In this document: positions 1 to 43,530 of the stretch, piece by piece
Layout of the letters: every line of letters starts with the position of its first letter
How positions within the stretch are numbered: position 1 is the first letter of the stretch
Assembly (NCBI RefSeq): GCF_902788255.1
Contig: NZ_CADAJR010000031.1
Span: 1 to 43,530, forward strand
DNA from: an uncultured Methanobrevibacter sp.
Lineage (GTDB): Archaea; Methanobacteriota; Methanobacteria; Methanobacteriales; Methanobacteriaceae
Direction of reading: 5' to 3'
Length of the DNA: 43,530 nt
Program-made: the position numbers and the translations under genes
The notes under the pieces: model-generated
Databases searched by the model: none
Seen by the model: the letters and a program-made list of their open reading frames with translations, nothing else
Told to the model about the DNA's origin: nothing

Positions 1-159
1 AGATTAATCCAAGAAAAAATAATAAAGACAAGTCCCTATTGGGATTGTCATGGCCTGCGGTGCGCGGGTATCGGCTCGAAAATATTAACATTCCACTCAT
101 CAGGGGGTATGTTAAAAAATCGAGAATCCCCAACTTCTTAAAAGTTGGCGGAAGTTCAA
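1..159 (+). ncRNA. omega-RNA-like right end of an IS200/IS605-family element (5' part outside window)
   Basis: The stretch ends in a GAATC box, a 7-bp stem CCAACTT/AAGTTGG (130-136 with 142-148) and a terminal TTCAA at 155-159. This is the arrangement at the 3' end of TnpB guide RNAs (omega-RNAs) of the ISDra2 type, where the RNA runs through the transposon right end into flanking DNA that acts as guide. A GC-rich, structured part lies at 50-85. An open frame covers 1-141 and ends in RESPTS, but I do not recognise TnpB in it, so whether a transposase gene sits upstream cannot be judged. The flank after TTCAA, starting TTAGAAAC, would be the guide. The same 3' architecture recurs at 38407-38693. 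The call rests on pattern, not on a database hit. Confidence 0.5.
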
Positions 160-290
160 TTAGAAACATATTTTATTGTTAAAAATATATTAGAATTTCT
201 CTAAATTATTCATTTTAATTTCATACATATCTGAAAATATCAACGGATTGGTCCTAAAAATATATTACATTGGTTATCTAACATTTATTT
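160..290 (+). promoter_or_regulatory. Presumed promoter region of the UvrA-like gene
   Basis: AT-rich spacer between the IS-type right end and the UvrA-like gene. A TATA-like AAAAATATATTAC lies near 256-268, about 25-35 bases before the start codon, so the transcript may be nearly leaderless. No clear ribosome site precedes the first ATG. Confidence 0.35.
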
Positions 291-2753
291 ATGTACAAGG
301 ATATGATAATCATCAGGGGAGCAAGGGTTCATAATCTAAAAAATATCGATGTCGATATTCCCTTGGGAAAGATTGTGGCCATCAGCGGAGTTTCAGGCAG
401 CGGTAAATCTTCTCTCGCATTGGGGGTGCTTTACTCCGAAGGCTCACGCAGATACCTCGATGCCCTTTCAACATATACCCGTCGAAGAATTTCACAGACA
501 AAAAAGGCCAGTGTCGATTTGATACAGTATGTTCCGGCAGCGTTGGCACTGAATCAGAGGCCTAACATTCCGAATATCAGATCAACATTCGGTACCTCGA
601 CTGAACTTTTAAATTCCCTCAGATTATTGTATTCAAGATGTGGAAACTATTTCTGTCCCAACGGACATATGCAGGAGCCGACTATGAACGTTGCCCGTGA
701 AATGCCAATCAAATGTCATGAGTGCGGTGAGGAATTCTACGGTCTAGGTGCTGAGGAATATGCATTCAACTCAGACGGTGCATGTCCGACATGTGGAGGA
801 ACAGGTTTCATACGTGACGTGGACACATCAAAACTTGTTTTGGATGATACAAAAACACTTGAAGAGGGTGCTGTGGCTGCATGGAATCAGTTTGGAATAT
901 CCTGGATGTATCTGGTTGCAGGAGAACTTGGAGTTCGGGTTGACGTTCCATTTAGGGATTTGACCGATGAGGAAAAGGATATCGTATATAACGGACCCGC
1001 CGTTAAGAAGTATATCAACATCCCATCCAAAAACGGCAAGCTGTTTGAGTTGAACGCAGAGTATCGAAATGCCCACAAGGCAATTGAGGAGGCATTGAAA
1101 AAGGCAAAAACCGAAAAGGGATTGACCAAAATCAACAAGTTCCTCACAACCAAGGTCTGCAGTGACTGTGGAGGGACCCGTTTAAACAAAAAGGCCAATC
1201 AAACCCTTCTGGGTGGAATAAATCTCTCAACTGCCTGTGAGATGAACCTTCAGGAATTGGTGCTGTGGATTCCGGAGGTAATTGAAGGTTTGCCTGGAGA
1301 GATGCAGCCAATGGCCGAGGCAATTGCTGAGGAGTTCATGGACAATGCAAATATCCTTCTTGATTTGGGCTTAAGCTACATTTCACTTGACCGTCCTGCA
1401 AACACATTGTCAACCGGTGAGCTTCAAAGGGTGCAGCTTGCAAAAACCCTGAGAAACCATACGACCGGTGTGCTGTATGTTTTGGATGAACCGTCAATCG
1501 GTTTGCATCCCGACAATGTCGACGGTCTGATAAGTGTTATAAGAAGGCTTATTGATGACGGAAACTCCATTATTCTGGTTGACCATGATATAAGAATATT
1601 GTCCATTGCAGACTATATGATTGAAATGGGTCCTCGTGCAGGGGCTGACGGCGGAAACATAATAACCCAGGGACCATTGTCTGAAATTGAAGATGACCCT
1701 GCATCACAAATCGGACCGTTTTTAACAAACTCCGAAAAAATCATCATCAGGGATAAAAGTGATGATATCTTTGAAAACGGAGAGATTTCAATCAGGACAT
1801 CTGAAATTCATAACGTAAAAGGATTGGATGTTCGCATTCCCAAAGGAAAGCTCACTGTGGTAAGTGGAGTTTCAGGCAGTGGAAAGACAACTCTACTTCT
1901 GGAAGCACTGTACCCTGCAGTTAAGGCGGTTATAAATGGTGAAGACTTGCCTGATGAGATTTTAGACATTGACTGTGGAGACATCAAAAAGATCGACCTC
2001 ATTGACAGCGTTCCTATCGGCCAGAATGTCAGAAGTACCGTTGCGACATACTCAAAGGTTCTCGATGACCTTAGACGTGAATTTGCCAAGCTGAGCGATG
2101 AGTATAAGATGTCCGATTTTTCATATAACACAGGTAAGCTGCGCTGTGAGACCTGTAACGGTACTGGTAGCGTTTCAATGGATGTTCAGTTCCTGCCGGA
2201 TGTGGAAATCACATGTCCGGACTGTGACGGTTCAAGGTATGACAAGAAAGTTGAGGAGATTACATATAATGGACTTTCCATCGCAGATGTCATGTCTCTC
2301 ACTGTCGATGAGGCGTTGGAGGAGCTCTTCGGTCTTGAAAAGGTAACCCGTAAACTGCAGAAACTGTCTGATTTGGGACTGGGCTATCTGACTTTGGGAG
2401 AAGCCACACCTAGTCTGTCCGGTGGAGAGGCTCAAAGGCTGAAGCTGGCTTCTGAAATCGGAAAGTCACAGAAAAATTCAATATTCATTTTTGATGAGCC
2501 TACAATAGGACTTCATCCGCTTGATGTGAAACGCCTGATCAATGTTTTGGATTATCTGATTGATAGGGGAGCTACCGTCATTGTCATCGAGCATGACTTG
2601 GATTTAATTGCCAATGCGGACTACATCATTGATATCGGTATTGATGATAACTATTGGGGCGGAGACATTTTGGCTTCAGGTTCACTTGAAGAAATTATCA
2701 CATCTCCAAAGAGTCTGACAGGCAAATATTTGGCTGAAAAGGATTTGTCCTGA
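291..2753 (+). CDS. UvrA2-like excinuclease ABC subunit A paralog (ABC ATPase)
   Basis: 820-residue protein with two UvrA-type ABC ATPase modules. Module I has Walker A GVSGSGKS (33-40), signature LSTGELQR and Walker B with VLDEPSIGLHP. Module II has GVSGSGKT, LSGGEAQR and FDEPTIGLHP. Zinc-finger cysteine pairs CHECG, CPTCGG, CSDCGG, CETCNG and CPDCDG are present. Canonical UvrA has about 940-960 residues. The missing part falls where the UvrB-binding domain should be, because the text passes directly from LLYSRCGNYFCPNGH to the AFNSDGACPTCGG region. That is typical of UvrA2-type paralogs, linked in some bacteria to tolerance of DNA-damaging drugs. A role in nucleotide excision repair with UvrB/UvrC is therefore doubtful. 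No uvrB or uvrC is adjacent. The start could be the ATG at 291 or the one at 303; neither has a clear ribosome site. Confidence 0.9.
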   Translation: MYKDMIIIRGARVHNLKNIDVDIPLGKIVAISGVSGSGKSSLALGVLYSEGSRRYLDALSTYTRRRISQTKKASVDLIQYVPAALALNQRPNIPNIRSTFGTSTELLNSLRLLYSRCGNYFCPNGHMQEPTMNVAREMPIKCHECGEEFYGLGAEEYAFNSDGACPTCGGTGFIRDVDTSKLVLDDTKTLEEGAVAAWNQFGISWMYLVAGELGVRVDVPFRDLTDEEKDIVYNGPAVKKYINIPSKNGKLFELNAEYRNAHKAIEEALKKAKTEKGLTKINKFLTTKVCSDCGGTRLNKKANQTLLGGINLSTACEMNLQELVLWIPEVIEGLPGEMQPMAEAIAEEFMDNANILLDLGLSYISLDRPANTLSTGELQRVQLAKTLRNHTTGVLYVLDEPSIGLHPDNVDGLISVIRRLIDDGNSIILVDHDIRILSIADYMIEMGPRAGADGGNIITQGPLSEIEDDPASQIGPFLTNSEKIIIRDKSDDIFENGEISIRTSEIHNVKGLDVRIPKGKLTVVSGVSGSGKTTLLLEALYPAVKAVINGEDLPDEILDIDCGDIKKIDLIDSVPIGQNVRSTVATYSKVLDDLRREFAKLSDEYKMSDFSYNTGKLRCETCNGTGSVSMDVQFLPDVEITCPDCDGSRYDKKVEEITYNGLSIADVMSLTVDEALEELFGLEKVTRKLQKLSDLGLGYLTLGEATPSLSGGEAQRLKLASEIGKSQKNSIFIFDEPTIGLHPLDVKRLINVLDYLIDRGATVIVIEHDLDLIANADYIIDIGIDDNYWGGDILASGSLEEIITSPKSLTGKYLAEKDLS

Positions 2754-2783
2754 ATTCTTTGGCCATTTCAGATACTATTGACT

Positions 2784-2818
2784 TTCAACAATTAACTTCT
2801 CCGTAGGTAATTGTTGAA
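2784..2818. repeat. 11-bp inverted repeat between the UvrA-like and OYE-like genes
   Basis: TTCAACAATTA (2784-2794) and its perfect complement TAATTGTTGAA (2808-2818) enclose a 13-base loop. A T-rich run follows, then a TATA-like TTTTTATAGTATAC at about 2828-2841 ahead of the next gene. It could be a terminator for the upstream gene or an operator upstream of the OYE promoter. The sequence alone does not decide. Confidence 0.4.
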
Positions 2819-2859
2819 TTACTTTCTTCTTTTTATAGTATACTTTCTAATATCTTACC

Positions 2860-3855
2860 ATGAAAGCTATATTTGACAATACAAAATTCGGTAATCTTGA
2901 TGTTTCAAGTCGTATAATCAGAAATGGTCTGTGGGAATCTCAGAACGATTCATCAAAAAACCTGACACAGGAAATCTTTGACAGGTACAAAACATTGGCT
3001 AAAAACAATGTTGGGGTCATTACAACAGAGATGATTTCAATGTATTCTCATGACCGTTTCAGTGACTTTACTCATTATATTAATTCTCCAATGTTTATAA
3101 AGGATTTTAAGGAAGTTGTTGATGATGTACATGACTATAATGTCCCGATACTTGCACAGATTGGTTTTGTAAACTGCAATGTCAACGGCAAGCAGATGAT
3201 GGAAGTCAACGATTTGACAATTGAGGATATAAGGACAATTCAGGCGGACTATGTGGTGGCTGCCAAAAAGATAATGTTTGCGGGCTTTGATGGAGTTGAA
3301 CTGTGCATCGGAAACAATTTCTATCTCTCAAGGGTCATGGATCCCTTTGAAAACACACGTGGCGATGACTATGGTGGAAATACATACAACCGTGTAAGAA
3401 TGATCATTGAAATAATTAAGCTGATTAAAAAGACAACCAATCTTCATGTGCACTGCAAGGTCAATCTCTATCAGGATAAGGATGATTCATTGGAGATATG
3501 TAAGATTTTGGCTGAAAACGGTGCTGACCGCTTACAGATTACCAGATTCCTCTCACCTCAATACTTCAGAAAGGGTCAGGATAATCAGGACATGCTTGTT
3601 GGCTTTGCAGATAGGGTGGCAAGTTCTGTTGATGTTCCAGTTGTTTTAGGAGGGGGATGGAAAGATATGGAAACCATGGAAAATCTGCTTAACTCTACAA
3701 ATATTGATTTCATTTCCATGCAAAGGCCTTTCGTTAAAAACCCCGGATTTTTAAGTGAATGGAAGAAAAACGGCTATGGCAAGTCAGAGTGCAGGACCTG
3801 CAATAACTGTTACTGGAAAAAGGAAAGCGTTTGTCTGATTGATTCGGACAAATAG
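2860..3855 (+). CDS. Old yellow enzyme family NADH:flavin oxidoreductase, single-domain form
   Basis: 331-residue TIM-barrel flavin oxidoreductase of the OYE/2,4-dienoyl-CoA reductase family. Typical pieces are the N-terminal NTKFGNLDVSSRIIRNG, the mid-protein GFDGVELCIGNNFYLSRVMDP followed by NTRGDDYGGNTYNR (substrate and FMN region), and the late VPVVLGGGW. The C-terminus carries C-R-T-C-N-N-C with a fourth Cys eight residues on (CX2CX2CX7C). This resembles the [4Fe-4S] site of the longer dienoyl-CoA reductase-like members. The FAD/NAD(P)H domain that normally follows is absent and the protein stops about 10 residues later. Electrons must then come from a separate donor, unless the protein is a degenerate member. 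The substrate is unknown. It stands alone, with a TATA-like box about 25 bases upstream. Confidence 0.85.
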   Translation: MKAIFDNTKFGNLDVSSRIIRNGLWESQNDSSKNLTQEIFDRYKTLAKNNVGVITTEMISMYSHDRFSDFTHYINSPMFIKDFKEVVDDVHDYNVPILAQIGFVNCNVNGKQMMEVNDLTIEDIRTIQADYVVAAKKIMFAGFDGVELCIGNNFYLSRVMDPFENTRGDDYGGNTYNRVRMIIEIIKLIKKTTNLHVHCKVNLYQDKDDSLEICKILAENGADRLQITRFLSPQYFRKGQDNQDMLVGFADRVASSVDVPVVLGGGWKDMETMENLLNSTNIDFISMQRPFVKNPGFLSEWKKNGYGKSECRTCNNCYWKKESVCLIDSDK

Positions 3856-3912
3856 TTTTTTTTTAAAACTTAAATATAAAAATTGTTAATATATTATATT
3901 GAAGGTGATTAG

Positions 3913-4743
3913 ATGGATTTCATAAGACAGACTGAAGTAATTCAATGGAAAGATGGAAAATACGAAACAATCAAGGAAAACAGTGTGGATGATGAATATA
4001 CATATCTGTTCATCGATTATTTGCCTCCAAGGAAATTTTCCACATATCCCAAGGATTTGGAGGACTTTGCAATTGGATACTGTTTAGGTGAGGGACTCAT
4101 CAAGGATTACTCGGATATTGAATCCATCAGGCTCGATGGGACAAATGTGCTCGTTTCAACAAAGCTCTCACATGATCCTGAAGAGGACATGGAACAGGAG
4201 GGCATAGTTCAGGAGAGAAAAGGCAACTGTGAACATGCCTGTGTTTGCAGGCTATTGGAATATCAGGGGGTAAACTCTGACAATGCCGGAGGGATTCGTT
4301 CCGAACTTAAAACCATAGAGCCCAACACCTCTGATTTGACAATTGATGCAACACAAATCATCAGGGATATCAAGCACCTGACAGATGAGGCCAAAATTTG
4401 GCAGAAAACTGCAGGTGTTCATGTTGCACAGCTGAAATTTGAGGATAAAATCATCATCCGTGAGGATGTAAGCCGTCACGTTGCGGTGGACAAGGTAATC
4501 GGAGCCGCTTCAAAAGAAGGTTATGATTTTAGCAGATGTTACATTTCATACAGTGGAAGGATGCCCGCTGACATGCTGATTAAGGTGATACGTGTCGGTG
4601 TGCCAATAATCATATCAAATGCTGCGCCCGCATCATCAGGTATTGATGTGGCCCAGGCGGGAAATATTACGATGGTCGGTTTTGTCCGTGACAACAGGTT
4701 TACAGTATATACCGCACCTGAAAGGGTGAATCTAAAAAAATAA
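3913..4743 (+). CDS. fdhD: FdhD-like formate dehydrogenase accessory sulfurtransferase
   Basis: 276 residues, the usual FdhD length. Family blocks seen: EDFAIGYCLGEGLI near 50-63; the C-terminal REDVSRHVAVDKVIGAA; the NAAPASSGIDVA stretch; and MVGFVRDNRFTVYTAPERV at the end. FdhD passes sulfur from a cysteine desulfurase to the molybdenum/tungsten bis-MGD cofactor of formate dehydrogenase, which fits a formate-using methanogen. Oddity: the E. coli protein uses a CXXC pair, whereas here the matching loop reads N-C106-E-H-A-C110-V-C112, so the spacing is CX3CXC. The ATG is preceded by AGGTGATTAG, a good ribosome site. It converges with the ThiF-like gene, with a 3-base gap. No formate dehydrogenase subunit is visible in the window. 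Confidence 0.88.
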   Translation: MDFIRQTEVIQWKDGKYETIKENSVDDEYTYLFIDYLPPRKFSTYPKDLEDFAIGYCLGEGLIKDYSDIESIRLDGTNVLVSTKLSHDPEEDMEQEGIVQERKGNCEHACVCRLLEYQGVNSDNAGGIRSELKTIEPNTSDLTIDATQIIRDIKHLTDEAKIWQKTAGVHVAQLKFEDKIIIREDVSRHVAVDKVIGAASKEGYDFSRCYISYSGRMPADMLIKVIRVGVPIIISNAAPASSGIDVAQAGNITMVGFVRDNRFTVYTAPERVNLKK

Positions 4744-4746
4744 GGT

Positions 4747-5511
4747 TTAAAGTTCATTTAAAGAAAATGAACTTAAATCAAGCAGGTCGAAAGTCAATAT
4801 ATTTGGAGCTACGGTAACCTTACCGACTCCTGTAATTATTTTATATGCCTCCATCGCCTCAAGACATCCGATCAGATTCGGAGTTGCCGCAATGACCGGT
4901 GGAACACCTGATGTAACGTTCTTCAGGGCATCAATGGTTTCATCATTTAGCTCTTTTCCAACAGAAGGCAGGTTGAACATTTCCTCGTAAGTTTTGTCGC
5001 TGTTTGGAAGGAATACGGTGATTTGGCCTAATGTTCCATGAATTGCGCCGTGAATGTATGGTATTCCTTTTTCCTTAGCCTTTCTGGATACTATGACACG
5101 GGTCAATACATTGTCAAGTGCATCAATTACGATGTCTGAGTCTCCAATGACTTTGTCAATATTGCTTTGGTCTACATGCTCGTCATAGGCGGTAACCTTT
5201 ACATAGGGATTTATCAGTCTGACCTTTTCCTTGGCAACTGCACTTTTGGAAAGGCCCAATTCGGCAATTGATGCCAATGTTTGGCGGTTAAGATTTGAAA
5301 GGTCAAATGCATCCTCATCGACAAGCACCAGTTTTCCGATACCCATTCTTGCAAGCATTTCAATTGTCTGTCCGCCTATTCCTCCACAGCCAATGACCGT
5401 GATTTGGGCATCCTTGAATCTTTCCTGTTCACTTCTGGTTACTATACTCATTTGACGGGAAGCTATTTCCCAGTATCCGTCACCTATGTATCTTGTTGGC
5501 ATGTTATTCAC
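4747..5511 (-). CDS. ThiF/MoeB/HesA-family adenylyltransferase without zinc or catalytic cysteines
   Basis: 254 residues of the E1-like fold. Dinucleotide-binding GCGGIGG is at 41-47, followed by LVLVDEDAFDLSNLNRQ with the adenylation Arg76, and later DIVIDALDN. Family members adenylate the C-terminal Gly of a ubiquitin-like sulfur carrier (MoaD, ThiS). MoeB and ThiF carry two CXXC zinc pairs and, in many members, a catalytic Cys. Here the only cysteines are in GCGG and in the IGCLEAME helix, so both features are missing. This suggests a HesA-like member that adenylates without forming a thioester. Ribosome site AGGTGAATAAC precedes the start. The first 8 bases overlap the end of the LarE-like gene, so the two are co-transcribed and probably coupled in translation. 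Confidence 0.85.
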   Translation of the reverse strand: MNNMPTRYIGDGYWEIASRQMSIVTRSEQERFKDAQITVIGCGGIGGQTIEMLARMGIGKLVLVDEDAFDLSNLNRQTLASIAELGLSKSAVAKEKVRLINPYVKVTAYDEHVDQSNIDKVIGDSDIVIDALDNVLTRVIVSRKAKEKGIPYIHGAIHGTLGQITVFLPNSDKTYEEMFNLPSVGKELNDETIDALKNVTSGVPPVIAATPNLIGCLEAMEAYKIITGVGKVTVAPNILTFDLLDLSSFSLNEL

Positions 5512-6520
5512 CTATATTTCTTCTTAATTTTGGTAGTATGTTCATGAATGCATTCAATGCATCTTCATAAGTCTTAAAGTCGTTTCCCTCAACCAATCCG
5601 TTTTGGCTGATTGCAATATTTTCTAATTCAATTTTGTTTTTGGTTTCATTAATAATTTTACTTTTGATTTCGGACATTGTATTTTCAAGGTTTATTGTAA
5701 ACGGCAGCCTGTATGAAAATGAACCCATTTCATAGTCAAGAACAATGTCCTCGTTATCATCAATTTGTGATAAATTTAATGCAACTTTTCTAAATCCTTG
5801 CCCTTTTAATGCATCATTGATTTCATTATATTTGCCGTCCCTTAAAATTTCACCGATGTCATCCACTTCAATAATACCAACTTCCCCATTGTCCCTGACT
5901 TTGACTATTTCACAGTTGGTATTGCCTAAAATGTAATCCTCACAGAAGCTGATTTTTCTGATTTTTTCAGGTGTTGTGGGGGTATTTGCCGCAATTCTTG
6001 TTGCAAGACAGGTTGTTGACCTGGAGTAAGGGATATTGTTTCGGTTCAGATATTCATGAATCTCTTTTGAAGTTAATCTTGCCTCAATCAAGGGGGTGTT
6101 GAATCCCTTTGAATAGGTTATCAAAATTCCCGGCCTGTCAATTACAAGATCACTTATGTTGTTTCCGTCACAGATAAAGTCAAAGCCTTTTTTGCGGGCA
6201 AGCTTTTCGATTTCATCATACATCATGCTGCGGCATGTGAAACATCTTTTCAGGTCATTTTTTAGGAAATTCTCATTTTCATAAAAATTGATGTCGATAA
6301 TCTCATGATTGATTTTAAATCTTTCACACATTTCATTTACATGATCTATAAAACCGGTTGGAAAGAGATGATTGTCAATTGTTATTGCTAGTGTGTCCTC
6401 TGCATATTTTGATGCCAGATGGGCTATCAGCGTTGAGTCCGCACCGCCTGAAAATCCGATGGCTACCTTTTCATCCTTTAGGATGTCTTTGACAATATTG
6501 ATTTTATCTTCCAGATTCAT
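5504..6520 (-). CDS. larE: LarE-like ATP-dependent sulfur transferase (PP-loop ATPase)
   Basis: 338 residues. The N-terminal PP-loop SGGADS (24-29) marks an N-type ATP pyrophosphatase. Family parts follow: ICDGNNISDL, then SRSTTCLATRI. LarE sulfurates a pyridinium dicarboxylate precursor of the nickel-pincer nucleotide. Some members sacrifice one cysteine; others bind a [4Fe-4S] cluster through three cysteines. The set C93-F-T-C96 and C171 matches the three-cysteine, cluster-type arrangement, so catalytic rather than sacrificial sulfur transfer is inferred. It is longer than the roughly 270-residue LarE norm; the extra C-terminal part (about 240-338) is unrecognised. It is first in an operon with the ThiF-like gene. 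LarB/LarC are not in the window, so the real acceptor could be another cofactor. Confidence 0.8.
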   Translation of the reverse strand: MNLEDKINIVKDILKDEKVAIGFSGGADSTLIAHLASKYAEDTLAITIDNHLFPTGFIDHVNEMCERFKINHEIIDINFYENENFLKNDLKRCFTCRSMMYDEIEKLARKKGFDFICDGNNISDLVIDRPGILITYSKGFNTPLIEARLTSKEIHEYLNRNNIPYSRSTTCLATRIAANTPTTPEKIRKISFCEDYILGNTNCEIVKVRDNGEVGIIEVDDIGEILRDGKYNEINDALKGQGFRKVALNLSQIDDNEDIVLDYEMGSFSYRLPFTINLENTMSEIKSKIINETKNKIELENIAISQNGLVEGNDFKTYEDALNAFMNILPKLRRNIGE

Positions 6521-6561
6521 TTTATCACATATACATTTGTCGTCTCAAATTTAAATATATT

Positions 6562-6587
6562 AAGAGCACCGGATTAGTGGTGCTCTT
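6562..6587. repeat. Perfect 9-bp hairpin in the leader of the larE-like operon
   Basis: AAGAGCACC (6562-6570) pairs perfectly with GGTGCTCTT (6579-6587) around an 8-base loop. It is unusually GC-rich for this region and lies 42 bases upstream of the LarE-like start codon. It would be in that gene's leader or at its promoter. It could be an operator or a leader-RNA structure. Confidence 0.5.
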
Positions 6588-6734
6588 GGCGAGTTTCTTG
6601 TTTTTGTTGGTAGAATATATATTAAGGAGTTTTGTTTAGACTCTACCTTCTGAATAACTTAATCAAATAACATTTATGCTTTTTTCAAGTTATTTTGTAT
6701 GGAAAAAATAGAATTGCTTTGAAATGTTAATTAT

Positions 6735-6748
6735 ATAACAATAGTTAT
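6735..6748. promoter_or_regulatory. Candidate operator ATAAC-N4-GTTAT upstream of the ATP-grasp gene
   Basis: ATAACAATAGTTAT has perfect 5-base arms and lies 115 bases before the ATP-grasp start. The same arm pattern occurs ahead of the amidotransferase operon (22084) and, with one changed base, at 22104 and 25815. In AT-rich DNA such a site can arise by chance. Confidence 0.3.
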
Positions 6749-6863
6749 TTTTTCCATGAAGTTAAGTTAGTACAAAATAATATTTAAATATTTTGAAATT
6801 GGATTAGTATTTTATATTAAAAAATGTATAAAATATTGTATATAATAATAAAATTTGGCGAAC

Positions 6864-8114
6864 ATGAGGAATATTGTAGTTGTTGAAGTTGCTTCAACAG
6901 GGGTAAATTTTATTCAGGATATAATCAACAGGAATTATAATCCTGTTGTATTGCGATTGAATGTAGATGAAGTTACTGAAGAGAACAAGGAATATAACCG
7001 AATGGTTGATGAGTATGCCAATTCCATCGATGCTGATTTTGAGACAATATATGAAAAGGATTCCTATGAGGAAACTCTTGAGATGGTTAGGGGATATGAC
7101 CCGTTGCTAGTGATTCCGGCTTCAGAAAAGGGAGTTATTTTAGCCACACGATTGGCGGATGACTTGAATTTGTTGGGTAATCCCTACAAAAACATTGACT
7201 ATTTGACTTTGAAGGACAAGATGCAGGAAAAAATTGCAGAAAGTGGCCTTAGACATATAAAGGGTCAGGTCATAACTTCAGTTGAACAGGCCATTGAATA
7301 CTATGACAGTGAAGGTCTGGAGGAAGTTGTTGTCAAACCGGTCTACAGTTCAGGTTCAGTGGGTATGAGGATTTGTTTAAATCGGCAGGAGTTGATTGAG
7401 CATTTAACTGAACAGTTTAAAAGAGTAAACCTCTATGGTGATGAACTGAAAGAATTTGTCGTCCAGGAGCGTATTAAGGGCGATGAATATATTGTGAATA
7501 CCGTTTCCTGTAATGGAGTGCATCGCGTAACCACCATTTGGAAATATCATAATGTTTCTTCTTCTGATGGTACCTATATCTATGATTATATGGAAACCAT
7601 TAATGATCTGGGTCTTGGAGAGGCAGATATTGTTGAATATGCATATAATGTGGCTGATGCATTGGGAATCCAATATGGTTCCGTTCATGAAGAGTTTATG
7701 GTTGACGATAATGGGCCGGTTTTGATTGAAGTCAACTGTCGTCCTATGGGCGGTAACATGCCAATAAAGTTTTTAGACTTGATTTCAGGTCAGCATGAAA
7801 CCGACAGTATCCTTGATTCATATTTAAATCCTGAAAATTTTGAATTTGAATGCAGAAGAGGATACAAACTCTACGAACATGGTGCAATTAAATTTTTCAT
7901 CGTTCCAAGAGAAATTGCTGCTAGATCATCTCCAATTGCAAAAATTTCAAATAATATGAAAAGCCATTTCAAAACCACTGAAATAAGTTTTGACACAATA
8001 AAAAGATTTGTCAAAACACAGGATTTAGAAACCATTGGGGGAACAGTATATCTGTGTCACACTGACGGGTATGCTGTTTTAAAGGAAAATATTCATAATT
8101 TAATTTTAATATAA
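6864..8114 (+). CDS. ATP-grasp family carboxylate-amine ligase, substrate unknown
   Basis: 416 residues from the ATG at 6864; a TTG three codons earlier is possible but less likely. It has the ATP-grasp layout. There is an N-terminal pre-ATP-grasp fold (NIVVVEVASTGVNFIQDI). The ATP-binding part contains LKDKMQEKI and EEVVVKPVYSSGSVGM, whose lysine and Gly/Ser loop contact ATP. Then come FVVQERIKGDEYIVNTVS and the metal-binding end VLIEVNCRPMGGNMP (E and N ligands). It resembles the peptide/L-amino-acid ligase group (BacD-like) more than PurK or carbamoyl-phosphate synthetase. Such enzymes join a carboxylate to an amine through an acyl-phosphate. It is monocistronic. The shared upstream palindrome could link it to the gamma-glutamyl operon at 22141, which is inference. 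Confidence 0.75.
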   Translation: MRNIVVVEVASTGVNFIQDIINRNYNPVVLRLNVDEVTEENKEYNRMVDEYANSIDADFETIYEKDSYEETLEMVRGYDPLLVIPASEKGVILATRLADDLNLLGNPYKNIDYLTLKDKMQEKIAESGLRHIKGQVITSVEQAIEYYDSEGLEEVVVKPVYSSGSVGMRICLNRQELIEHLTEQFKRVNLYGDELKEFVVQERIKGDEYIVNTVSCNGVHRVTTIWKYHNVSSSDGTYIYDYMETINDLGLGEADIVEYAYNVADALGIQYGSVHEEFMVDDNGPVLIEVNCRPMGGNMPIKFLDLISGQHETDSILDSYLNPENFEFECRRGYKLYEHGAIKFFIVPREIAARSSPIAKISNNMKSHFKTTEISFDTIKRFVKTQDLETIGGTVYLCHTDGYAVLKENIHNLILI

Positions 8115-8280
8115 TCCCGATGTTTTACTGATTCTTACATAGTCTATGGGAATATGAAGTTTGATTTAAAAATCGAAATAACTAATCTAAAGCCTATTTT
8201 TTACAAAATGGTTATATAATAAATTAAATAAAGTTAATAACAATATAAACATATTTTCTAATTATTTGTGGGTAATTAAA
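8115..8280 (+). promoter_or_regulatory. Presumed promoter region of the hsdRMS operon
   Basis: AT-rich spacer with a TATA-like GGTTATATAATAAATT near 8209-8224, about 57 bases before the hsdR start. GTGGGTAA just before the ATG is a weak ribosome site. Confidence 0.35.
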
Positions 8281-11004
8281 ATGTCAACTCAAAGTGAAGC
8301 GGTTTTAGAAGATAATTTAATTAAAAGATTGTCAAATAGTGGATATGAGAGAATCAAAATTAGAAATGAAGAGGAATTAATTGCTAATTTTAAGGTTCAA
8401 TTAGAACGATTAAACAAATGTGAATTGACAGATGAAGAATTTAAAAAAGTTTTATTGTTTTTGGACCAGGGTTCTATATTTGATAAGGCAAAAAAATTAA
8501 GGGATCATTTTTTTATTGACAGGAAAGATAATCCTTTTTATATCAAATTTTTAAACCAAAAGGATTGGTGTAAAAACATCTTCCAAATTTCAAATCAAAT
8601 AACTATGAAAGGCAAACATAAAAACAGGTATGATGTTACGTTATTAATTAATGGTTTACCTTTGGTTCAAATAGAACTTAAAAGACGTGGAATGCCATTA
8701 AAAGAGGCATTTGACCAAATTACTCGCTACACTTTACATTCCTACAAAGGTCTTTTCAATTACATTCAGATATTCGTTGTAAGTAATGGTGTTAACACCA
8801 AATATTTCGCTAATGGACTTAAAAAAGACTTGCAATATGAATTCACATTCTTTTGGAAGGATGAGGAAAATAACAATATCCATTCACTTGATGAGTTTGC
8901 AGATACCTTTTTGGAAAAATGTAATATTGCAAAGATGATTTCTAAATATATGGTTTTAAATGAGTCATCAAAAACACTAATGGTTTTAAGAGCTTATCAG
9001 AAATATGCTGTTGAAGCGGTCCTTCACCAGGCATTGGAAATTAAACAAAATGGTTATGTCTGGCATACAACAGGTTCTGGTAAAACTTTGACTTCTTATA
9101 AAGTTAGTCAATTGCTTGCAGAAGATGAATCAATATATAAAGTAATATTTGTTGTTGATAGGCGTGATCTGGACCTTCAAACAAATAAGGAATTCAATAG
9201 TTTCTGTGATGGATGTGTGAACACAACAAAACATACAGGAGTATTAATCAAAAACCTAACAACTGATGGAAAAGGTAAATTGATAACTACCACTATTCAA
9301 AAGTTATCTAAGGCTGTTAAAACTGCAGGGGATAAGGCTAAACTTCAAAGAATTAAGGATAAAAATATTATATTGATTTTTGATGAGTGTCACAGGAGTC
9401 AATTTGGTGAAATGCACAAATCAATCACAGATTTCTTTACTAATGCATTATCCTTTGGTTTTACTGGAACACCAATTTTTGCAGCAAATTCTGACGGTAC
9501 AAGAACTACAAAAGATATATTTGGTAAAAAACTCCATGAATATGTGATTAAGGATGCAATTGCTGATAATAATGTTTTGGGTTTTTCAGTTGATTACTTT
9601 GGTGGAGCGAAATTAAAGGAAATTCCGGATAAAGAAGTTTCAAAAATTGATACTAAGGAATTTTTGGAATCTGATAAACGTTTAAATCAGATTGTAGATC
9701 ATGTTATTGAAAGTTATGATAGAAAAACTCGCAATAGGGAATTTAATGCAATGTTTACAGTTTCGCGAGGTGGAGTAATTCATAAATATTATGATTTATT
9801 TAAGAAAAAAGACCATGATTTAAAAATTGTAACAATATTTACTTTTAAGGCTAATGAGGATTTAAGTGAAAGTGAGCATTCCCAAGATTTATTGGATAAG
9901 TATATGCAAGATTATAATGAAATGTTTGAAACCAATTTCACAAGTGATGATTTTAAGCTGTATCATGCAGATGTTTCTAAGAGAATGAAAAATCGTGAAA
10001 TTGATTTATTACTTGTAGTGGATATGTTTTTAACAGGTTTTGACAGTAAACTGCTTAACACATTATATGTGGATAAGAATCTGCAATATCATGGTTTGCT
10101 TCAGGCATTTTCAAGAACTAATCGTATATATAACAAGCGAAAATCACAGGGAAATATTATTTGCTTTACTAATTTAAAAGAAAATGTCGATAATGCTATT
10201 GCACTGTTTTCAGATCCTAATGCACTTGATGAAATTATCATGCCTCCGTATGAAACATTTGTTAAATGGTTCAACCAGGATTTGGAAAGATTGTTTAAAT
10301 TAGTTAAAACAGCTAGTGATGCATTAGAACTTCAGAGTGAAAAAGATAAAGAAAGTTTTGTTTTAATTTTCAGAGATTTGATACGTAATAAAAATAAATT
10401 GGATATCTTCACTGAATTTGATTGGAAAGATGTTAAAATTGAAGAGCAGGAATTCAATGATTTTAGAAGTGTCTATTTAGATATTTATGCTGAAATTAAA
10501 ACTCCTGGTGGTGAGACTGAATCTATTTTAAAAGATATAGATTTTGAGCTGGAATTGCTTAGAAATGATCAAATCAATGTTGATTATATTTTAAACCTTC
10601 TAGCCGATTTAGATAAAAATAGTAGTAGTTTTGAACATGATAAACAGCGTATTATTAGCATAATGAAAGAACATGAGAATTTACGCAGTAAAATTGATTT
10701 GATTGAGAAATTCATCAATGAACGACTTGGCAATATAGATACGAAAATTACTAATGTTAGTGAAGAGTTTGACAAGTTCATGCGCCATGAGAGGAAAGAG
10801 GCTATGTGTGAAATTGTTGATAAGGAACATTTAAATGAAGATAAAGCTCGTAAAGTCTTTGAAATATTTGAATTTTCTGGAAAAATTGATGATGATTTAC
10901 TTAAACAATCATTTATTGATAAATTAAAATTCAAAGAACGTAAAAAGAAAGTTAATACTATAAAAATTGAAATCATTGATTTATTTAAAAAATTTGATTA
11001 TTAA
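8281..11004 (+). CDS. hsdR: Type I restriction enzyme R subunit (HsdR)
   Basis: 907 residues from the ATG at 8281; an in-frame TTG at 8266 is less likely. The N-terminal HSDR_N nuclease domain shows the PD-(D/E)XK signature: YDVTLLINGLPLVQIELKRR, with the catalytic Asp and E-L-K near 115-135. The SF2 motor follows: Walker A TTGSGKT around 265, DECHRSQFGEMHK around 368, GFTGTP, and the late motif DMFLTGFDSK with QAFSRTNR. The subunit translocates DNA and cuts unmethylated DNA as part of an R2M2S complex. The C-terminal coiled region (about 720-900) would contact MS. It begins the hsdR-hsdM-hsdS operon; hsdM starts 30 bases after the stop. DNA here is more AT-rich than the flanking housekeeping genes, consistent with transfer. 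Confidence 0.97.
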   Translation: MSTQSEAVLEDNLIKRLSNSGYERIKIRNEEELIANFKVQLERLNKCELTDEEFKKVLLFLDQGSIFDKAKKLRDHFFIDRKDNPFYIKFLNQKDWCKNIFQISNQITMKGKHKNRYDVTLLINGLPLVQIELKRRGMPLKEAFDQITRYTLHSYKGLFNYIQIFVVSNGVNTKYFANGLKKDLQYEFTFFWKDEENNNIHSLDEFADTFLEKCNIAKMISKYMVLNESSKTLMVLRAYQKYAVEAVLHQALEIKQNGYVWHTTGSGKTLTSYKVSQLLAEDESIYKVIFVVDRRDLDLQTNKEFNSFCDGCVNTTKHTGVLIKNLTTDGKGKLITTTIQKLSKAVKTAGDKAKLQRIKDKNIILIFDECHRSQFGEMHKSITDFFTNALSFGFTGTPIFAANSDGTRTTKDIFGKKLHEYVIKDAIADNNVLGFSVDYFGGAKLKEIPDKEVSKIDTKEFLESDKRLNQIVDHVIESYDRKTRNREFNAMFTVSRGGVIHKYYDLFKKKDHDLKIVTIFTFKANEDLSESEHSQDLLDKYMQDYNEMFETNFTSDDFKLYHADVSKRMKNREIDLLLVVDMFLTGFDSKLLNTLYVDKNLQYHGLLQAFSRTNRIYNKRKSQGNIICFTNLKENVDNAIALFSDPNALDEIIMPPYETFVKWFNQDLERLFKLVKTASDALELQSEKDKESFVLIFRDLIRNKNKLDIFTEFDWKDVKIEEQEFNDFRSVYLDIYAEIKTPGGETESILKDIDFELELLRNDQINVDYILNLLADLDKNSSSFEHDKQRIISIMKEHENLRSKIDLIEKFINERLGNIDTKITNVSEEFDKFMRHERKEAMCEIVDKEHLNEDKARKVFEIFEFSGKIDDDLLKQSFIDKLKFKERKKKVNTIKIEIIDLFKKFDY

Positions 11005-11034
11005 TTGTTGACTATATGGTTTGGAGGTAAAGAC

Positions 11035-12579
11035 ATGTCAAATTATCAAAACAGTTTAGAAAGCAAACTCTGGGCAATAGCAGATGAGTTAAGAGGAAAC
11101 ATGGATGCAAATGAATTTAAAAATTATATTCTTGGATTTATTTTCTACAGGTACTTATCTGAAAAACTGGAAATGCACATGAATGAAGAATTAAAAGAAG
11201 ATGAATTAACATTTGCAGAAGCTTGGAAAAAAGATGATTATAAAGCAGATTTGGAAGAAGAGGGAATTTCATCATTAGGATATTTCATTGAACCTCAATA
11301 TTTATTTAGTAATATCATAGAAAATGCTAAAATTGATAAATTCATACTGGAAGATTTGATGAAATCTCTAAATTATATCAGTAACTCTTCAATGGGTGCT
11401 GACAGTCAAGATGACTTCAGCAATCTATTTGAAGATGTTGACTTGAATTCTTCAAAACTTGGAAGAAGTGATGATGATAAAAACAAACTGATTTCAAAAA
11501 TCCTTTTAAACTTAAATGACATTGACTTTAAACTTGATGATGATGAATCAGATATTTTAGGAGATGCTTATGAATACTTAATAAGTCAGTTTGCATCTAG
11601 TGCCGGTAAAAAAGCTGGAGAATTCTATACTCCTCAGGAAGTATCAAAAATCCTTGCTAAAATTGTCACATTGGGAAAAAATAAGCTTAAAAACGTTTAT
11701 GATCCAACATGTGGATCAGGTTCGTTACTTCTTCGAGTTTCAAAAGAAGCTCAAATTGGTGATTTCTATGGTCAGGAGTTAAATCAGACTACTTATAACC
11801 TTGCAAGAATGAATATGATTCTTCATGGGGTAAAATATGCTGATTTTGATATAAAACAGGGTGATTCATTAGAATATCCTCAACATATTGACACTAAATT
11901 TGAGGCTATTGTAGCCAATCCTCCATTTTCTGCAAAATGGTCTTCAGATAAATCATTTTTGGATGATGAAAGATTTTCCGCTTATGGTAAACTAGCACCA
12001 AAATCAAAGGCAGATTATGCATTTGTACAACACATGATTTATCACTTGGATGAAAATGGAACAATGGGAATCGTATTGCCTCATGGAGTATTATTCAGGG
12101 GAGCAGCAGAAGGAGTAATACGTAAATACTTGATTGATGAGAAAAACTACCTTGATGCTGTTATTGGACTTCCAGCAAATATATTCTATGGAACCAGTAT
12201 ACCTACTGTAATATTGGTATTTAAAAAATGTCGTGAAGACGATGCGGATATACTTTTCATTGATGCGAGCAAAGACTTTGAAAAAGTTAAAAATCAGAAC
12301 AAACTAAGATCTCAAGATATTGAAAAAATTGTTGATACCTATGCAAAACGTGAAGAAATAGAGAAATATTCACATAAAGCCAGTTTGGAAGAGATTGAGG
12401 AAAATGATTATAATTTGAATATTCCAAGATATGTGGATACTTTTGAAGAAGAGGAAGCAATTGATTTGAATGAAGTTGTTTCAGAACTTAAAAAAATCAA
12501 TGAAGAAATGAAAGAAGTTGATGCTGAAATTAAAAAGTATTGTGATGAATTAGGCATTCAAGCTCCAATATTTGACTGA
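11035..12579 (+). CDS. hsdM: Type I DNA methyltransferase M subunit (HsdM)
   Basis: 514 residues starting at the ATG at 11035, which has the ribosome site GGAGGTAAAGAC. The N-terminal HsdM_N helical domain (ESKLWAIADELRGNMDANEFKNYILGFIFYR) leads into an N6-adenine methyltransferase. The SAM-binding motif I DPTCGSGSLLL is near 223-233, and the catalytic motif IV NPPF near 294. The preceding KKAGEFYTPQEV block is characteristic of HsdM. Two M and one S subunit form the methylase that adds N6-methyladenine at a bipartite site. The interval to hsdS is 9 bases, so the genes are in one operon. The C-terminus is a charged coiled coil, the usual contact with HsdS. Confidence 0.97.
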   Translation: MSNYQNSLESKLWAIADELRGNMDANEFKNYILGFIFYRYLSEKLEMHMNEELKEDELTFAEAWKKDDYKADLEEEGISSLGYFIEPQYLFSNIIENAKIDKFILEDLMKSLNYISNSSMGADSQDDFSNLFEDVDLNSSKLGRSDDDKNKLISKILLNLNDIDFKLDDDESDILGDAYEYLISQFASSAGKKAGEFYTPQEVSKILAKIVTLGKNKLKNVYDPTCGSGSLLLRVSKEAQIGDFYGQELNQTTYNLARMNMILHGVKYADFDIKQGDSLEYPQHIDTKFEAIVANPPFSAKWSSDKSFLDDERFSAYGKLAPKSKADYAFVQHMIYHLDENGTMGIVLPHGVLFRGAAEGVIRKYLIDEKNYLDAVIGLPANIFYGTSIPTVILVFKKCREDDADILFIDASKDFEKVKNQNKLRSQDIEKIVDTYAKREEIEKYSHKASLEEIEENDYNLNIPRYVDTFEEEEAIDLNEVVSELKKINEEMKEVDAEIKKYCDELGIQAPIFD

Positions 12580-12588
12580 GTTGGTATT

Positions 12589-13821
12589 ATGGTTGAAGAA
12601 AAAATGGTACCTAAACTACGATTTGGTGGATTTGATGATAATTTTATAAGTGCTAGATTAAGTGATGTTTGTGAGGTTAAAGGCAGAATTGGATTTAGAG
12701 GATATGCAAAATCAGATTTAGTTGGAGAAAATGAAGGTGCTTTAACATTAGGTGGAAAACACATTGATTCTAATGATAAATTAAATTTAAATGATCCTGA
12801 TTATTTATCTTGGGAAAAATATGAGGAATCACCAGAAATTAAAGTCCATACTGGAGATATTATTCTAGCTCAACGAGGCACATTAGGACAATCTGCTTTA
12901 ATCGATAAAGAAATTGGTAAAGCTACAATAAATCCTAGTATGGTTTTATTAAAGGATTTTAAGATAAATAATGTTTTTTTACATTATTTACTAACTACTT
13001 CAAAACTTAAAAAAGAAGTGATTAGAAAATCTTCTAGCACTGCTGTTCCAATGATTAGTCAAGCTGAAATAAAAAAACTGAAAATTTATTACCCTAATCA
13101 AACTGAACAAGAAAAAATTGCTAATTTCTTCAGAATAATTGATAAAAAAATTAGATTGTTGGAAAATAAACTTAAATTCTATCAAAATTTCAAAAAGTAT
13201 TTGATGCAACAAATTTTCACACAGAAATTAAGATTTGATTTTGATGAGGAATGGGAAATAGTCCGATTAAAAGATATTGTTGAAAGAGTAACAAGAAAAA
13301 ACACTAAGTTAGAATCAAATTTAGCATTAACAATCTCCGCGGAACATGGTTTAATTGATCAAGAAAAATTTTTTAATAAAATAGTTGCTAGTAAAAGTTT
13401 AAAAAATTATTATTTAATCAAAAATGGTGAATTTGCATATAATAAAAGTTATTCAAATGGATATCCATTTGGTGCAATTAAACGATTAAATGATTATGAT
13501 ATGGGAGCATTATCTACATTATATATCTGTTTTAAACCAACTAACGTTGATAGTGATTTCTTACAAGAATATTTTGAAACAACAATGTGGTATAAAGAAA
13601 TATATTCAATTGCTGTAGAAGGTGCTAGAAATCATGGGTTATTAAATATTAATGTTCAAGATTTCTTTAATACGAAACACAAGATTCCTCAAAGTATTGA
13701 AGAACAACAAAAGATAGCAAATTTATTTAAAACAATTAATTTAAAAATTTTAAATAATAATACTGAATTAAATGAGGTTATAAAATTTAAAAAAGGTTTG
13801 CTCCAACAAATGTTTGTTTGA
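12589..13821 (+). CDS. hsdS: Type I specificity subunit (HsdS), expressed copy
   Basis: 410 residues, full length for HsdS, with two target-recognition domains (TRDs). TRD A spans about residues 8-180. A central helical conserved region follows, with KKYLMQQIFTQKLRF near 201-216. TRD B comes next and the terminal helix ends FKKGLLQQMFV. Each TRD reads one half of the bipartite target. The N-terminal tag MVEEKMVPK precedes the repeat LRFGGFDD, and this tag exists only at this copy. The DNA repeat coding for LRF-GFD (12615-12638) and the central repeat (13201-13236) recur in the silent cassettes downstream, in frame and partly inverted. The present TRD pair can therefore probably be exchanged by DNA inversion. 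Confidence 0.95.
   Translation: MVEEKMVPKLRFGGFDDNFISARLSDVCEVKGRIGFRGYAKSDLVGENEGALTLGGKHIDSNDKLNLNDPDYLSWEKYEESPEIKVHTGDIILAQRGTLGQSALIDKEIGKATINPSMVLLKDFKINNVFLHYLLTTSKLKKEVIRKSSSTAVPMISQAEIKKLKIYYPNQTEQEKIANFFRIIDKKIRLLENKLKFYQNFKKYLMQQIFTQKLRFDFDEEWEIVRLKDIVERVTRKNTKLESNLALTISAEHGLIDQEKFFNKIVASKSLKNYYLIKNGEFAYNKSYSNGYPFGAIKRLNDYDMGALSTLYICFKPTNVDSDFLQEYFETTMWYKEIYSIAVEGARNHGLLNINVQDFFNTKHKIPQSIEEQQKIANLFKTINLKILNNNTELNEVIKFKKGLLQQMFV
12615..12638 (+). repeat. Putative recombination site 1 (5' hsdS repeat), expressed copy
   Basis: 24-base repeat with core CTACGATTT followed by GG-GGATTTGATGA. It encodes LRFGGFDD just after the hsdS start. Near-identical copies lie at 13933-13956 (same strand) and 15741-15764 (opposite strand), all in the same reading frame. 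Confidence 0.75.
13201..13236 (+). repeat. Putative recombination site 2 (central hsdS repeat), expressed copy
   Basis: The central repeat, beginning TTGATGCAACAAATTTTC, encodes LMQQIFTQKLRF between the two TRDs. It recurs with few changes at 14513-14545 (same strand) and at 15082-15145 (opposite strand, duplicated). Confidence 0.75.
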
Positions 13822-13836
13822 ATGCTTAAATTTTTT

Positions 13837-13868
13837 AATTTAAATTATTTTTAATAATAATTTAAATT
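13837..13868 (+). terminator. AT-only hairpin after hsdS
   Basis: A 13-base arm AATTTAAATTATT (13837-13849) and its perfect complement (13856-13868) enclose a 6-base loop, followed by a T-rich run. It sits 16 bases after the hsdS stop and is a likely terminator for hsdRMS. Confidence 0.45.
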
Positions 13869-13932
13869 TATTATTTTTGTTTAATTAATTATTGTTTTTA
13901 TATTATTTTGTTTATTTGAGTCATATTTACCA

Positions 13933-13956
13933 ACTACGATTTAGTGGATTTGATGA
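13933..13956 (+). repeat. Putative recombination site 1, cassette C copy
   Basis: Same 24-base unit as at 12615 with one base changed (GGTGG to AGTGG within the core). Direct orientation relative to the expressed gene, so exchange with 12615 would delete rather than invert. Confidence 0.7.
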
Positions 13957-14512
13957 AGAATGGAAATCGCATCAATTAGGTGAAATTAGTGATGTTACAA
14001 AATTAGCTGGATTTGAATTCACAGAATATGTTAATTATTCTGATGAGGGCAATATTATTGCTTTAAGAGGATTAAACATTAAAAATAATAAATTAGACTT
14101 ATCTGATGTCAAATATATTGATAATAGTGATTTTACTAAATTAAACAGAAGTAAGTTATATATTGGTGATTTATTATTTACATATGTTGGAACCATTGGT
14201 GAAGTTGCATTAATCTCAGAAAATGATAAATATTATTTAGCACCTAATGTATGTAGAATAAGATGTGATGAAGAGGTTAATCCTGATTTACTTAAATTTT
14301 ATTTTAATTCTATATTAATTAAAAAAGAAATACTAAAATATGTTACTAAAAGCTCCCAACCAGCTTTATCTATGGAAAATATTAGAAAATTCAAAATTAA
14401 ACTTCCATCTATTTCAGAACAAGAAAAAATTGCTAATTTTTTAATTACTATTGATAAAAAGATAGAATTATTGGAAAAGAAACACGATTCATATGTAAAC
14501 TTCAAAAAATAT

Positions 14513-14545
14513 TTGATGCAACAGATTTTCGCACAGAAATTAAGA
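14513..14545 (+). repeat. Putative recombination site 2, cassette C copy
   Basis: 33 bases beginning TTGATGCAACAGATTTTC, identical to the copies on the opposite strand at 15082-15114. It ends exactly where cassette C stops and the reversed cassette E begins. Confidence 0.7.
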
Positions 14546-14548
14546 ATT

Positions 14549-15114
14549 ATCTGCTTTGGCATATATTCAAACATTTGTTGGAGCAATCCTTTTTTAAATT
14601 CATTTGTTTCATCAAGTTGTTTTTGAGTACAGTTTATTTTTATATCAACATTAGAAAACATGTCAGATATTTTATTTTGTTCTTCTAAATTTGGTATAGG
14701 CAACTTTACATTTTTTATAATTGAAAAATGTCTTTTATACCCTTCAGGTTTGATATTAAAGTGTTCTAATGCATAAAATAAATATTTTGGAATAGTATTT
14801 ATTTTTGGTAATAAAAGTTTAACACCATCCGCTCCAACAATAAATGGTTTATCTCTAAATTTAACAAATGTTGTATGGTCTCCATATATAATAATAGGCA
14901 ACTCATGACATAATTTATTTTTATCATCAAAATAACCAGCAATTTCATCTTGGCCTTGATCAATAACCTCAAAATCACCATAATCATTTATTTCAGCACT
15001 TTTTATTTGATATCTTCTTGGAGAAACAGATTTAAAAATATCATTAACACTTAGATACTTCCATTCATCACTGAAGTTAAATCTTAATTTCTGTGCGAAA
15101 ATCTGTTGCATCAA
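14549..15114 (-). pseudogene. Silent hsdS cassette E (second-half TRD, inverted)
   Basis: Read on the minus strand, it begins in the central repeat (MQQIFAQKLRFNFSDEWKYLSVNDIF). It carries a complete second-half TRD (GDFEVIDQGQDEIAGYFDD ... IIIYGDHTTFVKF ... ADGVKLLLPK) and ends with the terminal hsdS helix EFKKGLLQQMFEYMPKQI. The frame then runs without a stop into the reversed end of cassette C until 14299, adding about 85 unrelated residues, so the original stop was lost at the junction. Its own start is missing. With cassette D it forms an hsdS-like unit in opposite orientation to the expressed gene. Confidence 0.82.
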
Positions 15115-15145
15115 TTAATTTCTGTGCGAAAATCTGTTGCATCAA
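15084..15145 (-). repeat. Exact 31-bp tandem duplication of recombination site 2
   Basis: Two adjacent identical 31-base units (15084-15114 and 15115-15145), each starting TTGATGCAACAGATTTTC on the minus strand. As 31 is not a multiple of three, the duplication breaks the frame between cassettes D and E: D ends in KLIDATDFRTEIKI and a stop. It lies exactly on the central hsdS repeat. Confidence 0.85.
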
Positions 15146-15740
15146 GTACTTCTTGAAATTCTGATAATCCTCATATTTATGTTCCAATAATTCAATTTTT
15201 TTATCAATAAATGAAAATAAATTTACAATATTCTGTTGTTCACTCTTAGAAGGAATATTAACACTTAATTTAGATAAATTATTCTTACTTATTCCCAACA
15301 CCGAAATTCCGTTTGCAATTCGTTTAATATTTGTTTTTAAATCATCTGTTAAAAATAGATAACCTTTAAAACCATTAATTGTTATATTTTTTTCATCACG
15401 AGCTAAAATTGTATGCAAACCGGCTAACACTTTTTCATCATTAATATCTTTAACTTCAATAGCTTTTCCAATATCAGCATAATCTTCTGAAGCATCAGCA
15501 ATAATTAAATCCCCATCTTGTAAATATTGACTATCTTTGTATTTAGACAAATCTATGTCATTGTTAATAAAAGGAATATCCTTATTATCATGAACAGATA
15601 ATATTGTTGGGAATTTAGTGTGAATATCGCCATAATGTATGTTTTTAACATTTCCCTGTTCATAATTCAATTTTTCTCTTGAAAATGAATTTGTAGAATA
15701 AAATGTTAAAATATCACCCAATTTAACCGATTTCCATTCA

Positions 15741-15764
15741 TCATCAAATCCGCTAAATCGTAGT
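15741..15764 (-). repeat. Putative recombination site 1, inverted copy (cassette D)
   Basis: Minus-strand copy of the 24-base unit with core CTACGATTTAGCGGATTT. It is inverted relative to 12615, and the roughly 3.1 kb between them would flip in an inversion. Confidence 0.75.
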
Positions 15765-15825
15765 ATTTGATGCTGTATATAATTTCAAAATTTATTAAAA
15801 AGATATTTGTATATGGTGATTTTTC

Positions 15826-16821
15826 ATGAAAAATATTTTAATTAATTTAATTAAAACTAAAATGAAATATTATTTAAATGAATCTCAAATATCTGAACTT
15901 AATCATGCTCTTGAATCAGTATTAAATGATTTTGAGGTTATTAAAAAGGATAAGAATTTAACAATTGATGAATCAAAAGAAAATCATGATTTGGTGGTTA
16001 ATTTTCTTTCAGCTAAACAAATTGAGGGATGTTCAGAAAGAACTATTGCTTATTATAAAACAACTATTTTCAAGATGTTGGGTTCAATTAATTTAAAAAT
16101 TGAAAACATCACTACTGATGATTTGAGAAAATATTTGTCTGACTATAAAGACCAAACTACTGCATCTAAATCAACTATTGACAATATACGTCGTGTTCTT
16201 TCAAGTTTTTTCAGTTGGCTTGAAGATGAGGATTATATTCTTAAAAATCCTGTTCGAAGAATTCATAAGATTAAAACCAGAAAGGTTGTTAAAGAAGTTT
16301 TATCGGATGAAAATTTTGAGATTTTAAGGGACAATTGCAGCAACATTAGGGATTTGGCAATGATTGAGCTTTTGGCTTCAACTGGTATACGTGTGGGTGA
16401 GCTAGTTAATTTGAATATTGATGATGTTTTATTTAATGAACGGGAATGTGTAGTATTGGGTAAAGGAGACTCTGAACGTATTGTTTACTTTGATGCTAAA
16501 ACAAAAATTCATCTGCAAAAATATCTGGCGTCAAGAAAAGATCATAATCCTGCATTATTCGTGTCATTTAAAAAACCTTACAATAGACTTGGGATTAATG
16601 GAGTCGAGAGGAGAATACGTGAACTTGGCAGGGAGGCCAATATTAAAAAAGTGCATCCTCATAAATTCAGAAGAACAATGGCGACTAATGCAATCGATAA
16701 GGGAATGCCGATTGAACAGGTTCAAAAGTTATTGGGTCATGTACAGATTGACACTACTATGCAGTATGCAATGGTTAATCAGAGTAATGTGAAAATAGCT
16801 CATAGGAAGTTCATAGGGTAA
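15826..16821 (+). CDS. Tyrosine recombinase, probable hsdS invertase
   Basis: 331-residue XerC/D-type tyrosine recombinase. The N-terminal core-binding helical domain is at about 55-150 (VNFLSAKQIEGCSERTIAYY). The catalytic domain carries the expected residues: Arg189 (TGIRVGEL), Lys213 in the beta turn (VVLGKGDSER), His279 and Arg282 (HPHKFRRT), His305 (LLGHVQIDTT) and nucleophile Tyr314 (MQYAMV). Ribosome site GGTGAT lies 5 bases before the ATG. It begins only 62 bases beyond the outer hsdS repeat. In bacterial phase-variable type I systems a recombinase in this position inverts hsdS modules, and that role is inferred here. A phage integrase or a housekeeping Xer protein are alternatives; no attachment site or phage gene is visible. 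Confidence 0.92.
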   Translation: MKNILINLIKTKMKYYLNESQISELNHALESVLNDFEVIKKDKNLTIDESKENHDLVVNFLSAKQIEGCSERTIAYYKTTIFKMLGSINLKIENITTDDLRKYLSDYKDQTTASKSTIDNIRRVLSSFFSWLEDEDYILKNPVRRIHKIKTRKVVKEVLSDENFEILRDNCSNIRDLAMIELLASTGIRVGELVNLNIDDVLFNERECVVLGKGDSERIVYFDAKTKIHLQKYLASRKDHNPALFVSFKKPYNRLGINGVERRIRELGREANIKKVHPHKFRRTMATNAIDKGMPIEQVQKLLGHVQIDTTMQYAMVNQSNVKIAHRKFIG

Positions 16822-16861
16822 TTTTAATGGTATTTTATAATAATTTATGGATATTATTTCC

Positions 16862-16924
16862 AAAATCAAAAGAGATAGTAGAAAATATTAACTCCACTCT
16901 TGAAAAAACAACGAATCATACAAG
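16862..16924 (+). pseudogene. Decayed fragment of the small gene at 17297
   Basis: About 63 bases closely match the start of the gene at 17297 (the part encoding IKKEIVEKVNSTLEKNNESY). Two small deletions break the frame: AAAAGAG versus AAAAAAGAG, and a lost base before CAACGAATCATACA. It lies directly after the recombinase and looks like a partial duplicate left by rearrangement. Confidence 0.7.
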
Positions 16925-16950
16925 AGTTATCCCTTAAGCTTTTCAATGTA

Positions 16951-17220
16951 CTATTTGTCATTCATTTCATATGAAAAGGCTTCCTGAGCCATCAAATCAT
17001 TATTGGCCATGAACCATTCCTTGAATATCTCATCGATGATTTCCTTTTCATTGCAATAGACTGTCACCAGCAGTTCATCGAAGCTTCTTGACCGATAATG
17101 GCCCTCAACATTAGATTTGTTGAGTTTTTTAAGGTATTTGGTTGGTTGGAGTTCTTTATAGGGGATATTTTTTTTCAAAAAATTCAAAAATGAATTGGGA
17201 GGCGGCTTAATGTTTAACAA
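16951..17220 (-). CDS. Small hypothetical protein or 5'-truncated remnant
   Basis: 89 codons on the minus strand beginning at a TTG with no ribosome site and no in-frame ATG before residue 70. The C-terminal half (VEGHYRSRSFDELLVTVYCNEKEIIDEIFKEWFMANN) reads like a real acidic/aromatic protein. Its base composition is richer in G and C than the spacer around it. I do not recognise a family. The missing conventional start and its position between a fragment and its intact copy suggest a gene whose 5' end was removed by rearrangement. Confidence 0.4.
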   Translation of the reverse strand: MLNIKPPPNSFLNFLKKNIPYKELQPTKYLKKLNKSNVEGHYRSRSFDELLVTVYCNEKEIIDEIFKEWFMANNDLMAQEAFSYEMNDK

Positions 17221-17296
17221 TAATGTGAATTAAATATATTAATAAAGATGGTTTATTCGCCTTTTGTTTGCTTCAAAAAATTCCGGGGGAGATATC

Positions 17297-17590
17297 ATGA
17301 TAAGTGATGAGGAAAAAGATAAAATCAAAAAAGAGATAGTGGAAAAAGTTAACTCCACTTTGGAGAAAAACAACGAATCATACAGGATGGATCAGGTAAA
17401 CATTCTCAAAACCAGTGATACTGTTAAGTTCATGGGAAATTACCGTGTCTATGACAGAAAAAACTATCAATCTGTCTCAAATGAAATCAATACTTTCCTA
17501 AAGCAGTACGGAAATGTTGACATCAAGTCCAAAAAAATCAGGGACAGCGGAATGAAGTTTACAACAGTAAGCTTTAACTTTGAGCTATAA
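17297..17590 (+). CDS. Small conserved-looking hypothetical protein
   Basis: 97 residues from the ATG at 17297, preceded by GGGGGAGATATC, a strong ribosome site. Basic and acidic residues alternate in the N-terminal helix (SDEEKDKIKKEIVEKVNSTL). The C-terminal part (NYRVYDRKNYQSVSNEINTFLKQYGNVDIKSKKIRDSGMKFTTVSFNFEL) looks like a small alpha/beta domain. No signal peptide, membrane segment or cysteine is present. I cannot name a family. A broken copy of its first third lies 430 bases upstream, showing past duplication at this site. Confidence 0.65.
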   Translation: MISDEEKDKIKKEIVEKVNSTLEKNNESYRMDQVNILKTSDTVKFMGNYRVYDRKNYQSVSNEINTFLKQYGNVDIKSKKIRDSGMKFTTVSFNFEL

Positions 17591-17703
17591 CATTTTTTAA
17601 ATCTCTTTTTTTATTTTTCCCTGACACTTGGGGAAATATTTGTTTTACTTTTTTTCATAACATTAAACATAATCTATATTAATGCTGCAGATTAGTGATT
17701 TAA

Positions 17704-17895
17704 ATTGACAAAATTGCAAACTTCACAGACTATGACCACGCAACCCATGGTGTCAGTGAAGTCATAAAAGCAGACGGAAAAGAATACATCGTAGCAATCT
17801 GGGCAAAAGACTCAAGCAACATAAAAAACAATGACCTAATGTCCAAATTAAACGAATTCAACAAAAACAACAAAGTGGAAGCTGTTGCATTCTAA
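17704..17895 (+). pseudogene. 3' remnant of an unidentified gene
   Basis: An open frame of 63 codons follows directly after a TAA and has no ATG, GTG or TTG start and no ribosome site. It still reads as protein (IDKIANFTDYDHATHGVSEV, KADGKEYIVAIWAKDSS, LNEFNKNNKVEAVAF). The C-ending codons (AAC, GAC, ATC) differ from the neighbouring spacer and resemble well-expressed genes here. It appears to be the C-terminal end of a larger, probably secreted or small beta-rich protein. The rest of 17591-17932 is T-rich spacer with no other feature seen. Confidence 0.55.
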
Positions 17896-17932
17896 GATGC
17901 AATAACATCTACTTAAACTCTTTTTTTTTAAA

Positions 17933-18547
17933 TTATTTTTGAGCAATAACTACCAGAATATAATCATTTGGCTTAACGCTACTTTTCACACTCTTGAAAC
18001 CTGCATCAAGAAGATATTCTTCCAGTTCCTCCGGAGTGTATACGCTCATTCCCTCAACTGTGGCCAGCCATTTTTCATCATCGGGATGGTTGCCGTCGGT
18101 TCCAAGAGCTATCATGAACTGTCCTCCTGGTTTGATTATTCTTGCCACTTCCTTGAATGTTTTCCTTATTTCTGGCCAGAAGTAAACGGTTTCAAAGGCA
18201 GATGCCAAATCATAGCTTTCATCGTCAATCGGCATGTCGCACACATCGGCCTGCATGATTTTACATCTTTCATTGTCCACCGCATCCTGGTTTTGTCTTA
18301 TTGATGCGGCAACTGATACTTCGGAATAGTCAAGTCCGTCAACACTGTTTGAAGTAAGCTTTAAAAACTTTTCAATGTTTACTCCGCCGCCGCAACCGAT
18401 GTCCAATATCCTGTCGTTTTTGCCAACTTCAAGGCATTCGAATGCATATTCGGAGATTTCCTGATGGTTCTCGTTCATGTTTTCAATGGTCTCGTAGCCC
18501 TCTTCTCCGTGGGGTTTCATGCATTGAGTGATCTTTTCCGCTACCAT
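17933..18547 (-). CDS. Class I SAM-dependent methyltransferase
   Basis: 204 residues from the ATG at 18547 (ribosome site AAAAGG upstream; an in-frame TTG at 18553 is less likely). Rossmann-type methyltransferase: motif I ILDIGCGGGVNIEKFL near 48-63, acidic motif VDGLDYSE at the end of strand 2, ADVCDMPIDDESYDLASAFETVYFWPE (motif II/III), and the post-motif RIIKPGGQFMIALG. It resembles the UbiE/Methyltransf_11 group. The substrate cannot be told; small-molecule substrates are usual. It is divergent from the adjacent substrate-binding protein gene, with 50 bases between the starts, so regulation may be shared. Confidence 0.88.
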   Translation of the reverse strand: MVAEKITQCMKPHGEEGYETIENMNENHQEISEYAFECLEVGKNDRILDIGCGGGVNIEKFLKLTSNSVDGLDYSEVSVAASIRQNQDAVDNERCKIMQADVCDMPIDDESYDLASAFETVYFWPEIRKTFKEVARIIKPGGQFMIALGTDGNHPDDEKWLATVEGMSVYTPEELEEYLLDAGFKSVKSSVKPNDYILVVIAQK

Positions 18548-18597
18548 AATCAAAACCTTTTAATCATTTCTTTAATATAATTATTATTGGTGATTAA

Positions 18598-19536
18598 ATG
18601 GATAATAAAGTTATCGCAATTATTATTGCAATTATCGTTATTGTTATTGCCGGAGGATATTTCCTTTTGGGAGGTTCAGGCGATACTGTAACAATCGGGT
18701 ATCTGCCTTCTGATCACGATGCGGCATTGTTTGTTGCAGACGCTCAGGGCAAATACAAGGAAAATGGAATCAATACCAAACTGGTACAGTTCAACAATGG
18801 TGGAGATTTGATGACTGCAATGGCAAGCGGTGAAGTTGATGTGGGTTATGTTGGAATCACACCGGTTCTTTCATCAATTGCCAAAGGAGTTCCGGTCAAG
18901 GTAATTTCCGCCGCACAGACTGAAGGGTCAGGAATCGTCGTTGCCAAAGACTCAGGAATTAACGATGTTTCCGATTTGGCTGGCAAAAAGATAGCAACAC
19001 CGGGTGAGGCTTCAATCCAGCACATGCTGTTGACCTACTACCTTGAGCAGAATGGAATGAAAATCTCTGATTTGAAGGTTTCAGCAATGAAGGTTCCTTC
19101 AATGAATGATGCTCTCAAAACCGGAAAGATTGACGGTATGATAACATTTGAGCCTTATGTGACTATTGCTGAGAAAAACGGTGCTACCGTCCTTGCAGGT
19201 TCAAAGGACATACTGCCTGAGCATCCATGCTGTGTTGTTGTGGCAACAGACAAGTTCCTTGAAAACAAGCCGAACGAGACCCAAAAGATATTGGAAATCC
19301 ATGAAAACGCAACAAAATTCATTAATGAAAAACCTGATGAGGCTGCGGAAATGCTTCCAAGTGACATTGTAAGTGATGTTGAGGTTGAAAAGACTTCAAT
19401 GGCAAGTTTCCCATTCATATCAGGTTTGAATGATACCTACAAACAGGATGTAATGGACTTTATGAACCTGGAAGTTAAGTTGGGTGTTTTAAAAGATCCT
19501 TTATCACAGGATAAGATTTTCTGGAAAGGCAGTTAA
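18598..19536 (+). CDS. ABC transporter substrate-binding protein (NMT1/SsuA-like), membrane-anchored
   Basis: 312 residues. It has an N-terminal hydrophobic anchor (VIAIIIAIIVIVIAGGYFLL) without an obvious cleavage site. A type 2 periplasmic-binding fold follows, of the nitrate/sulfonate/taurine group: TIGYLPSDHDAALFVADAQG, FNNGGDLMTAMASGEVDVGYVG, KVISAAQTEGSGIVV, and DALKTGKIDGMITFEPYV. The ligand is unknown. A shared HPCCVVVA with two adjacent cysteines is unusual. A close paralog lies at 25910. No permease or ATPase gene is in the window, so either these proteins feed a transporter encoded elsewhere or they serve as receptors. Ribosome site GGTGATTAA overlaps the approach to the ATG. Confidence 0.88.
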   Translation: MDNKVIAIIIAIIVIVIAGGYFLLGGSGDTVTIGYLPSDHDAALFVADAQGKYKENGINTKLVQFNNGGDLMTAMASGEVDVGYVGITPVLSSIAKGVPVKVISAAQTEGSGIVVAKDSGINDVSDLAGKKIATPGEASIQHMLLTYYLEQNGMKISDLKVSAMKVPSMNDALKTGKIDGMITFEPYVTIAEKNGATVLAGSKDILPEHPCCVVVATDKFLENKPNETQKILEIHENATKFINEKPDEAAEMLPSDIVSDVEVEKTSMASFPFISGLNDTYKQDVMDFMNLEVKLGVLKDPLSQDKIFWKGS

Positions 19537-19560
19537 ATCTGCCTTTTTTCTATTTTTTTT
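19525..19560 (+). terminator. Hairpin terminator after the first substrate-binding protein
   Basis: AAAGGCAG (19525-19532) and CTGCCTTT (19539-19546) form a perfect 8-bp stem around the stop codon, followed by a long T run. It resembles an intrinsic terminator. Confidence 0.75.
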
Positions 19561-19783
19561 GCTGCTTGTGTCTTATTTTCTTGACTGATTACATCATGTC
19601 AATGTTATAATTGTATATTGTCAAGTATTTAGGTAATGCTAAACTGTATAAATTTTTTTAACTATATTCTCATTTTGTAAAATTTTGATTTTAAAATTTA
19701 TTAAATTGTATAACTATTTATATAATGAAAGTTAAATAATCAATTAACTATTTTTAATAGTTCAAAAAGTAGAGGTTAAGAAA
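19561..19783 (+). promoter_or_regulatory. Promoter region of the adhesin-like gene
   Basis: AT-rich spacer. A TATA-like ATTTATATAAT lies at about 19716-19726, giving a leader of roughly 30 bases. AGAGGTTAAGAAA before the ATG is a good ribosome site. Nothing else recognised. Confidence 0.4.
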
Positions 19784-22021
19784 ATGAAAGTTACAAAAAA
19801 ACTACTTCTTGTTGCTTTGCTACTTTCTTTAATATTGTCCATAGGAGCGGTAACGGCCCAGGACAATATAACTTTCGAGAAAAGCAACTTACAAGACATT
19901 TCAACAGAAACAATTAATCAGATTGATGAACAGACTTCTTCTGATGATGTTCTCAATGAAAATAATGAAGATAACAAATTAAAAGAGGACGTCGTCAGAG
20001 CATATGAGTTTTCAGATATTCAAAGTTGGATAAACTCCGCTAGCGAAGGAGAAACAATTTATCTCAACGGCGAGTATTATTCAAATTCAGGAAACCCAAT
20101 TGATGTAACAAAAAATAACATAACCCTAATTGGGGGCTCACAGTCAAACCCTAACTCAATAGCCACACTGGATGCGAATGGAATATCAAGCATAATGAAT
20201 ATTGCCGCAAGCAATGTGGTTATAAAGGGCATCAAATTCATAAATGGATATGCGCCAATAATTCAGAAGTATAATATGCATGAGGGGAGTTATTATAATG
20301 AGAGTACAGATGTTGGTGCTATTGACATAACCGGTTCAAACTGTAAAATAATGTCCTGCAGTTTTATAAATAATGCTGCAACCCAAGATGCAGGAGCCAT
20401 TAAAATAGGACAATTTACCGCAAATAACATAATAGATGAATGTGTTTTTGAAGATAATAATGCAAGAGCGGGTGGTGCTATTCTTATACGGGGTGATAAT
20501 GTTTCCGTATTGAACTCTAATTTCACCAATAATTTTGCATCAAGTGGCGGAACAATTGAATCAAGTGGTAGGAATGCAATTATTGACAATTGCAATTTTA
20601 TCAACAATTATGCATATTTTGATGGGGGAGCAATAGGAGTATCTGGTTTCAATTCCACTATAATTAACTCCAACTTCATCAACAGTTCATGTAATCGTGA
20701 TGGGGGAGCAATTTCCATTAATAGAGATAACATTACCGTAAAATCCAATAAATTCATTGATAGTCATTCCACAAGAAACGGTGGTGCAATTTATATTTTT
20801 GATAATAACAATTGTGTTGTCGAAAACAATAGATTTCTTAACAGCACTGCTGGTGACGGTGCCGATATTTGGATAAAAGGAATGAACAATCAGATTTTAA
20901 GCAATTCTTTTTATGGTCCTATGGGAGTCTATGAAGACAATCCCGGCAGTGCCATTATCGAAAACAATGCTGAAAATGTTGAATTCTATTCAATAAATGT
21001 TAACTCATCGATTGTCGATTTTGTCGGCAGGACAATTCAGATTCCAATCTATATTACTGATATCTTAGACACTCCGGTCTCCGGAACAGTGACCTTATAT
21101 GGTTGGGGCGACCAGACACTGGTGGGCGGAAAGGCAATGTTTATCATCAATCTGCCGTCAACTCCAACAGTTTTAAAATCCTATGTGAAATATGGGGATG
21201 AAATAAAAAACATCACAATTGAAAGCATTGCCCATGATTCAATTGAAAGCATCTCTCAAAATGCTAATGATGATATTATCGTCAAGCTTTCATCTGGTGC
21301 TACAGGCACTATTATAGTAAACATCAACGGAGTTAACTATATTGCTGATGCGGTAAACGGAACCGCCACAGTCAGACCTAAAGGTTTGGTTAACGGAGAA
21401 TACACTGCTATTGTGTTATATTCCGGTGATGATGAGTATTCTAATGAATGGAGCATTATCCCAATCAACATTACACAGTCTCCAGTCTATAAGCTAACTC
21501 AAAACAAGGACATTAATGTCATGTACAGCGGCAAGGCATCATATAAAGTACTGGTTATGAAGGATGGTAAGCCGGTTGCAGGCGAAAATGTTGTAATCAG
21601 CTTCAACGGCAAGAACAACAATGTCAAAACCGATGCAAATGGATATGCAACCCTGAACCTTGACACAGGCATCAAGCCTGGATCATACAATGTCAAAACC
21701 ACTTATAATGGTGTAAGCGCAACCAACAAGGTCAACATTAAACAGATTATAAAAGCATCAGACAAAAAGGTCAAAAAGTCTGCCAAGACCACTAAAGTCA
21801 AGATTTCCCTGAGCAAGGTTGACGGCAAGTATCTGAAAGGCAAGACCCTGAAAGTCAAGTTCAACGGCAAGACTTATAAGGTCAAAACCAACAGCAAGGG
21901 CGTTGGAATATGGAAAGTTAAAAAATCCATGGTTAAAAAGCTTAAAGTCGGCAAAAAGGTTAAATATACAATAACTTATGGCAAGGACGCCTTAACCAAG
22001 AAATTAATCATAAAAAAATAG
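19784..22021 (+). CDS. Secreted adhesin-like protein with right-handed beta-helix and Ig-like repeats
   Basis: 745 residues. It has a classic signal peptide (MKVTKKLLLVALLLSLILSIGAVTA, cut near residue 26). An Asn/acidic linker precedes a parallel beta-helix at about 85-420 with repeated rungs such as CVFEDNNARAGGAI, NFTNNFASSGGTIES and NFINNYAYFDGGAIG. About 430-570 is Ig-like. About 575-665 is a second Ig-like/carboxypeptidase-regulatory-like domain (VLVMKDGKPVAGENVVISFNG). The end (about 670-745) is very Lys-rich (KTLKVKFNGKTYKVKTNSKG) and could bind the acidic cell wall. Large families of such proteins are known from Methanobrevibacter and are thought to act at the cell surface in attachment. 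No membrane anchor is seen at the C-terminus. It lies between the two substrate-binding protein genes. Confidence 0.9.
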   Translation: MKVTKKLLLVALLLSLILSIGAVTAQDNITFEKSNLQDISTETINQIDEQTSSDDVLNENNEDNKLKEDVVRAYEFSDIQSWINSASEGETIYLNGEYYSNSGNPIDVTKNNITLIGGSQSNPNSIATLDANGISSIMNIAASNVVIKGIKFINGYAPIIQKYNMHEGSYYNESTDVGAIDITGSNCKIMSCSFINNAATQDAGAIKIGQFTANNIIDECVFEDNNARAGGAILIRGDNVSVLNSNFTNNFASSGGTIESSGRNAIIDNCNFINNYAYFDGGAIGVSGFNSTIINSNFINSSCNRDGGAISINRDNITVKSNKFIDSHSTRNGGAIYIFDNNNCVVENNRFLNSTAGDGADIWIKGMNNQILSNSFYGPMGVYEDNPGSAIIENNAENVEFYSINVNSSIVDFVGRTIQIPIYITDILDTPVSGTVTLYGWGDQTLVGGKAMFIINLPSTPTVLKSYVKYGDEIKNITIESIAHDSIESISQNANDDIIVKLSSGATGTIIVNINGVNYIADAVNGTATVRPKGLVNGEYTAIVLYSGDDEYSNEWSIIPINITQSPVYKLTQNKDINVMYSGKASYKVLVMKDGKPVAGENVVISFNGKNNNVKTDANGYATLNLDTGIKPGSYNVKTTYNGVSATNKVNIKQIIKASDKKVKKSAKTTKVKISLSKVDGKYLKGKTLKVKFNGKTYKVKTNSKGVGIWKVKKSMVKKLKVGKKVKYTITYGKDALTKKLIIKK

Positions 22022-22053
22022 GGATTTTCATCCCCCTTTTTCTTCTTTTTTTT
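22021..22053 (+). terminator. Short hairpin and T-tract after the adhesin gene
   Basis: GGGATTTTCATCCC forms a 4-bp stem, followed by CC and a long run of T. The same GGGATTTTCATCC loop occurs after the gene at 43033. Confidence 0.5.
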
Positions 22054-22065
22054 AGCAAATTTTTA

Positions 22066-22140
22066 TATACTATAAAATTCTATATAACATATGTTATCGC
22101 AATATAACAATTGTGATAAACCAATGAGGGAGGATAATAT
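22066..22140 (+). promoter_or_regulatory. Promoter and candidate operators of the amidotransferase-GCS2-GshA operon
   Basis: TATA-like TTTATATACTATAA lies near 22066-22079. Just downstream, over the expected transcription start, is the perfect 14-bp palindrome ATAACATATGTTAT (22084-22097). A second, slightly imperfect copy ATAACAATTGTGAT follows at 22104-22117. The placement suits a repressor. GGGAGG eight bases before the ATG is a strong ribosome site. Confidence 0.5.
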
Positions 22141-22941
22141 ATGTGTGAAATTTTTTGTTTTAATTCTAATACGCCAAAACAAGTAAATAAGTGCCTTGAA
22201 TGTTTTTACGAACACTCTGATGAACATCCACATGGATGGGGATTGGCAACTATGCAATCCGATGAATTTATTATACAAAAAGAGCCGGTAAAAGCAACAT
22301 GTAGCAAACACTTAAAGGATATATTATCCAATCCCATTGTTGGAAAGAATGTGTTCGCTCACATCAGGTTAGCTACGGTTGGTGAAATCATATCTCCCAA
22401 TTGCCACCCATTTACCGAAGCAGATGATAACAACAGATCATGGATGTTAATTCATAATGGAACCATTTTTGATTATCCTGAACTTGACAAATACAAAGAT
22501 AAGGAGAATGGGGACACTGATTCTGAGCGAATACTATTATACATTATAGACAAGGTGAATGAGTTTGAAAGCGCAAAAGGCGCACCATCAACCATAAAGG
22601 AACGCTTCAATCTATTGGCCGGGATAATATCAGACTTATCAAAAAACAACAAGCTCAACATAATGATTTACGATGGGGATTTGACCTACATCCACTCTAA
22701 CATGAGGGAATCATTGTACTACCTTAAAAATGATGATGGATTTTTGGTGGCTTCAACTCCTGTAAATGATGATGAGGACTGGAAGGAAGTTGAGATGAAC
22801 AAGCTGTTCGGTTTGATTGACGGCAATATCGTGTTTGAAAGCGAGGAACATGATAATGAATTCATTTTCACAGAATTTCATGAAAAGGCAATTGAAGAAT
22901 TTTTGAAAACAGTAAATCAGGATGGTAATGATGATCAATAA
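22141..22941 (+). CDS. Class II glutamine amidotransferase-like hydrolase (EgtC/YafJ type)
   Basis: 266 residues beginning MC, so Cys2 becomes the N-terminal nucleophile after Met removal. The other class II amidotransferase features are present: HPHGWGLA, the Arg-bearing FAHIRLATVG, SPNCHPF, the oxyanion block MLIHNGTI, and GDTDSERIL. It has no synthetase domain, as in EgtC, which removes a gamma-glutamyl group during ergothioneine synthesis, and as in YafJ-like proteins. It is the first gene of a three-gene operon: the next gene overlaps it by 20 bases. Next to two glutamate-cysteine-ligase-type genes, a gamma-glutamyl hydrolase role is more likely than ammonia supply. That is inference; the substrate is unknown. 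Confidence 0.87.
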   Translation: MCEIFCFNSNTPKQVNKCLECFYEHSDEHPHGWGLATMQSDEFIIQKEPVKATCSKHLKDILSNPIVGKNVFAHIRLATVGEIISPNCHPFTEADDNNRSWMLIHNGTIFDYPELDKYKDKENGDTDSERILLYIIDKVNEFESAKGAPSTIKERFNLLAGIISDLSKNNKLNIMIYDGDLTYIHSNMRESLYYLKNDDGFLVASTPVNDDEDWKEVEMNKLFGLIDGNIVFESEEHDNEFIFTEFHEKAIEEFLKTVNQDGNDDQ

Positions 22942-24331
22942 AGAGATGGTTAGAAATCAATTGTATGGAGAGTTTATAAGACCAACCAATCAGAACAAGA
23001 ATTTCATAGGCATTGAAATTGAAATTCCGATTATTAATCTTGATAAAAAAGCGGTTGATTTCAATGTGGTCCATGAAATCACAGGGAAGTTCCAAAGGCA
23101 GTTCGGTGATTTCAAAACAGACGGTGTCGATTATGACGGGAATGTATTTTCCCTGAAAAATCATTTGAATGATGATATAGTCTGTTATGACTGTTCATAC
23201 AACAACATTGAATTTGCTATGGGTCGTGAAAGGGATTTGTTTTCAATAAATGAGAGATTCAGTGAATATTATACATTTGTAAAGGAATCCTTTGAGCAGC
23301 ATAACCACACATTGACCGGAATGGGAATCAACCCCTACAGGAAATACAATGTCAATGAGCCAATTCCATCAGAAAGGTATCTGATGCTTTATCATCACTT
23401 GAAATCCTTTAAGAATTATGACAATGTTCCAATGCATTTCCATAAATACCCTGAATATGGAATGTTTTCATCAGCATCCCAGGTTCAGCTCGATGTAACC
23501 CGGGAAAATCTGGTAAAGACAATCAATGTATTTTCAAAAATAGAGCCGATTAAGGCATTGCTCTTTTCAAATTCAGTATTATACGGTGAAGATAACCAAT
23601 TTACTTGCTTTAGGGATGCGCTATGGGAATATTCAACCCATGGCGTAAATCCTCACAATATTGGAGTCTATGACGTTGAATTCAAGGACTTGAATGACCT
23701 TCAATCATATCTGGAATCATTAAATATCTATTGCGTGATGCGTGATGGTGCATATATAAACTTCCCGTCTATGAATCTTTTGGAATACTTTGCACAGGAT
23801 TACGTTTCCGGTGAAATCTATTGTAATGGAAGATATCGCCAGATTGACATCAAGCCATGCATCAATGATATTAAATACCTAAGGCCGTTTAAGTTTATCA
23901 ATCTCACATTCAGAGGAACCGTTGAATTTAGAAGCATATGCACACAGCCGATAAGGGATTCAATGTGTGTGGCGGCATTCCACTTGGGTCTTAAGGATAA
24001 ACTGGATGAACTGGAAGACATCATAACCAACGATACTGTATTGTATCATAGGGGATACACCGCAGGTGAACTTAGAAAGCTTCTGATACAGGAAAAACTT
24101 CCAGGATTCATTAATAAAAATGATTTGTGCCGTTTATCTAGAGACATTGTTGATCTCTCATCTGATGGTCTAAAGGAAAGGAACATAGGTGAGGAGATAT
24201 TTCTAAAACCATTGTATGATAGAATTAAAAAACATTCAAACCCTGGAAAGGATTTAATAAATTTGACAAAAAATGGAATTGATATTGAAAAAATCATCAA
24301 GGATTATGGAAAATTAGACATAACTATATAA
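22922..24331 (+). CDS. GCS2-family glutamate-cysteine ligase-like protein
   Basis: 469 residues (the start may be one of the ATGs at 22922, 22931 or 22934). The N-terminal FIGIEIEIPIIN is the acidic ATP/metal motif of the glutamine synthetase-like GCS2 group (EgtA, plant-type GCS, YbdK). Later blocks LTGMGINPYRKYN, SASQVQLDVT and LTFRGTVEFRSICTQP match the substrate and metal positions of that fold. Members join the gamma-carboxyl of glutamate to an amine such as cysteine. It overlaps the amidotransferase gene by 20 bases and is followed after 39 bases by a second, differently built ligase. The amine acceptor cannot be read from sequence. EgtB and EgtD partners of ergothioneine synthesis are not present nearby. 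Confidence 0.78.
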   Translation: MVMMINKEMVRNQLYGEFIRPTNQNKNFIGIEIEIPIINLDKKAVDFNVVHEITGKFQRQFGDFKTDGVDYDGNVFSLKNHLNDDIVCYDCSYNNIEFAMGRERDLFSINERFSEYYTFVKESFEQHNHTLTGMGINPYRKYNVNEPIPSERYLMLYHHLKSFKNYDNVPMHFHKYPEYGMFSSASQVQLDVTRENLVKTINVFSKIEPIKALLFSNSVLYGEDNQFTCFRDALWEYSTHGVNPHNIGVYDVEFKDLNDLQSYLESLNIYCVMRDGAYINFPSMNLLEYFAQDYVSGEIYCNGRYRQIDIKPCINDIKYLRPFKFINLTFRGTVEFRSICTQPIRDSMCVAAFHLGLKDKLDELEDIITNDTVLYHRGYTAGELRKLLIQEKLPGFINKNDLCRLSRDIVDLSSDGLKERNIGEEIFLKPLYDRIKKHSNPGKDLINLTKNGIDIEKIIKDYGKLDITI

Positions 24332-24370
24332 GTTAATGAGATACAAATTTAAACTAAAAGGGGGATGAAA

Positions 24371-25759
24371 ATGATTTTAAAGAATTTAGCCAAAATACCC
24401 TCAGATGAAATTTTGGAAGGTTCATTTGGAATAGAATGGGAAAGCTTGCGCGCCAATGAGGATGGTAAGTTATCTTTAACACCTCATCCAGCTATTTTTG
24501 GCGATAAATTAACAAATCCTCTTGTCACTACTGATTTTTCAGAAAGTCAAATCGAAATTATCACTCCCACTTTCGACACCATAGATGAGGCTTTTTCTAC
24601 ATTTTCCCTATTGTCTGATTTGGTCAATTCATCTCTTCCGGATGATGAATACCTGTGGTTTCAGTCAATCCCATGTATCCTGCCGTATTGGGACCAGATA
24701 CCGATAGCCCAATACTCTGAGGAAGGGGAGGAATCTCAAAAGTACCGTGAGGAATTGGCTAAAAAGTATGGTGTTAAAAAGCAGATGATTTCAGGAGTGC
24801 ATTTCAATTTCTCATTTAAAGATCGCTTTTTAAAGAAATTGCACTCAATTGAAAACTCTAAACTATCATTCAAGGAGTTTAAAAATCATGTTTACCTAAA
24901 GATAGCCAGAAACTACCTTAGGTATTGCTGGCTGATTATTTATTTGACAGGCTGTTCAATAGGATCTCACAAGACATTCTCCAATGACTGCATTCACCTG
25001 ATGGATGCACAAGACGAGCATGGCAGCTATTATTCAACAAGGGGACCATCATTTAGAAACGCATCCTGCGGATATAAGAACCTGAAGGAATTGTATCCGT
25101 CATACGATACTGTTGAGGATTTCACAGCTGATATTCAGAAATTCATTGATGACGGCGACTTGTCAGAGGCCAAGGAGCTTTATACCCAAATCAGGTTGAA
25201 GCCTAAAAATCCTAAGGACATGCTTAATTCATTGAACAGTGACGGAATAGAATACATTGAGATAAGGACATTGGACATCAATCCGTTCTATAAGTGCGGC
25301 CTTGTCCTGCACGACATGAACTTCCTCCATCTCTTTTTGATTTACATGTACGTCAAGGAAGAGTCTGACTATTCTCTCTGGCAAAAGGAAGCCAAGATAA
25401 ATGAGGAGAATGTTGCCGAAAAGGCATATGTCGATTCAATGAGATTATTAAGGGATGGTGAAGAGGTAACATTAAGGGAATGGGCTGCTGAAATAATCAA
25501 TGAAATGTATGGAATGTGTGAAGTGTTGGGCATTGACTATGCTAAAACATTGGACCTTATGCTCACCCGTGTTGCAAATCCTGATTTCACCTATGGAAAG
25601 AGAATGTTGAGGCTCATTGAACAGGATGGTTACATCAACGCTCATATGAAATTGTCCAAGAACAACAAGAACGTGAGCATTCTCAATCTGAAAAATATCG
25701 GTGATGTCAACTGTTCAGAGTATGAAAAATATGTCAATATCGCTCTTGTCGGTAAATAA
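24371..25759 (+). CDS. gshA: GshA-type glutamate-cysteine ligase
   Basis: 462 residues from the ATG at 24371, chosen because GGGGG ends 6 bases before it (the ATG at 24365 touches the ribosome site). Typical blocks of the proteobacterial/GshAB ligase family: GSFGIEWESLR near 17-27, TTDFSESQIEIITP, ISGVHFNFSF, STRGPSFRNASCGYKN, and IEYIEIRTLDINPF. The known reaction is ATP + Glu + Cys to gamma-glutamylcysteine in the cytosol. Gamma-glutamylcysteine is a main thiol of haloarchaea, but methanogens usually depend on coenzymes M and B. This gene looks acquired, although codon use is not obviously foreign. No glutathione synthetase gene is adjacent. It is the last gene of the operon. Confidence 0.88.
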   Translation: MILKNLAKIPSDEILEGSFGIEWESLRANEDGKLSLTPHPAIFGDKLTNPLVTTDFSESQIEIITPTFDTIDEAFSTFSLLSDLVNSSLPDDEYLWFQSIPCILPYWDQIPIAQYSEEGEESQKYREELAKKYGVKKQMISGVHFNFSFKDRFLKKLHSIENSKLSFKEFKNHVYLKIARNYLRYCWLIIYLTGCSIGSHKTFSNDCIHLMDAQDEHGSYYSTRGPSFRNASCGYKNLKELYPSYDTVEDFTADIQKFIDDGDLSEAKELYTQIRLKPKNPKDMLNSLNSDGIEYIEIRTLDINPFYKCGLVLHDMNFLHLFLIYMYVKEESDYSLWQKEAKINEENVAEKAYVDSMRLLRDGEEVTLREWAAEIINEMYGMCEVLGIDYAKTLDLMLTRVANPDFTYGKRMLRLIEQDGYINAHMKLSKNNKNVSILNLKNIGDVNCSEYEKYVNIALVGK

Positions 25760-25814
25760 TTGATAAAAAACTTTATATATTATTTTTTTAAATATTAAAA
25801 TTAGGGATTCTAAT

Positions 25815-25855
25815 ATAACAATTGTTAATTTATGTAAAGTAATTTATATATAATA
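25815..25855 (+). promoter_or_regulatory. Promoter and candidate operator of the second substrate-binding protein
   Basis: TAACAATTGTTA (25816-25827) is a perfect 12-bp palindrome within ATAACAATTGTTAAT, nearly the same as the sites at 22104 and 22084. It lies about 15-25 bases upstream of a TATA-like ATTTATATATAATA (25842-25855), a position that suits an activator. Confidence 0.45.
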
Positions 25856-25909
25856 CTCATTGTAAATTAATAATTGTAATTTATTTAAATAAATTAATGG
25901 AGAAATAAT

Positions 25910-26884
25910 ATGAATAAAAAAATTTCATTTGTTTTGGTGTTAGCACTTGCCGCATTTTTAGTAATGGGATCCGCCAGTGCAGGACTCTTCGACTTTTTAG
26001 GAGGAGATTCTTCTAACACAGTAAAAATCGGATATTTGCCATCCGATCACGATGCTGCATTATTTGTAGCAGATGCACAAGGTTTATACAAAGATAAAGG
26101 AATCAACACTGAATTGGTTCAATTCAACAATGGTGGAGATTTAATGACCGCTATGGCTAGTGGAGATGTTGATGTGGGTTATGTAGGTATTTCCCCAGTA
26201 TTGTCATCAATATCTGCTGGTGTGCCGGTTAAAGTTATTTCCGCTGCACAAACAGAAGGAAGCGGAATTATCGTCAACGATGCTTCTCACATCGAAAAAG
26301 CACAAGACTTGAAAGGAAAAACCATTGCAACTCCTGGTGATGCATCCATTCAACATGTATTGCTTTCAGCATACCTGAAAAATAATGGAATGTCCTTGGA
26401 TGACATTAACGAATCCGCAATGAAAGTTCCATCAATCAACGATGCATTGAAAACAGGCAATCTTCCAGCTGCAATAACATTCCAACCTTATGTAAGCCTT
26501 GGAGAAACCGATGACGCAATTGATGAATTGGCTGATTCATCCGAAATCATGCCAGGACACCCATGTTGTGTTGTTGTAGCATCTGAAGATTTCATTAAAA
26601 ACAATGAAAACACTACTAAAGACATAATCGCAATTCACGAAAACGCAACAAACTATATCAACGAACAAATCAAAGCAGATAAAACAGCTGATGTCGTAAA
26701 ATTATTACCTAAAGACATTGTTGCAAATGAAGATGCAGAACAAGATTCATTAGAAAGTTTCCCATTCATCTCCGGTTTAAATGAAACCTACAAAGCAAAT
26801 GTGGATGCTTTCCAACAATTAGAAGTTGAATTAGGAATCTTAAATCAAACCATTTCCCAAGATAAATTATACTGGGAAGCATAG
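25910..26884 (+). CDS. ABC transporter substrate-binding protein paralog, secreted
   Basis: 324 residues with a signal peptide (KKISFVLVLALAAFLVMGSASA). The same binding fold as the protein at 18598 follows: KIGYLPSDHDAALFVADAQG, FNNGGDLMTAMASGDVDVGYVG, SAAQTEGSGIIV, HPCCVVVA and SFPFISGLNETYK. Identity to that paralog is very high in the ligand-cleft parts. Here the anchor is replaced by a cleavable-looking signal. Codon use is strongly biased to AAA, GAA, CAA and CCA, unlike the paralog, suggesting high expression. It has its own promoter and terminator and no transporter partner. The ligand is unknown. Location after the gamma-glutamyl operon, plus the shared palindrome, makes uptake of a sulfur compound or amino-acid derivative a possibility only. 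Confidence 0.88.
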   Translation: MNKKISFVLVLALAAFLVMGSASAGLFDFLGGDSSNTVKIGYLPSDHDAALFVADAQGLYKDKGINTELVQFNNGGDLMTAMASGDVDVGYVGISPVLSSISAGVPVKVISAAQTEGSGIIVNDASHIEKAQDLKGKTIATPGDASIQHVLLSAYLKNNGMSLDDINESAMKVPSINDALKTGNLPAAITFQPYVSLGETDDAIDELADSSEIMPGHPCCVVVASEDFIKNNENTTKDIIAIHENATNYINEQIKADKTADVVKLLPKDIVANEDAEQDSLESFPFISGLNETYKANVDAFQQLEVELGILNQTISQDKLYWEA

Positions 26885-26920
26885 TTGAATAACTATGCTT
26901 TTTTATTCTTTTTTTTAAAA
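26878..26920 (+). terminator. Hairpin terminator after the second substrate-binding protein
   Basis: AGCATAGTT (26878-26886) and AACTATGCT (26891-26899) form a perfect 9-bp stem with a GAAT loop, overlapping the stop codon and followed by long T runs. Confidence 0.8.
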
Positions 26921-27547
26921 TCAGTTTTTTTCGTATTCGGCTTTCAAATCAGCCATTGCTTTAATTGTTTTCTCATCACTGACCTTTTCGATAATCCTTT
27001 GGTTTTCAACAAGCCTGTCCATGTATTCCTTTCTTTTTTCATCATCGACAATCTTGTATCGTGAGAAGTTTACAAGCCCTTCAATCAGTCCGGACAGTCC
27101 CCTGTTGAATGCCTGTGCGTTTTCATCATTGATGACGAATTTTCTGATTTTTCCGGTTATGAAAAATATGTTTTTGTCACCCTTGAGGGGAAAGTCATCA
27201 GGTGTCTTTTTCTCAATCCTTTCAACATCAACAATAATGTAAGCTGGAGTGTTTTTAATGATGGCAATGTCATCATCACTGGTATAATATTCATCGCCCA
27301 TGCAATCTAGTGTGGCATATGTGAAAACAAGTGGATCTTGTGTGATGTTAACTACATACTCTTGTCTATCCTGTATGTTTTTCAATGTTTTTGACCCTTC
27401 AAAGATTCTGCAGAAGACCCTGTTCTCGCCGAGATACTTGAATGCGAAGGCACCCGCATTTTTCACGCCATCCTCACTGATTGTGGTGGTTATGCATTCA
27501 TACTGCAAACCCTTTTCGATTCCAACTTTACTCAAATCGCAACTCAT
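26921..27547 (-). CDS. DUF447-family flavin-binding-type protein
   Basis: 208 residues from the ATG at 27547, which follows CAGGAAGATTATA, a clear ribosome site. Blocks such as LQYECITTTISEDGVKNAGAFAFKYLG, VFCRIFEGSKTLKNI and EYVVNITQDPLVF match the archaeal DUF447 family. This has a split-barrel (FMN-binding) fold related to flavin reductases and pyridoxamine phosphate oxidases. The biochemical role is unknown. It overlaps the small upstream gene by 20 bases, so the two are translationally coupled. Confidence 0.75.
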   Translation of the reverse strand: MSCDLSKVGIEKGLQYECITTTISEDGVKNAGAFAFKYLGENRVFCRIFEGSKTLKNIQDRQEYVVNITQDPLVFTYATLDCMGDEYYTSDDDIAIIKNTPAYIIVDVERIEKKTPDDFPLKGDKNIFFITGKIRKFVINDENAQAFNRGLSGLIEGLVNFSRYKIVDDEKRKEYMDRLVENQRIIEKVSDEKTIKAMADLKAEYEKN

Positions 27548-27899
27548 TATAATCTTCCTGCTTGAATCCGTCGGCAATCTTGTTTAGATTGTTGAAAACG
27601 TTTATTAGTGGATTTAAGGTATCGTCAAGTTCATCATTGTCAATATTTCCCAAAACTTCAATGTATTGTGGAAAAACCTGTTTGCCGTTCTGGAAAAAGA
27701 GATAATATTCATTAATGTTGACCTCTTCTTGATTCAGGTCACTTACAATGTCTCTGTACAGCTTATCCAAATCCTCAAAGCTTTCACAAAACAATTCTTT
27801 AATCTCATTGATGTTTTCGTTCGATTCAAGTTTGGACAGGGCTGTGTTGATTCTTATAATTGAAATGGTATAGGATTCTAAGTCAATTTCACCATCCAT
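27528..27899 (-). CDS. Small acidic helical protein, partner gene of DUF447
   Basis: 123 residues from the ATG at 27899, with ribosome site GGTGATATT. It is acidic and almost wholly helical in appearance (ESYTISIIRINTALSKLESNENINEIKELFCESFEDLDKLYRDIV), with no signal, membrane segment or metal motif. I do not recognise a family. Its end overlaps the start of the DUF447 gene, pointing to a joint function or complex. Confidence 0.7.
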   Translation of the reverse strand: MDGEIDLESYTISIIRINTALSKLESNENINEIKELFCESFEDLDKLYRDIVSDLNQEEVNINEYYLFFQNGKQVFPQYIEVLGNIDNDELDDTLNPLINVFNNLNKIADGFKQEDYNELRFE

Positions 27900-27958
27900 A
27901 ATATCACCATGAATAGTTAATAAAAAAGAAAAAAAGAGTAAATTTCTCAAAAGAGAAA

Positions 27959-30055
27959 TTATAATTTGATTTTAATATCGAGTGCGGAAGATCCTTCTTC
28001 GTAAACGAAGATTGGGTTAATGTCCAACTCGGTAATTTCTGGGAAGTCTAAAGTTAATCTGGCTACTCTTTTGATAGCTTCTTTAACTTCTTCTACATCA
28101 CAAGTAGCTTCACCACGGTATCCTGCAAGGAGTTTGGATACTTTGGTTTTTTCGATTTGCTCATCGATTTCCTGTGAACTCATTCCTTTAGCAAGGTTGA
28201 ATGCGACATCCTCAATAAGGTTTACATAGATTCCCCCCATACCGAATGCAATCATAGGACCGAATTGTTTGTCTTTAATCATACCGACAATTACTTCCTC
28301 ACCGGAATCCATCATTTTTTGTACTTCCACACCGTCAGGGATAATGTCAGGGTGAGCTTTCTTAGCGTTTGCAATGATTTCATCATATGCTGCTTTAGCT
28401 TCATCCGCATTTTCAATTCCCACTTTTACACCACCGATATCGGATTTGTGTAAAATCTTATCGGATGCGATTTTAAGTACAACAGGGAATTCCATCTCTT
28501 CTGCAAGTTCTGCTGCTTCATCAGCGGAAGTTGATAATTTGATTGGTGCTGCTGAAATTCCGTATGCTTCAGCTACTGCGTATGCTTCACTTCCAAGCAG
28601 GGTGTCTCTTCCGTCAGCAACAACCTTGTCAAAGATTGCTTTTACAGCATCCTTGTCAACGTCATCAACGTTTTCAATGACATCATCGTACACTCTGTCT
28701 TCCAGTCTTGCATATCTGGTCATTGCTTCAAGTGCAGTTACTGCAGTTTCAGGGAATACGTATGTTGGCACACCGTTTGCTCTTAAAGCTTCATTTGCAG
28801 CTTCAAAGGATGGACCACCCATGTTAACTACAATGATAGGTTTGTCGAATTCTTTTCTTTCCTCTAAAATGGCATTTGCAATTCCGTCAGGATCTGCTGA
28901 TGCGGTAGGACAAACCATGATGATTAAACTGTCCACATCTTCGTAACCTAAAACAAGTTCGAGGGATTCTTTGTATCTGCTTACAGGTGCGTCTCCCAAC
29001 ACGTCAATAGGGTTTTTTGCACTTCCTTCGTCAGTTACACATTTTTTCAGTTTTGCAGTGGTTTCTTCATCAAATTGAACGAGGTTCAGACCTGCTTTTT
29101 CCATTGCGTCTACGGTCAGTACTCCTCCACCACCTGCATTGGTAATAATTGCAACATTGTCACCTTTTGGAAGTGGTGCTTTGGAAAATGCCAATCCTAA
29201 ATCGAAGAGTTCTGCCATGGTTTCAACACGCATGATTCCTGATTGGTGGAATGCGGTATCGAATGCAAGGTCACTTCCAGCCAATGCTCCAGTGTGTGAG
29301 GATGCAGCTGCTGCTCCAGCTGAACTTGAACCGGATTTGAGTATAATTATTGGTTTTTTGTGTGCGGTTTCCCTCATGGTTCTTACGAAGTCTTCATCGT
29401 CGGAAATGGATTCGAGGTAACAGATGATAACGTTTGTTTCATCGTCTTCTGCAAGGTATTGTAACAGCTCGATTTCAGTTACTCCAGCCTTGTTACCTAA
29501 ACTGATAACTTTACTGAATCCGATTCCTGAGGTTACGCTCCAATCGATAATTGCTACCATCATTGCTCCACTTTGTGAGATGAATGCAATGTTTCCTGTT
29601 GGTGGCATCATTTGTGAAAATGAACCGTTTAACGGGGTGTGTGAATCGGTTATTCCTAAACTGTTTGGTCCGATAATGTTTATTCCGTATTCTTCTCCGA
29701 GTGCGGTTAATTCTGCCTCTAATTTTGCACCTTCTTCGCCGACTTCCTTAAATCCTGCGGTAATGACAACCATATTTTCTATGCCAACTTCACCACATTC
29801 CTTAACTGCGGCATTTACGAATGGGGAAGGAATAGTAATGATTACCAAATCTACTTTTCCAGGTACATCTTTTATATTTGCGTAAGCTGTTTTTCCAAGG
29901 ATTTCCCCACCTTTAGGGTTTACTGGATATATTTCGCCTTCAAATCCGTCATTGATAAGATTGTCCACGATAATGTATCCGACTTTTCCAGGCGTATTGG
30001 AAGCTCCAATAACAGCTACAGACTCAGGTTTAAACATCTTAGTGAGATCTTTCAT
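27959..30055 (-). CDS. acd: ADP-forming acetate/acyl-CoA synthetase, fused alpha-beta chain
   Basis: 698 residues. Domains in order: CoA-binding Rossmann domain (VAVIGASNTPGKVGYIIVDNL); two succinyl-CoA-ligase-like domains with VISLGNKAGVTEIELLQYL and SHTGALAGSDLAFDTAF; and a C-terminal ATP-grasp domain (FPVVLKIASDKILHKSDIGGVKVG) with the phosphotransfer His in HKSDIGG. It interconverts acyl-CoA + ADP + Pi and acid + CoA + ATP in the cytosol, giving ATP by substrate-level phosphorylation or activating acetate. Hydrogenotrophic Methanobrevibacter assimilate acetate, so either direction is plausible. Ribosome site AGGAGAAATAAC precedes the start. Codon bias is strong, as in well-expressed genes. 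Some family members are PAT-type acetyltransferases with a GNAT domain, absent here. Confidence 0.93.
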   Translation of the reverse strand: MKDLTKMFKPESVAVIGASNTPGKVGYIIVDNLINDGFEGEIYPVNPKGGEILGKTAYANIKDVPGKVDLVIITIPSPFVNAAVKECGEVGIENMVVITAGFKEVGEEGAKLEAELTALGEEYGINIIGPNSLGITDSHTPLNGSFSQMMPPTGNIAFISQSGAMMVAIIDWSVTSGIGFSKVISLGNKAGVTEIELLQYLAEDDETNVIICYLESISDDEDFVRTMRETAHKKPIIILKSGSSSAGAAAASSHTGALAGSDLAFDTAFHQSGIMRVETMAELFDLGLAFSKAPLPKGDNVAIITNAGGGGVLTVDAMEKAGLNLVQFDEETTAKLKKCVTDEGSAKNPIDVLGDAPVSRYKESLELVLGYEDVDSLIIMVCPTASADPDGIANAILEERKEFDKPIIVVNMGGPSFEAANEALRANGVPTYVFPETAVTALEAMTRYARLEDRVYDDVIENVDDVDKDAVKAIFDKVVADGRDTLLGSEAYAVAEAYGISAAPIKLSTSADEAAELAEEMEFPVVLKIASDKILHKSDIGGVKVGIENADEAKAAYDEIIANAKKAHPDIIPDGVEVQKMMDSGEEVIVGMIKDKQFGPMIAFGMGGIYVNLIEDVAFNLAKGMSSQEIDEQIEKTKVSKLLAGYRGEATCDVEEVKEAIKRVARLTLDFPEITELDINPIFVYEEGSSALDIKIKL

Positions 30056-30329
30056 GTTATTTCTCCTGTTGTTTTTATATTGTCATGTTAATCTATAATG
30101 ATAAATAATTAACATTTAATATAATTATATATATTGTTATATTGTTATTTAAAGATATTGTTTAATCATTTAAAACGTAGTTTAAACCCTTTTCTTCTTT
30201 TTATTTAATCTTTTAAAAATAATTAATTAACTTATTAACATTTATAATATATGATTACAATAAATATTATTAAATTATAAATTATTGATATTTTAAATAA
30301 TTTAGAAAAATATCAAATTAGGAGATATT
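30056..30329. promoter_or_regulatory. Divergent promoter region between acd and DUF2121 gene
   Basis: 274 bases of very AT-rich DNA with several TATA-like runs facing both ways. A repeated ATTGTTAT at 30131-30148 is visible. No RNA gene or clear palindrome seen. Confidence 0.4.
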
Positions 30330-31250
30330 ATGAGCTTAATTATCGCTTATGTTGGAAAAAAAGGATGTGTAATGGCGAGTGATAAAAGAAAAATAGGATA
30401 CTTTGGTGATAAAAAGAATTTAAGTAAATTAGAAGAAGAATTATATGAAGGACACATTGACAATGATGATGATTTCCTTAAACGTGCCAAGGAACTTGGT
30501 ATTTCAATCAAGATTACCGATGATGCAAATAAGCTGAAAATAATCGGAAACACAATTCGTGGGGAAGTAAGTACTAAAGGAACCTTTGAAACAAGAAGAA
30601 GACGTATTTACGGAACCAAAAACGGTTATCAGATTGTTGAACTATTGGGTTCTGAAACTGAATCCCGTAAGGCCGGAGACAGTGGACTCATCGTCTTTGG
30701 AAATGAATTTGCAAAGCGTGCTGCTGAAACATTAATCAAAAGAAACTGGAAGGCCTCCCAAAGTTTAAGGTATATGGGTGAGATTTTCCAGGGCATTATA
30801 GAAGAGGTTGCTTCCAAAACTCCTACCGTAGGCAAAAATGTTGACGTGCTGATGCAACAGCCGGATTTTGATAAAACTAAAGCTCAACAACATTTGAATA
30901 TTACAATTGACCATGATATTAAAGTATTGACCAAATTCAGACAGGAACTGACTGAAAAATTGGTCCAGCAGAATCTGGAAATAGAAATGGCAAATAAAAT
31001 CATCGATAAGGGTGAGGTTGGCCGTGTTGTCCAGATTGATGGAAACATGCTTTATGTTCAATTAAATGATAAGACTCAGGCTGTTGACGGCAACTGGAAA
31101 AGACTTGCAGGCCCTGGCCAAAACGTATTGATGTTTACAGACAGCGATGATGCAAAGATTGGAGATAAGGTTATCATTGAAAACGAAGATTTATGTCTTA
31201 AAAAGGATAAGTCTTCCCTTAAATGTGATATCATTTTATGCTCATTATAA
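30330..31250 (+). CDS. DUF2121-family methanogen protein
   Basis: 306 residues, matching archaeal (mainly methanogen) DUF2121 proteins of unknown function. The N-terminus MSLIIAYVGKKGCVMASDKRKIGYFGD resembles the first strands of proteasome-type Ntn hydrolases (compare GIVCKDGVVLAADKR), so a proteasome-like fold is likely. There is no Thr or Cys at residue 2, however, so self-processing is doubtful. The C-terminal part (VGRVVQIDGNMLYVQLNDKTQAVDGNW) looks like a small beta-barrel. Ribosome site GGAGATATT. The MBL-hydrolase gene starts 12 bases after its stop, so the two share an operon. Confidence 0.75.
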   Translation: MSLIIAYVGKKGCVMASDKRKIGYFGDKKNLSKLEEELYEGHIDNDDDFLKRAKELGISIKITDDANKLKIIGNTIRGEVSTKGTFETRRRRIYGTKNGYQIVELLGSETESRKAGDSGLIVFGNEFAKRAAETLIKRNWKASQSLRYMGEIFQGIIEEVASKTPTVGKNVDVLMQQPDFDKTKAQQHLNITIDHDIKVLTKFRQELTEKLVQQNLEIEMANKIIDKGEVGRVVQIDGNMLYVQLNDKTQAVDGNWKRLAGPGQNVLMFTDSDDAKIGDKVIIENEDLCLKKDKSSLKCDIILCSL

Positions 31251-31262
31251 GCTGGGGTTTAA

Positions 31263-32186
31263 ATGAAACTGACGTTTTTGGGCAGTGGTGGAGGAAGATT
31301 TTCCGCCATTAGCCAAAGAAGAATGACTGGAGGATTCAGAATTGATAATTTGGGCGGAAAGAATTATCATATCGATCCTGGTCCAGGAGCATTAATCAGA
31401 ACATATCAGTTCGGATTCGACCCCCGTAATCTGAATGGGGTCATCGTGTCACATTCTCATACTGACCATTACAATGATGCCGAAATCCTCATCGAGGCAA
31501 TGACAAGAGGGGTAACAAAGCCATTGGGTACTGTTGTAGGTAGTGAAAGTGTACTGAAGGGTTATGATATGTGGGGTCCCTGCATCTCAGCTTATCACCA
31601 GTCAAAACCTGATACAATGGTTTTAAAGCCTGGAGAGTGGCAACAGCTGAACAATGTAAAAATCAAGGGTACTGCCACATCACACGGAGACCCGACAGGT
31701 GTTGGTTTTCAGATAGATTACAGGGGCTTTAAGTTGTCCTACACATCAGATACAGGTTATTTTGAGGGATTGGCTGATGAGCACAAGGGTGCTGATATCC
31801 TTATTGCAAGTGTTTTAAGGCCTGGAAACCGTACCATTAACGGACACATGTGTTCACGCAATTTCATCGATTTGATCAATGAAGTGAAACCTAAGGTTGC
31901 GGTAATGACACATTTGGGATTGAAGATGATTTCAAACAATCCTGTTACAGAAGCCAAAAAGATTTCAAAAAAGACAGGTGTAAAGACAATTGCCGCATAT
32001 GATGGTTTGTCATTCAATGTGAACTATAACAATCCCCGTAAATTTAGACTGATATCTCTCAAGGATGTTCAGTCTTCAATTCACAGTACTAGTCATGCAT
32101 TGTATGAAAATGAAAGAAAGAATTCCTATAATCTGGCTTTCAAGCACAAGGAATTCGATGAACTTTCCATATTGAGAAGAGAATAG
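31263..32186 (+). CDS. MBL-fold metallo-hydrolase
   Basis: 307 residues of the metallo-beta-lactamase fold: the HXHXDH zinc motif appears as SHSHTDHYND near residue 63, followed by TSHGDPTGVGFQI, SYTSDTGY with the metal-bridging Asp, and VAVMTHLGLKM with the last His. It resembles RNase Z/phosphodiesterase-like single-domain members (COG1234-type) but without proof of RNA substrates. It sits 12 bases after the DUF2121 gene with GGGGTTTAA as ribosome site. The end abuts aroC on the other strand. Confidence 0.87.
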   Translation: MKLTFLGSGGGRFSAISQRRMTGGFRIDNLGGKNYHIDPGPGALIRTYQFGFDPRNLNGVIVSHSHTDHYNDAEILIEAMTRGVTKPLGTVVGSESVLKGYDMWGPCISAYHQSKPDTMVLKPGEWQQLNNVKIKGTATSHGDPTGVGFQIDYRGFKLSYTSDTGYFEGLADEHKGADILIASVLRPGNRTINGHMCSRNFIDLINEVKPKVAVMTHLGLKMISNNPVTEAKKISKKTGVKTIAAYDGLSFNVNYNNPRKFRLISLKDVQSSIHSTSHALYENERKNSYNLAFKHKEFDELSILRRE

Positions 32187-33281
32187 TTATTTTTCAAGAT
32201 TGTTTGGATGTATGAATCCTGAGCGAATCATATGGTCTGCAAGAACAATTGCAGTGCTTGATTCTGCCACTACTGTCACTCTAGGACAGATGCAAGGGTC
32301 ATGACGTCCTTTAATTTCTATTTTTTTATTTTCCATTGCTTTTATATCAACACTGTCTTGACATTTGGAAATGGATGGGGTAGGTTTGACTGCTATTCTT
32401 GAAACGATTGGCATTCCGTTGCTCATGCCTCCAATGATTCCGCCTGAATTGTTGCTTTTTGTTGTTACCTTGCCGTCTTCGATTTGGTAGCCGTCGTTGA
32501 TCTCGCTTCCTGTGTGTTTTGCCACATCAAATCCAAGTCCGATTTCAACGCCCTTTACCGCACCGATGTTCATTAATATTCTTGCAAGGTCTCCGTCAAG
32601 CCTTTCAAATACCGGTTCTCCAAGACCTGCCGGAACATTGGCTGCAATGGTTTCAACAATTCCTCCAATGGAATCTCCTTCCTGTTTTTTGGCCAAAATC
32701 AAATCTTCCATTTCTTTGGCAGCCTTTAAATCTCCACAGCGGACAGGATTTTTCTCAATGTTTTCTTTGATGGTATTCAAATCCAATTTTTCGGCCTTGA
32801 TATCTCCGATTTGTGTAACGTGTGATATGATTTCAATGTTTTGGGTTTTGAGTAACTTTTTGGCTATTGCGCCTCCGATTACATGGCCTATGGTGACTCT
32901 TCCGCTTCCTCTTCCACCACCGTTGTAGTCATAGTTTCCGTATTTCATCATCCAGCCAAAATCTCCATGGGATGGGCGTGGAGTGTTTTTAAACATGGAA
33001 TAGTCTTTGGAATGCTGATTTTTATTGAAGATTACTCCGGTAATTGGTGTTCCGTCGGTTTTTCCTTCAAAGATTCCGGATAAAATCTGGACTTCATCAG
33101 CTTCCTTTCTTGGAGTGGTAACACTGCTGGTTCCTGGTTTTCTTTTATCAAGTTCCTTTTGTATATCTTCTGCTGTTAATTCTAAGTTTGCTGGGCATCC
33201 ATCAACTACCGCTCCCACAGCCGCACCGTGGCTTGCTCCAAAACTTGTTATTTTAAATTTTTCTCCAATTGAATTTGACAT
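32187..33281 (-). CDS. aroC: Chorismate synthase
   Basis: 364 residues, standard length. Signatures: [18 protein letters not shown] at the N-terminus, [49 protein letters not shown] and the C-terminal [15 protein letters not shown]. It is FMN-dependent and converts 5-enolpyruvylshikimate-3-phosphate to chorismate, the last common step to aromatic amino acids. Ribosome site GAGAGG lies upstream. It is divergent from hemB with 109 bases between the starts. Nothing unusual was seen. Confidence 0.97.
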
Positions 33282-33390
33282 GTGTTGGCCTCTCTAAGCA
33301 ATTGTTTTAATTTTTGTTTTTTAAGTTATATTAATGTGAAGTAAAAATTTTAAATATTTTCAAAATAATACTATACATTAAGTGATTATT

Positions 33391-34395
33391 ATGCAATTTC
33401 CAACTACAAGAATGAGAAGACTTAGAAAAAACGCTAAAATTAGAAATATCGTTCGTGAAACTAAACTTGAAAAGGATGATTTGATTTACCCTATTTATTT
33501 CAAGGAAGAACTCGAAGGAGACCAAAAGGAAGAAATTTCATCTCTTCCTGGAGAGTACAGGTACTCTCTTGACAGTGGTGTCGAGTTTGCAAAGCAGCTT
33601 GAAGAAAAAGGTTTGAAATCAATTATTGTATTTGGAATTCCAAAAGAGGAAGATAAAGATGAGATTGCAACTCCTGACTATTCAGCAACAGGAATCGTTC
33701 AAAAGGCTGTCAGAAGGCTTAAAAAGGAAACAAACCTTGTAGTGATAACTGATGTCTGTCTGTGCCAATACACTTCACACGGACACTGCGGCATGATAGT
33801 TGAAAACGATGACACTGACGATGGAATTGAAATCTTAAACGACGAATCCCTTCCATACATTGCAAAGGTTGCACTGTCCCATGCGGAGGCAGGTGCCGAT
33901 ATTGTTGCACCTTCAGACATGATGGACGGAAGAGTTGGAGCAATAAGGCAGTGCCTGGATGAAAACGGATACACAAACGTCATGATAATGTCATACTCCG
34001 CCAAATACGCATCTGCTTTCTACGAGCCATTCAGGGTTGCAGCATGTTCTTCACCTCATGCGGGAGACAGGAAATCCTATCAGATGGATCCTGCCAATGC
34101 GGTTGAGGCAATCCGTGAATGTGAACTTGATGTCATTGAAGGATGTGACTTTTTAATGGTCAAACCGGCCTTGCCTTACCTTGATGTTGTCCGTATGGTT
34201 CGTGACGAGTTCATGTTGCCTTTGGTTGCATATAATGTAAGTGGTGAATATGCAATGCTTATGGCGGCCATTGAAAAAGGATTTTTGACTGAAAGGGCAA
34301 TAACTGAATCATTGCTTTCAATAAAAAGAGCTGGAGCGGACTTAATAATCACTAACTTTGCACCATATCTGCTTTTAAATGATGTGATAGAATGA
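33391..34395 (+). CDS. hemB: Delta-aminolevulinic acid dehydratase (porphobilinogen synthase)
   Basis: 334 residues from the ATG at 33391 (GTGAT ribosome site; a GTG at 33382 is less likely). Zinc-type signature [13 protein letters not shown], the first catalytic Lys in [16 protein letters not shown] and the Schiff-base Lys in [15 protein letters not shown]. It condenses two aminolevulinates to porphobilinogen for siroheme, F430 and cobamide synthesis. The stop overlaps the start of the CitG-like gene (ATGA), so translation is coupled. Confidence 0.97.
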
Positions 34396-35270
34396 ATCCA
34401 AACGAAATTGCAAAAATAGCACAAATAGCATCAGGATTGGAAGTGAGCGGTTATCCGAAACCTGGAAATGTTCATCGTACCCGTGACTATGATGATATGG
34501 AGTTTGAAGACTTCATCATCAGCGGTATTGTAATTGGTGATACCATCCGTGAGGCTTGCAGTGATGTTGACATAGAAAACCCTGAGCTTGGTAAATATAT
34601 CCTTCAGGGTGTTGCAGAAACCGACAGGTGGATTAAAAACAACACCAACCTTGGTATTGTCATGATGACAACTCCTATTGCAGTTGCAGCGGCAATAAGT
34701 GACAGTTTTGATGACATACGTGAAAACGTTAAACTTCTAATGGCTAACACCTCAGTTGATGACGCATGCGATTTGTACGATGCAATCAACATTGCCGATG
34801 CAGGTGGAATGGGTGACCAGGACGAGTATGACGTTGCAAGCGACAATGCAAAACAGGAACTCCGGGAAAACAATCAGACAATGTATGATGTTTTGAAAAT
34901 ATCAGCCCCTTGGGATATGCTTGCACGTGAAATGACCTCTGACATGCCAGCCGTTTTTGAAATTGGCTATCCGACCTATCATGAATTGAGAGAGCAAAAG
35001 ACCAAAAACGAGGCCTGCCTTTTAACATTCCTCACCATTTTGTCCCATGTGCCGGACACCCTTATTTCACGTAAATACGGCGATGATGAGGCACTTAAAA
35101 TCTCAATGATGACAAGGGATCTTCTTAAGATGAAGGATGCTGATGACTTTATTGAGAGGGTTGGGGAATTTGATGAGTATCTTTTCAAAAACAAATACAA
35201 TCCTGGAACCACTGCGGATTTGACTGCTGCATCAATTTTTGTCAGCTATCTGAAATCTAATTTTGATTAG
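34392..35270 (+). CDS. CitG-like triphosphoribosyl-dephospho-CoA synthase family protein
   Basis: 292 residues of the CitG/MdcB family (COG1767 type): [21 protein letters not shown] near the N-terminus and [22 protein letters not shown] as the second block. CitG makes the prosthetic-group precursor of citrate lyase in bacteria. Methanogens lack that enzyme, so the archaeal members probably have another nucleotide-transfer role. It overlaps hemB by 4 bases, suggesting a link to tetrapyrrole or cofactor synthesis, but that is inference. Confidence 0.8.
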
Positions 35271-35296
35271 ATTTCATTTTTTTTAATTTTTTTTTT

Positions 35297-35314
35297 AACT
35301 AACATCCGTTAGTT
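35297..35314. promoter_or_regulatory. TetR operator 1, upstream of the TATA box
   Basis: AACTAACATCCGTTAGTT has perfect 7-base arms around 4 bases. It directly precedes and touches the TATA-like TTTTATATAA (about 35312-35321) of the tetR gene. Confidence 0.75.
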
Positions 35315-35339
35315 TTATATAACTTTCAATTCAAAATAT

Positions 35340-35357
35340 AACTAACAACTGTTAGTT
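35340..35357. promoter_or_regulatory. TetR operator 2, over the transcription start
   Basis: AACTAACAACTGTTAGTT repeats the same arms as operator 1, 43 bases downstream, ending 7 bases before the ATG. With operator 1 it brackets the core promoter, as expected for autorepression. Confidence 0.75.
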
Positions 35358-35364
35358 TGATATT

Positions 35365-35973
35365 ATGAACAACAAGGAAAAAATTTTCAATGTTTCAATT
35401 GATTTATTCTCACAGTTTGGTTATGATGGTGTATCCATAAGACAAATTGCTCGTGAAGTTGGAATCAAGGAAAGCTCAATATACAATCATTATAAGAGTA
35501 AGGAATCGATTTTAGATTCCATTCTTGAGTTTTACATTGCTCAAATGTTGTCTCAAGATATTCCCATTGAGGATACAAGTGCAAATCTGGATGTAGGTTT
35601 TGATTTTTTCTATCAGTCAGGCCTTGATGCTTTTGCAACACATCTCAAAGACGATAAGATGTCAAAGATAACAAGGATAATCCTGATTGAGTCCTATCAC
35701 AACGAAAAGATCAATGCATTTCTCAAAAAGAGAATAATAGATGATGCAGTTGAGGGATGGGTCAAGCTATTTGACCTTATGAAGTTCAAGGAACTGATTC
35801 GTGAGGATGCTGACTCAAGGCAGCTTGCCGAGTCATTCTACAAGTACGGCATGTTCCTTTTGTATGAGCACTATATTGTCAATTATCCTGAGGATGACAA
35901 TGAATTTGTAGAGAGACTGTGTGAAAAGTCAAAAAATCATATAGAATTGATATATAATTCCGTTAGGGGGTAA
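35365..35973 (+). CDS. TetR/AcrR-family transcriptional regulator
   Basis: 202 residues. The N-terminal helix-turn-helix reads NKEKIFNVSIDLFSQFGYDGVSIRQIAREVGIKESSIYNHYKSKESIL (about 3-50), the classic TetR signature. The C-terminal ligand domain is unspecific. Two perfect palindromes bracket its own TATA box, so self-repression is strongly suggested. GNAT, flavoprotein and cysteine-rich genes follow with gaps of 4 bases or overlaps, so they are probably released together when the ligand binds. No conventional ribosome site precedes the ATG. Confidence 0.92.
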   Translation: MNNKEKIFNVSIDLFSQFGYDGVSIRQIAREVGIKESSIYNHYKSKESILDSILEFYIAQMLSQDIPIEDTSANLDVGFDFFYQSGLDAFATHLKDDKMSKITRIILIESYHNEKINAFLKKRIIDDAVEGWVKLFDLMKFKELIREDADSRQLAESFYKYGMFLLYEHYIVNYPEDDNEFVERLCEKSKNHIELIYNSVRG

Positions 35974-35977
35974 AATC

Positions 35978-36592
35978 ATGGAAATCAGACTTGAAAATGA
36001 AAATGACTATCGGGAAGTTGAGGAACTTGTAAGGGACTCCTTTTGGAATGTGTATCGGCCTGGCGCTTTTGAGCATTACATTGTTCATCACCTGCGGGAT
36101 GATGATAGTTTCATCAGGAGCTTGGCATACGTGGTTGAAACTGACAATAAAATCATTGGCCACATCAATTATTCGACAGGATTCATCGATTACGGGGGAG
36201 ATAAAATCGATGCTGTGGTATTGGGTCCGGTTTCAGTTGATAAAAAACATCAAAATAATGGTGTTGGATCAAAACTGATCAGTTTCACATTAAGTCTTGC
36301 TGAAAGTAGAAAAATTCCTTTTGTTCTTGTGATAGGTGATGAAAATTATTATCACAGGTTCGGTTTTGAATCAGCGTCAAACTATGGCATATTCCTGGAA
36401 GGAACAGACACAAGTGATGAATGTCCTTTTTTCATGATTAATGTATTTGATGAAAGCGTCTTGAGGAATGATTTGGGAATTTTCCACAATCCTCAGGTGT
36501 TTGATGTGGATGAAAAGGAAGTGGATGAATTTGACAGGCAGTTTGAATTTAAGGAAAAGCTGGTCTTAGACACTCAGCTTAAGGAGTTATGA
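35978..36592 (+). CDS. GNAT-family N-acetyltransferase
   Basis: 204 residues. The acetyl-CoA-binding motif A is VLGPVSVDKKHQNNGVGSKLI (about 75-95), with Q/R-X-X-G-X-G as QNNGVG. The N-terminal half ENDYREVEELVRDSFWNVYRPG and the FVLVIGDENYYHRFGFESA block match the YhbS-like subgroup. The acceptor is unknown. Ribosome site GGGGG. It starts 4 bases after tetR and ends overlapping the approach to the next gene, so it belongs to the TetR operon. Confidence 0.87.
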   Translation: MEIRLENENDYREVEELVRDSFWNVYRPGAFEHYIVHHLRDDDSFIRSLAYVVETDNKIIGHINYSTGFIDYGGDKIDAVVLGPVSVDKKHQNNGVGSKLISFTLSLAESRKIPFVLVIGDENYYHRFGFESASNYGIFLEGTDTSDECPFFMINVFDESVLRNDLGIFHNPQVFDVDEKEVDEFDRQFEFKEKLVLDTQLKEL

Positions 36593-36594
36593 TT

Positions 36595-37326
36595 ATGAAA
36601 TATGTTATTATAAACGGTTCACCAAGGCGTAAGAACACCTGGAAAATGGTCGAGCAGGCCAAAAAGAATTTGAATGGGGAGTTTGAGGAAATCCATTTGA
36701 TGAAGGAAAAGATTCCATTGTGCAACGGATGTTTTAAATGCATCGTTGAAGGTGAGGAGAGATGCCCTCACAGGGACATCATTCAGCCGATTGTTGATAA
36801 GATGAAGGATGCCGACGGAATCATCATTGCATGTCCCGTTTATGCAATGAACGTCACCGCCCTTTTGAAGAATTTCCTGGACCACACTGCCTATTTCTAT
36901 CACAGGCCGGAGTTTTTCACTAAAAAGGCATTGGTTGTTGTCTCAACTGCCGGTGCGGGCCAGAAGGATGTTGCCAAATACATTGACGAAACCTTGAGGC
37001 ACTGGGGAGTCAACAAGGTCTACAAGATTACCTATGCCTGCGGAGGAAAGGATTCGCTTGATGTTAAAAACATTAATGAGGTCTCCCAAAAGTTCGCCCG
37101 TGATGTCGAGTCAGGAAAACTTCACAATCCGAAATTTGGAGATATCGTGTTTTTCAATGTATGGAAGGCAATGGCATTTTCCAAAGATCCAATTAAAGCG
37201 GATAGGGAATTCTGGTTCAATAATGATTTGGCTAGCCATGACTTTGCTCCTGAAGTCAAATTGAACATTGCTAAAAGGCTATTTTCAAAAGTGATGTTTT
37301 TCATCTTGAAAAGGGTGATGAAATAA
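36595..37326 (+). CDS. Iron-sulfur flavoprotein-like NAD(P)H/FMN oxidoreductase
   Basis: 243 residues from the ATG at 36595 (AAGGAG 8-10 bases before it). Flavodoxin-like fold with the FMN phosphate loop NGSPRRKNTW and CPVYAMNVTALLKNFLDH. The set C43-X2-C46-X2-C49-X7-C57 matches the compact cysteine motif of archaeal iron-sulfur flavoproteins (Isf), which carry FMN plus [4Fe-4S] and can reduce oxygen or peroxide. A role in oxygen or redox stress is therefore plausible. The C-terminal 70 residues (KAMAFSKDPIKADREFWFNNDL) are an extra helical part. It is fourth in distance from the TetR operators but third in the operon. Confidence 0.87.
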   Translation: MKYVIINGSPRRKNTWKMVEQAKKNLNGEFEEIHLMKEKIPLCNGCFKCIVEGEERCPHRDIIQPIVDKMKDADGIIIACPVYAMNVTALLKNFLDHTAYFYHRPEFFTKKALVVVSTAGAGQKDVAKYIDETLRHWGVNKVYKITYACGGKDSLDVKNINEVSQKFARDVESGKLHNPKFGDIVFFNVWKAMAFSKDPIKADREFWFNNDLASHDFAPEVKLNIAKRLFSKVMFFILKRVMK

Positions 37327-37340
37327 TTAAGATTATTATC

Positions 37341-37919
37341 ATGGGGGATAAAATAGATACTATGACAAATACTTTTCAAAGAGTGGATGACTTATTTTCC
37401 CTTTGCGGTTTGAATTGCAGTTTATGTCCTTTAATCATACGGAAAAACTGTCCGGGCTGCCGTGCAGGAAGTCCATGTGCGGTAGTTTGTGAATTTGCAC
37501 CGTGCAGTGTGGAACATGGTGATTTGACATACTGCTTTGAGTGTGAAGAGTATCCCTGCCCAAAATATGACGGTGTTGACGAGCATGACTCACTGATGTC
37601 TCACAGAAACCAAAAGACAGACATGATTAAGGCCAAAACAATGGGCATTGAAAAATACCATGAGGAGCAATTGGCCAAAAAGGAAATCCTGGACACTCTT
37701 TTGAGAGATTATGACAATGGCAGAAGGGATGTGTTTTTCTGTCTGGCAGTCAACCTCCTGGATATTGGTGATTTAAAGGTTATTCTTGAAAAGGCTGATG
37801 AATCAACACGTAAAATGGGATTGAATGATAAGTCAGATTATATGAAAGGATTATTGCTTGAATGTGGAGATAAAAAAGGAATTGAACTTAAATTGAGAAG
37901 GGATGGTTATTATGGCTGA
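37341..37919 (+). CDS. DUF3795 cysteine-rich protein
   Basis: 192 residues if started at 37341; the ATG at 37362 (MTNTFQRVDDLFSLCGLNC) has GGGGGAT 14 bases upstream and is equally plausible. The N-terminal half is packed with cysteines: CGLNCSLCPL, NCPGCRAGSPC, VCEFAPC, and CFECEEYPCPKY, which is the DUF3795 pattern. Metal or Fe-S binding is likely. The rest is helical (MIKAKTMGIEKYHEEQLAKK). The function is unknown. It is followed with an 8-base overlap by the DGC gene and preceded by the flavoprotein gene by about 14 bases. Confidence 0.78.
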   Translation: MGDKIDTMTNTFQRVDDLFSLCGLNCSLCPLIIRKNCPGCRAGSPCAVVCEFAPCSVEHGDLTYCFECEEYPCPKYDGVDEHDSLMSHRNQKTDMIKAKTMGIEKYHEEQLAKKEILDTLLRDYDNGRRDVFFCLAVNLLDIGDLKVILEKADESTRKMGLNDKSDYMKGLLLECGDKKGIELKLRRDGYYG

Positions 37920-38304
37920 AAAGATTGCGCTGGCGCCCTGCAATGGGATGAGTGCCAACGGACTGGTATCACGTGTGGCTGTCGGAGACTGCAGAAAGGC
38001 AAATGGGAATGCAATATCAATATGTATGGGTTCAACATCGGCAGATGTTGAAGGCAAAAACAATGAGATGCTTAAAAAATATCCTATAGTTGCCGTCAAC
38101 GGTTGTCCGAACGGATGTGTCAACAAGATTTTGGAAAACAAGGGGATTGATGTGGCTGGTACTGTTGCAGTAAATGAGATTTTGGACGGCTATGAAGTAT
38201 CTGCAAAAGACCCATTCAGATTGGATGATGAGGCAGAGGAATGCGTTAAAATAATTGCCGAAAAATTAAATAAAACAGTCGACGATTTGATTCTAAAAAG
38301 TTAA
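37912..38304 (+). CDS. DGC-family putative zinc-binding protein
   Basis: 130 residues from the ATG at 37912, overlapping the previous gene by 8 bases. Cysteines at 10 (APCNGMS), 27 (VGDCRKAN), 38 (ISICMGS), 65 and 69 (NGCPNGC) fit the DGC/putative zinc-binding family. No enzyme function is known to me. It ends the TetR operon and its small size suggests a metal-carrying partner of the flavoprotein or DUF3795 protein, which is inference. Confidence 0.75.
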   Translation: MAEKIALAPCNGMSANGLVSRVAVGDCRKANGNAISICMGSTSADVEGKNNEMLKKYPIVAVNGCPNGCVNKILENKGIDVAGTVAVNEILDGYEVSAKDPFRLDDEAEECVKIIAEKLNKTVDDLILKS

Positions 38305-38330
38305 TAGTGATGAACAATTAATATTACATT

Positions 38331-38420
38331 ATGAATGTTGTAGTTTTAAATGCAAGTCCCAGAAAAAGGGGAAACACTGCACAGTTATCTAAAGTATGCA
38401 AGAATACCTCGACTTCTTAA
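38331..38420 (+). pseudogene. 5' remnant of a flavodoxin-like reductase gene
   Basis: An ATG opens MNVVVLNASPRKRGNTAQLSK, the FMN-loop start of an NADPH-dependent FMN reductase or iron-sulfur flavoprotein. After about 23 codons the reading frame enters the left hairpin of the IS605-type element and stops at 38420. The rest of the gene is absent. Confidence 0.7.
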
Positions 38421-38693
38421 GTCGAGGATGAATTGCACAAGGAGATGGCAAGAAATATTACTTTTCAAATGCTCTCTCATTTGATTTAAATATTACTAAT
38501 AATTAAAATAATAGATAACAATCAACTTAATTCATTAAATTTTCAACGATAACCAAGTTGAAATAAAAAAATGATTTAAAAATGGATTGTTGAACCTTAG
38601 GGACTAGGGGGATAGCACGATAATCCTATACTCATTCGAGTATACAGCCCGTGAAGTAAGAATCCTCAACTTCCATAAGTTGAGGTAGTTCAA
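38400..38693 (+). mobile_element. Small IS200/IS605-type element without transposase, carrying an omega-RNA-like 3' end
   Basis: The left hairpin has a perfect 9-bp stem CCTCGACTT/AAGTCGAGG (38407-38427). The right hairpin has a perfect 9-bp stem CCTCAACTT/AAGTTGAGG (38664-38685) preceded by GAAT and followed by TAG then TTCAA (38689-38693). Between them no TnpA or TnpB frame exists: the left part is AT-rich, and 38596-38660 is a GC-richer structured region (TAGGGACTAGGGGG, and CTCATTCGAG). The right-end plan is the same as at 1-159 and as at ISDra2-like omega-RNA ends. The exact left boundary is uncertain. Confidence 0.62.
38580..38693 (+). ncRNA. Omega-RNA-like structured right end (possible orphan guide RNA)
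   Basis: The structured segment ends in GAATC, a 9-bp hairpin and TTCAA. If transcribed through, the flank TTAATTCTCCGGCTGTTG (nitroreductase-derived) would be the guide part. No TnpB is next to it, so action would need a TnpB made elsewhere. The 5' end is a guess. Confidence 0.42.
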
Positions 38694-38986
38694 TTAATTC
38701 TCCGGCTGTTGTGTATTTGACTCTTCCAAAAGACCATACCAAATGGTCAATCTATGACTTAGGCGGATTTGGAATGAGTCTGATGCTTGCAGCAACCGAT
38801 TTGGGAGTGGATTCAATCCCTGCATATGAACTTGTCAAATATCCATATATCCTAAGGGATAATCTTCCAATACCAGAAGATGAAGACATCATCATGGGTA
38901 TCGCACTTGGATACGAATCCGAAGAACATATCAATACCTATGAATCTCCTAGATTGGATTTGGATGAAATCTTAAAAATCAACTAA
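38694..38986 (+). pseudogene. 3' remnant of a nitroreductase gene
   Basis: Open from the element boundary: NSPAVVYLTLPKDHTKWSIY, then DLGGFGMSLMLAATDLGVDSIPAYELVKYP and IPEDEDIIMGIALGYESEE. This is the C-terminal half of an FMN nitroreductase, including its usual (I/M)GIALGYE end. The N-terminal FMN-binding half is gone, replaced by the IS605-type element. A GTG at 38711 has no ribosome site. The upstream remnant at 38331 is from another family, so the two halves cannot be one interrupted gene. Confidence 0.8.
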
Positions 38987-39106
38987 TTTTTCATCTATTT
39001 TTTTATTTTATTTCTTTTTAACTTTTTTTTTAAAACTATCACTATATTTATAAATCAATTTAAACATATATTATTATATTATTAATTTATGAATTATGGT
39101 GTTTAA
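38987..39106 (+). promoter_or_regulatory. Spacer with T-tracts and pheS promoter
   Basis: Long T runs at 38998-39031 probably end transcription from upstream. A TATA-like TATATTTATAAATC near 39043-39056 would drive pheS; GGTG lies 8 bases before the ATG. Confidence 0.4.
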
Positions 39107-40648
39107 ATGAGTGAGGATATTAAAAAAACCATTAGAGAATTACACATATACGAAAAGAAACTTTTAAAGGAACTGGAAGCTAATCCAAAAGCCACTCCTG
39201 ATGAGATTGCACAAAATTCAGGTATGGACATCAAATCAGTAATGAGTGCTGCAGGATCACTTGCTTCAAAGGACATTATTGAAGTCGATAAGCAGGTCCA
39301 GGAAACCTATTCCCTGACTGAAGACGGTCTTGAATATGCAGAACACGGACTTCCTGAAAGGAAAATCCTCAATGCTTTGGCTAAAAAAAGAGAAATCGCA
39401 ATGAAGGATTTGGCCAATGAAGCTGGAATTGACAAAAGGGAAACCGGTATCGCTCTTGGATGGTTACGTCAGAAAAATTGGGCTCAAATCGATAAGGGCG
39501 TAATTAACATCACTGACATCGGACTGGACTTTGTAGACAAGGCCGGTGTTGATGAAAAAGTACTTGATTACCTTAAGCTCAATGCTGATGGAGTTAAATT
39601 ATTCACTGATGATTTAAGGGAAGGATTTAAAAAATTAACCGGTAGGAAAAATATCTTAAATGTTAAAAAAGAAACCTCACACTCATTTAAAATCTTGCCG
39701 AAAGGTGAAGAAATCCTGAAAGTCGGATTCACCATAAAAGAACAGGCTACTCAATTGACTCATGAACATTTAAAGAATGGTGAATGGAAAAGCCTCGAAT
39801 ATCGTCCATATGATATCAATGCAGAAGCACCATTGGTATTTGCAGGTAAAAAACACCCATTAAGGGAAATCATCGATGAGATAAGGGAAATCTTCTTGAA
39901 CATGGGTTTTGTAGAGGACAACGGAGAATATGTCGAGTCTGCATTCTGGAACTTTGATTCCCTTTTCCAGCCACAGGACCACGCTGCCCGTGAAATGCAG
40001 GACACATTCTATCTCAAAAATCCTCTCACATGTGACCTGCCTGATGATGATTTGGTAAAGCTCACTGCTGAAACCCACGAAACCGGTGCCGATACAGGTT
40101 CAATAGGTTGGCAATATGACTGGGATTATGATGTTGCTCGCCAAAGTGTTTTGAGAACCCACACAACCGGAATTTCAACAAAACACCTCTTTGAACATGA
40201 ACCTCCAATCAAAATGTTTTCAGTTGGAAGAGTGTTCAGAAGAGAAACTTTCGATTACAAACACTTGCCTGAGTTCCATCAGGTTGAAGGTCTTGTCTGC
40301 GGTGAAGGAATAAGCTATCAAAACCTTTTAGGTACCTTGAAGGAATTCTACAAAAAACTCGGATTTGAAGTAAGGTTCAGACCTGCATACTTCCCATACA
40401 CATATCTTTCAACCGAGTCTGAAATCTATCTTGAAGAGAAAGGAAGCTGGATTGAGCTTGGTGGGGCAGGAATGTTCAGGCCTGAAGTATTAAAACCGTT
40501 AGGCATTAACCAGCCTGCACTTGCATTCGGTATGGGTATCGAAAGGCTTGCAATGATAAGATATGATGTTGAAGACATCCGTATGCTTTATAAAAGTGAC
40601 ATCAAGTGGCTTCGTGAAGTGCCTCTTGACAGGGGAGTTAGATTATAA
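39107..40648 (+). CDS. pheS: Phenylalanyl-tRNA synthetase alpha subunit, archaeal type
   Basis: 513 residues, archaeal/eukaryotic PheS length. N-terminal winged-helix repeats ([56 protein letters not shown]) occur at about 1-150. The class II catalytic core follows: [35 protein letters not shown], motif 2 [21 protein letters not shown], and motif 3 [16 protein letters not shown]. It charges tRNA-Phe together with PheT (not in this window). The stop overlaps the start of the AP endonuclease gene by one base (TAATG), so they are coupled. Confidence 0.97.
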
Positions 40649-41421
40649 TGTCCATCAAGCTGGTTTCTTGGAATGTTAACGGTATCAGGGCAGTCTCTAA
40701 AAAGGATGAATTCTGGGACTGGTTTGACAATACCGATGCGGACATCATAAACTTTCAGGAAGTGCGTGCAACACAGGATAAGATTCCAAAGAAATTGGCT
40801 GACGTTGACGGATTTCACCAGTCATTCAATGAAGCTGAAAAGAAAGGATACAGCGGTGTTGGAACATACTCAAAAATCGAGCCCGTTGAGGTCATAAAGG
40901 GCCTGGGGGTTGAGGAACTTGACAGCGAAGGAAGGGTTTTAAGAATCGAGTATCCTGACTTCATTTTATATAATATCTATTTCCCAAACAGTGGAATGAA
41001 TGCCAAAAGGCTTGATTTCAAGGTGGCATTCTGTGATGCTCTTTTAGAACAGCTCGTTGAACTTAAAAATCAGGGCAAAAATGTTGTAATCACTGGAGAC
41101 TACAATATTGCACACCATCCTATTGATGTGTACAATCCTAAAAACTGTGAAGGAAAATCAGGATATCTTCCTGAAGAGCGTGCATGGTTGGATCAATTGG
41201 AGGAAGCCGGTTTTGTTGACACATTTAGAATGTTTGATGAGGGTGAAAACAACTTTACTTGGTGGAGTTACAGAACCAAGGCCCGTGACAGAAATGCCGG
41301 TTGGAGACTGGACTATTTCTATGTCAACGAGGAAATGAAGGATAATGTAAAATCAGCTGAAATATTGTCTGACATCTATGGTTCAGACCACTGTCCTGTA
41401 ACTTTAGAATTAGAATTTTAA
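40648..41421 (+). CDS. Exodeoxyribonuclease III / AP endonuclease (ExoA, Mth212-like)
   Basis: 257 residues of the exonuclease III family: LVSWNVNGIRA at the start, metal-binding Glu in NFQEVRA, NIYFPNSGMN, GDYNIAHHPIDVYNP, WWSYR--ARDRNAGWRLDYF and the catalytic GSDHCPV at the end. It cuts at abasic sites. The relative in Methanothermobacter (Mth212) also nicks at uracil in DNA, replacing uracil glycosylase, and this could hold here. It is joined to pheS by a one-base stop-start overlap. Confidence 0.94.
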   Translation: MSIKLVSWNVNGIRAVSKKDEFWDWFDNTDADIINFQEVRATQDKIPKKLADVDGFHQSFNEAEKKGYSGVGTYSKIEPVEVIKGLGVEELDSEGRVLRIEYPDFILYNIYFPNSGMNAKRLDFKVAFCDALLEQLVELKNQGKNVVITGDYNIAHHPIDVYNPKNCEGKSGYLPEERAWLDQLEEAGFVDTFRMFDEGENNFTWWSYRTKARDRNAGWRLDYFYVNEEMKDNVKSAEILSDIYGSDHCPVTLELEF

Positions 41422-41428
41422 TTGGTGA

Positions 41429-42124
41429 TTAGAGGATTGTGTCCACATCACCAATATCATCAATAAGAGTTATATCTAACTTTTCTTTTTTTATGTAGTC
41501 CCTGTCCTCTTCGGTAACATCGGCGTTTAAAAGTATTGCGCGCATTCCGGCATTGACCGCTCCAAGTGCATCTGCCTTGAACTTGTTACCAATCATAATG
41601 GACCTTTCAGGGTTTCCTTTCATTTTTCTGAGTGCAACATCAAAAATCAATTTGTGAGGTTTTTCCTTTCCGACCTCTTCGGATGTGATAACTGCATCGA
41701 AAAATGAATGGATGTTGAGCCTTACTAGTTTTTCCCATTGTTTGATGGTAATTCCGTTTGAGATTACCGCTAAACGATATCCTTGACTTTTAAGATAAAT
41801 CAATGTGTTGATTGTTTCTGGAAACGGTCTTAAAAGTGCCATTTTAACGTTGTGGTAGGTAATCATTCCTAAAGCTACAAGCATAGGGTCCTCATGGCCC
41901 AATACGACCTGGGTCAGGACATTGAAGTGTTTACCATAATTTGATCCTTTCTCACGTATGATGGTTTTTAAAACTCCGTATGCTTCATCCTTGTCAAGTG
42001 GCAGTCCATTGTCTACCATTAATCCTATTGCTGCTTTTCGTGCAGTTTCTGCAAAATCAGATGTGTCCAATAGGGTTCCATCAATATCGAAAAATACTAC
42101 ACGGTCATCATCATTTTGAATCAT
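41429..42124 (-). CDS. HAD-superfamily hydrolase (phosphatase-like)
   Basis: 231 residues. HAD motif I FFDIDGTLLDTSD (nucleophile Asp in DIDGT), motif II VISNG, motif III Lys in GKEKPHKLIF, and motif IV-like IMIGNKFKADALGAVNAGM. A helical cap lies between motifs I and II. It resembles the archaeal TIGR02253-type HAD group. The substrate is unknown. It converges on the AP endonuclease gene with 7 bases between stops. Confidence 0.88.
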   Translation of the reverse strand: MIQNDDDRVVFFDIDGTLLDTSDFAETARKAAIGLMVDNGLPLDKDEAYGVLKTIIREKGSNYGKHFNVLTQVVLGHEDPMLVALGMITYHNVKMALLRPFPETINTLIYLKSQGYRLAVISNGITIKQWEKLVRLNIHSFFDAVITSEEVGKEKPHKLIFDVALRKMKGNPERSIMIGNKFKADALGAVNAGMRAILLNADVTEEDRDYIKKEKLDITLIDDIGDVDTIL

Positions 42125-42159
42125 ATGATTTTATTTTTATTTTAAAAATATTTATATTT

Positions 42160-42843
42160 TTAGAAATATGCATCGAGGCTTTGCTGAACTTCACCTTTTG
42201 CAAGATCTTCAAGTTCCTTTTTTGAATATCCGAAGGCATACATAATTCTCTCCATTGCAGGAATCATCTGGTTGTTTATGTAATAGTCCTTGTCATATTC
42301 GTATCCTTCGCTATACTCATAGGGAACCGCCCTTTGGCTGATGGATCCTTTTCCCTTGACGATGATGTACTGGACGATGGTTCCACGGCTAACCTTGATG
42401 CCGTGCTCCTCTATTCTTCTTGCGGCCACTACGTGAGGTCCTACCTGCTTGTACTGGTCAAGAGGCTTGGTGATTTGGGTGTGTATGATGAGCTCTTTTC
42501 TTTCAACATCTCCATTTTTGAGTCTTTTGAAAACCTTTTTAACTTCTTTAATGGCTTTGTCGGAGTCTCCTTCATTTAAGATGGCCATCAGAATGGCTTC
42601 TTGGGTGTTTTTTACGATAGGTGCCCAGTCTCTTCTAACTAGCTCCAGACCTTTCGCAATAATCTCTCCATCTTCGATTACTGCATACCTTTTTTTGCTT
42701 ACAAAGAAACCTCTTCTGTAGAACCCTTCATATTCCAGTTCCATGCTTTCCGGAAGGGTTGAATTGAGGTATTTCAGGAATTTTTGAGCTTGCTCTTTAA
42801 TTTCAGCTTCAAGTTCGAGTTGCTCTTTTGTCTCTTCAACCAT
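42160..42843 (-). CDS. polB2: DNA polymerase B, small split subunit (PolB2 of Methanobacteriales)
   Basis: 227 residues from the ATG at 42843, with AGGTG as ribosome site. It corresponds to the C-terminal palm/thumb part of family B DNA polymerase: [32 protein letters not shown] (the KKRYA motif), then [25 protein letters not shown]. In Methanothermobacter PolB is encoded by two separate genes and the small one has this content. The C-terminus QQSLDAYF is a PIP box (QXXLXXYF) for binding PCNA. The large subunit is not in this window. It lies 35 bases upstream of the HAD gene on the same strand. Confidence 0.92.
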
Positions 42844-43032
42844 TTTGACACCTAATTTAACTATATTTAAAATAGTTTTAATATTTTTCGACAACAATTT
42901 TTCAAGGTTAGGTCAATTTCATTGCCTTGATGCTGTTAAATTTATCTGAAAAAAACTGATAGGCAGTTTTCAAATGCTCTACGACTTTATATATATTTAA
43001 ATAAGGATAAATTATTTTTGAGGCTTGATAAA
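42844..43032. promoter_or_regulatory. Divergent promoter region between polB2 and the last gene
   Basis: Contains a TATA-like TTTATATATATTTAAATA near 42987-43004 for the rightward gene and AT-rich TATTTAAAATAG near 42866 for the leftward one. No RNA gene seen. Confidence 0.4.
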
Positions 43033-43377
43033 ATGGAAAAAAGAATGATTTCAAGTTATGATGAAATAAACGATACCTTTGTAGGTAAGGTAGATGGAGA
43101 AAATGGCTATGCTGCAGATTATGGAATAAGTGAAGGCATATTTTTAAGAATTAACAATTCCAACCTTCCAACATCAGTATTTATTCCAAACGCTTCAAAA
43201 GTCTTAAACATTTCAAAAAGCATTTTAGAAAGTTCAGATGTTAAGATTGGCATTAAATGTGATGATTTCTCTTTGTCATTCAGGATGTGCATTGACGATT
43301 TGCTTGTATTTTCAACAAAATGCAAAAACAGCTTCGGCATCCCAAATTTGAACTTTCTAATCGACTGCAACATGTAG
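43033..43377 (+). CDS. Small hypothetical protein
   Basis: 114 residues from the ATG at 43033; the GAGG at 43020 is a fair ribosome site, and the TTG at 43018 is less likely. The first half (ISSYDEINDTFVGKVDGENG) resembles DUF2283-like small beta proteins, with the turn FLRINNSNLPTSVFIPNASKVLNI. This is a weak resemblance only. The second half (VKIGIKCDDFSLSFRMCIDDLLVFSTKC) holds several cysteines without a clear metal pattern. No signal or membrane segment. It stands alone and is closed by a hairpin. Confidence 0.7.
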   Translation: MEKRMISSYDEINDTFVGKVDGENGYAADYGISEGIFLRINNSNLPTSVFIPNASKVLNISKSILESSDVKIGIKCDDFSLSFRMCIDDLLVFSTKCKNSFGIPNLNFLIDCNM

Positions 43378-43380
43378 TTA

Positions 43381-43413
43381 AAAAATAGGGATTTTCATCC
43401 TTATTTTTTTTTG
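43381..43413 (+). terminator. Hairpin terminator after the last gene
   Basis: AAAAATAGGGA (43381-43391) pairs with TCCTTATTTTT (43398-43408) with one G-T wobble, followed by more T. It shares the GGGATTTTCATCC loop with the terminator at 22021. The remaining bases to 43530 hold no feature I can support. Confidence 0.65.
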
Positions 43414-43530
43414 GAAATTTTGTTCAAATGGGACTCTTTCAAAAACTTTGTTGATTTGAAATTTTTTGATGAAATTGGTTTGGAATTTTTAATTTTATCT
43501 AAAAATAGTTAAATTTAATAAATAGGTGGA

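What the first reader, a model, noticed from the sequence alone, without database searches (positions are those of the whole stretch)
12589..16821. Invertible type I specificity locus (hsdS shufflon) with its own tyrosine recombinase in an archaeon
Seen: one complete hsdS; a second hsdS-like unit in opposite orientation lacking a start codon; a third TRD in direct orientation lacking a start; near-identical 24-base and 31-36-base repeats at the matching protein positions of every copy, all in the same frame; and a tyrosine recombinase with all catalytic residues 62 bases past the outer repeat. Known: bacterial phase-variable type I systems use this plan to switch methylation patterns. Inferred: inversion between 12615 and 15764 exchanges the first TRD; inversion between 13201 and 15114 exchanges the second. 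With first-half TRDs A, C, D and second-half B, E, up to six specificities are possible.
Basis: partly seen in the sequence, partly recalled or inferred. Interest (0 to 1): 0.88.

Follow-up and report, generated by a model that had tools for sequence, protein, structure and literature searches.

The report
Archaeal shuffling restriction-specificity gene cassette
A gut methane-producing archaeon carries a DNA-restriction system whose target-recognition gene has spare, partly reversed pieces bounded by short repeats next to a dedicated DNA-flipping enzyme, so it can probably reshuffle which DNA sequence it marks, much as some bacteria do; the kind is known, and this is a detailed archaeal case with indirect but not read-level evidence of flipping.

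Summary
Two corrections. (1) D and E are out of frame, because the mid repeat at 15084-15145 is an exact 31-bp tandem duplication. (2) There is a third repeat class, at the hsdS 3' end (13784-13825 / 14559-14600), needed to give A-E a clean stop. Best explanation: a recombinase-driven specificity shufflon of the known Spn556II/cod kind, in Methanobrevibacter. Support: the recombinase family sits beside hsdS in 56/58 bacterial and 16/22 archaeal loci. The mid site is conserved at codon level beyond protein need and occurs only at hsdS mid sites in this genome. The same TRDs recur in related species with other partners and opposite orientation to the recombinase. Contigs of three genomes end exactly at site edges. 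Two near-identical Lactococcus plasmids with a homologous recombinase differ by an exact inverted swap of hsdS halves. Read-level inversion in an archaeon was not shown. Archaeal presence was already asserted by Li et al. 2016, so this is a new member of a known kind.

The parts
8266..11004 (+). hsdR, restriction subunit (912 aa)
   Evidence: TIGR00348 474 bits over the 284.55 cut-off; HSDR_N, EcoR124_C
11005..12579 (+). hsdM, modification subunit (524 aa)
   Evidence: TIGR00497 466 bits over the 242.75 cut-off; N6_Mtase
12589..13821 (+). expressed hsdS, 5' TRD A (12640-13212) and 3' TRD B (13246-13809)
   Evidence: ORF with ATG 9 bp after hsdM stop; Methylase_S
12614..12638 (+). 5' site, copy A
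   Evidence: 25-bp repeat, 96% to 13932-13956
13201..13236 (+). mid site, copy A/B (LMQQIFTQKLRF)
13784..13825 (+). 3' site, copy B (KKGLLQQMF)
   Evidence: inverted repeat I7, 42 nt, 88%
13932..13956 (+). 5' site, copy C
13955..14524 (+). silent lone 5' TRD C, no start codon
   Evidence: Methylase_S E 3e-18
14513..14545 (+). mid site, copy C
   Evidence: 33-bp exact inverted match to 15082-15114
14559..14600 (-). 3' site, copy E
   Evidence: inverted repeat I7
14575..15069 (-). silent 3' TRD E, inverted, no own stop after the 3' site
   Evidence: Methylase_S E 1e-14
15082..15114 (-). mid site, E-proximal copy
15115..15145 (-). mid site, D-proximal copy; with 15084-15114 an exact 31-bp tandem duplication that frameshifts D against E
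15134..15742 (-). silent 5' TRD D, inverted, no start codon; orthologue lies in the other orientation to the recombinase in G009
15740..15764 (-). 5' site, copy D (outer inverted repeat)
   Evidence: inverted repeats I4 and I6
15826..16821 (+). tyrosine recombinase (331 aa), catalytic R189 K213 H279 R282 H305 Y314
   Evidence: NF040815 271 bits over the 220 cut-off; catalytic residues invariant in the alignment

Best explanation
[quoted passage not shown] Only the hsdS next to hsdM has a start. The recombinase at the end of the array recombines inverted copies of three short sites: 5' edge of the first TRD, junction of the two halves, and 3' end. This swaps silent 5' TRDs (C, D) and the 3' TRD (E) with A and B, changing the bipartite target of methylation and restriction. 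Shown: anatomy, site conservation, family linkage, TRD relocation and flipping between species. Inferred: that this recombinase acts on these sites, that inversion occurs within a culture, and that methylation changes. The 31-bp duplication is either real (a damaged reservoir unit) or an assembly join made at a variable junction.
For: Inverted matches of 33 bp (mid) and 42 bp/88% (3'), against at most 16 bp exact in shuffles. In the best 80 genome hits of the recombinase, 56/58 bacterial and 16/22 archaeal loci have hsdS TRDs within 5 kb; TRDs lie on both strands in 42 and 10. The mid 24-mer occurs 6 times in the 2.2-Mb genome, all at hsdS mid sites, reversed control 0. Same-amino-acid codons are identical 84% of the time in the mid site against 65% just upstream, with TTC, TTA, AGA and TTT nearly fixed over 23 copies. 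TRD clusters c2, c3 (=D), c4, c8, c9, c10 occur in opposite orientations to the recombinase in different species, mostly with different partners; D homology in G009 ends at the mid and 5' repeats. Contigs end exactly at site edges in the expressed hsdS after hsdM in G000:C14 (mid), G002:C29 (mid) and G004:C12 (5'). C14 and C25 overlap by exactly 99 bp, ending where C25 (T) and window E (C) diverge, and other contig ends overlap by 98-100 bp, which fits a graph fork. Near-identical Lactococcus plasmids with a homologous recombinase (62.5%) differ by an inverted swap of 665-680 bp hsdS halves at 100% identity.
Against: No reads, PCR or second isolate of this organism. TRD flips are seen only between species about 80% alike in DNA, so they could reflect slow recombination or gene transfer. 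Type I loci without a nearby recombinase in this genus also carry the mid site. The D-E unit is frameshifted as assembled. Six of 22 archaeal recombinase loci have no hsdS nearby, though five of those are cut by contig ends; some close homologues sit by adhesin-like genes.
Confidence: 0.8

Rival explanations
1. Static or slowly evolving hsdS remnants: the silent TRDs are reservoirs changed only by occasional homologous recombination or gene transfer, and the recombinase is a passenger or acts on something else.
For: Repeats are short coding motifs under protein constraint; TRD flips are only between species; mid sites also occur at type I loci without a recombinase; D-E is frameshifted.
Against: Codon-level conservation of the mid site beyond protein need, and recombinase-hsdS linkage in 56/58 bacterial loci; contig ends exactly at sites in three genomes; an observed swap at a homologous recombinase locus in Lactococcus.
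Confidence: 0.15
2. The inverted D-E unit or its duplication is a misassembly.
For: The 31-bp (window) and 29-bp (C23) exact tandem duplications are the only ones with 18-70 bp units in 494 kb of this genome, and both lie at hsdS mid sites; each starts exactly where the copies become identical, as expected of a contig starting at a graph fork.
Against: The same arrangement (full hsdS forward, lone 5' half, inverted unit, recombinase) is assembled independently in L009 and L012 without a duplication. A join artefact there would itself point to conflicting reads at the site.
Confidence: 0.05
3. The recombinase is the chromosome dimer resolvase XerA or a mobile-element integrase that happens to lie here.
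For: NCBIfam names it recomb_XerA_Arch; apart from its own paralogue on C23 no other protein of this genome passes that cut-off.
Against: Two copies in one genome, each inside a type I hsdS locus; tight hsdS linkage in bacteria; other genomes of the genus carry separate full-length homologues at about 30% identity, e.g. G010, G020, G029.
Confidence: 0.05

Closest known systems
Spn556II / cod locus (SpnD39III) of Streptococcus pneumoniae with PsrA (PMC4948785, PMC7096588)
   Same: hsdR-hsdM-hsdS with silent hsdS copies including one single-TRD gene, a locus-encoded tyrosine recombinase, and three classes of inverted repeat (15-bp IR1, 298-bp IR2, 85-bp IR3) that exchange 5' and 3' TRDs
   Different: Archaeal; recombinase at the outer end of the array; sites are short coding repeats of 25-42 bp; inversion proven in pneumococcus, inferred here; direct sequence kinship to PsrA not tested
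Inverting type I systems of Firmicutes with a homologous recombinase (Lactococcus plasmid pJM2A, Streptococcus suis, Listeria costaricensis, Ruminococcus)
   Same: Recombinase 59-63% identical with identical catalytic residues; hsdS halves on both strands; inverted repeats at hsdS mid and 3' positions
   Different: Usually recombinase between two hsdS genes with hsdR downstream; their repeat core is ATAAATGATAATTTAG-like, unlike the window's TTTCRCACAGAAATTAAG
Second locus of the same genome, G000:C23:38000-47000, and relatives L021-L028
   Same: Same recombinase family (70-71% identical), R-M-hsdS with inverted hsdS units
   Different: hsdS units face each other across the recombinase; a 50-bp exact inverted repeat at hsdS 3' ends; HsdM only 36% identical to the window's

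Membership tests
Recombinase-driven phase-variable type I R-M (Spn556II/cod type) | Complete hsdR, hsdM and one expressible hsdS | tested here: met
Recombinase-driven phase-variable type I R-M (Spn556II/cod type) | Further silent hsdS or TRDs without start, at least one inverted | tested here: met
   C (+), E and D (-)
Recombinase-driven phase-variable type I R-M (Spn556II/cod type) | Inverted repeats shared by expressed and silent copies at TRD boundaries, beyond chance | tested here: met
Recombinase-driven phase-variable type I R-M (Spn556II/cod type) | Locus-encoded site-specific recombinase, catalytic residues intact | tested here: met
Recombinase-driven phase-variable type I R-M (Spn556II/cod type) | In-frame chimeric HsdS after inversion | tested here: met
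   A-E (475 or 387 aa) and D-B (421 aa) in frame in silico; D-first state truncated by the 31-bp duplication
Recombinase-driven phase-variable type I R-M (Spn556II/cod type) | Rearranged configurations actually occur | tested here: inconclusive
   TRDs flipped between species and contig forks at sites; no reads available
Recombinase-driven phase-variable type I R-M (Spn556II/cod type) | Methylation motif changes with configuration | not testable with these tools
   needs methylome data
PsrA recombinase subfamily | Sequence and phylogenetic kinship to pneumococcal PsrA | not tested
   PsrA sequence not in the collections used; a Streptococcus suis homologue (L088) is 62% identical
XerA archaeal recombinase (NF040815) | Score over the curated cut-off | tested here: met
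   271 against 220 bits; this is a sequence name, dif-site function was not tested

The most novel reading that the evidence does not exclude
One recombinase shuffles specificity modules not only within its own array but also with an unlinked type I locus (C14/C25) that has no recombinase of its own but carries the same 5' site and an exact copy of the mid site. The assembly-graph fork at that locus would then be reads joining its 5' TRD to window TRD E, giving a multi-locus archaeal shufflon that works in trans.
Probability: 0.2. Interest if true: 0.65.

Novelty: new member of a known kind. Interest (0 to 1): 0.5.

Why it matters
Programmed shuffling of restriction specificity is well studied in bacteria, where it changes defence and gene expression. 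In archaea it has been asserted in one sentence (PMC4948785), and the only read-based survey seen here found no inversions in six archaeal genomes (PMC5903667). A mapped archaeal locus, with sites, recombinase and rearranged relatives in gut methanogens of a culturable genus, makes archaeal phase variation directly testable. It also shows a module shared across domains in the gut, and bears on phage resistance and DNA uptake in Methanobrevibacter.

Tried and rejected
Searching for rearranged alleles of the same species: only one genome per species is held, and IMG/VR has no match to the mid or 5' site. Two versions of Methanosphaera plasmid pNP174 are identical here and carry the recombinase without hsdS. 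A shared core between the window 5' site (ATTTAGYGG) and bacterial repeats (ATTTAGCGG) was noticed but not pressed: most archaeal copies read GTGG and the match may be chance. Exact archaeal priority could not be settled: a search for Methanosphaera stadtmanae genome literature gave no hit.

Full report
OBSERVATION. The window is one whole contig (C31) of a 2.197-Mb, 69-contig genome whose nearest relatives are Methanobrevibacter. The locus reads hsdR (8266-11004), hsdM (11005-12579), hsdS A-B (12589-13821), lone forward 5' TRD C, inverted E and D, tyrosine recombinase (15826-16821). hsdS and each of the silent units C, D and E match Methylase_S (A and B by the session profile). The longest exact inverted match, 33 bp, compares with at most 16 bp in 60 dinucleotide shuffles.

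CORRECTIONS. The mid site between D and E is a 31-bp exact tandem duplication (15084-15145), and since 31 is not a multiple of 3, D and E are out of frame. Simulated inversions: A-mid x E-mid gives in-frame A-E of 475 aa with an 88-aa tail read from the antisense of C; adding a 3' x 3' inversion gives a clean A-E of 387 aa. 5' x 5' gives D alone (237 aa). 5' then mid gives D-B (421 aa). C reaches the expressed position only after two 5' inversions. Six full specificities is therefore an upper limit reached through several steps.

THE RECOMBINASE. It carries R189, K213, H279, R282, H305 and Y314, invariant in relatives, and scores over the NCBIfam XerA_Arch cut-off. Its best 80 relatives in species genomes are Methanobrevibacter (up to 87%), then about 60-63% in Firmicutes, Bacteroidota and others. 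hsdS TRDs lie within 5 kb in 56/58 bacterial and 16/22 archaeal loci. In the tree the archaeal proteins form one group with one Bacteroidota-labelled MAG contig inside (99% SH-aLRT), nearest to Bacteroidota and Streptococcus/Treponema-type bacterial sequences; a module shared across domains with few exchanges is the simplest reading, and direction was not tested.

SITES. The 24-mer mid core occurs six times in this genome, all at hsdS mid sites, with 0 for the reversed control. In 23 copies from related loci, codons for unchanged residues are identical in 84% of comparisons within the mid site against 65% in the 35 codons before it; the first Phe is TTC in 22/23 while the last is TTT in 23/23. 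This exceeds protein constraint and suggests a DNA site, though the pairwise comparisons are not independent. The core TTTC-RCACA-GAAA has dyad symmetry, as recombinase cores usually do (established knowledge); bacterial relatives have a different dyad core, ATAAATGATAATTTAG, and the genome's second locus (C23) has a 50-bp inverted repeat ending GATAAATTGTGATTT.

REARRANGEMENT IN RELATIVES. TRDs were clustered at 55% identity or more. D (c3) is inverted next to the recombinase in the window and L012/G034, but forward with another partner in G009/L162; its homology ends at the mid site and at the 5' site. c9 is the expressed 5' TRD in L009 but an inverted unit next to the recombinase in L010; c4, c10, c2 and c8 also change orientation relative to the recombinase. 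Some TRDs move between 5' and 3' positions (c0, c16). These are species-level differences, so they show recombination at these edges, not its rate.

ASSEMBLY SIGNS OF VARIATION. C14 ends and C25 begins with the same 99 bp inside the hsdS of a second type I locus (HsdM 74% identical, no adjacent recombinase). The overlap ends at the exact base where C25 (T) and window E (C) diverge after the mid repeat. Other contig ends of this assembly overlap by 98-100 bp, so this looks like a graph vertex with more than one continuation. In G002 and G004 the contigs holding hsdM also end exactly at the edge of the mid or 5' site of the expressed hsdS. The only exact tandem duplications of 18-70 bp units in 494 kb of this genome are the 31-bp one here and a 29-bp one in the C23 hsdS locus, also at the mid site and also frameshifting; none lies at hsdS sites in 1.39 Mb of related loci. 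Both begin exactly where the repeat copies become identical, as expected if two contigs broken at a fork were joined without trimming. Real duplication is not excluded.

POSITIVE CONTROL. Two near-identical Lactococcus plasmids whose recombinase is 62.5% identical to the window's differ by an inverted swap of 665-680 bp hsdS halves at 100% identity.

COMPARISON. The plan matches the pneumococcal Spn556II/cod locus, where PsrA acts on IR1, IR2 and IR3 (PMC4948785, PMC7096588). Li et al. [quoted passage not shown] The REBASE survey PMC7394358 does not mention archaea and PMC5903667 found no inversions in six archaeal genomes. The archaeal tyrosine recombinase review PMC8371274 does not use the word restriction. 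I therefore file it as a new member of a known kind, with active inversion in this archaeon still to be shown.

Noticed in passing
L098 (G000:C23:34000-50000), recombinase 8839-9822, hsdS units 7421-12600: A second recombinase-linked hsdS locus in the same genome, with inverted hsdS units on both sides, a 50-bp exact inverted repeat at hsdS 3' ends, and a 29-bp exact tandem duplication at a mid site (10561-10618).
   Followed up: partly
L015, L018, L019, L175, L177: Recombinases in or close to the window recombinase's sister clade lie beside large adhesin-like genes instead of hsdS; in L015 two such genes flank it and share a 90-bp exact direct repeat. They may have been recruited to vary surface proteins.
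   Followed up: partly
window 19784-22021: A 745-aa adhesin-like protein gene lies 3 kb downstream of the recombinase.
   Followed up: no
L100 end and L099 start (G000:C14/C25): Second type I locus without its own recombinase carries the same 5' and mid sites; its two halves are split by a 99-bp contig overlap.
   Followed up: yes
L226 15001-15999: Methanosphaera sp. ISO3-F5 plasmid pNP174 carries a 63% identical recombinase with no hsdS nearby.
   Followed up: partly
window 16868-16942 and 17329-17404: Two diverged copies (77-85%) of the start of a small gene, one apparently a fragment, just downstream of the recombinase.
   Followed up: no
L162, L012, L172, L164: Some TRD families occur at both 5' and 3' positions of hsdS in different genomes (c0, c2, c16), suggesting domain movement between the 5' and mid sites.
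   Followed up: partly

Follow-up and report, generated by a model that had tools for sequence, protein, structure and literature searches.

The window analysed here, a stretch of 43,530 nucleotides from an uncultured Methanobrevibacter sp. (contig NZ_CADAJR010000031.1), carries three open reading frames on the plus strand encoding a class II amidotransferase (GAT), a GCS2-like ligase and a GshA protein (Table 1), which confirms the adjacent trio described in an earlier note on this DNA; the 20-base overlap reported there between the GAT and GCS2 genes also follows from the ORF coordinates. The 39-base gap given between the GCS2 and GshA genes fits a GshA start at the second in-frame ATG (24371), whose spacing from a GGGGG run just upstream is better than that of the first ATG (24365), while a start at the first ATG gives 33 bases. 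Scanning the window for Rfam families and tRNAs gave no matches, bacterial-type promoter predictions in it were at chance level, and no relatives were found among 25 pattern stretches in viral contigs.

Table 1. Features of the gene trio and of the putative cysteine/sulphur regulon in the window
Feature	Position	Strand	Remarks
Weak palindrome before FdhD	3874..3889	+	2 mismatches
FdhD sulphurtransferase	3913..4743	+	TIGR00129 198.2 bits, cut-off 140.9; putative regulon member
ThiF/MoeB-like adenylyltransferase	4747..5511	-	TIGR02356 154.5 bits, below cut-off 275.25; putative regulon member
LarE-like sacrificial sulphur transferase	5504..6520	-	TIGR00268 166.9 bits, cut-off 150; putative regulon member
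Palindrome	6733..6748	.	1 mismatch; between LarE-like (-) and ATP-grasp gene (+)
TATA-box-like element TTTATATA before operon	22062..22069	+	read from sequence; same layout in related loci
Tandem palindromic operator ATATAACAATTGTTAT	22082..22117	+	copies 22082-22097 and 22102-22117, 20 bases apart
GAT	22141..22941	+	ORF, 266 aa
GCS2-like ligase	22922..24331	+	ORF, 469 aa
GshA	24365..25759	+	ORF, 464 aa
Palindrome before binding-protein gene	25813..25828	+	1 mismatch
SsuA/NMT1-type substrate-binding protein (SBP)	25910..26884	+	TIGR01728 159.3 bits, cut-off 163.5

The GAT belongs to PF13230 (GATase_4; 106.6 bits, cut-off 23, E 1.4e-30). Its residues M1, C2, H74-I75-R76, H105-N106-G107, G124 and T126-D127-S128-E129 are invariant in 18 of 18 sequences, and the earlier assignment to the Cys2 class II amidotransferases is upheld by this conservation of the C2 nucleophile and the Gln-binding motifs. 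The structural model matched YafJ-like 1te5 (Z 25.3) and EgtC 4zfl (Z 24.7) in the PDB, with PurF and GlmS within 2 Z of these top matches, so that the first rank of 1te5 and EgtC is weak. The protein is a predicted gamma-glutamyl hydrolase of the Ntn type, and we infer hydrolysis rather than ammonia delivery.

The description of the second protein as GCS2-type was found to be remote by PF04107 (14.9 bits, under the cut-off of 21) and was sustained by a profile match to plant glutamate-cysteine ligase (GCL; 6.7e-15), by fold and by motifs. The model superimposed on plant GCL 2gwc with Z 36.8 (2.9 A, 421 residues) and on YbdK 1r8g with Z 28.9; residues Q187, D191, R231, W235, E335 and R337 are invariant in 18 of 18 sequences and E32/E34 nearly so. 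Since a PF04107 search of the genome carrying the window (own genome, G000) did not pick up the gene, the GCS2 protein itself was used as the query in genome searches. It shares with plant GCL (2gwc, 6gmo) and the YbdK-type GCS2 proteins the fold and the E..E, Q..D, R..W and E.R motifs, but it stands at 18% identity, is prokaryotic, and is linked to GAT and GshA genes, in one case by fusion to GshA; the fused homologue passes PF04107 (37.4 bits). The protein is predicted to be a gamma-glutamyl ligase with plant glutamate-cysteine ligase as its nearest relative.

GshA is a stand-alone gamma-glutamylcysteine ligase domain of the GshF type, with predicted activity (PF04262, 303.2 bits, cut-off 27, E 2.5e-90; best PDB match GshAB 3ln7, 5.4e-67). 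In alignment with 1v4g the residues E24, E26, D57, F58, E64, Y127, L131, I142, H146, R231 and E299 are kept (E27, E29, D60, F61, E67, Y131, L135, I146, H150, R235 and E328 in E. coli numbering), the E. coli residues having metal, Glu and Cys roles according to the available text of PMC12817896. In family, best structural match and these residues it resembles the gamma-ECL domain of GshF (GshAB), from which it differs in lacking a GshB domain, in scoring below the GshAB model cut-off (401.4, cut-off 425), and in sharing an operon with a GAT and a second ligase. Catalytic residues are intact in the GCS2 and GshA proteins, which the earlier note had wanted checked, and such residues are conserved in all three proteins; the gamma-glutamyl chemistry suggested there is supported.

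All three genes are present in 72 of 138 Methanobacteriaceae genomes and contiguous in 56, and GAT adjoins GCS2 in 74 of the 78 GCS2-positive genomes (the count of 81 from the GAT searches leaves out the weak-match genomes G041, which is broken, G130, G132 and G137). The module is wholly missing from 48 of the 138 genomes and is therefore accessory. GshA occurs without GCS2 in 12 genomes and with neither partner in 7, hence the linkage of the trio is strong but not strict. A GAT + GshA pair without GCS2 was found in G007, G008 and G032; 4 genomes that lack GshA keep GCS2 + GAT, and 2 have GCS2 as the sole member. As GAT pairs with either ligase alone, either ligase together with GAT suffices, which is what action of GAT on the product of the ligase would predict.

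The trio recurs outside the archaea, in gut Clostridia, including the cultured bacterium Eubacterium oxidoreducens DSM 3217. Among 250 sampled Clostridial genomes, GAT adjoins GCS2 in all 11 that are GCS2-positive, and GshA adjoins GAT/GCS2 in 6 of these 11, one being a natural GshA-GCS2 fusion of 880 aa in a single genome; gene order is shuffled with contiguity retained. The arrangement is beyond chance in view of the adjacency counts and the conservation across domains, and the operon proposed earlier is borne out as a conserved one; a lack of co-occurrence elsewhere, which would have refuted the earlier note, is not what was found. Within flanks of up to 6 kb, CysK, cystathionine gamma-lyase, CymR-like Rrf2 or LuxS lies near the module in 16 of 28 Clostridial loci, and CysE and NifS in one locus each; these neighbours tie the module to cysteine. 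In the bacterial loci L118 and L146, peptidase genes of the M20 (PepT-like) and C39-like types adjoin GAT or GCS2 or stand between the two; M20 genes in this position were confined to these loci, and the C39-like protein of L118 had no match in the PDB.

In archaea, the operator ATATAACAATTGTTAT is common to the trio and to CysK, CysK-CysE, MetY, MoaE, FdhD, LarE-ThiF and a sulphonate-type binding protein, and may mark a candidate cysteine/sulphur regulon. Two-mismatch matches were mostly noise outside sulphur genes, and for this reason only sites with at most one mismatch were counted, those at 3874 and 22082 being named as two-mismatch exceptions. Ten unique sites were obtained in the own genome, with CysK, CysK-CysE, MetY, MoaE, PdxS, LarE/ThiF, SBP and the trio operon among the associated genes; the SBP gene is an orphan, adjoined by neither permease nor ATPase, under the same operator as the trio. 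Upstream of archaeal GAT genes, 52 of 66 regions match the 14-base core with no more than 2 mismatches, versus 1.1% of shuffles, and in six other genomes the pattern gave 88 matches versus 3 for its reverse. Site loci were read in four of these six genomes (G099 and G038 were left out), where 24 of 40 adjoin homologues of the same genes. In G039, GshA lies apart from the GAT-GCS2 pair, yet has an operator site of its own. The archaeal operator was present in 0 of 24 upstream regions of Clostridial GAT genes. This regulon link, missed by the earlier note, gives the module function its best support.

Ergothioneine synthesis employs a GCS-superfamily ligase, EgtA, and a Cys2 class II GAT, EgtC, and the window likewise has a ligase of that superfamily adjoining such a GAT. 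The link to EgtA and EgtC drawn earlier did not hold: GAT scored 69.7 bits with the EgtC equivalog TIGR03442, far below its cut-off of 218.65, GCS2 is nearest to plant GCL with no EgtA model listed, and EgtD (PF10017) was detected in 0 of 16 genomes while two control genomes did match. Ergothioneine was rejected on these grounds. Glutathione was likewise rejected: the GshF C-terminal domain (PF18419) was found in 0 of 16 genomes, and GSH-S_ATP (PF02955) had no match in the own genome, with matches in 5 of the other 15: a weak one in G029, and in G158, G159, G160 and G162 frame pairs some 280-330 residues long. The earlier remark that GshB and EgtD are not adjacent agrees with the own genome, where neither a GshB-type nor an EgtD gene was detected. 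A 1985 survey, as cited in the available text of PMC7278568, recorded five unidentified methanogens without GSH or gamma-glutamylcysteine.

We think it fairly probable that the three genes form a gamma-glutamyl-thiol module within the cysteine/sulphur regulon, in which the ligases cap cysteine and GAT uncaps it. GshA would link cysteine, through its amino group, to the gamma-carboxyl of glutamate, yielding gamma-glutamylcysteine, and the GCS2-like ligase, with identical ATP-phosphate chemistry, would make this compound or a gamma-glutamyl compound close to it. The stand-alone GAT would cleave the gamma-glutamyl bond, as do EgtC and yeast Dug2p/Dug3p, giving glutamate and a free thiol amino acid; cysteine would be stored, or given redox protection, in capped form and released on demand, with no glutathione involved. 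The substrates of GCS2 and GAT, hydrolysis by GAT and the physiological role are those we infer. Dug2 is an M20-family protein, and M20-family genes adjoin GAT/GCS2 in the two bacterial loci named above. A likeness to the yeast DUG system (Dug2p-Dug3p, Dug1p) may be the use of a class II GAT as a cytosolic gamma-glutamyl peptide hydrolase, but the window GAT is linked to synthesis genes in an operon without an M20 gene, and the comparison is one of roles. As a precedent for hydrolysis, Dug2p/Dug3p is described in the available text of PMC7617739 as a class II GAT complex cleaving gamma-Glu dipeptides.

Several points speak against the capping module: the 1985 survey, the linkage that is strong but not strict, the 48 genomes that lack all three genes, and the missing operator in Clostridia. 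Capping also leaves the need for two ligases unexplained, as two enzymes making gamma-glutamylcysteine would mean one too many in 72 genomes. The presence of all three genes in those genomes would be accounted for by sequential synthesis of a new thiol, which we regard as rather unlikely, with GCS2 taking the part of GshB in GshF and extending the GshA product, for instance by another gamma-Glu or a different amine, and GAT trimming or recycling; the natural GshA-GCS2 fusion follows the architectural logic of GshA-GshB in GshF, and the missing GshF C-terminal and GSH-S_ATP domains (the latter in the own genome) fit as well. However, fusions can also arise between parallel enzymes, and the persistence of GCS2 in genomes without GshA, with or without GAT, implies that it is not strictly dependent on gamma-glutamylcysteine made by GshA. 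A wider proposal, possible but tentative, is that of a new low-molecular-weight thiol system shared between the Clostridia and methanogens of the gut, in which GshA and then the plant-GCL-like ligase, fused in a single case, build a thiol beyond gamma-glutamylcysteine and an Ntn hydrolase releases it, under archaeal control with cysteine and sulphur-transfer genes via the ATAACAATTGTTAT operator.

Class II GATs often supply ammonia to a partner synthetase, as in GlmS, PurF and AsnB, and GAT-GCS2 is the tightest pair of the trio; that GAT is a glutaminase subunit feeding a GCS2 that amidates a carboxylate substrate is nevertheless improbable, since GAT accompanies GshA alone in three genomes, GshA retains a cysteine pocket and needs no ammonia, glutamate plus ammonia would merely give glutamine, and the top fold neighbours of GAT, weakly ranked as they are, are stand-alone 1te5 and EgtC. 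Also improbable is an ergothioneine-like use of gamma-glutamyl-cysteine as sulphur donor, in which a conjugate forms, loses its Glu to GAT and yields the thiol through a C-S lyase of the cystathionine lyase type: in 7 of 28 Clostridial loci (ORF clustering) genes of that type adjoin the trio, the GAT fold closely matches EgtC bound to its natural substrate, and LarE, ThiF and FdhD, which act in sulphur transfer, are under the same operator, but no conjugating enzyme with consistent linkage was seen, and the EgtD and EgtC model results speak against it.

Methanosphaera and Methanobrevibacter homologues of gamma-glutamylcysteine ligase have already been published (PMC7278568), so that the claim of an undescribed system falls for gshA; for the trio, its cross-domain spread and the regulon a literature search found no published account, with earlier mention in the amidoligase-neighbourhood literature possible. 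The haloarchaeal GshA HVO_1668, compared by description only, likewise belongs to archaea with gamma-glutamylcysteine and no GSH, but neither a GAT nor a second-ligase partner is mentioned in the available text of that paper.

The putative cysteine-capping module, with two predicted ligases and one predicted hydrolase in Methanobrevibacter, Methanosphaera, their relatives and Clostridia, makes the question of thiol buffering in anaerobes testable with named genes and with the cultured E. oxidoreducens. To our knowledge, glutathione-type thiols are usually considered absent from methanogens and from strict gut Clostridia, and the module suggests an unstudied form of cysteine storage or protection without glutathione in gut archaea and gut Clostridia. 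The operator offers a handle for finding the regulator of the candidate archaeal regulon; an HxlR-like gene beside a site in G039 (L238), read by eye, was considered but seen in one genome only and is not claimed as such. Ten further regions of the own genome were read by eye for frames, of which eight had two-mismatch sites only and no sulphur gene; in one of these eight (L261) the site is followed by a sodium-symporter-like gene, as is a site in L249.

The three genes, which encode a class II glutamine amidotransferase-like protein (GAT), a GCS2-like ligase and GshA, are arranged head to tail in that order on the + strand. The 20-base overlap between GAT and GCS2 described in the earlier note was confirmed from the ORF coordinates; the 39-base gap it gave between GCS2 and GshA is correct if the second ATG is the start, and the first ATG leaves 33 bases. 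GshA most resembles the gamma-glutamylcysteine ligase portion of GshF (PDB 3ln7 match, 5.4e-67). The assignment of the second gene as GCS2-type has to be narrowed to a remote member, its score being under the cut-off, and the relation to plant glutamate-cysteine ligase (GCL) holds in both profile and fold: a profile from 18 homologues reached the plant enzyme at 6.7e-15, and the AlphaFold model (mean pLDDT 82.5) matched plant GCL 2gwc with Z 36.8 across 421 residues in structure comparison, ahead of YbdK (Z 28.9) and E. coli GshA (Z about 19).

Features of the window (positions on the forward strand)
Feature	Position	Strand	Remarks
ATP-grasp protein, PRK07206 group, distantly like dapdiamide synthase	6855-8114		divergent from LarE
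Type I restriction-modification locus	11005-16821		
SsuA/NMT1-type substrate-binding protein (SBP), first	18598-19536		
Adhesin-like secreted protein	19784-22021		large, repeat-rich, 745 aa (translation reading)
Two palindromes, type ATATAACAATTGTTAT	22082, 22102		just past TATA-like box upstream of GAT
GAT, class II glutamine amidotransferase-like	22141-22941	+	PF13230 106.6 bits, cut-off 23
GCS2-like ligase	22922-24331	+	PF04107-type (GCS2) 14.9 bits, cut-off 21
GshA	24365-25759	+	PF04262 303.2 bits, cut-off 27
SsuA/NMT1-type SBP, second	25910-26884		
Connectase (peptide ligase), MJ0548-like	30330-31250		

From their residues, all three proteins look catalytically active. The Cys2 nucleophile and the HIR, HNG and TDSE motifs of GAT are invariant in 18 of 18 aligned sequences. 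In the GCS2 homologue alignment E32 and E34 are nearly invariant and Q187, D191, R231, W235, E335 and R337 invariant, and several conserved residues align with plant GCL in the profile alignment. GshA Y237 and Y273 match Y241 and Y300, residues with known roles in the E. coli enzyme. The metal, glutamate and cysteine-binding residues named in PMC12817896 fit E. coli numbering, and every one of them is retained in the GshA alignment. The loss of catalytic residues from the two ligases, raised in the earlier note as evidence against its reading, was not found.

Among 138 Methanobacteriaceae genomes, GCS2 is present in 78, GAT in 81 (excluding four weak matches) and GshA in 84, with the full trio in 72 and none of the three in 48. 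GAT adjoins GCS2 in 74 genomes and the trio is contiguous in 56; six genomes carry GCS2 without GshA and twelve GshA without GCS2. GAT adjoins GshA in genomes from which GCS2 is absent (G007, G008, G032), and a second GAT copy adjoins GshA in G018, G029 and G056. A phylum search (151 genomes) added one weak 40-residue match outside the family. The best 80 of at least 581 relatives among named genomes come mostly from Methanobrevibacter and Methanosphaera; gut Clostridia follow, with identities of about 55%, and one of them is a named strain, Eubacterium oxidoreducens DSM 3217. Even sampling of 250 genomes around this species found GCS2 in 11, adjoined by GAT in all 11 and by GshA in six. By ORF clustering, 25 of 28 bacterial loci have GAT and 21 have GshA in the flanks, counts affected by the ORF caller at L114 and L120 and by a contig end that truncates L108. 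The trio occurs together in both Methanobacteriaceae and gut Clostridia, contrary to the possibility that it was confined to this operon. The common order is GshA-GAT-GCS2 in bacteria and GAT-GCS2-GshA in archaea, and in G243 (L145) GshA and GCS2 form a single open frame of 880 aa, in which Pfam found both PF04262 and PF04107, with GAT upstream. Because the order is shuffled yet contiguity is kept, and because of this fusion, the gene arrangement argues for a shared pathway.

In a GCS2 tree of 90 rows, 53 of 55 archaeal rows (L104, labelled Bacillales, counted as archaeal) form one 100/100 clade amid bacterial rows, with archaeal L032 and L033 apart; the tree is midpoint-rooted and has long branches, which limits what it can say on the direction and number of transfers. 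The L104 contig, whose label reads uncultured Bacillales, is likely a mislabelled bin: it shares its neighbourhood with L103, a Methanobacteriaceae contig, and clusters with L103 in the tree.

The 14-base core of the upstream palindrome was found with up to 2 mismatches in 52 of 66 archaeal GAT upstream regions (31 exact) versus 1.1% of shuffled regions, and in none of 24 bacterial GAT upstream regions. The window's own genome has 10 unique sites with up to 1 mismatch, preceding CysK, CysK-CysE, MetY, MoaE, PdxS, LarE-ThiF, the trio operon, the SBP at 25910, a GMC oxidoreductase and an MFS transporter. Six other genomes gave 88 matches versus 3 with a reversed-pattern control. Forty site loci were read in four of these six genomes; at 24 the site adjoins homologues of genes with sites in the window's genome or of the trio (ThiF, LarE, MoaE, FdhD, CysK, CysE, MetY, a MetX-linked gene, SBP, GAT, GshA, GMC), and reading by eye suggests ThiS-, ThiI-, NifS-, SufC- and pyridoxal-kinase-like genes at further loci. 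All four genomes have a site at the GAT operon, and in G039 GshA lies apart from GAT-GCS2 with its own site. By inference from the shared operator, these genes would form a cysteine/sulphur regulon. The site before LarE lies between it and the ATP-grasp gene.

In Clostridia, cysteine synthase, cystathionine gamma-lyase/homocysteine desulfhydrase, a CymR-like Rrf2 regulator or LuxS was found at 16 of 28 loci (flanks up to 6 kb), with CysE additionally in L108 and a NifS-type desulphurase in L122; L151 has, one after another, CysK, a CymR-like gene, the trio, a cystathionine lyase and a MetN-like ABC gene. C39-like and PepT-like M20 peptidase genes lie between GAT and GCS2 in L118 and beside them in L146. 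In L108 (168-8850) and L114 the neighbours of the trio, or of its GCS2 gene, are XdhC-like, MOSC, HydE-like radical SAM, NadA, cystathionine lyase and rhodanese-TtcA genes, together with CysE (L108) or a ThiF-like gene (L114), a mix of sulphur and molybdenum/hydrogenase maturation functions.

From gene content, conservation, residues and the shared operator, which are what the analysis shows, we infer that GshA would most likely make gamma-glutamylcysteine, that GCS2 would yield either this compound or a related gamma-glutamyl one, and that GAT, a stand-alone Ntn hydrolase with a fold like that of EgtC (Z 24.7, structure comparison), would take the glutamate off. It may be likened to the Dug2p/Dug3p complex of yeast, a hydrolase of gamma-Glu dipeptides (PMC7617739). 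GAT as an ammonia feeder to a ligase fits less well than a hydrolase acting on ligase products, since GAT pairs with either ligase alone. Profile searches of the window's genome detected neither a GshB-type synthetase nor EgtD, so the product is likely neither glutathione nor ergothioneine, and the EgtA-EgtC link to ergothioneine drawn in the earlier note is not supported. The role may be cysteine storage or redox buffering.

According to the review PMC7278568, Methanosphaera and Methanobrevibacter have homologues of gamma-glutamylcysteine ligase, and some Methanobacterium show GshA/GshB-like synteny; the review also refers to a 1985 survey of five methanogens in which no gamma-glutamylcysteine was found. 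Searches of the open-licence literature turned up no paper on the trio, the GshA-GCS2 fusion or the operator, and the thiol itself has a fair chance of being new.

The adhesin-like gene is directly upstream of the operon, and the two SBP genes flank both; no permease or ATPase gene was recognised beside either, and the second has the sulphur operator. The restriction-modification locus resembles a phase-variable specificity switch: it contains HsdM, HsdS pieces on both strands (two on +, others on -) with long inverted repeats (up to 157 nt; 50 nt at 90%), and an integrase of phage type.
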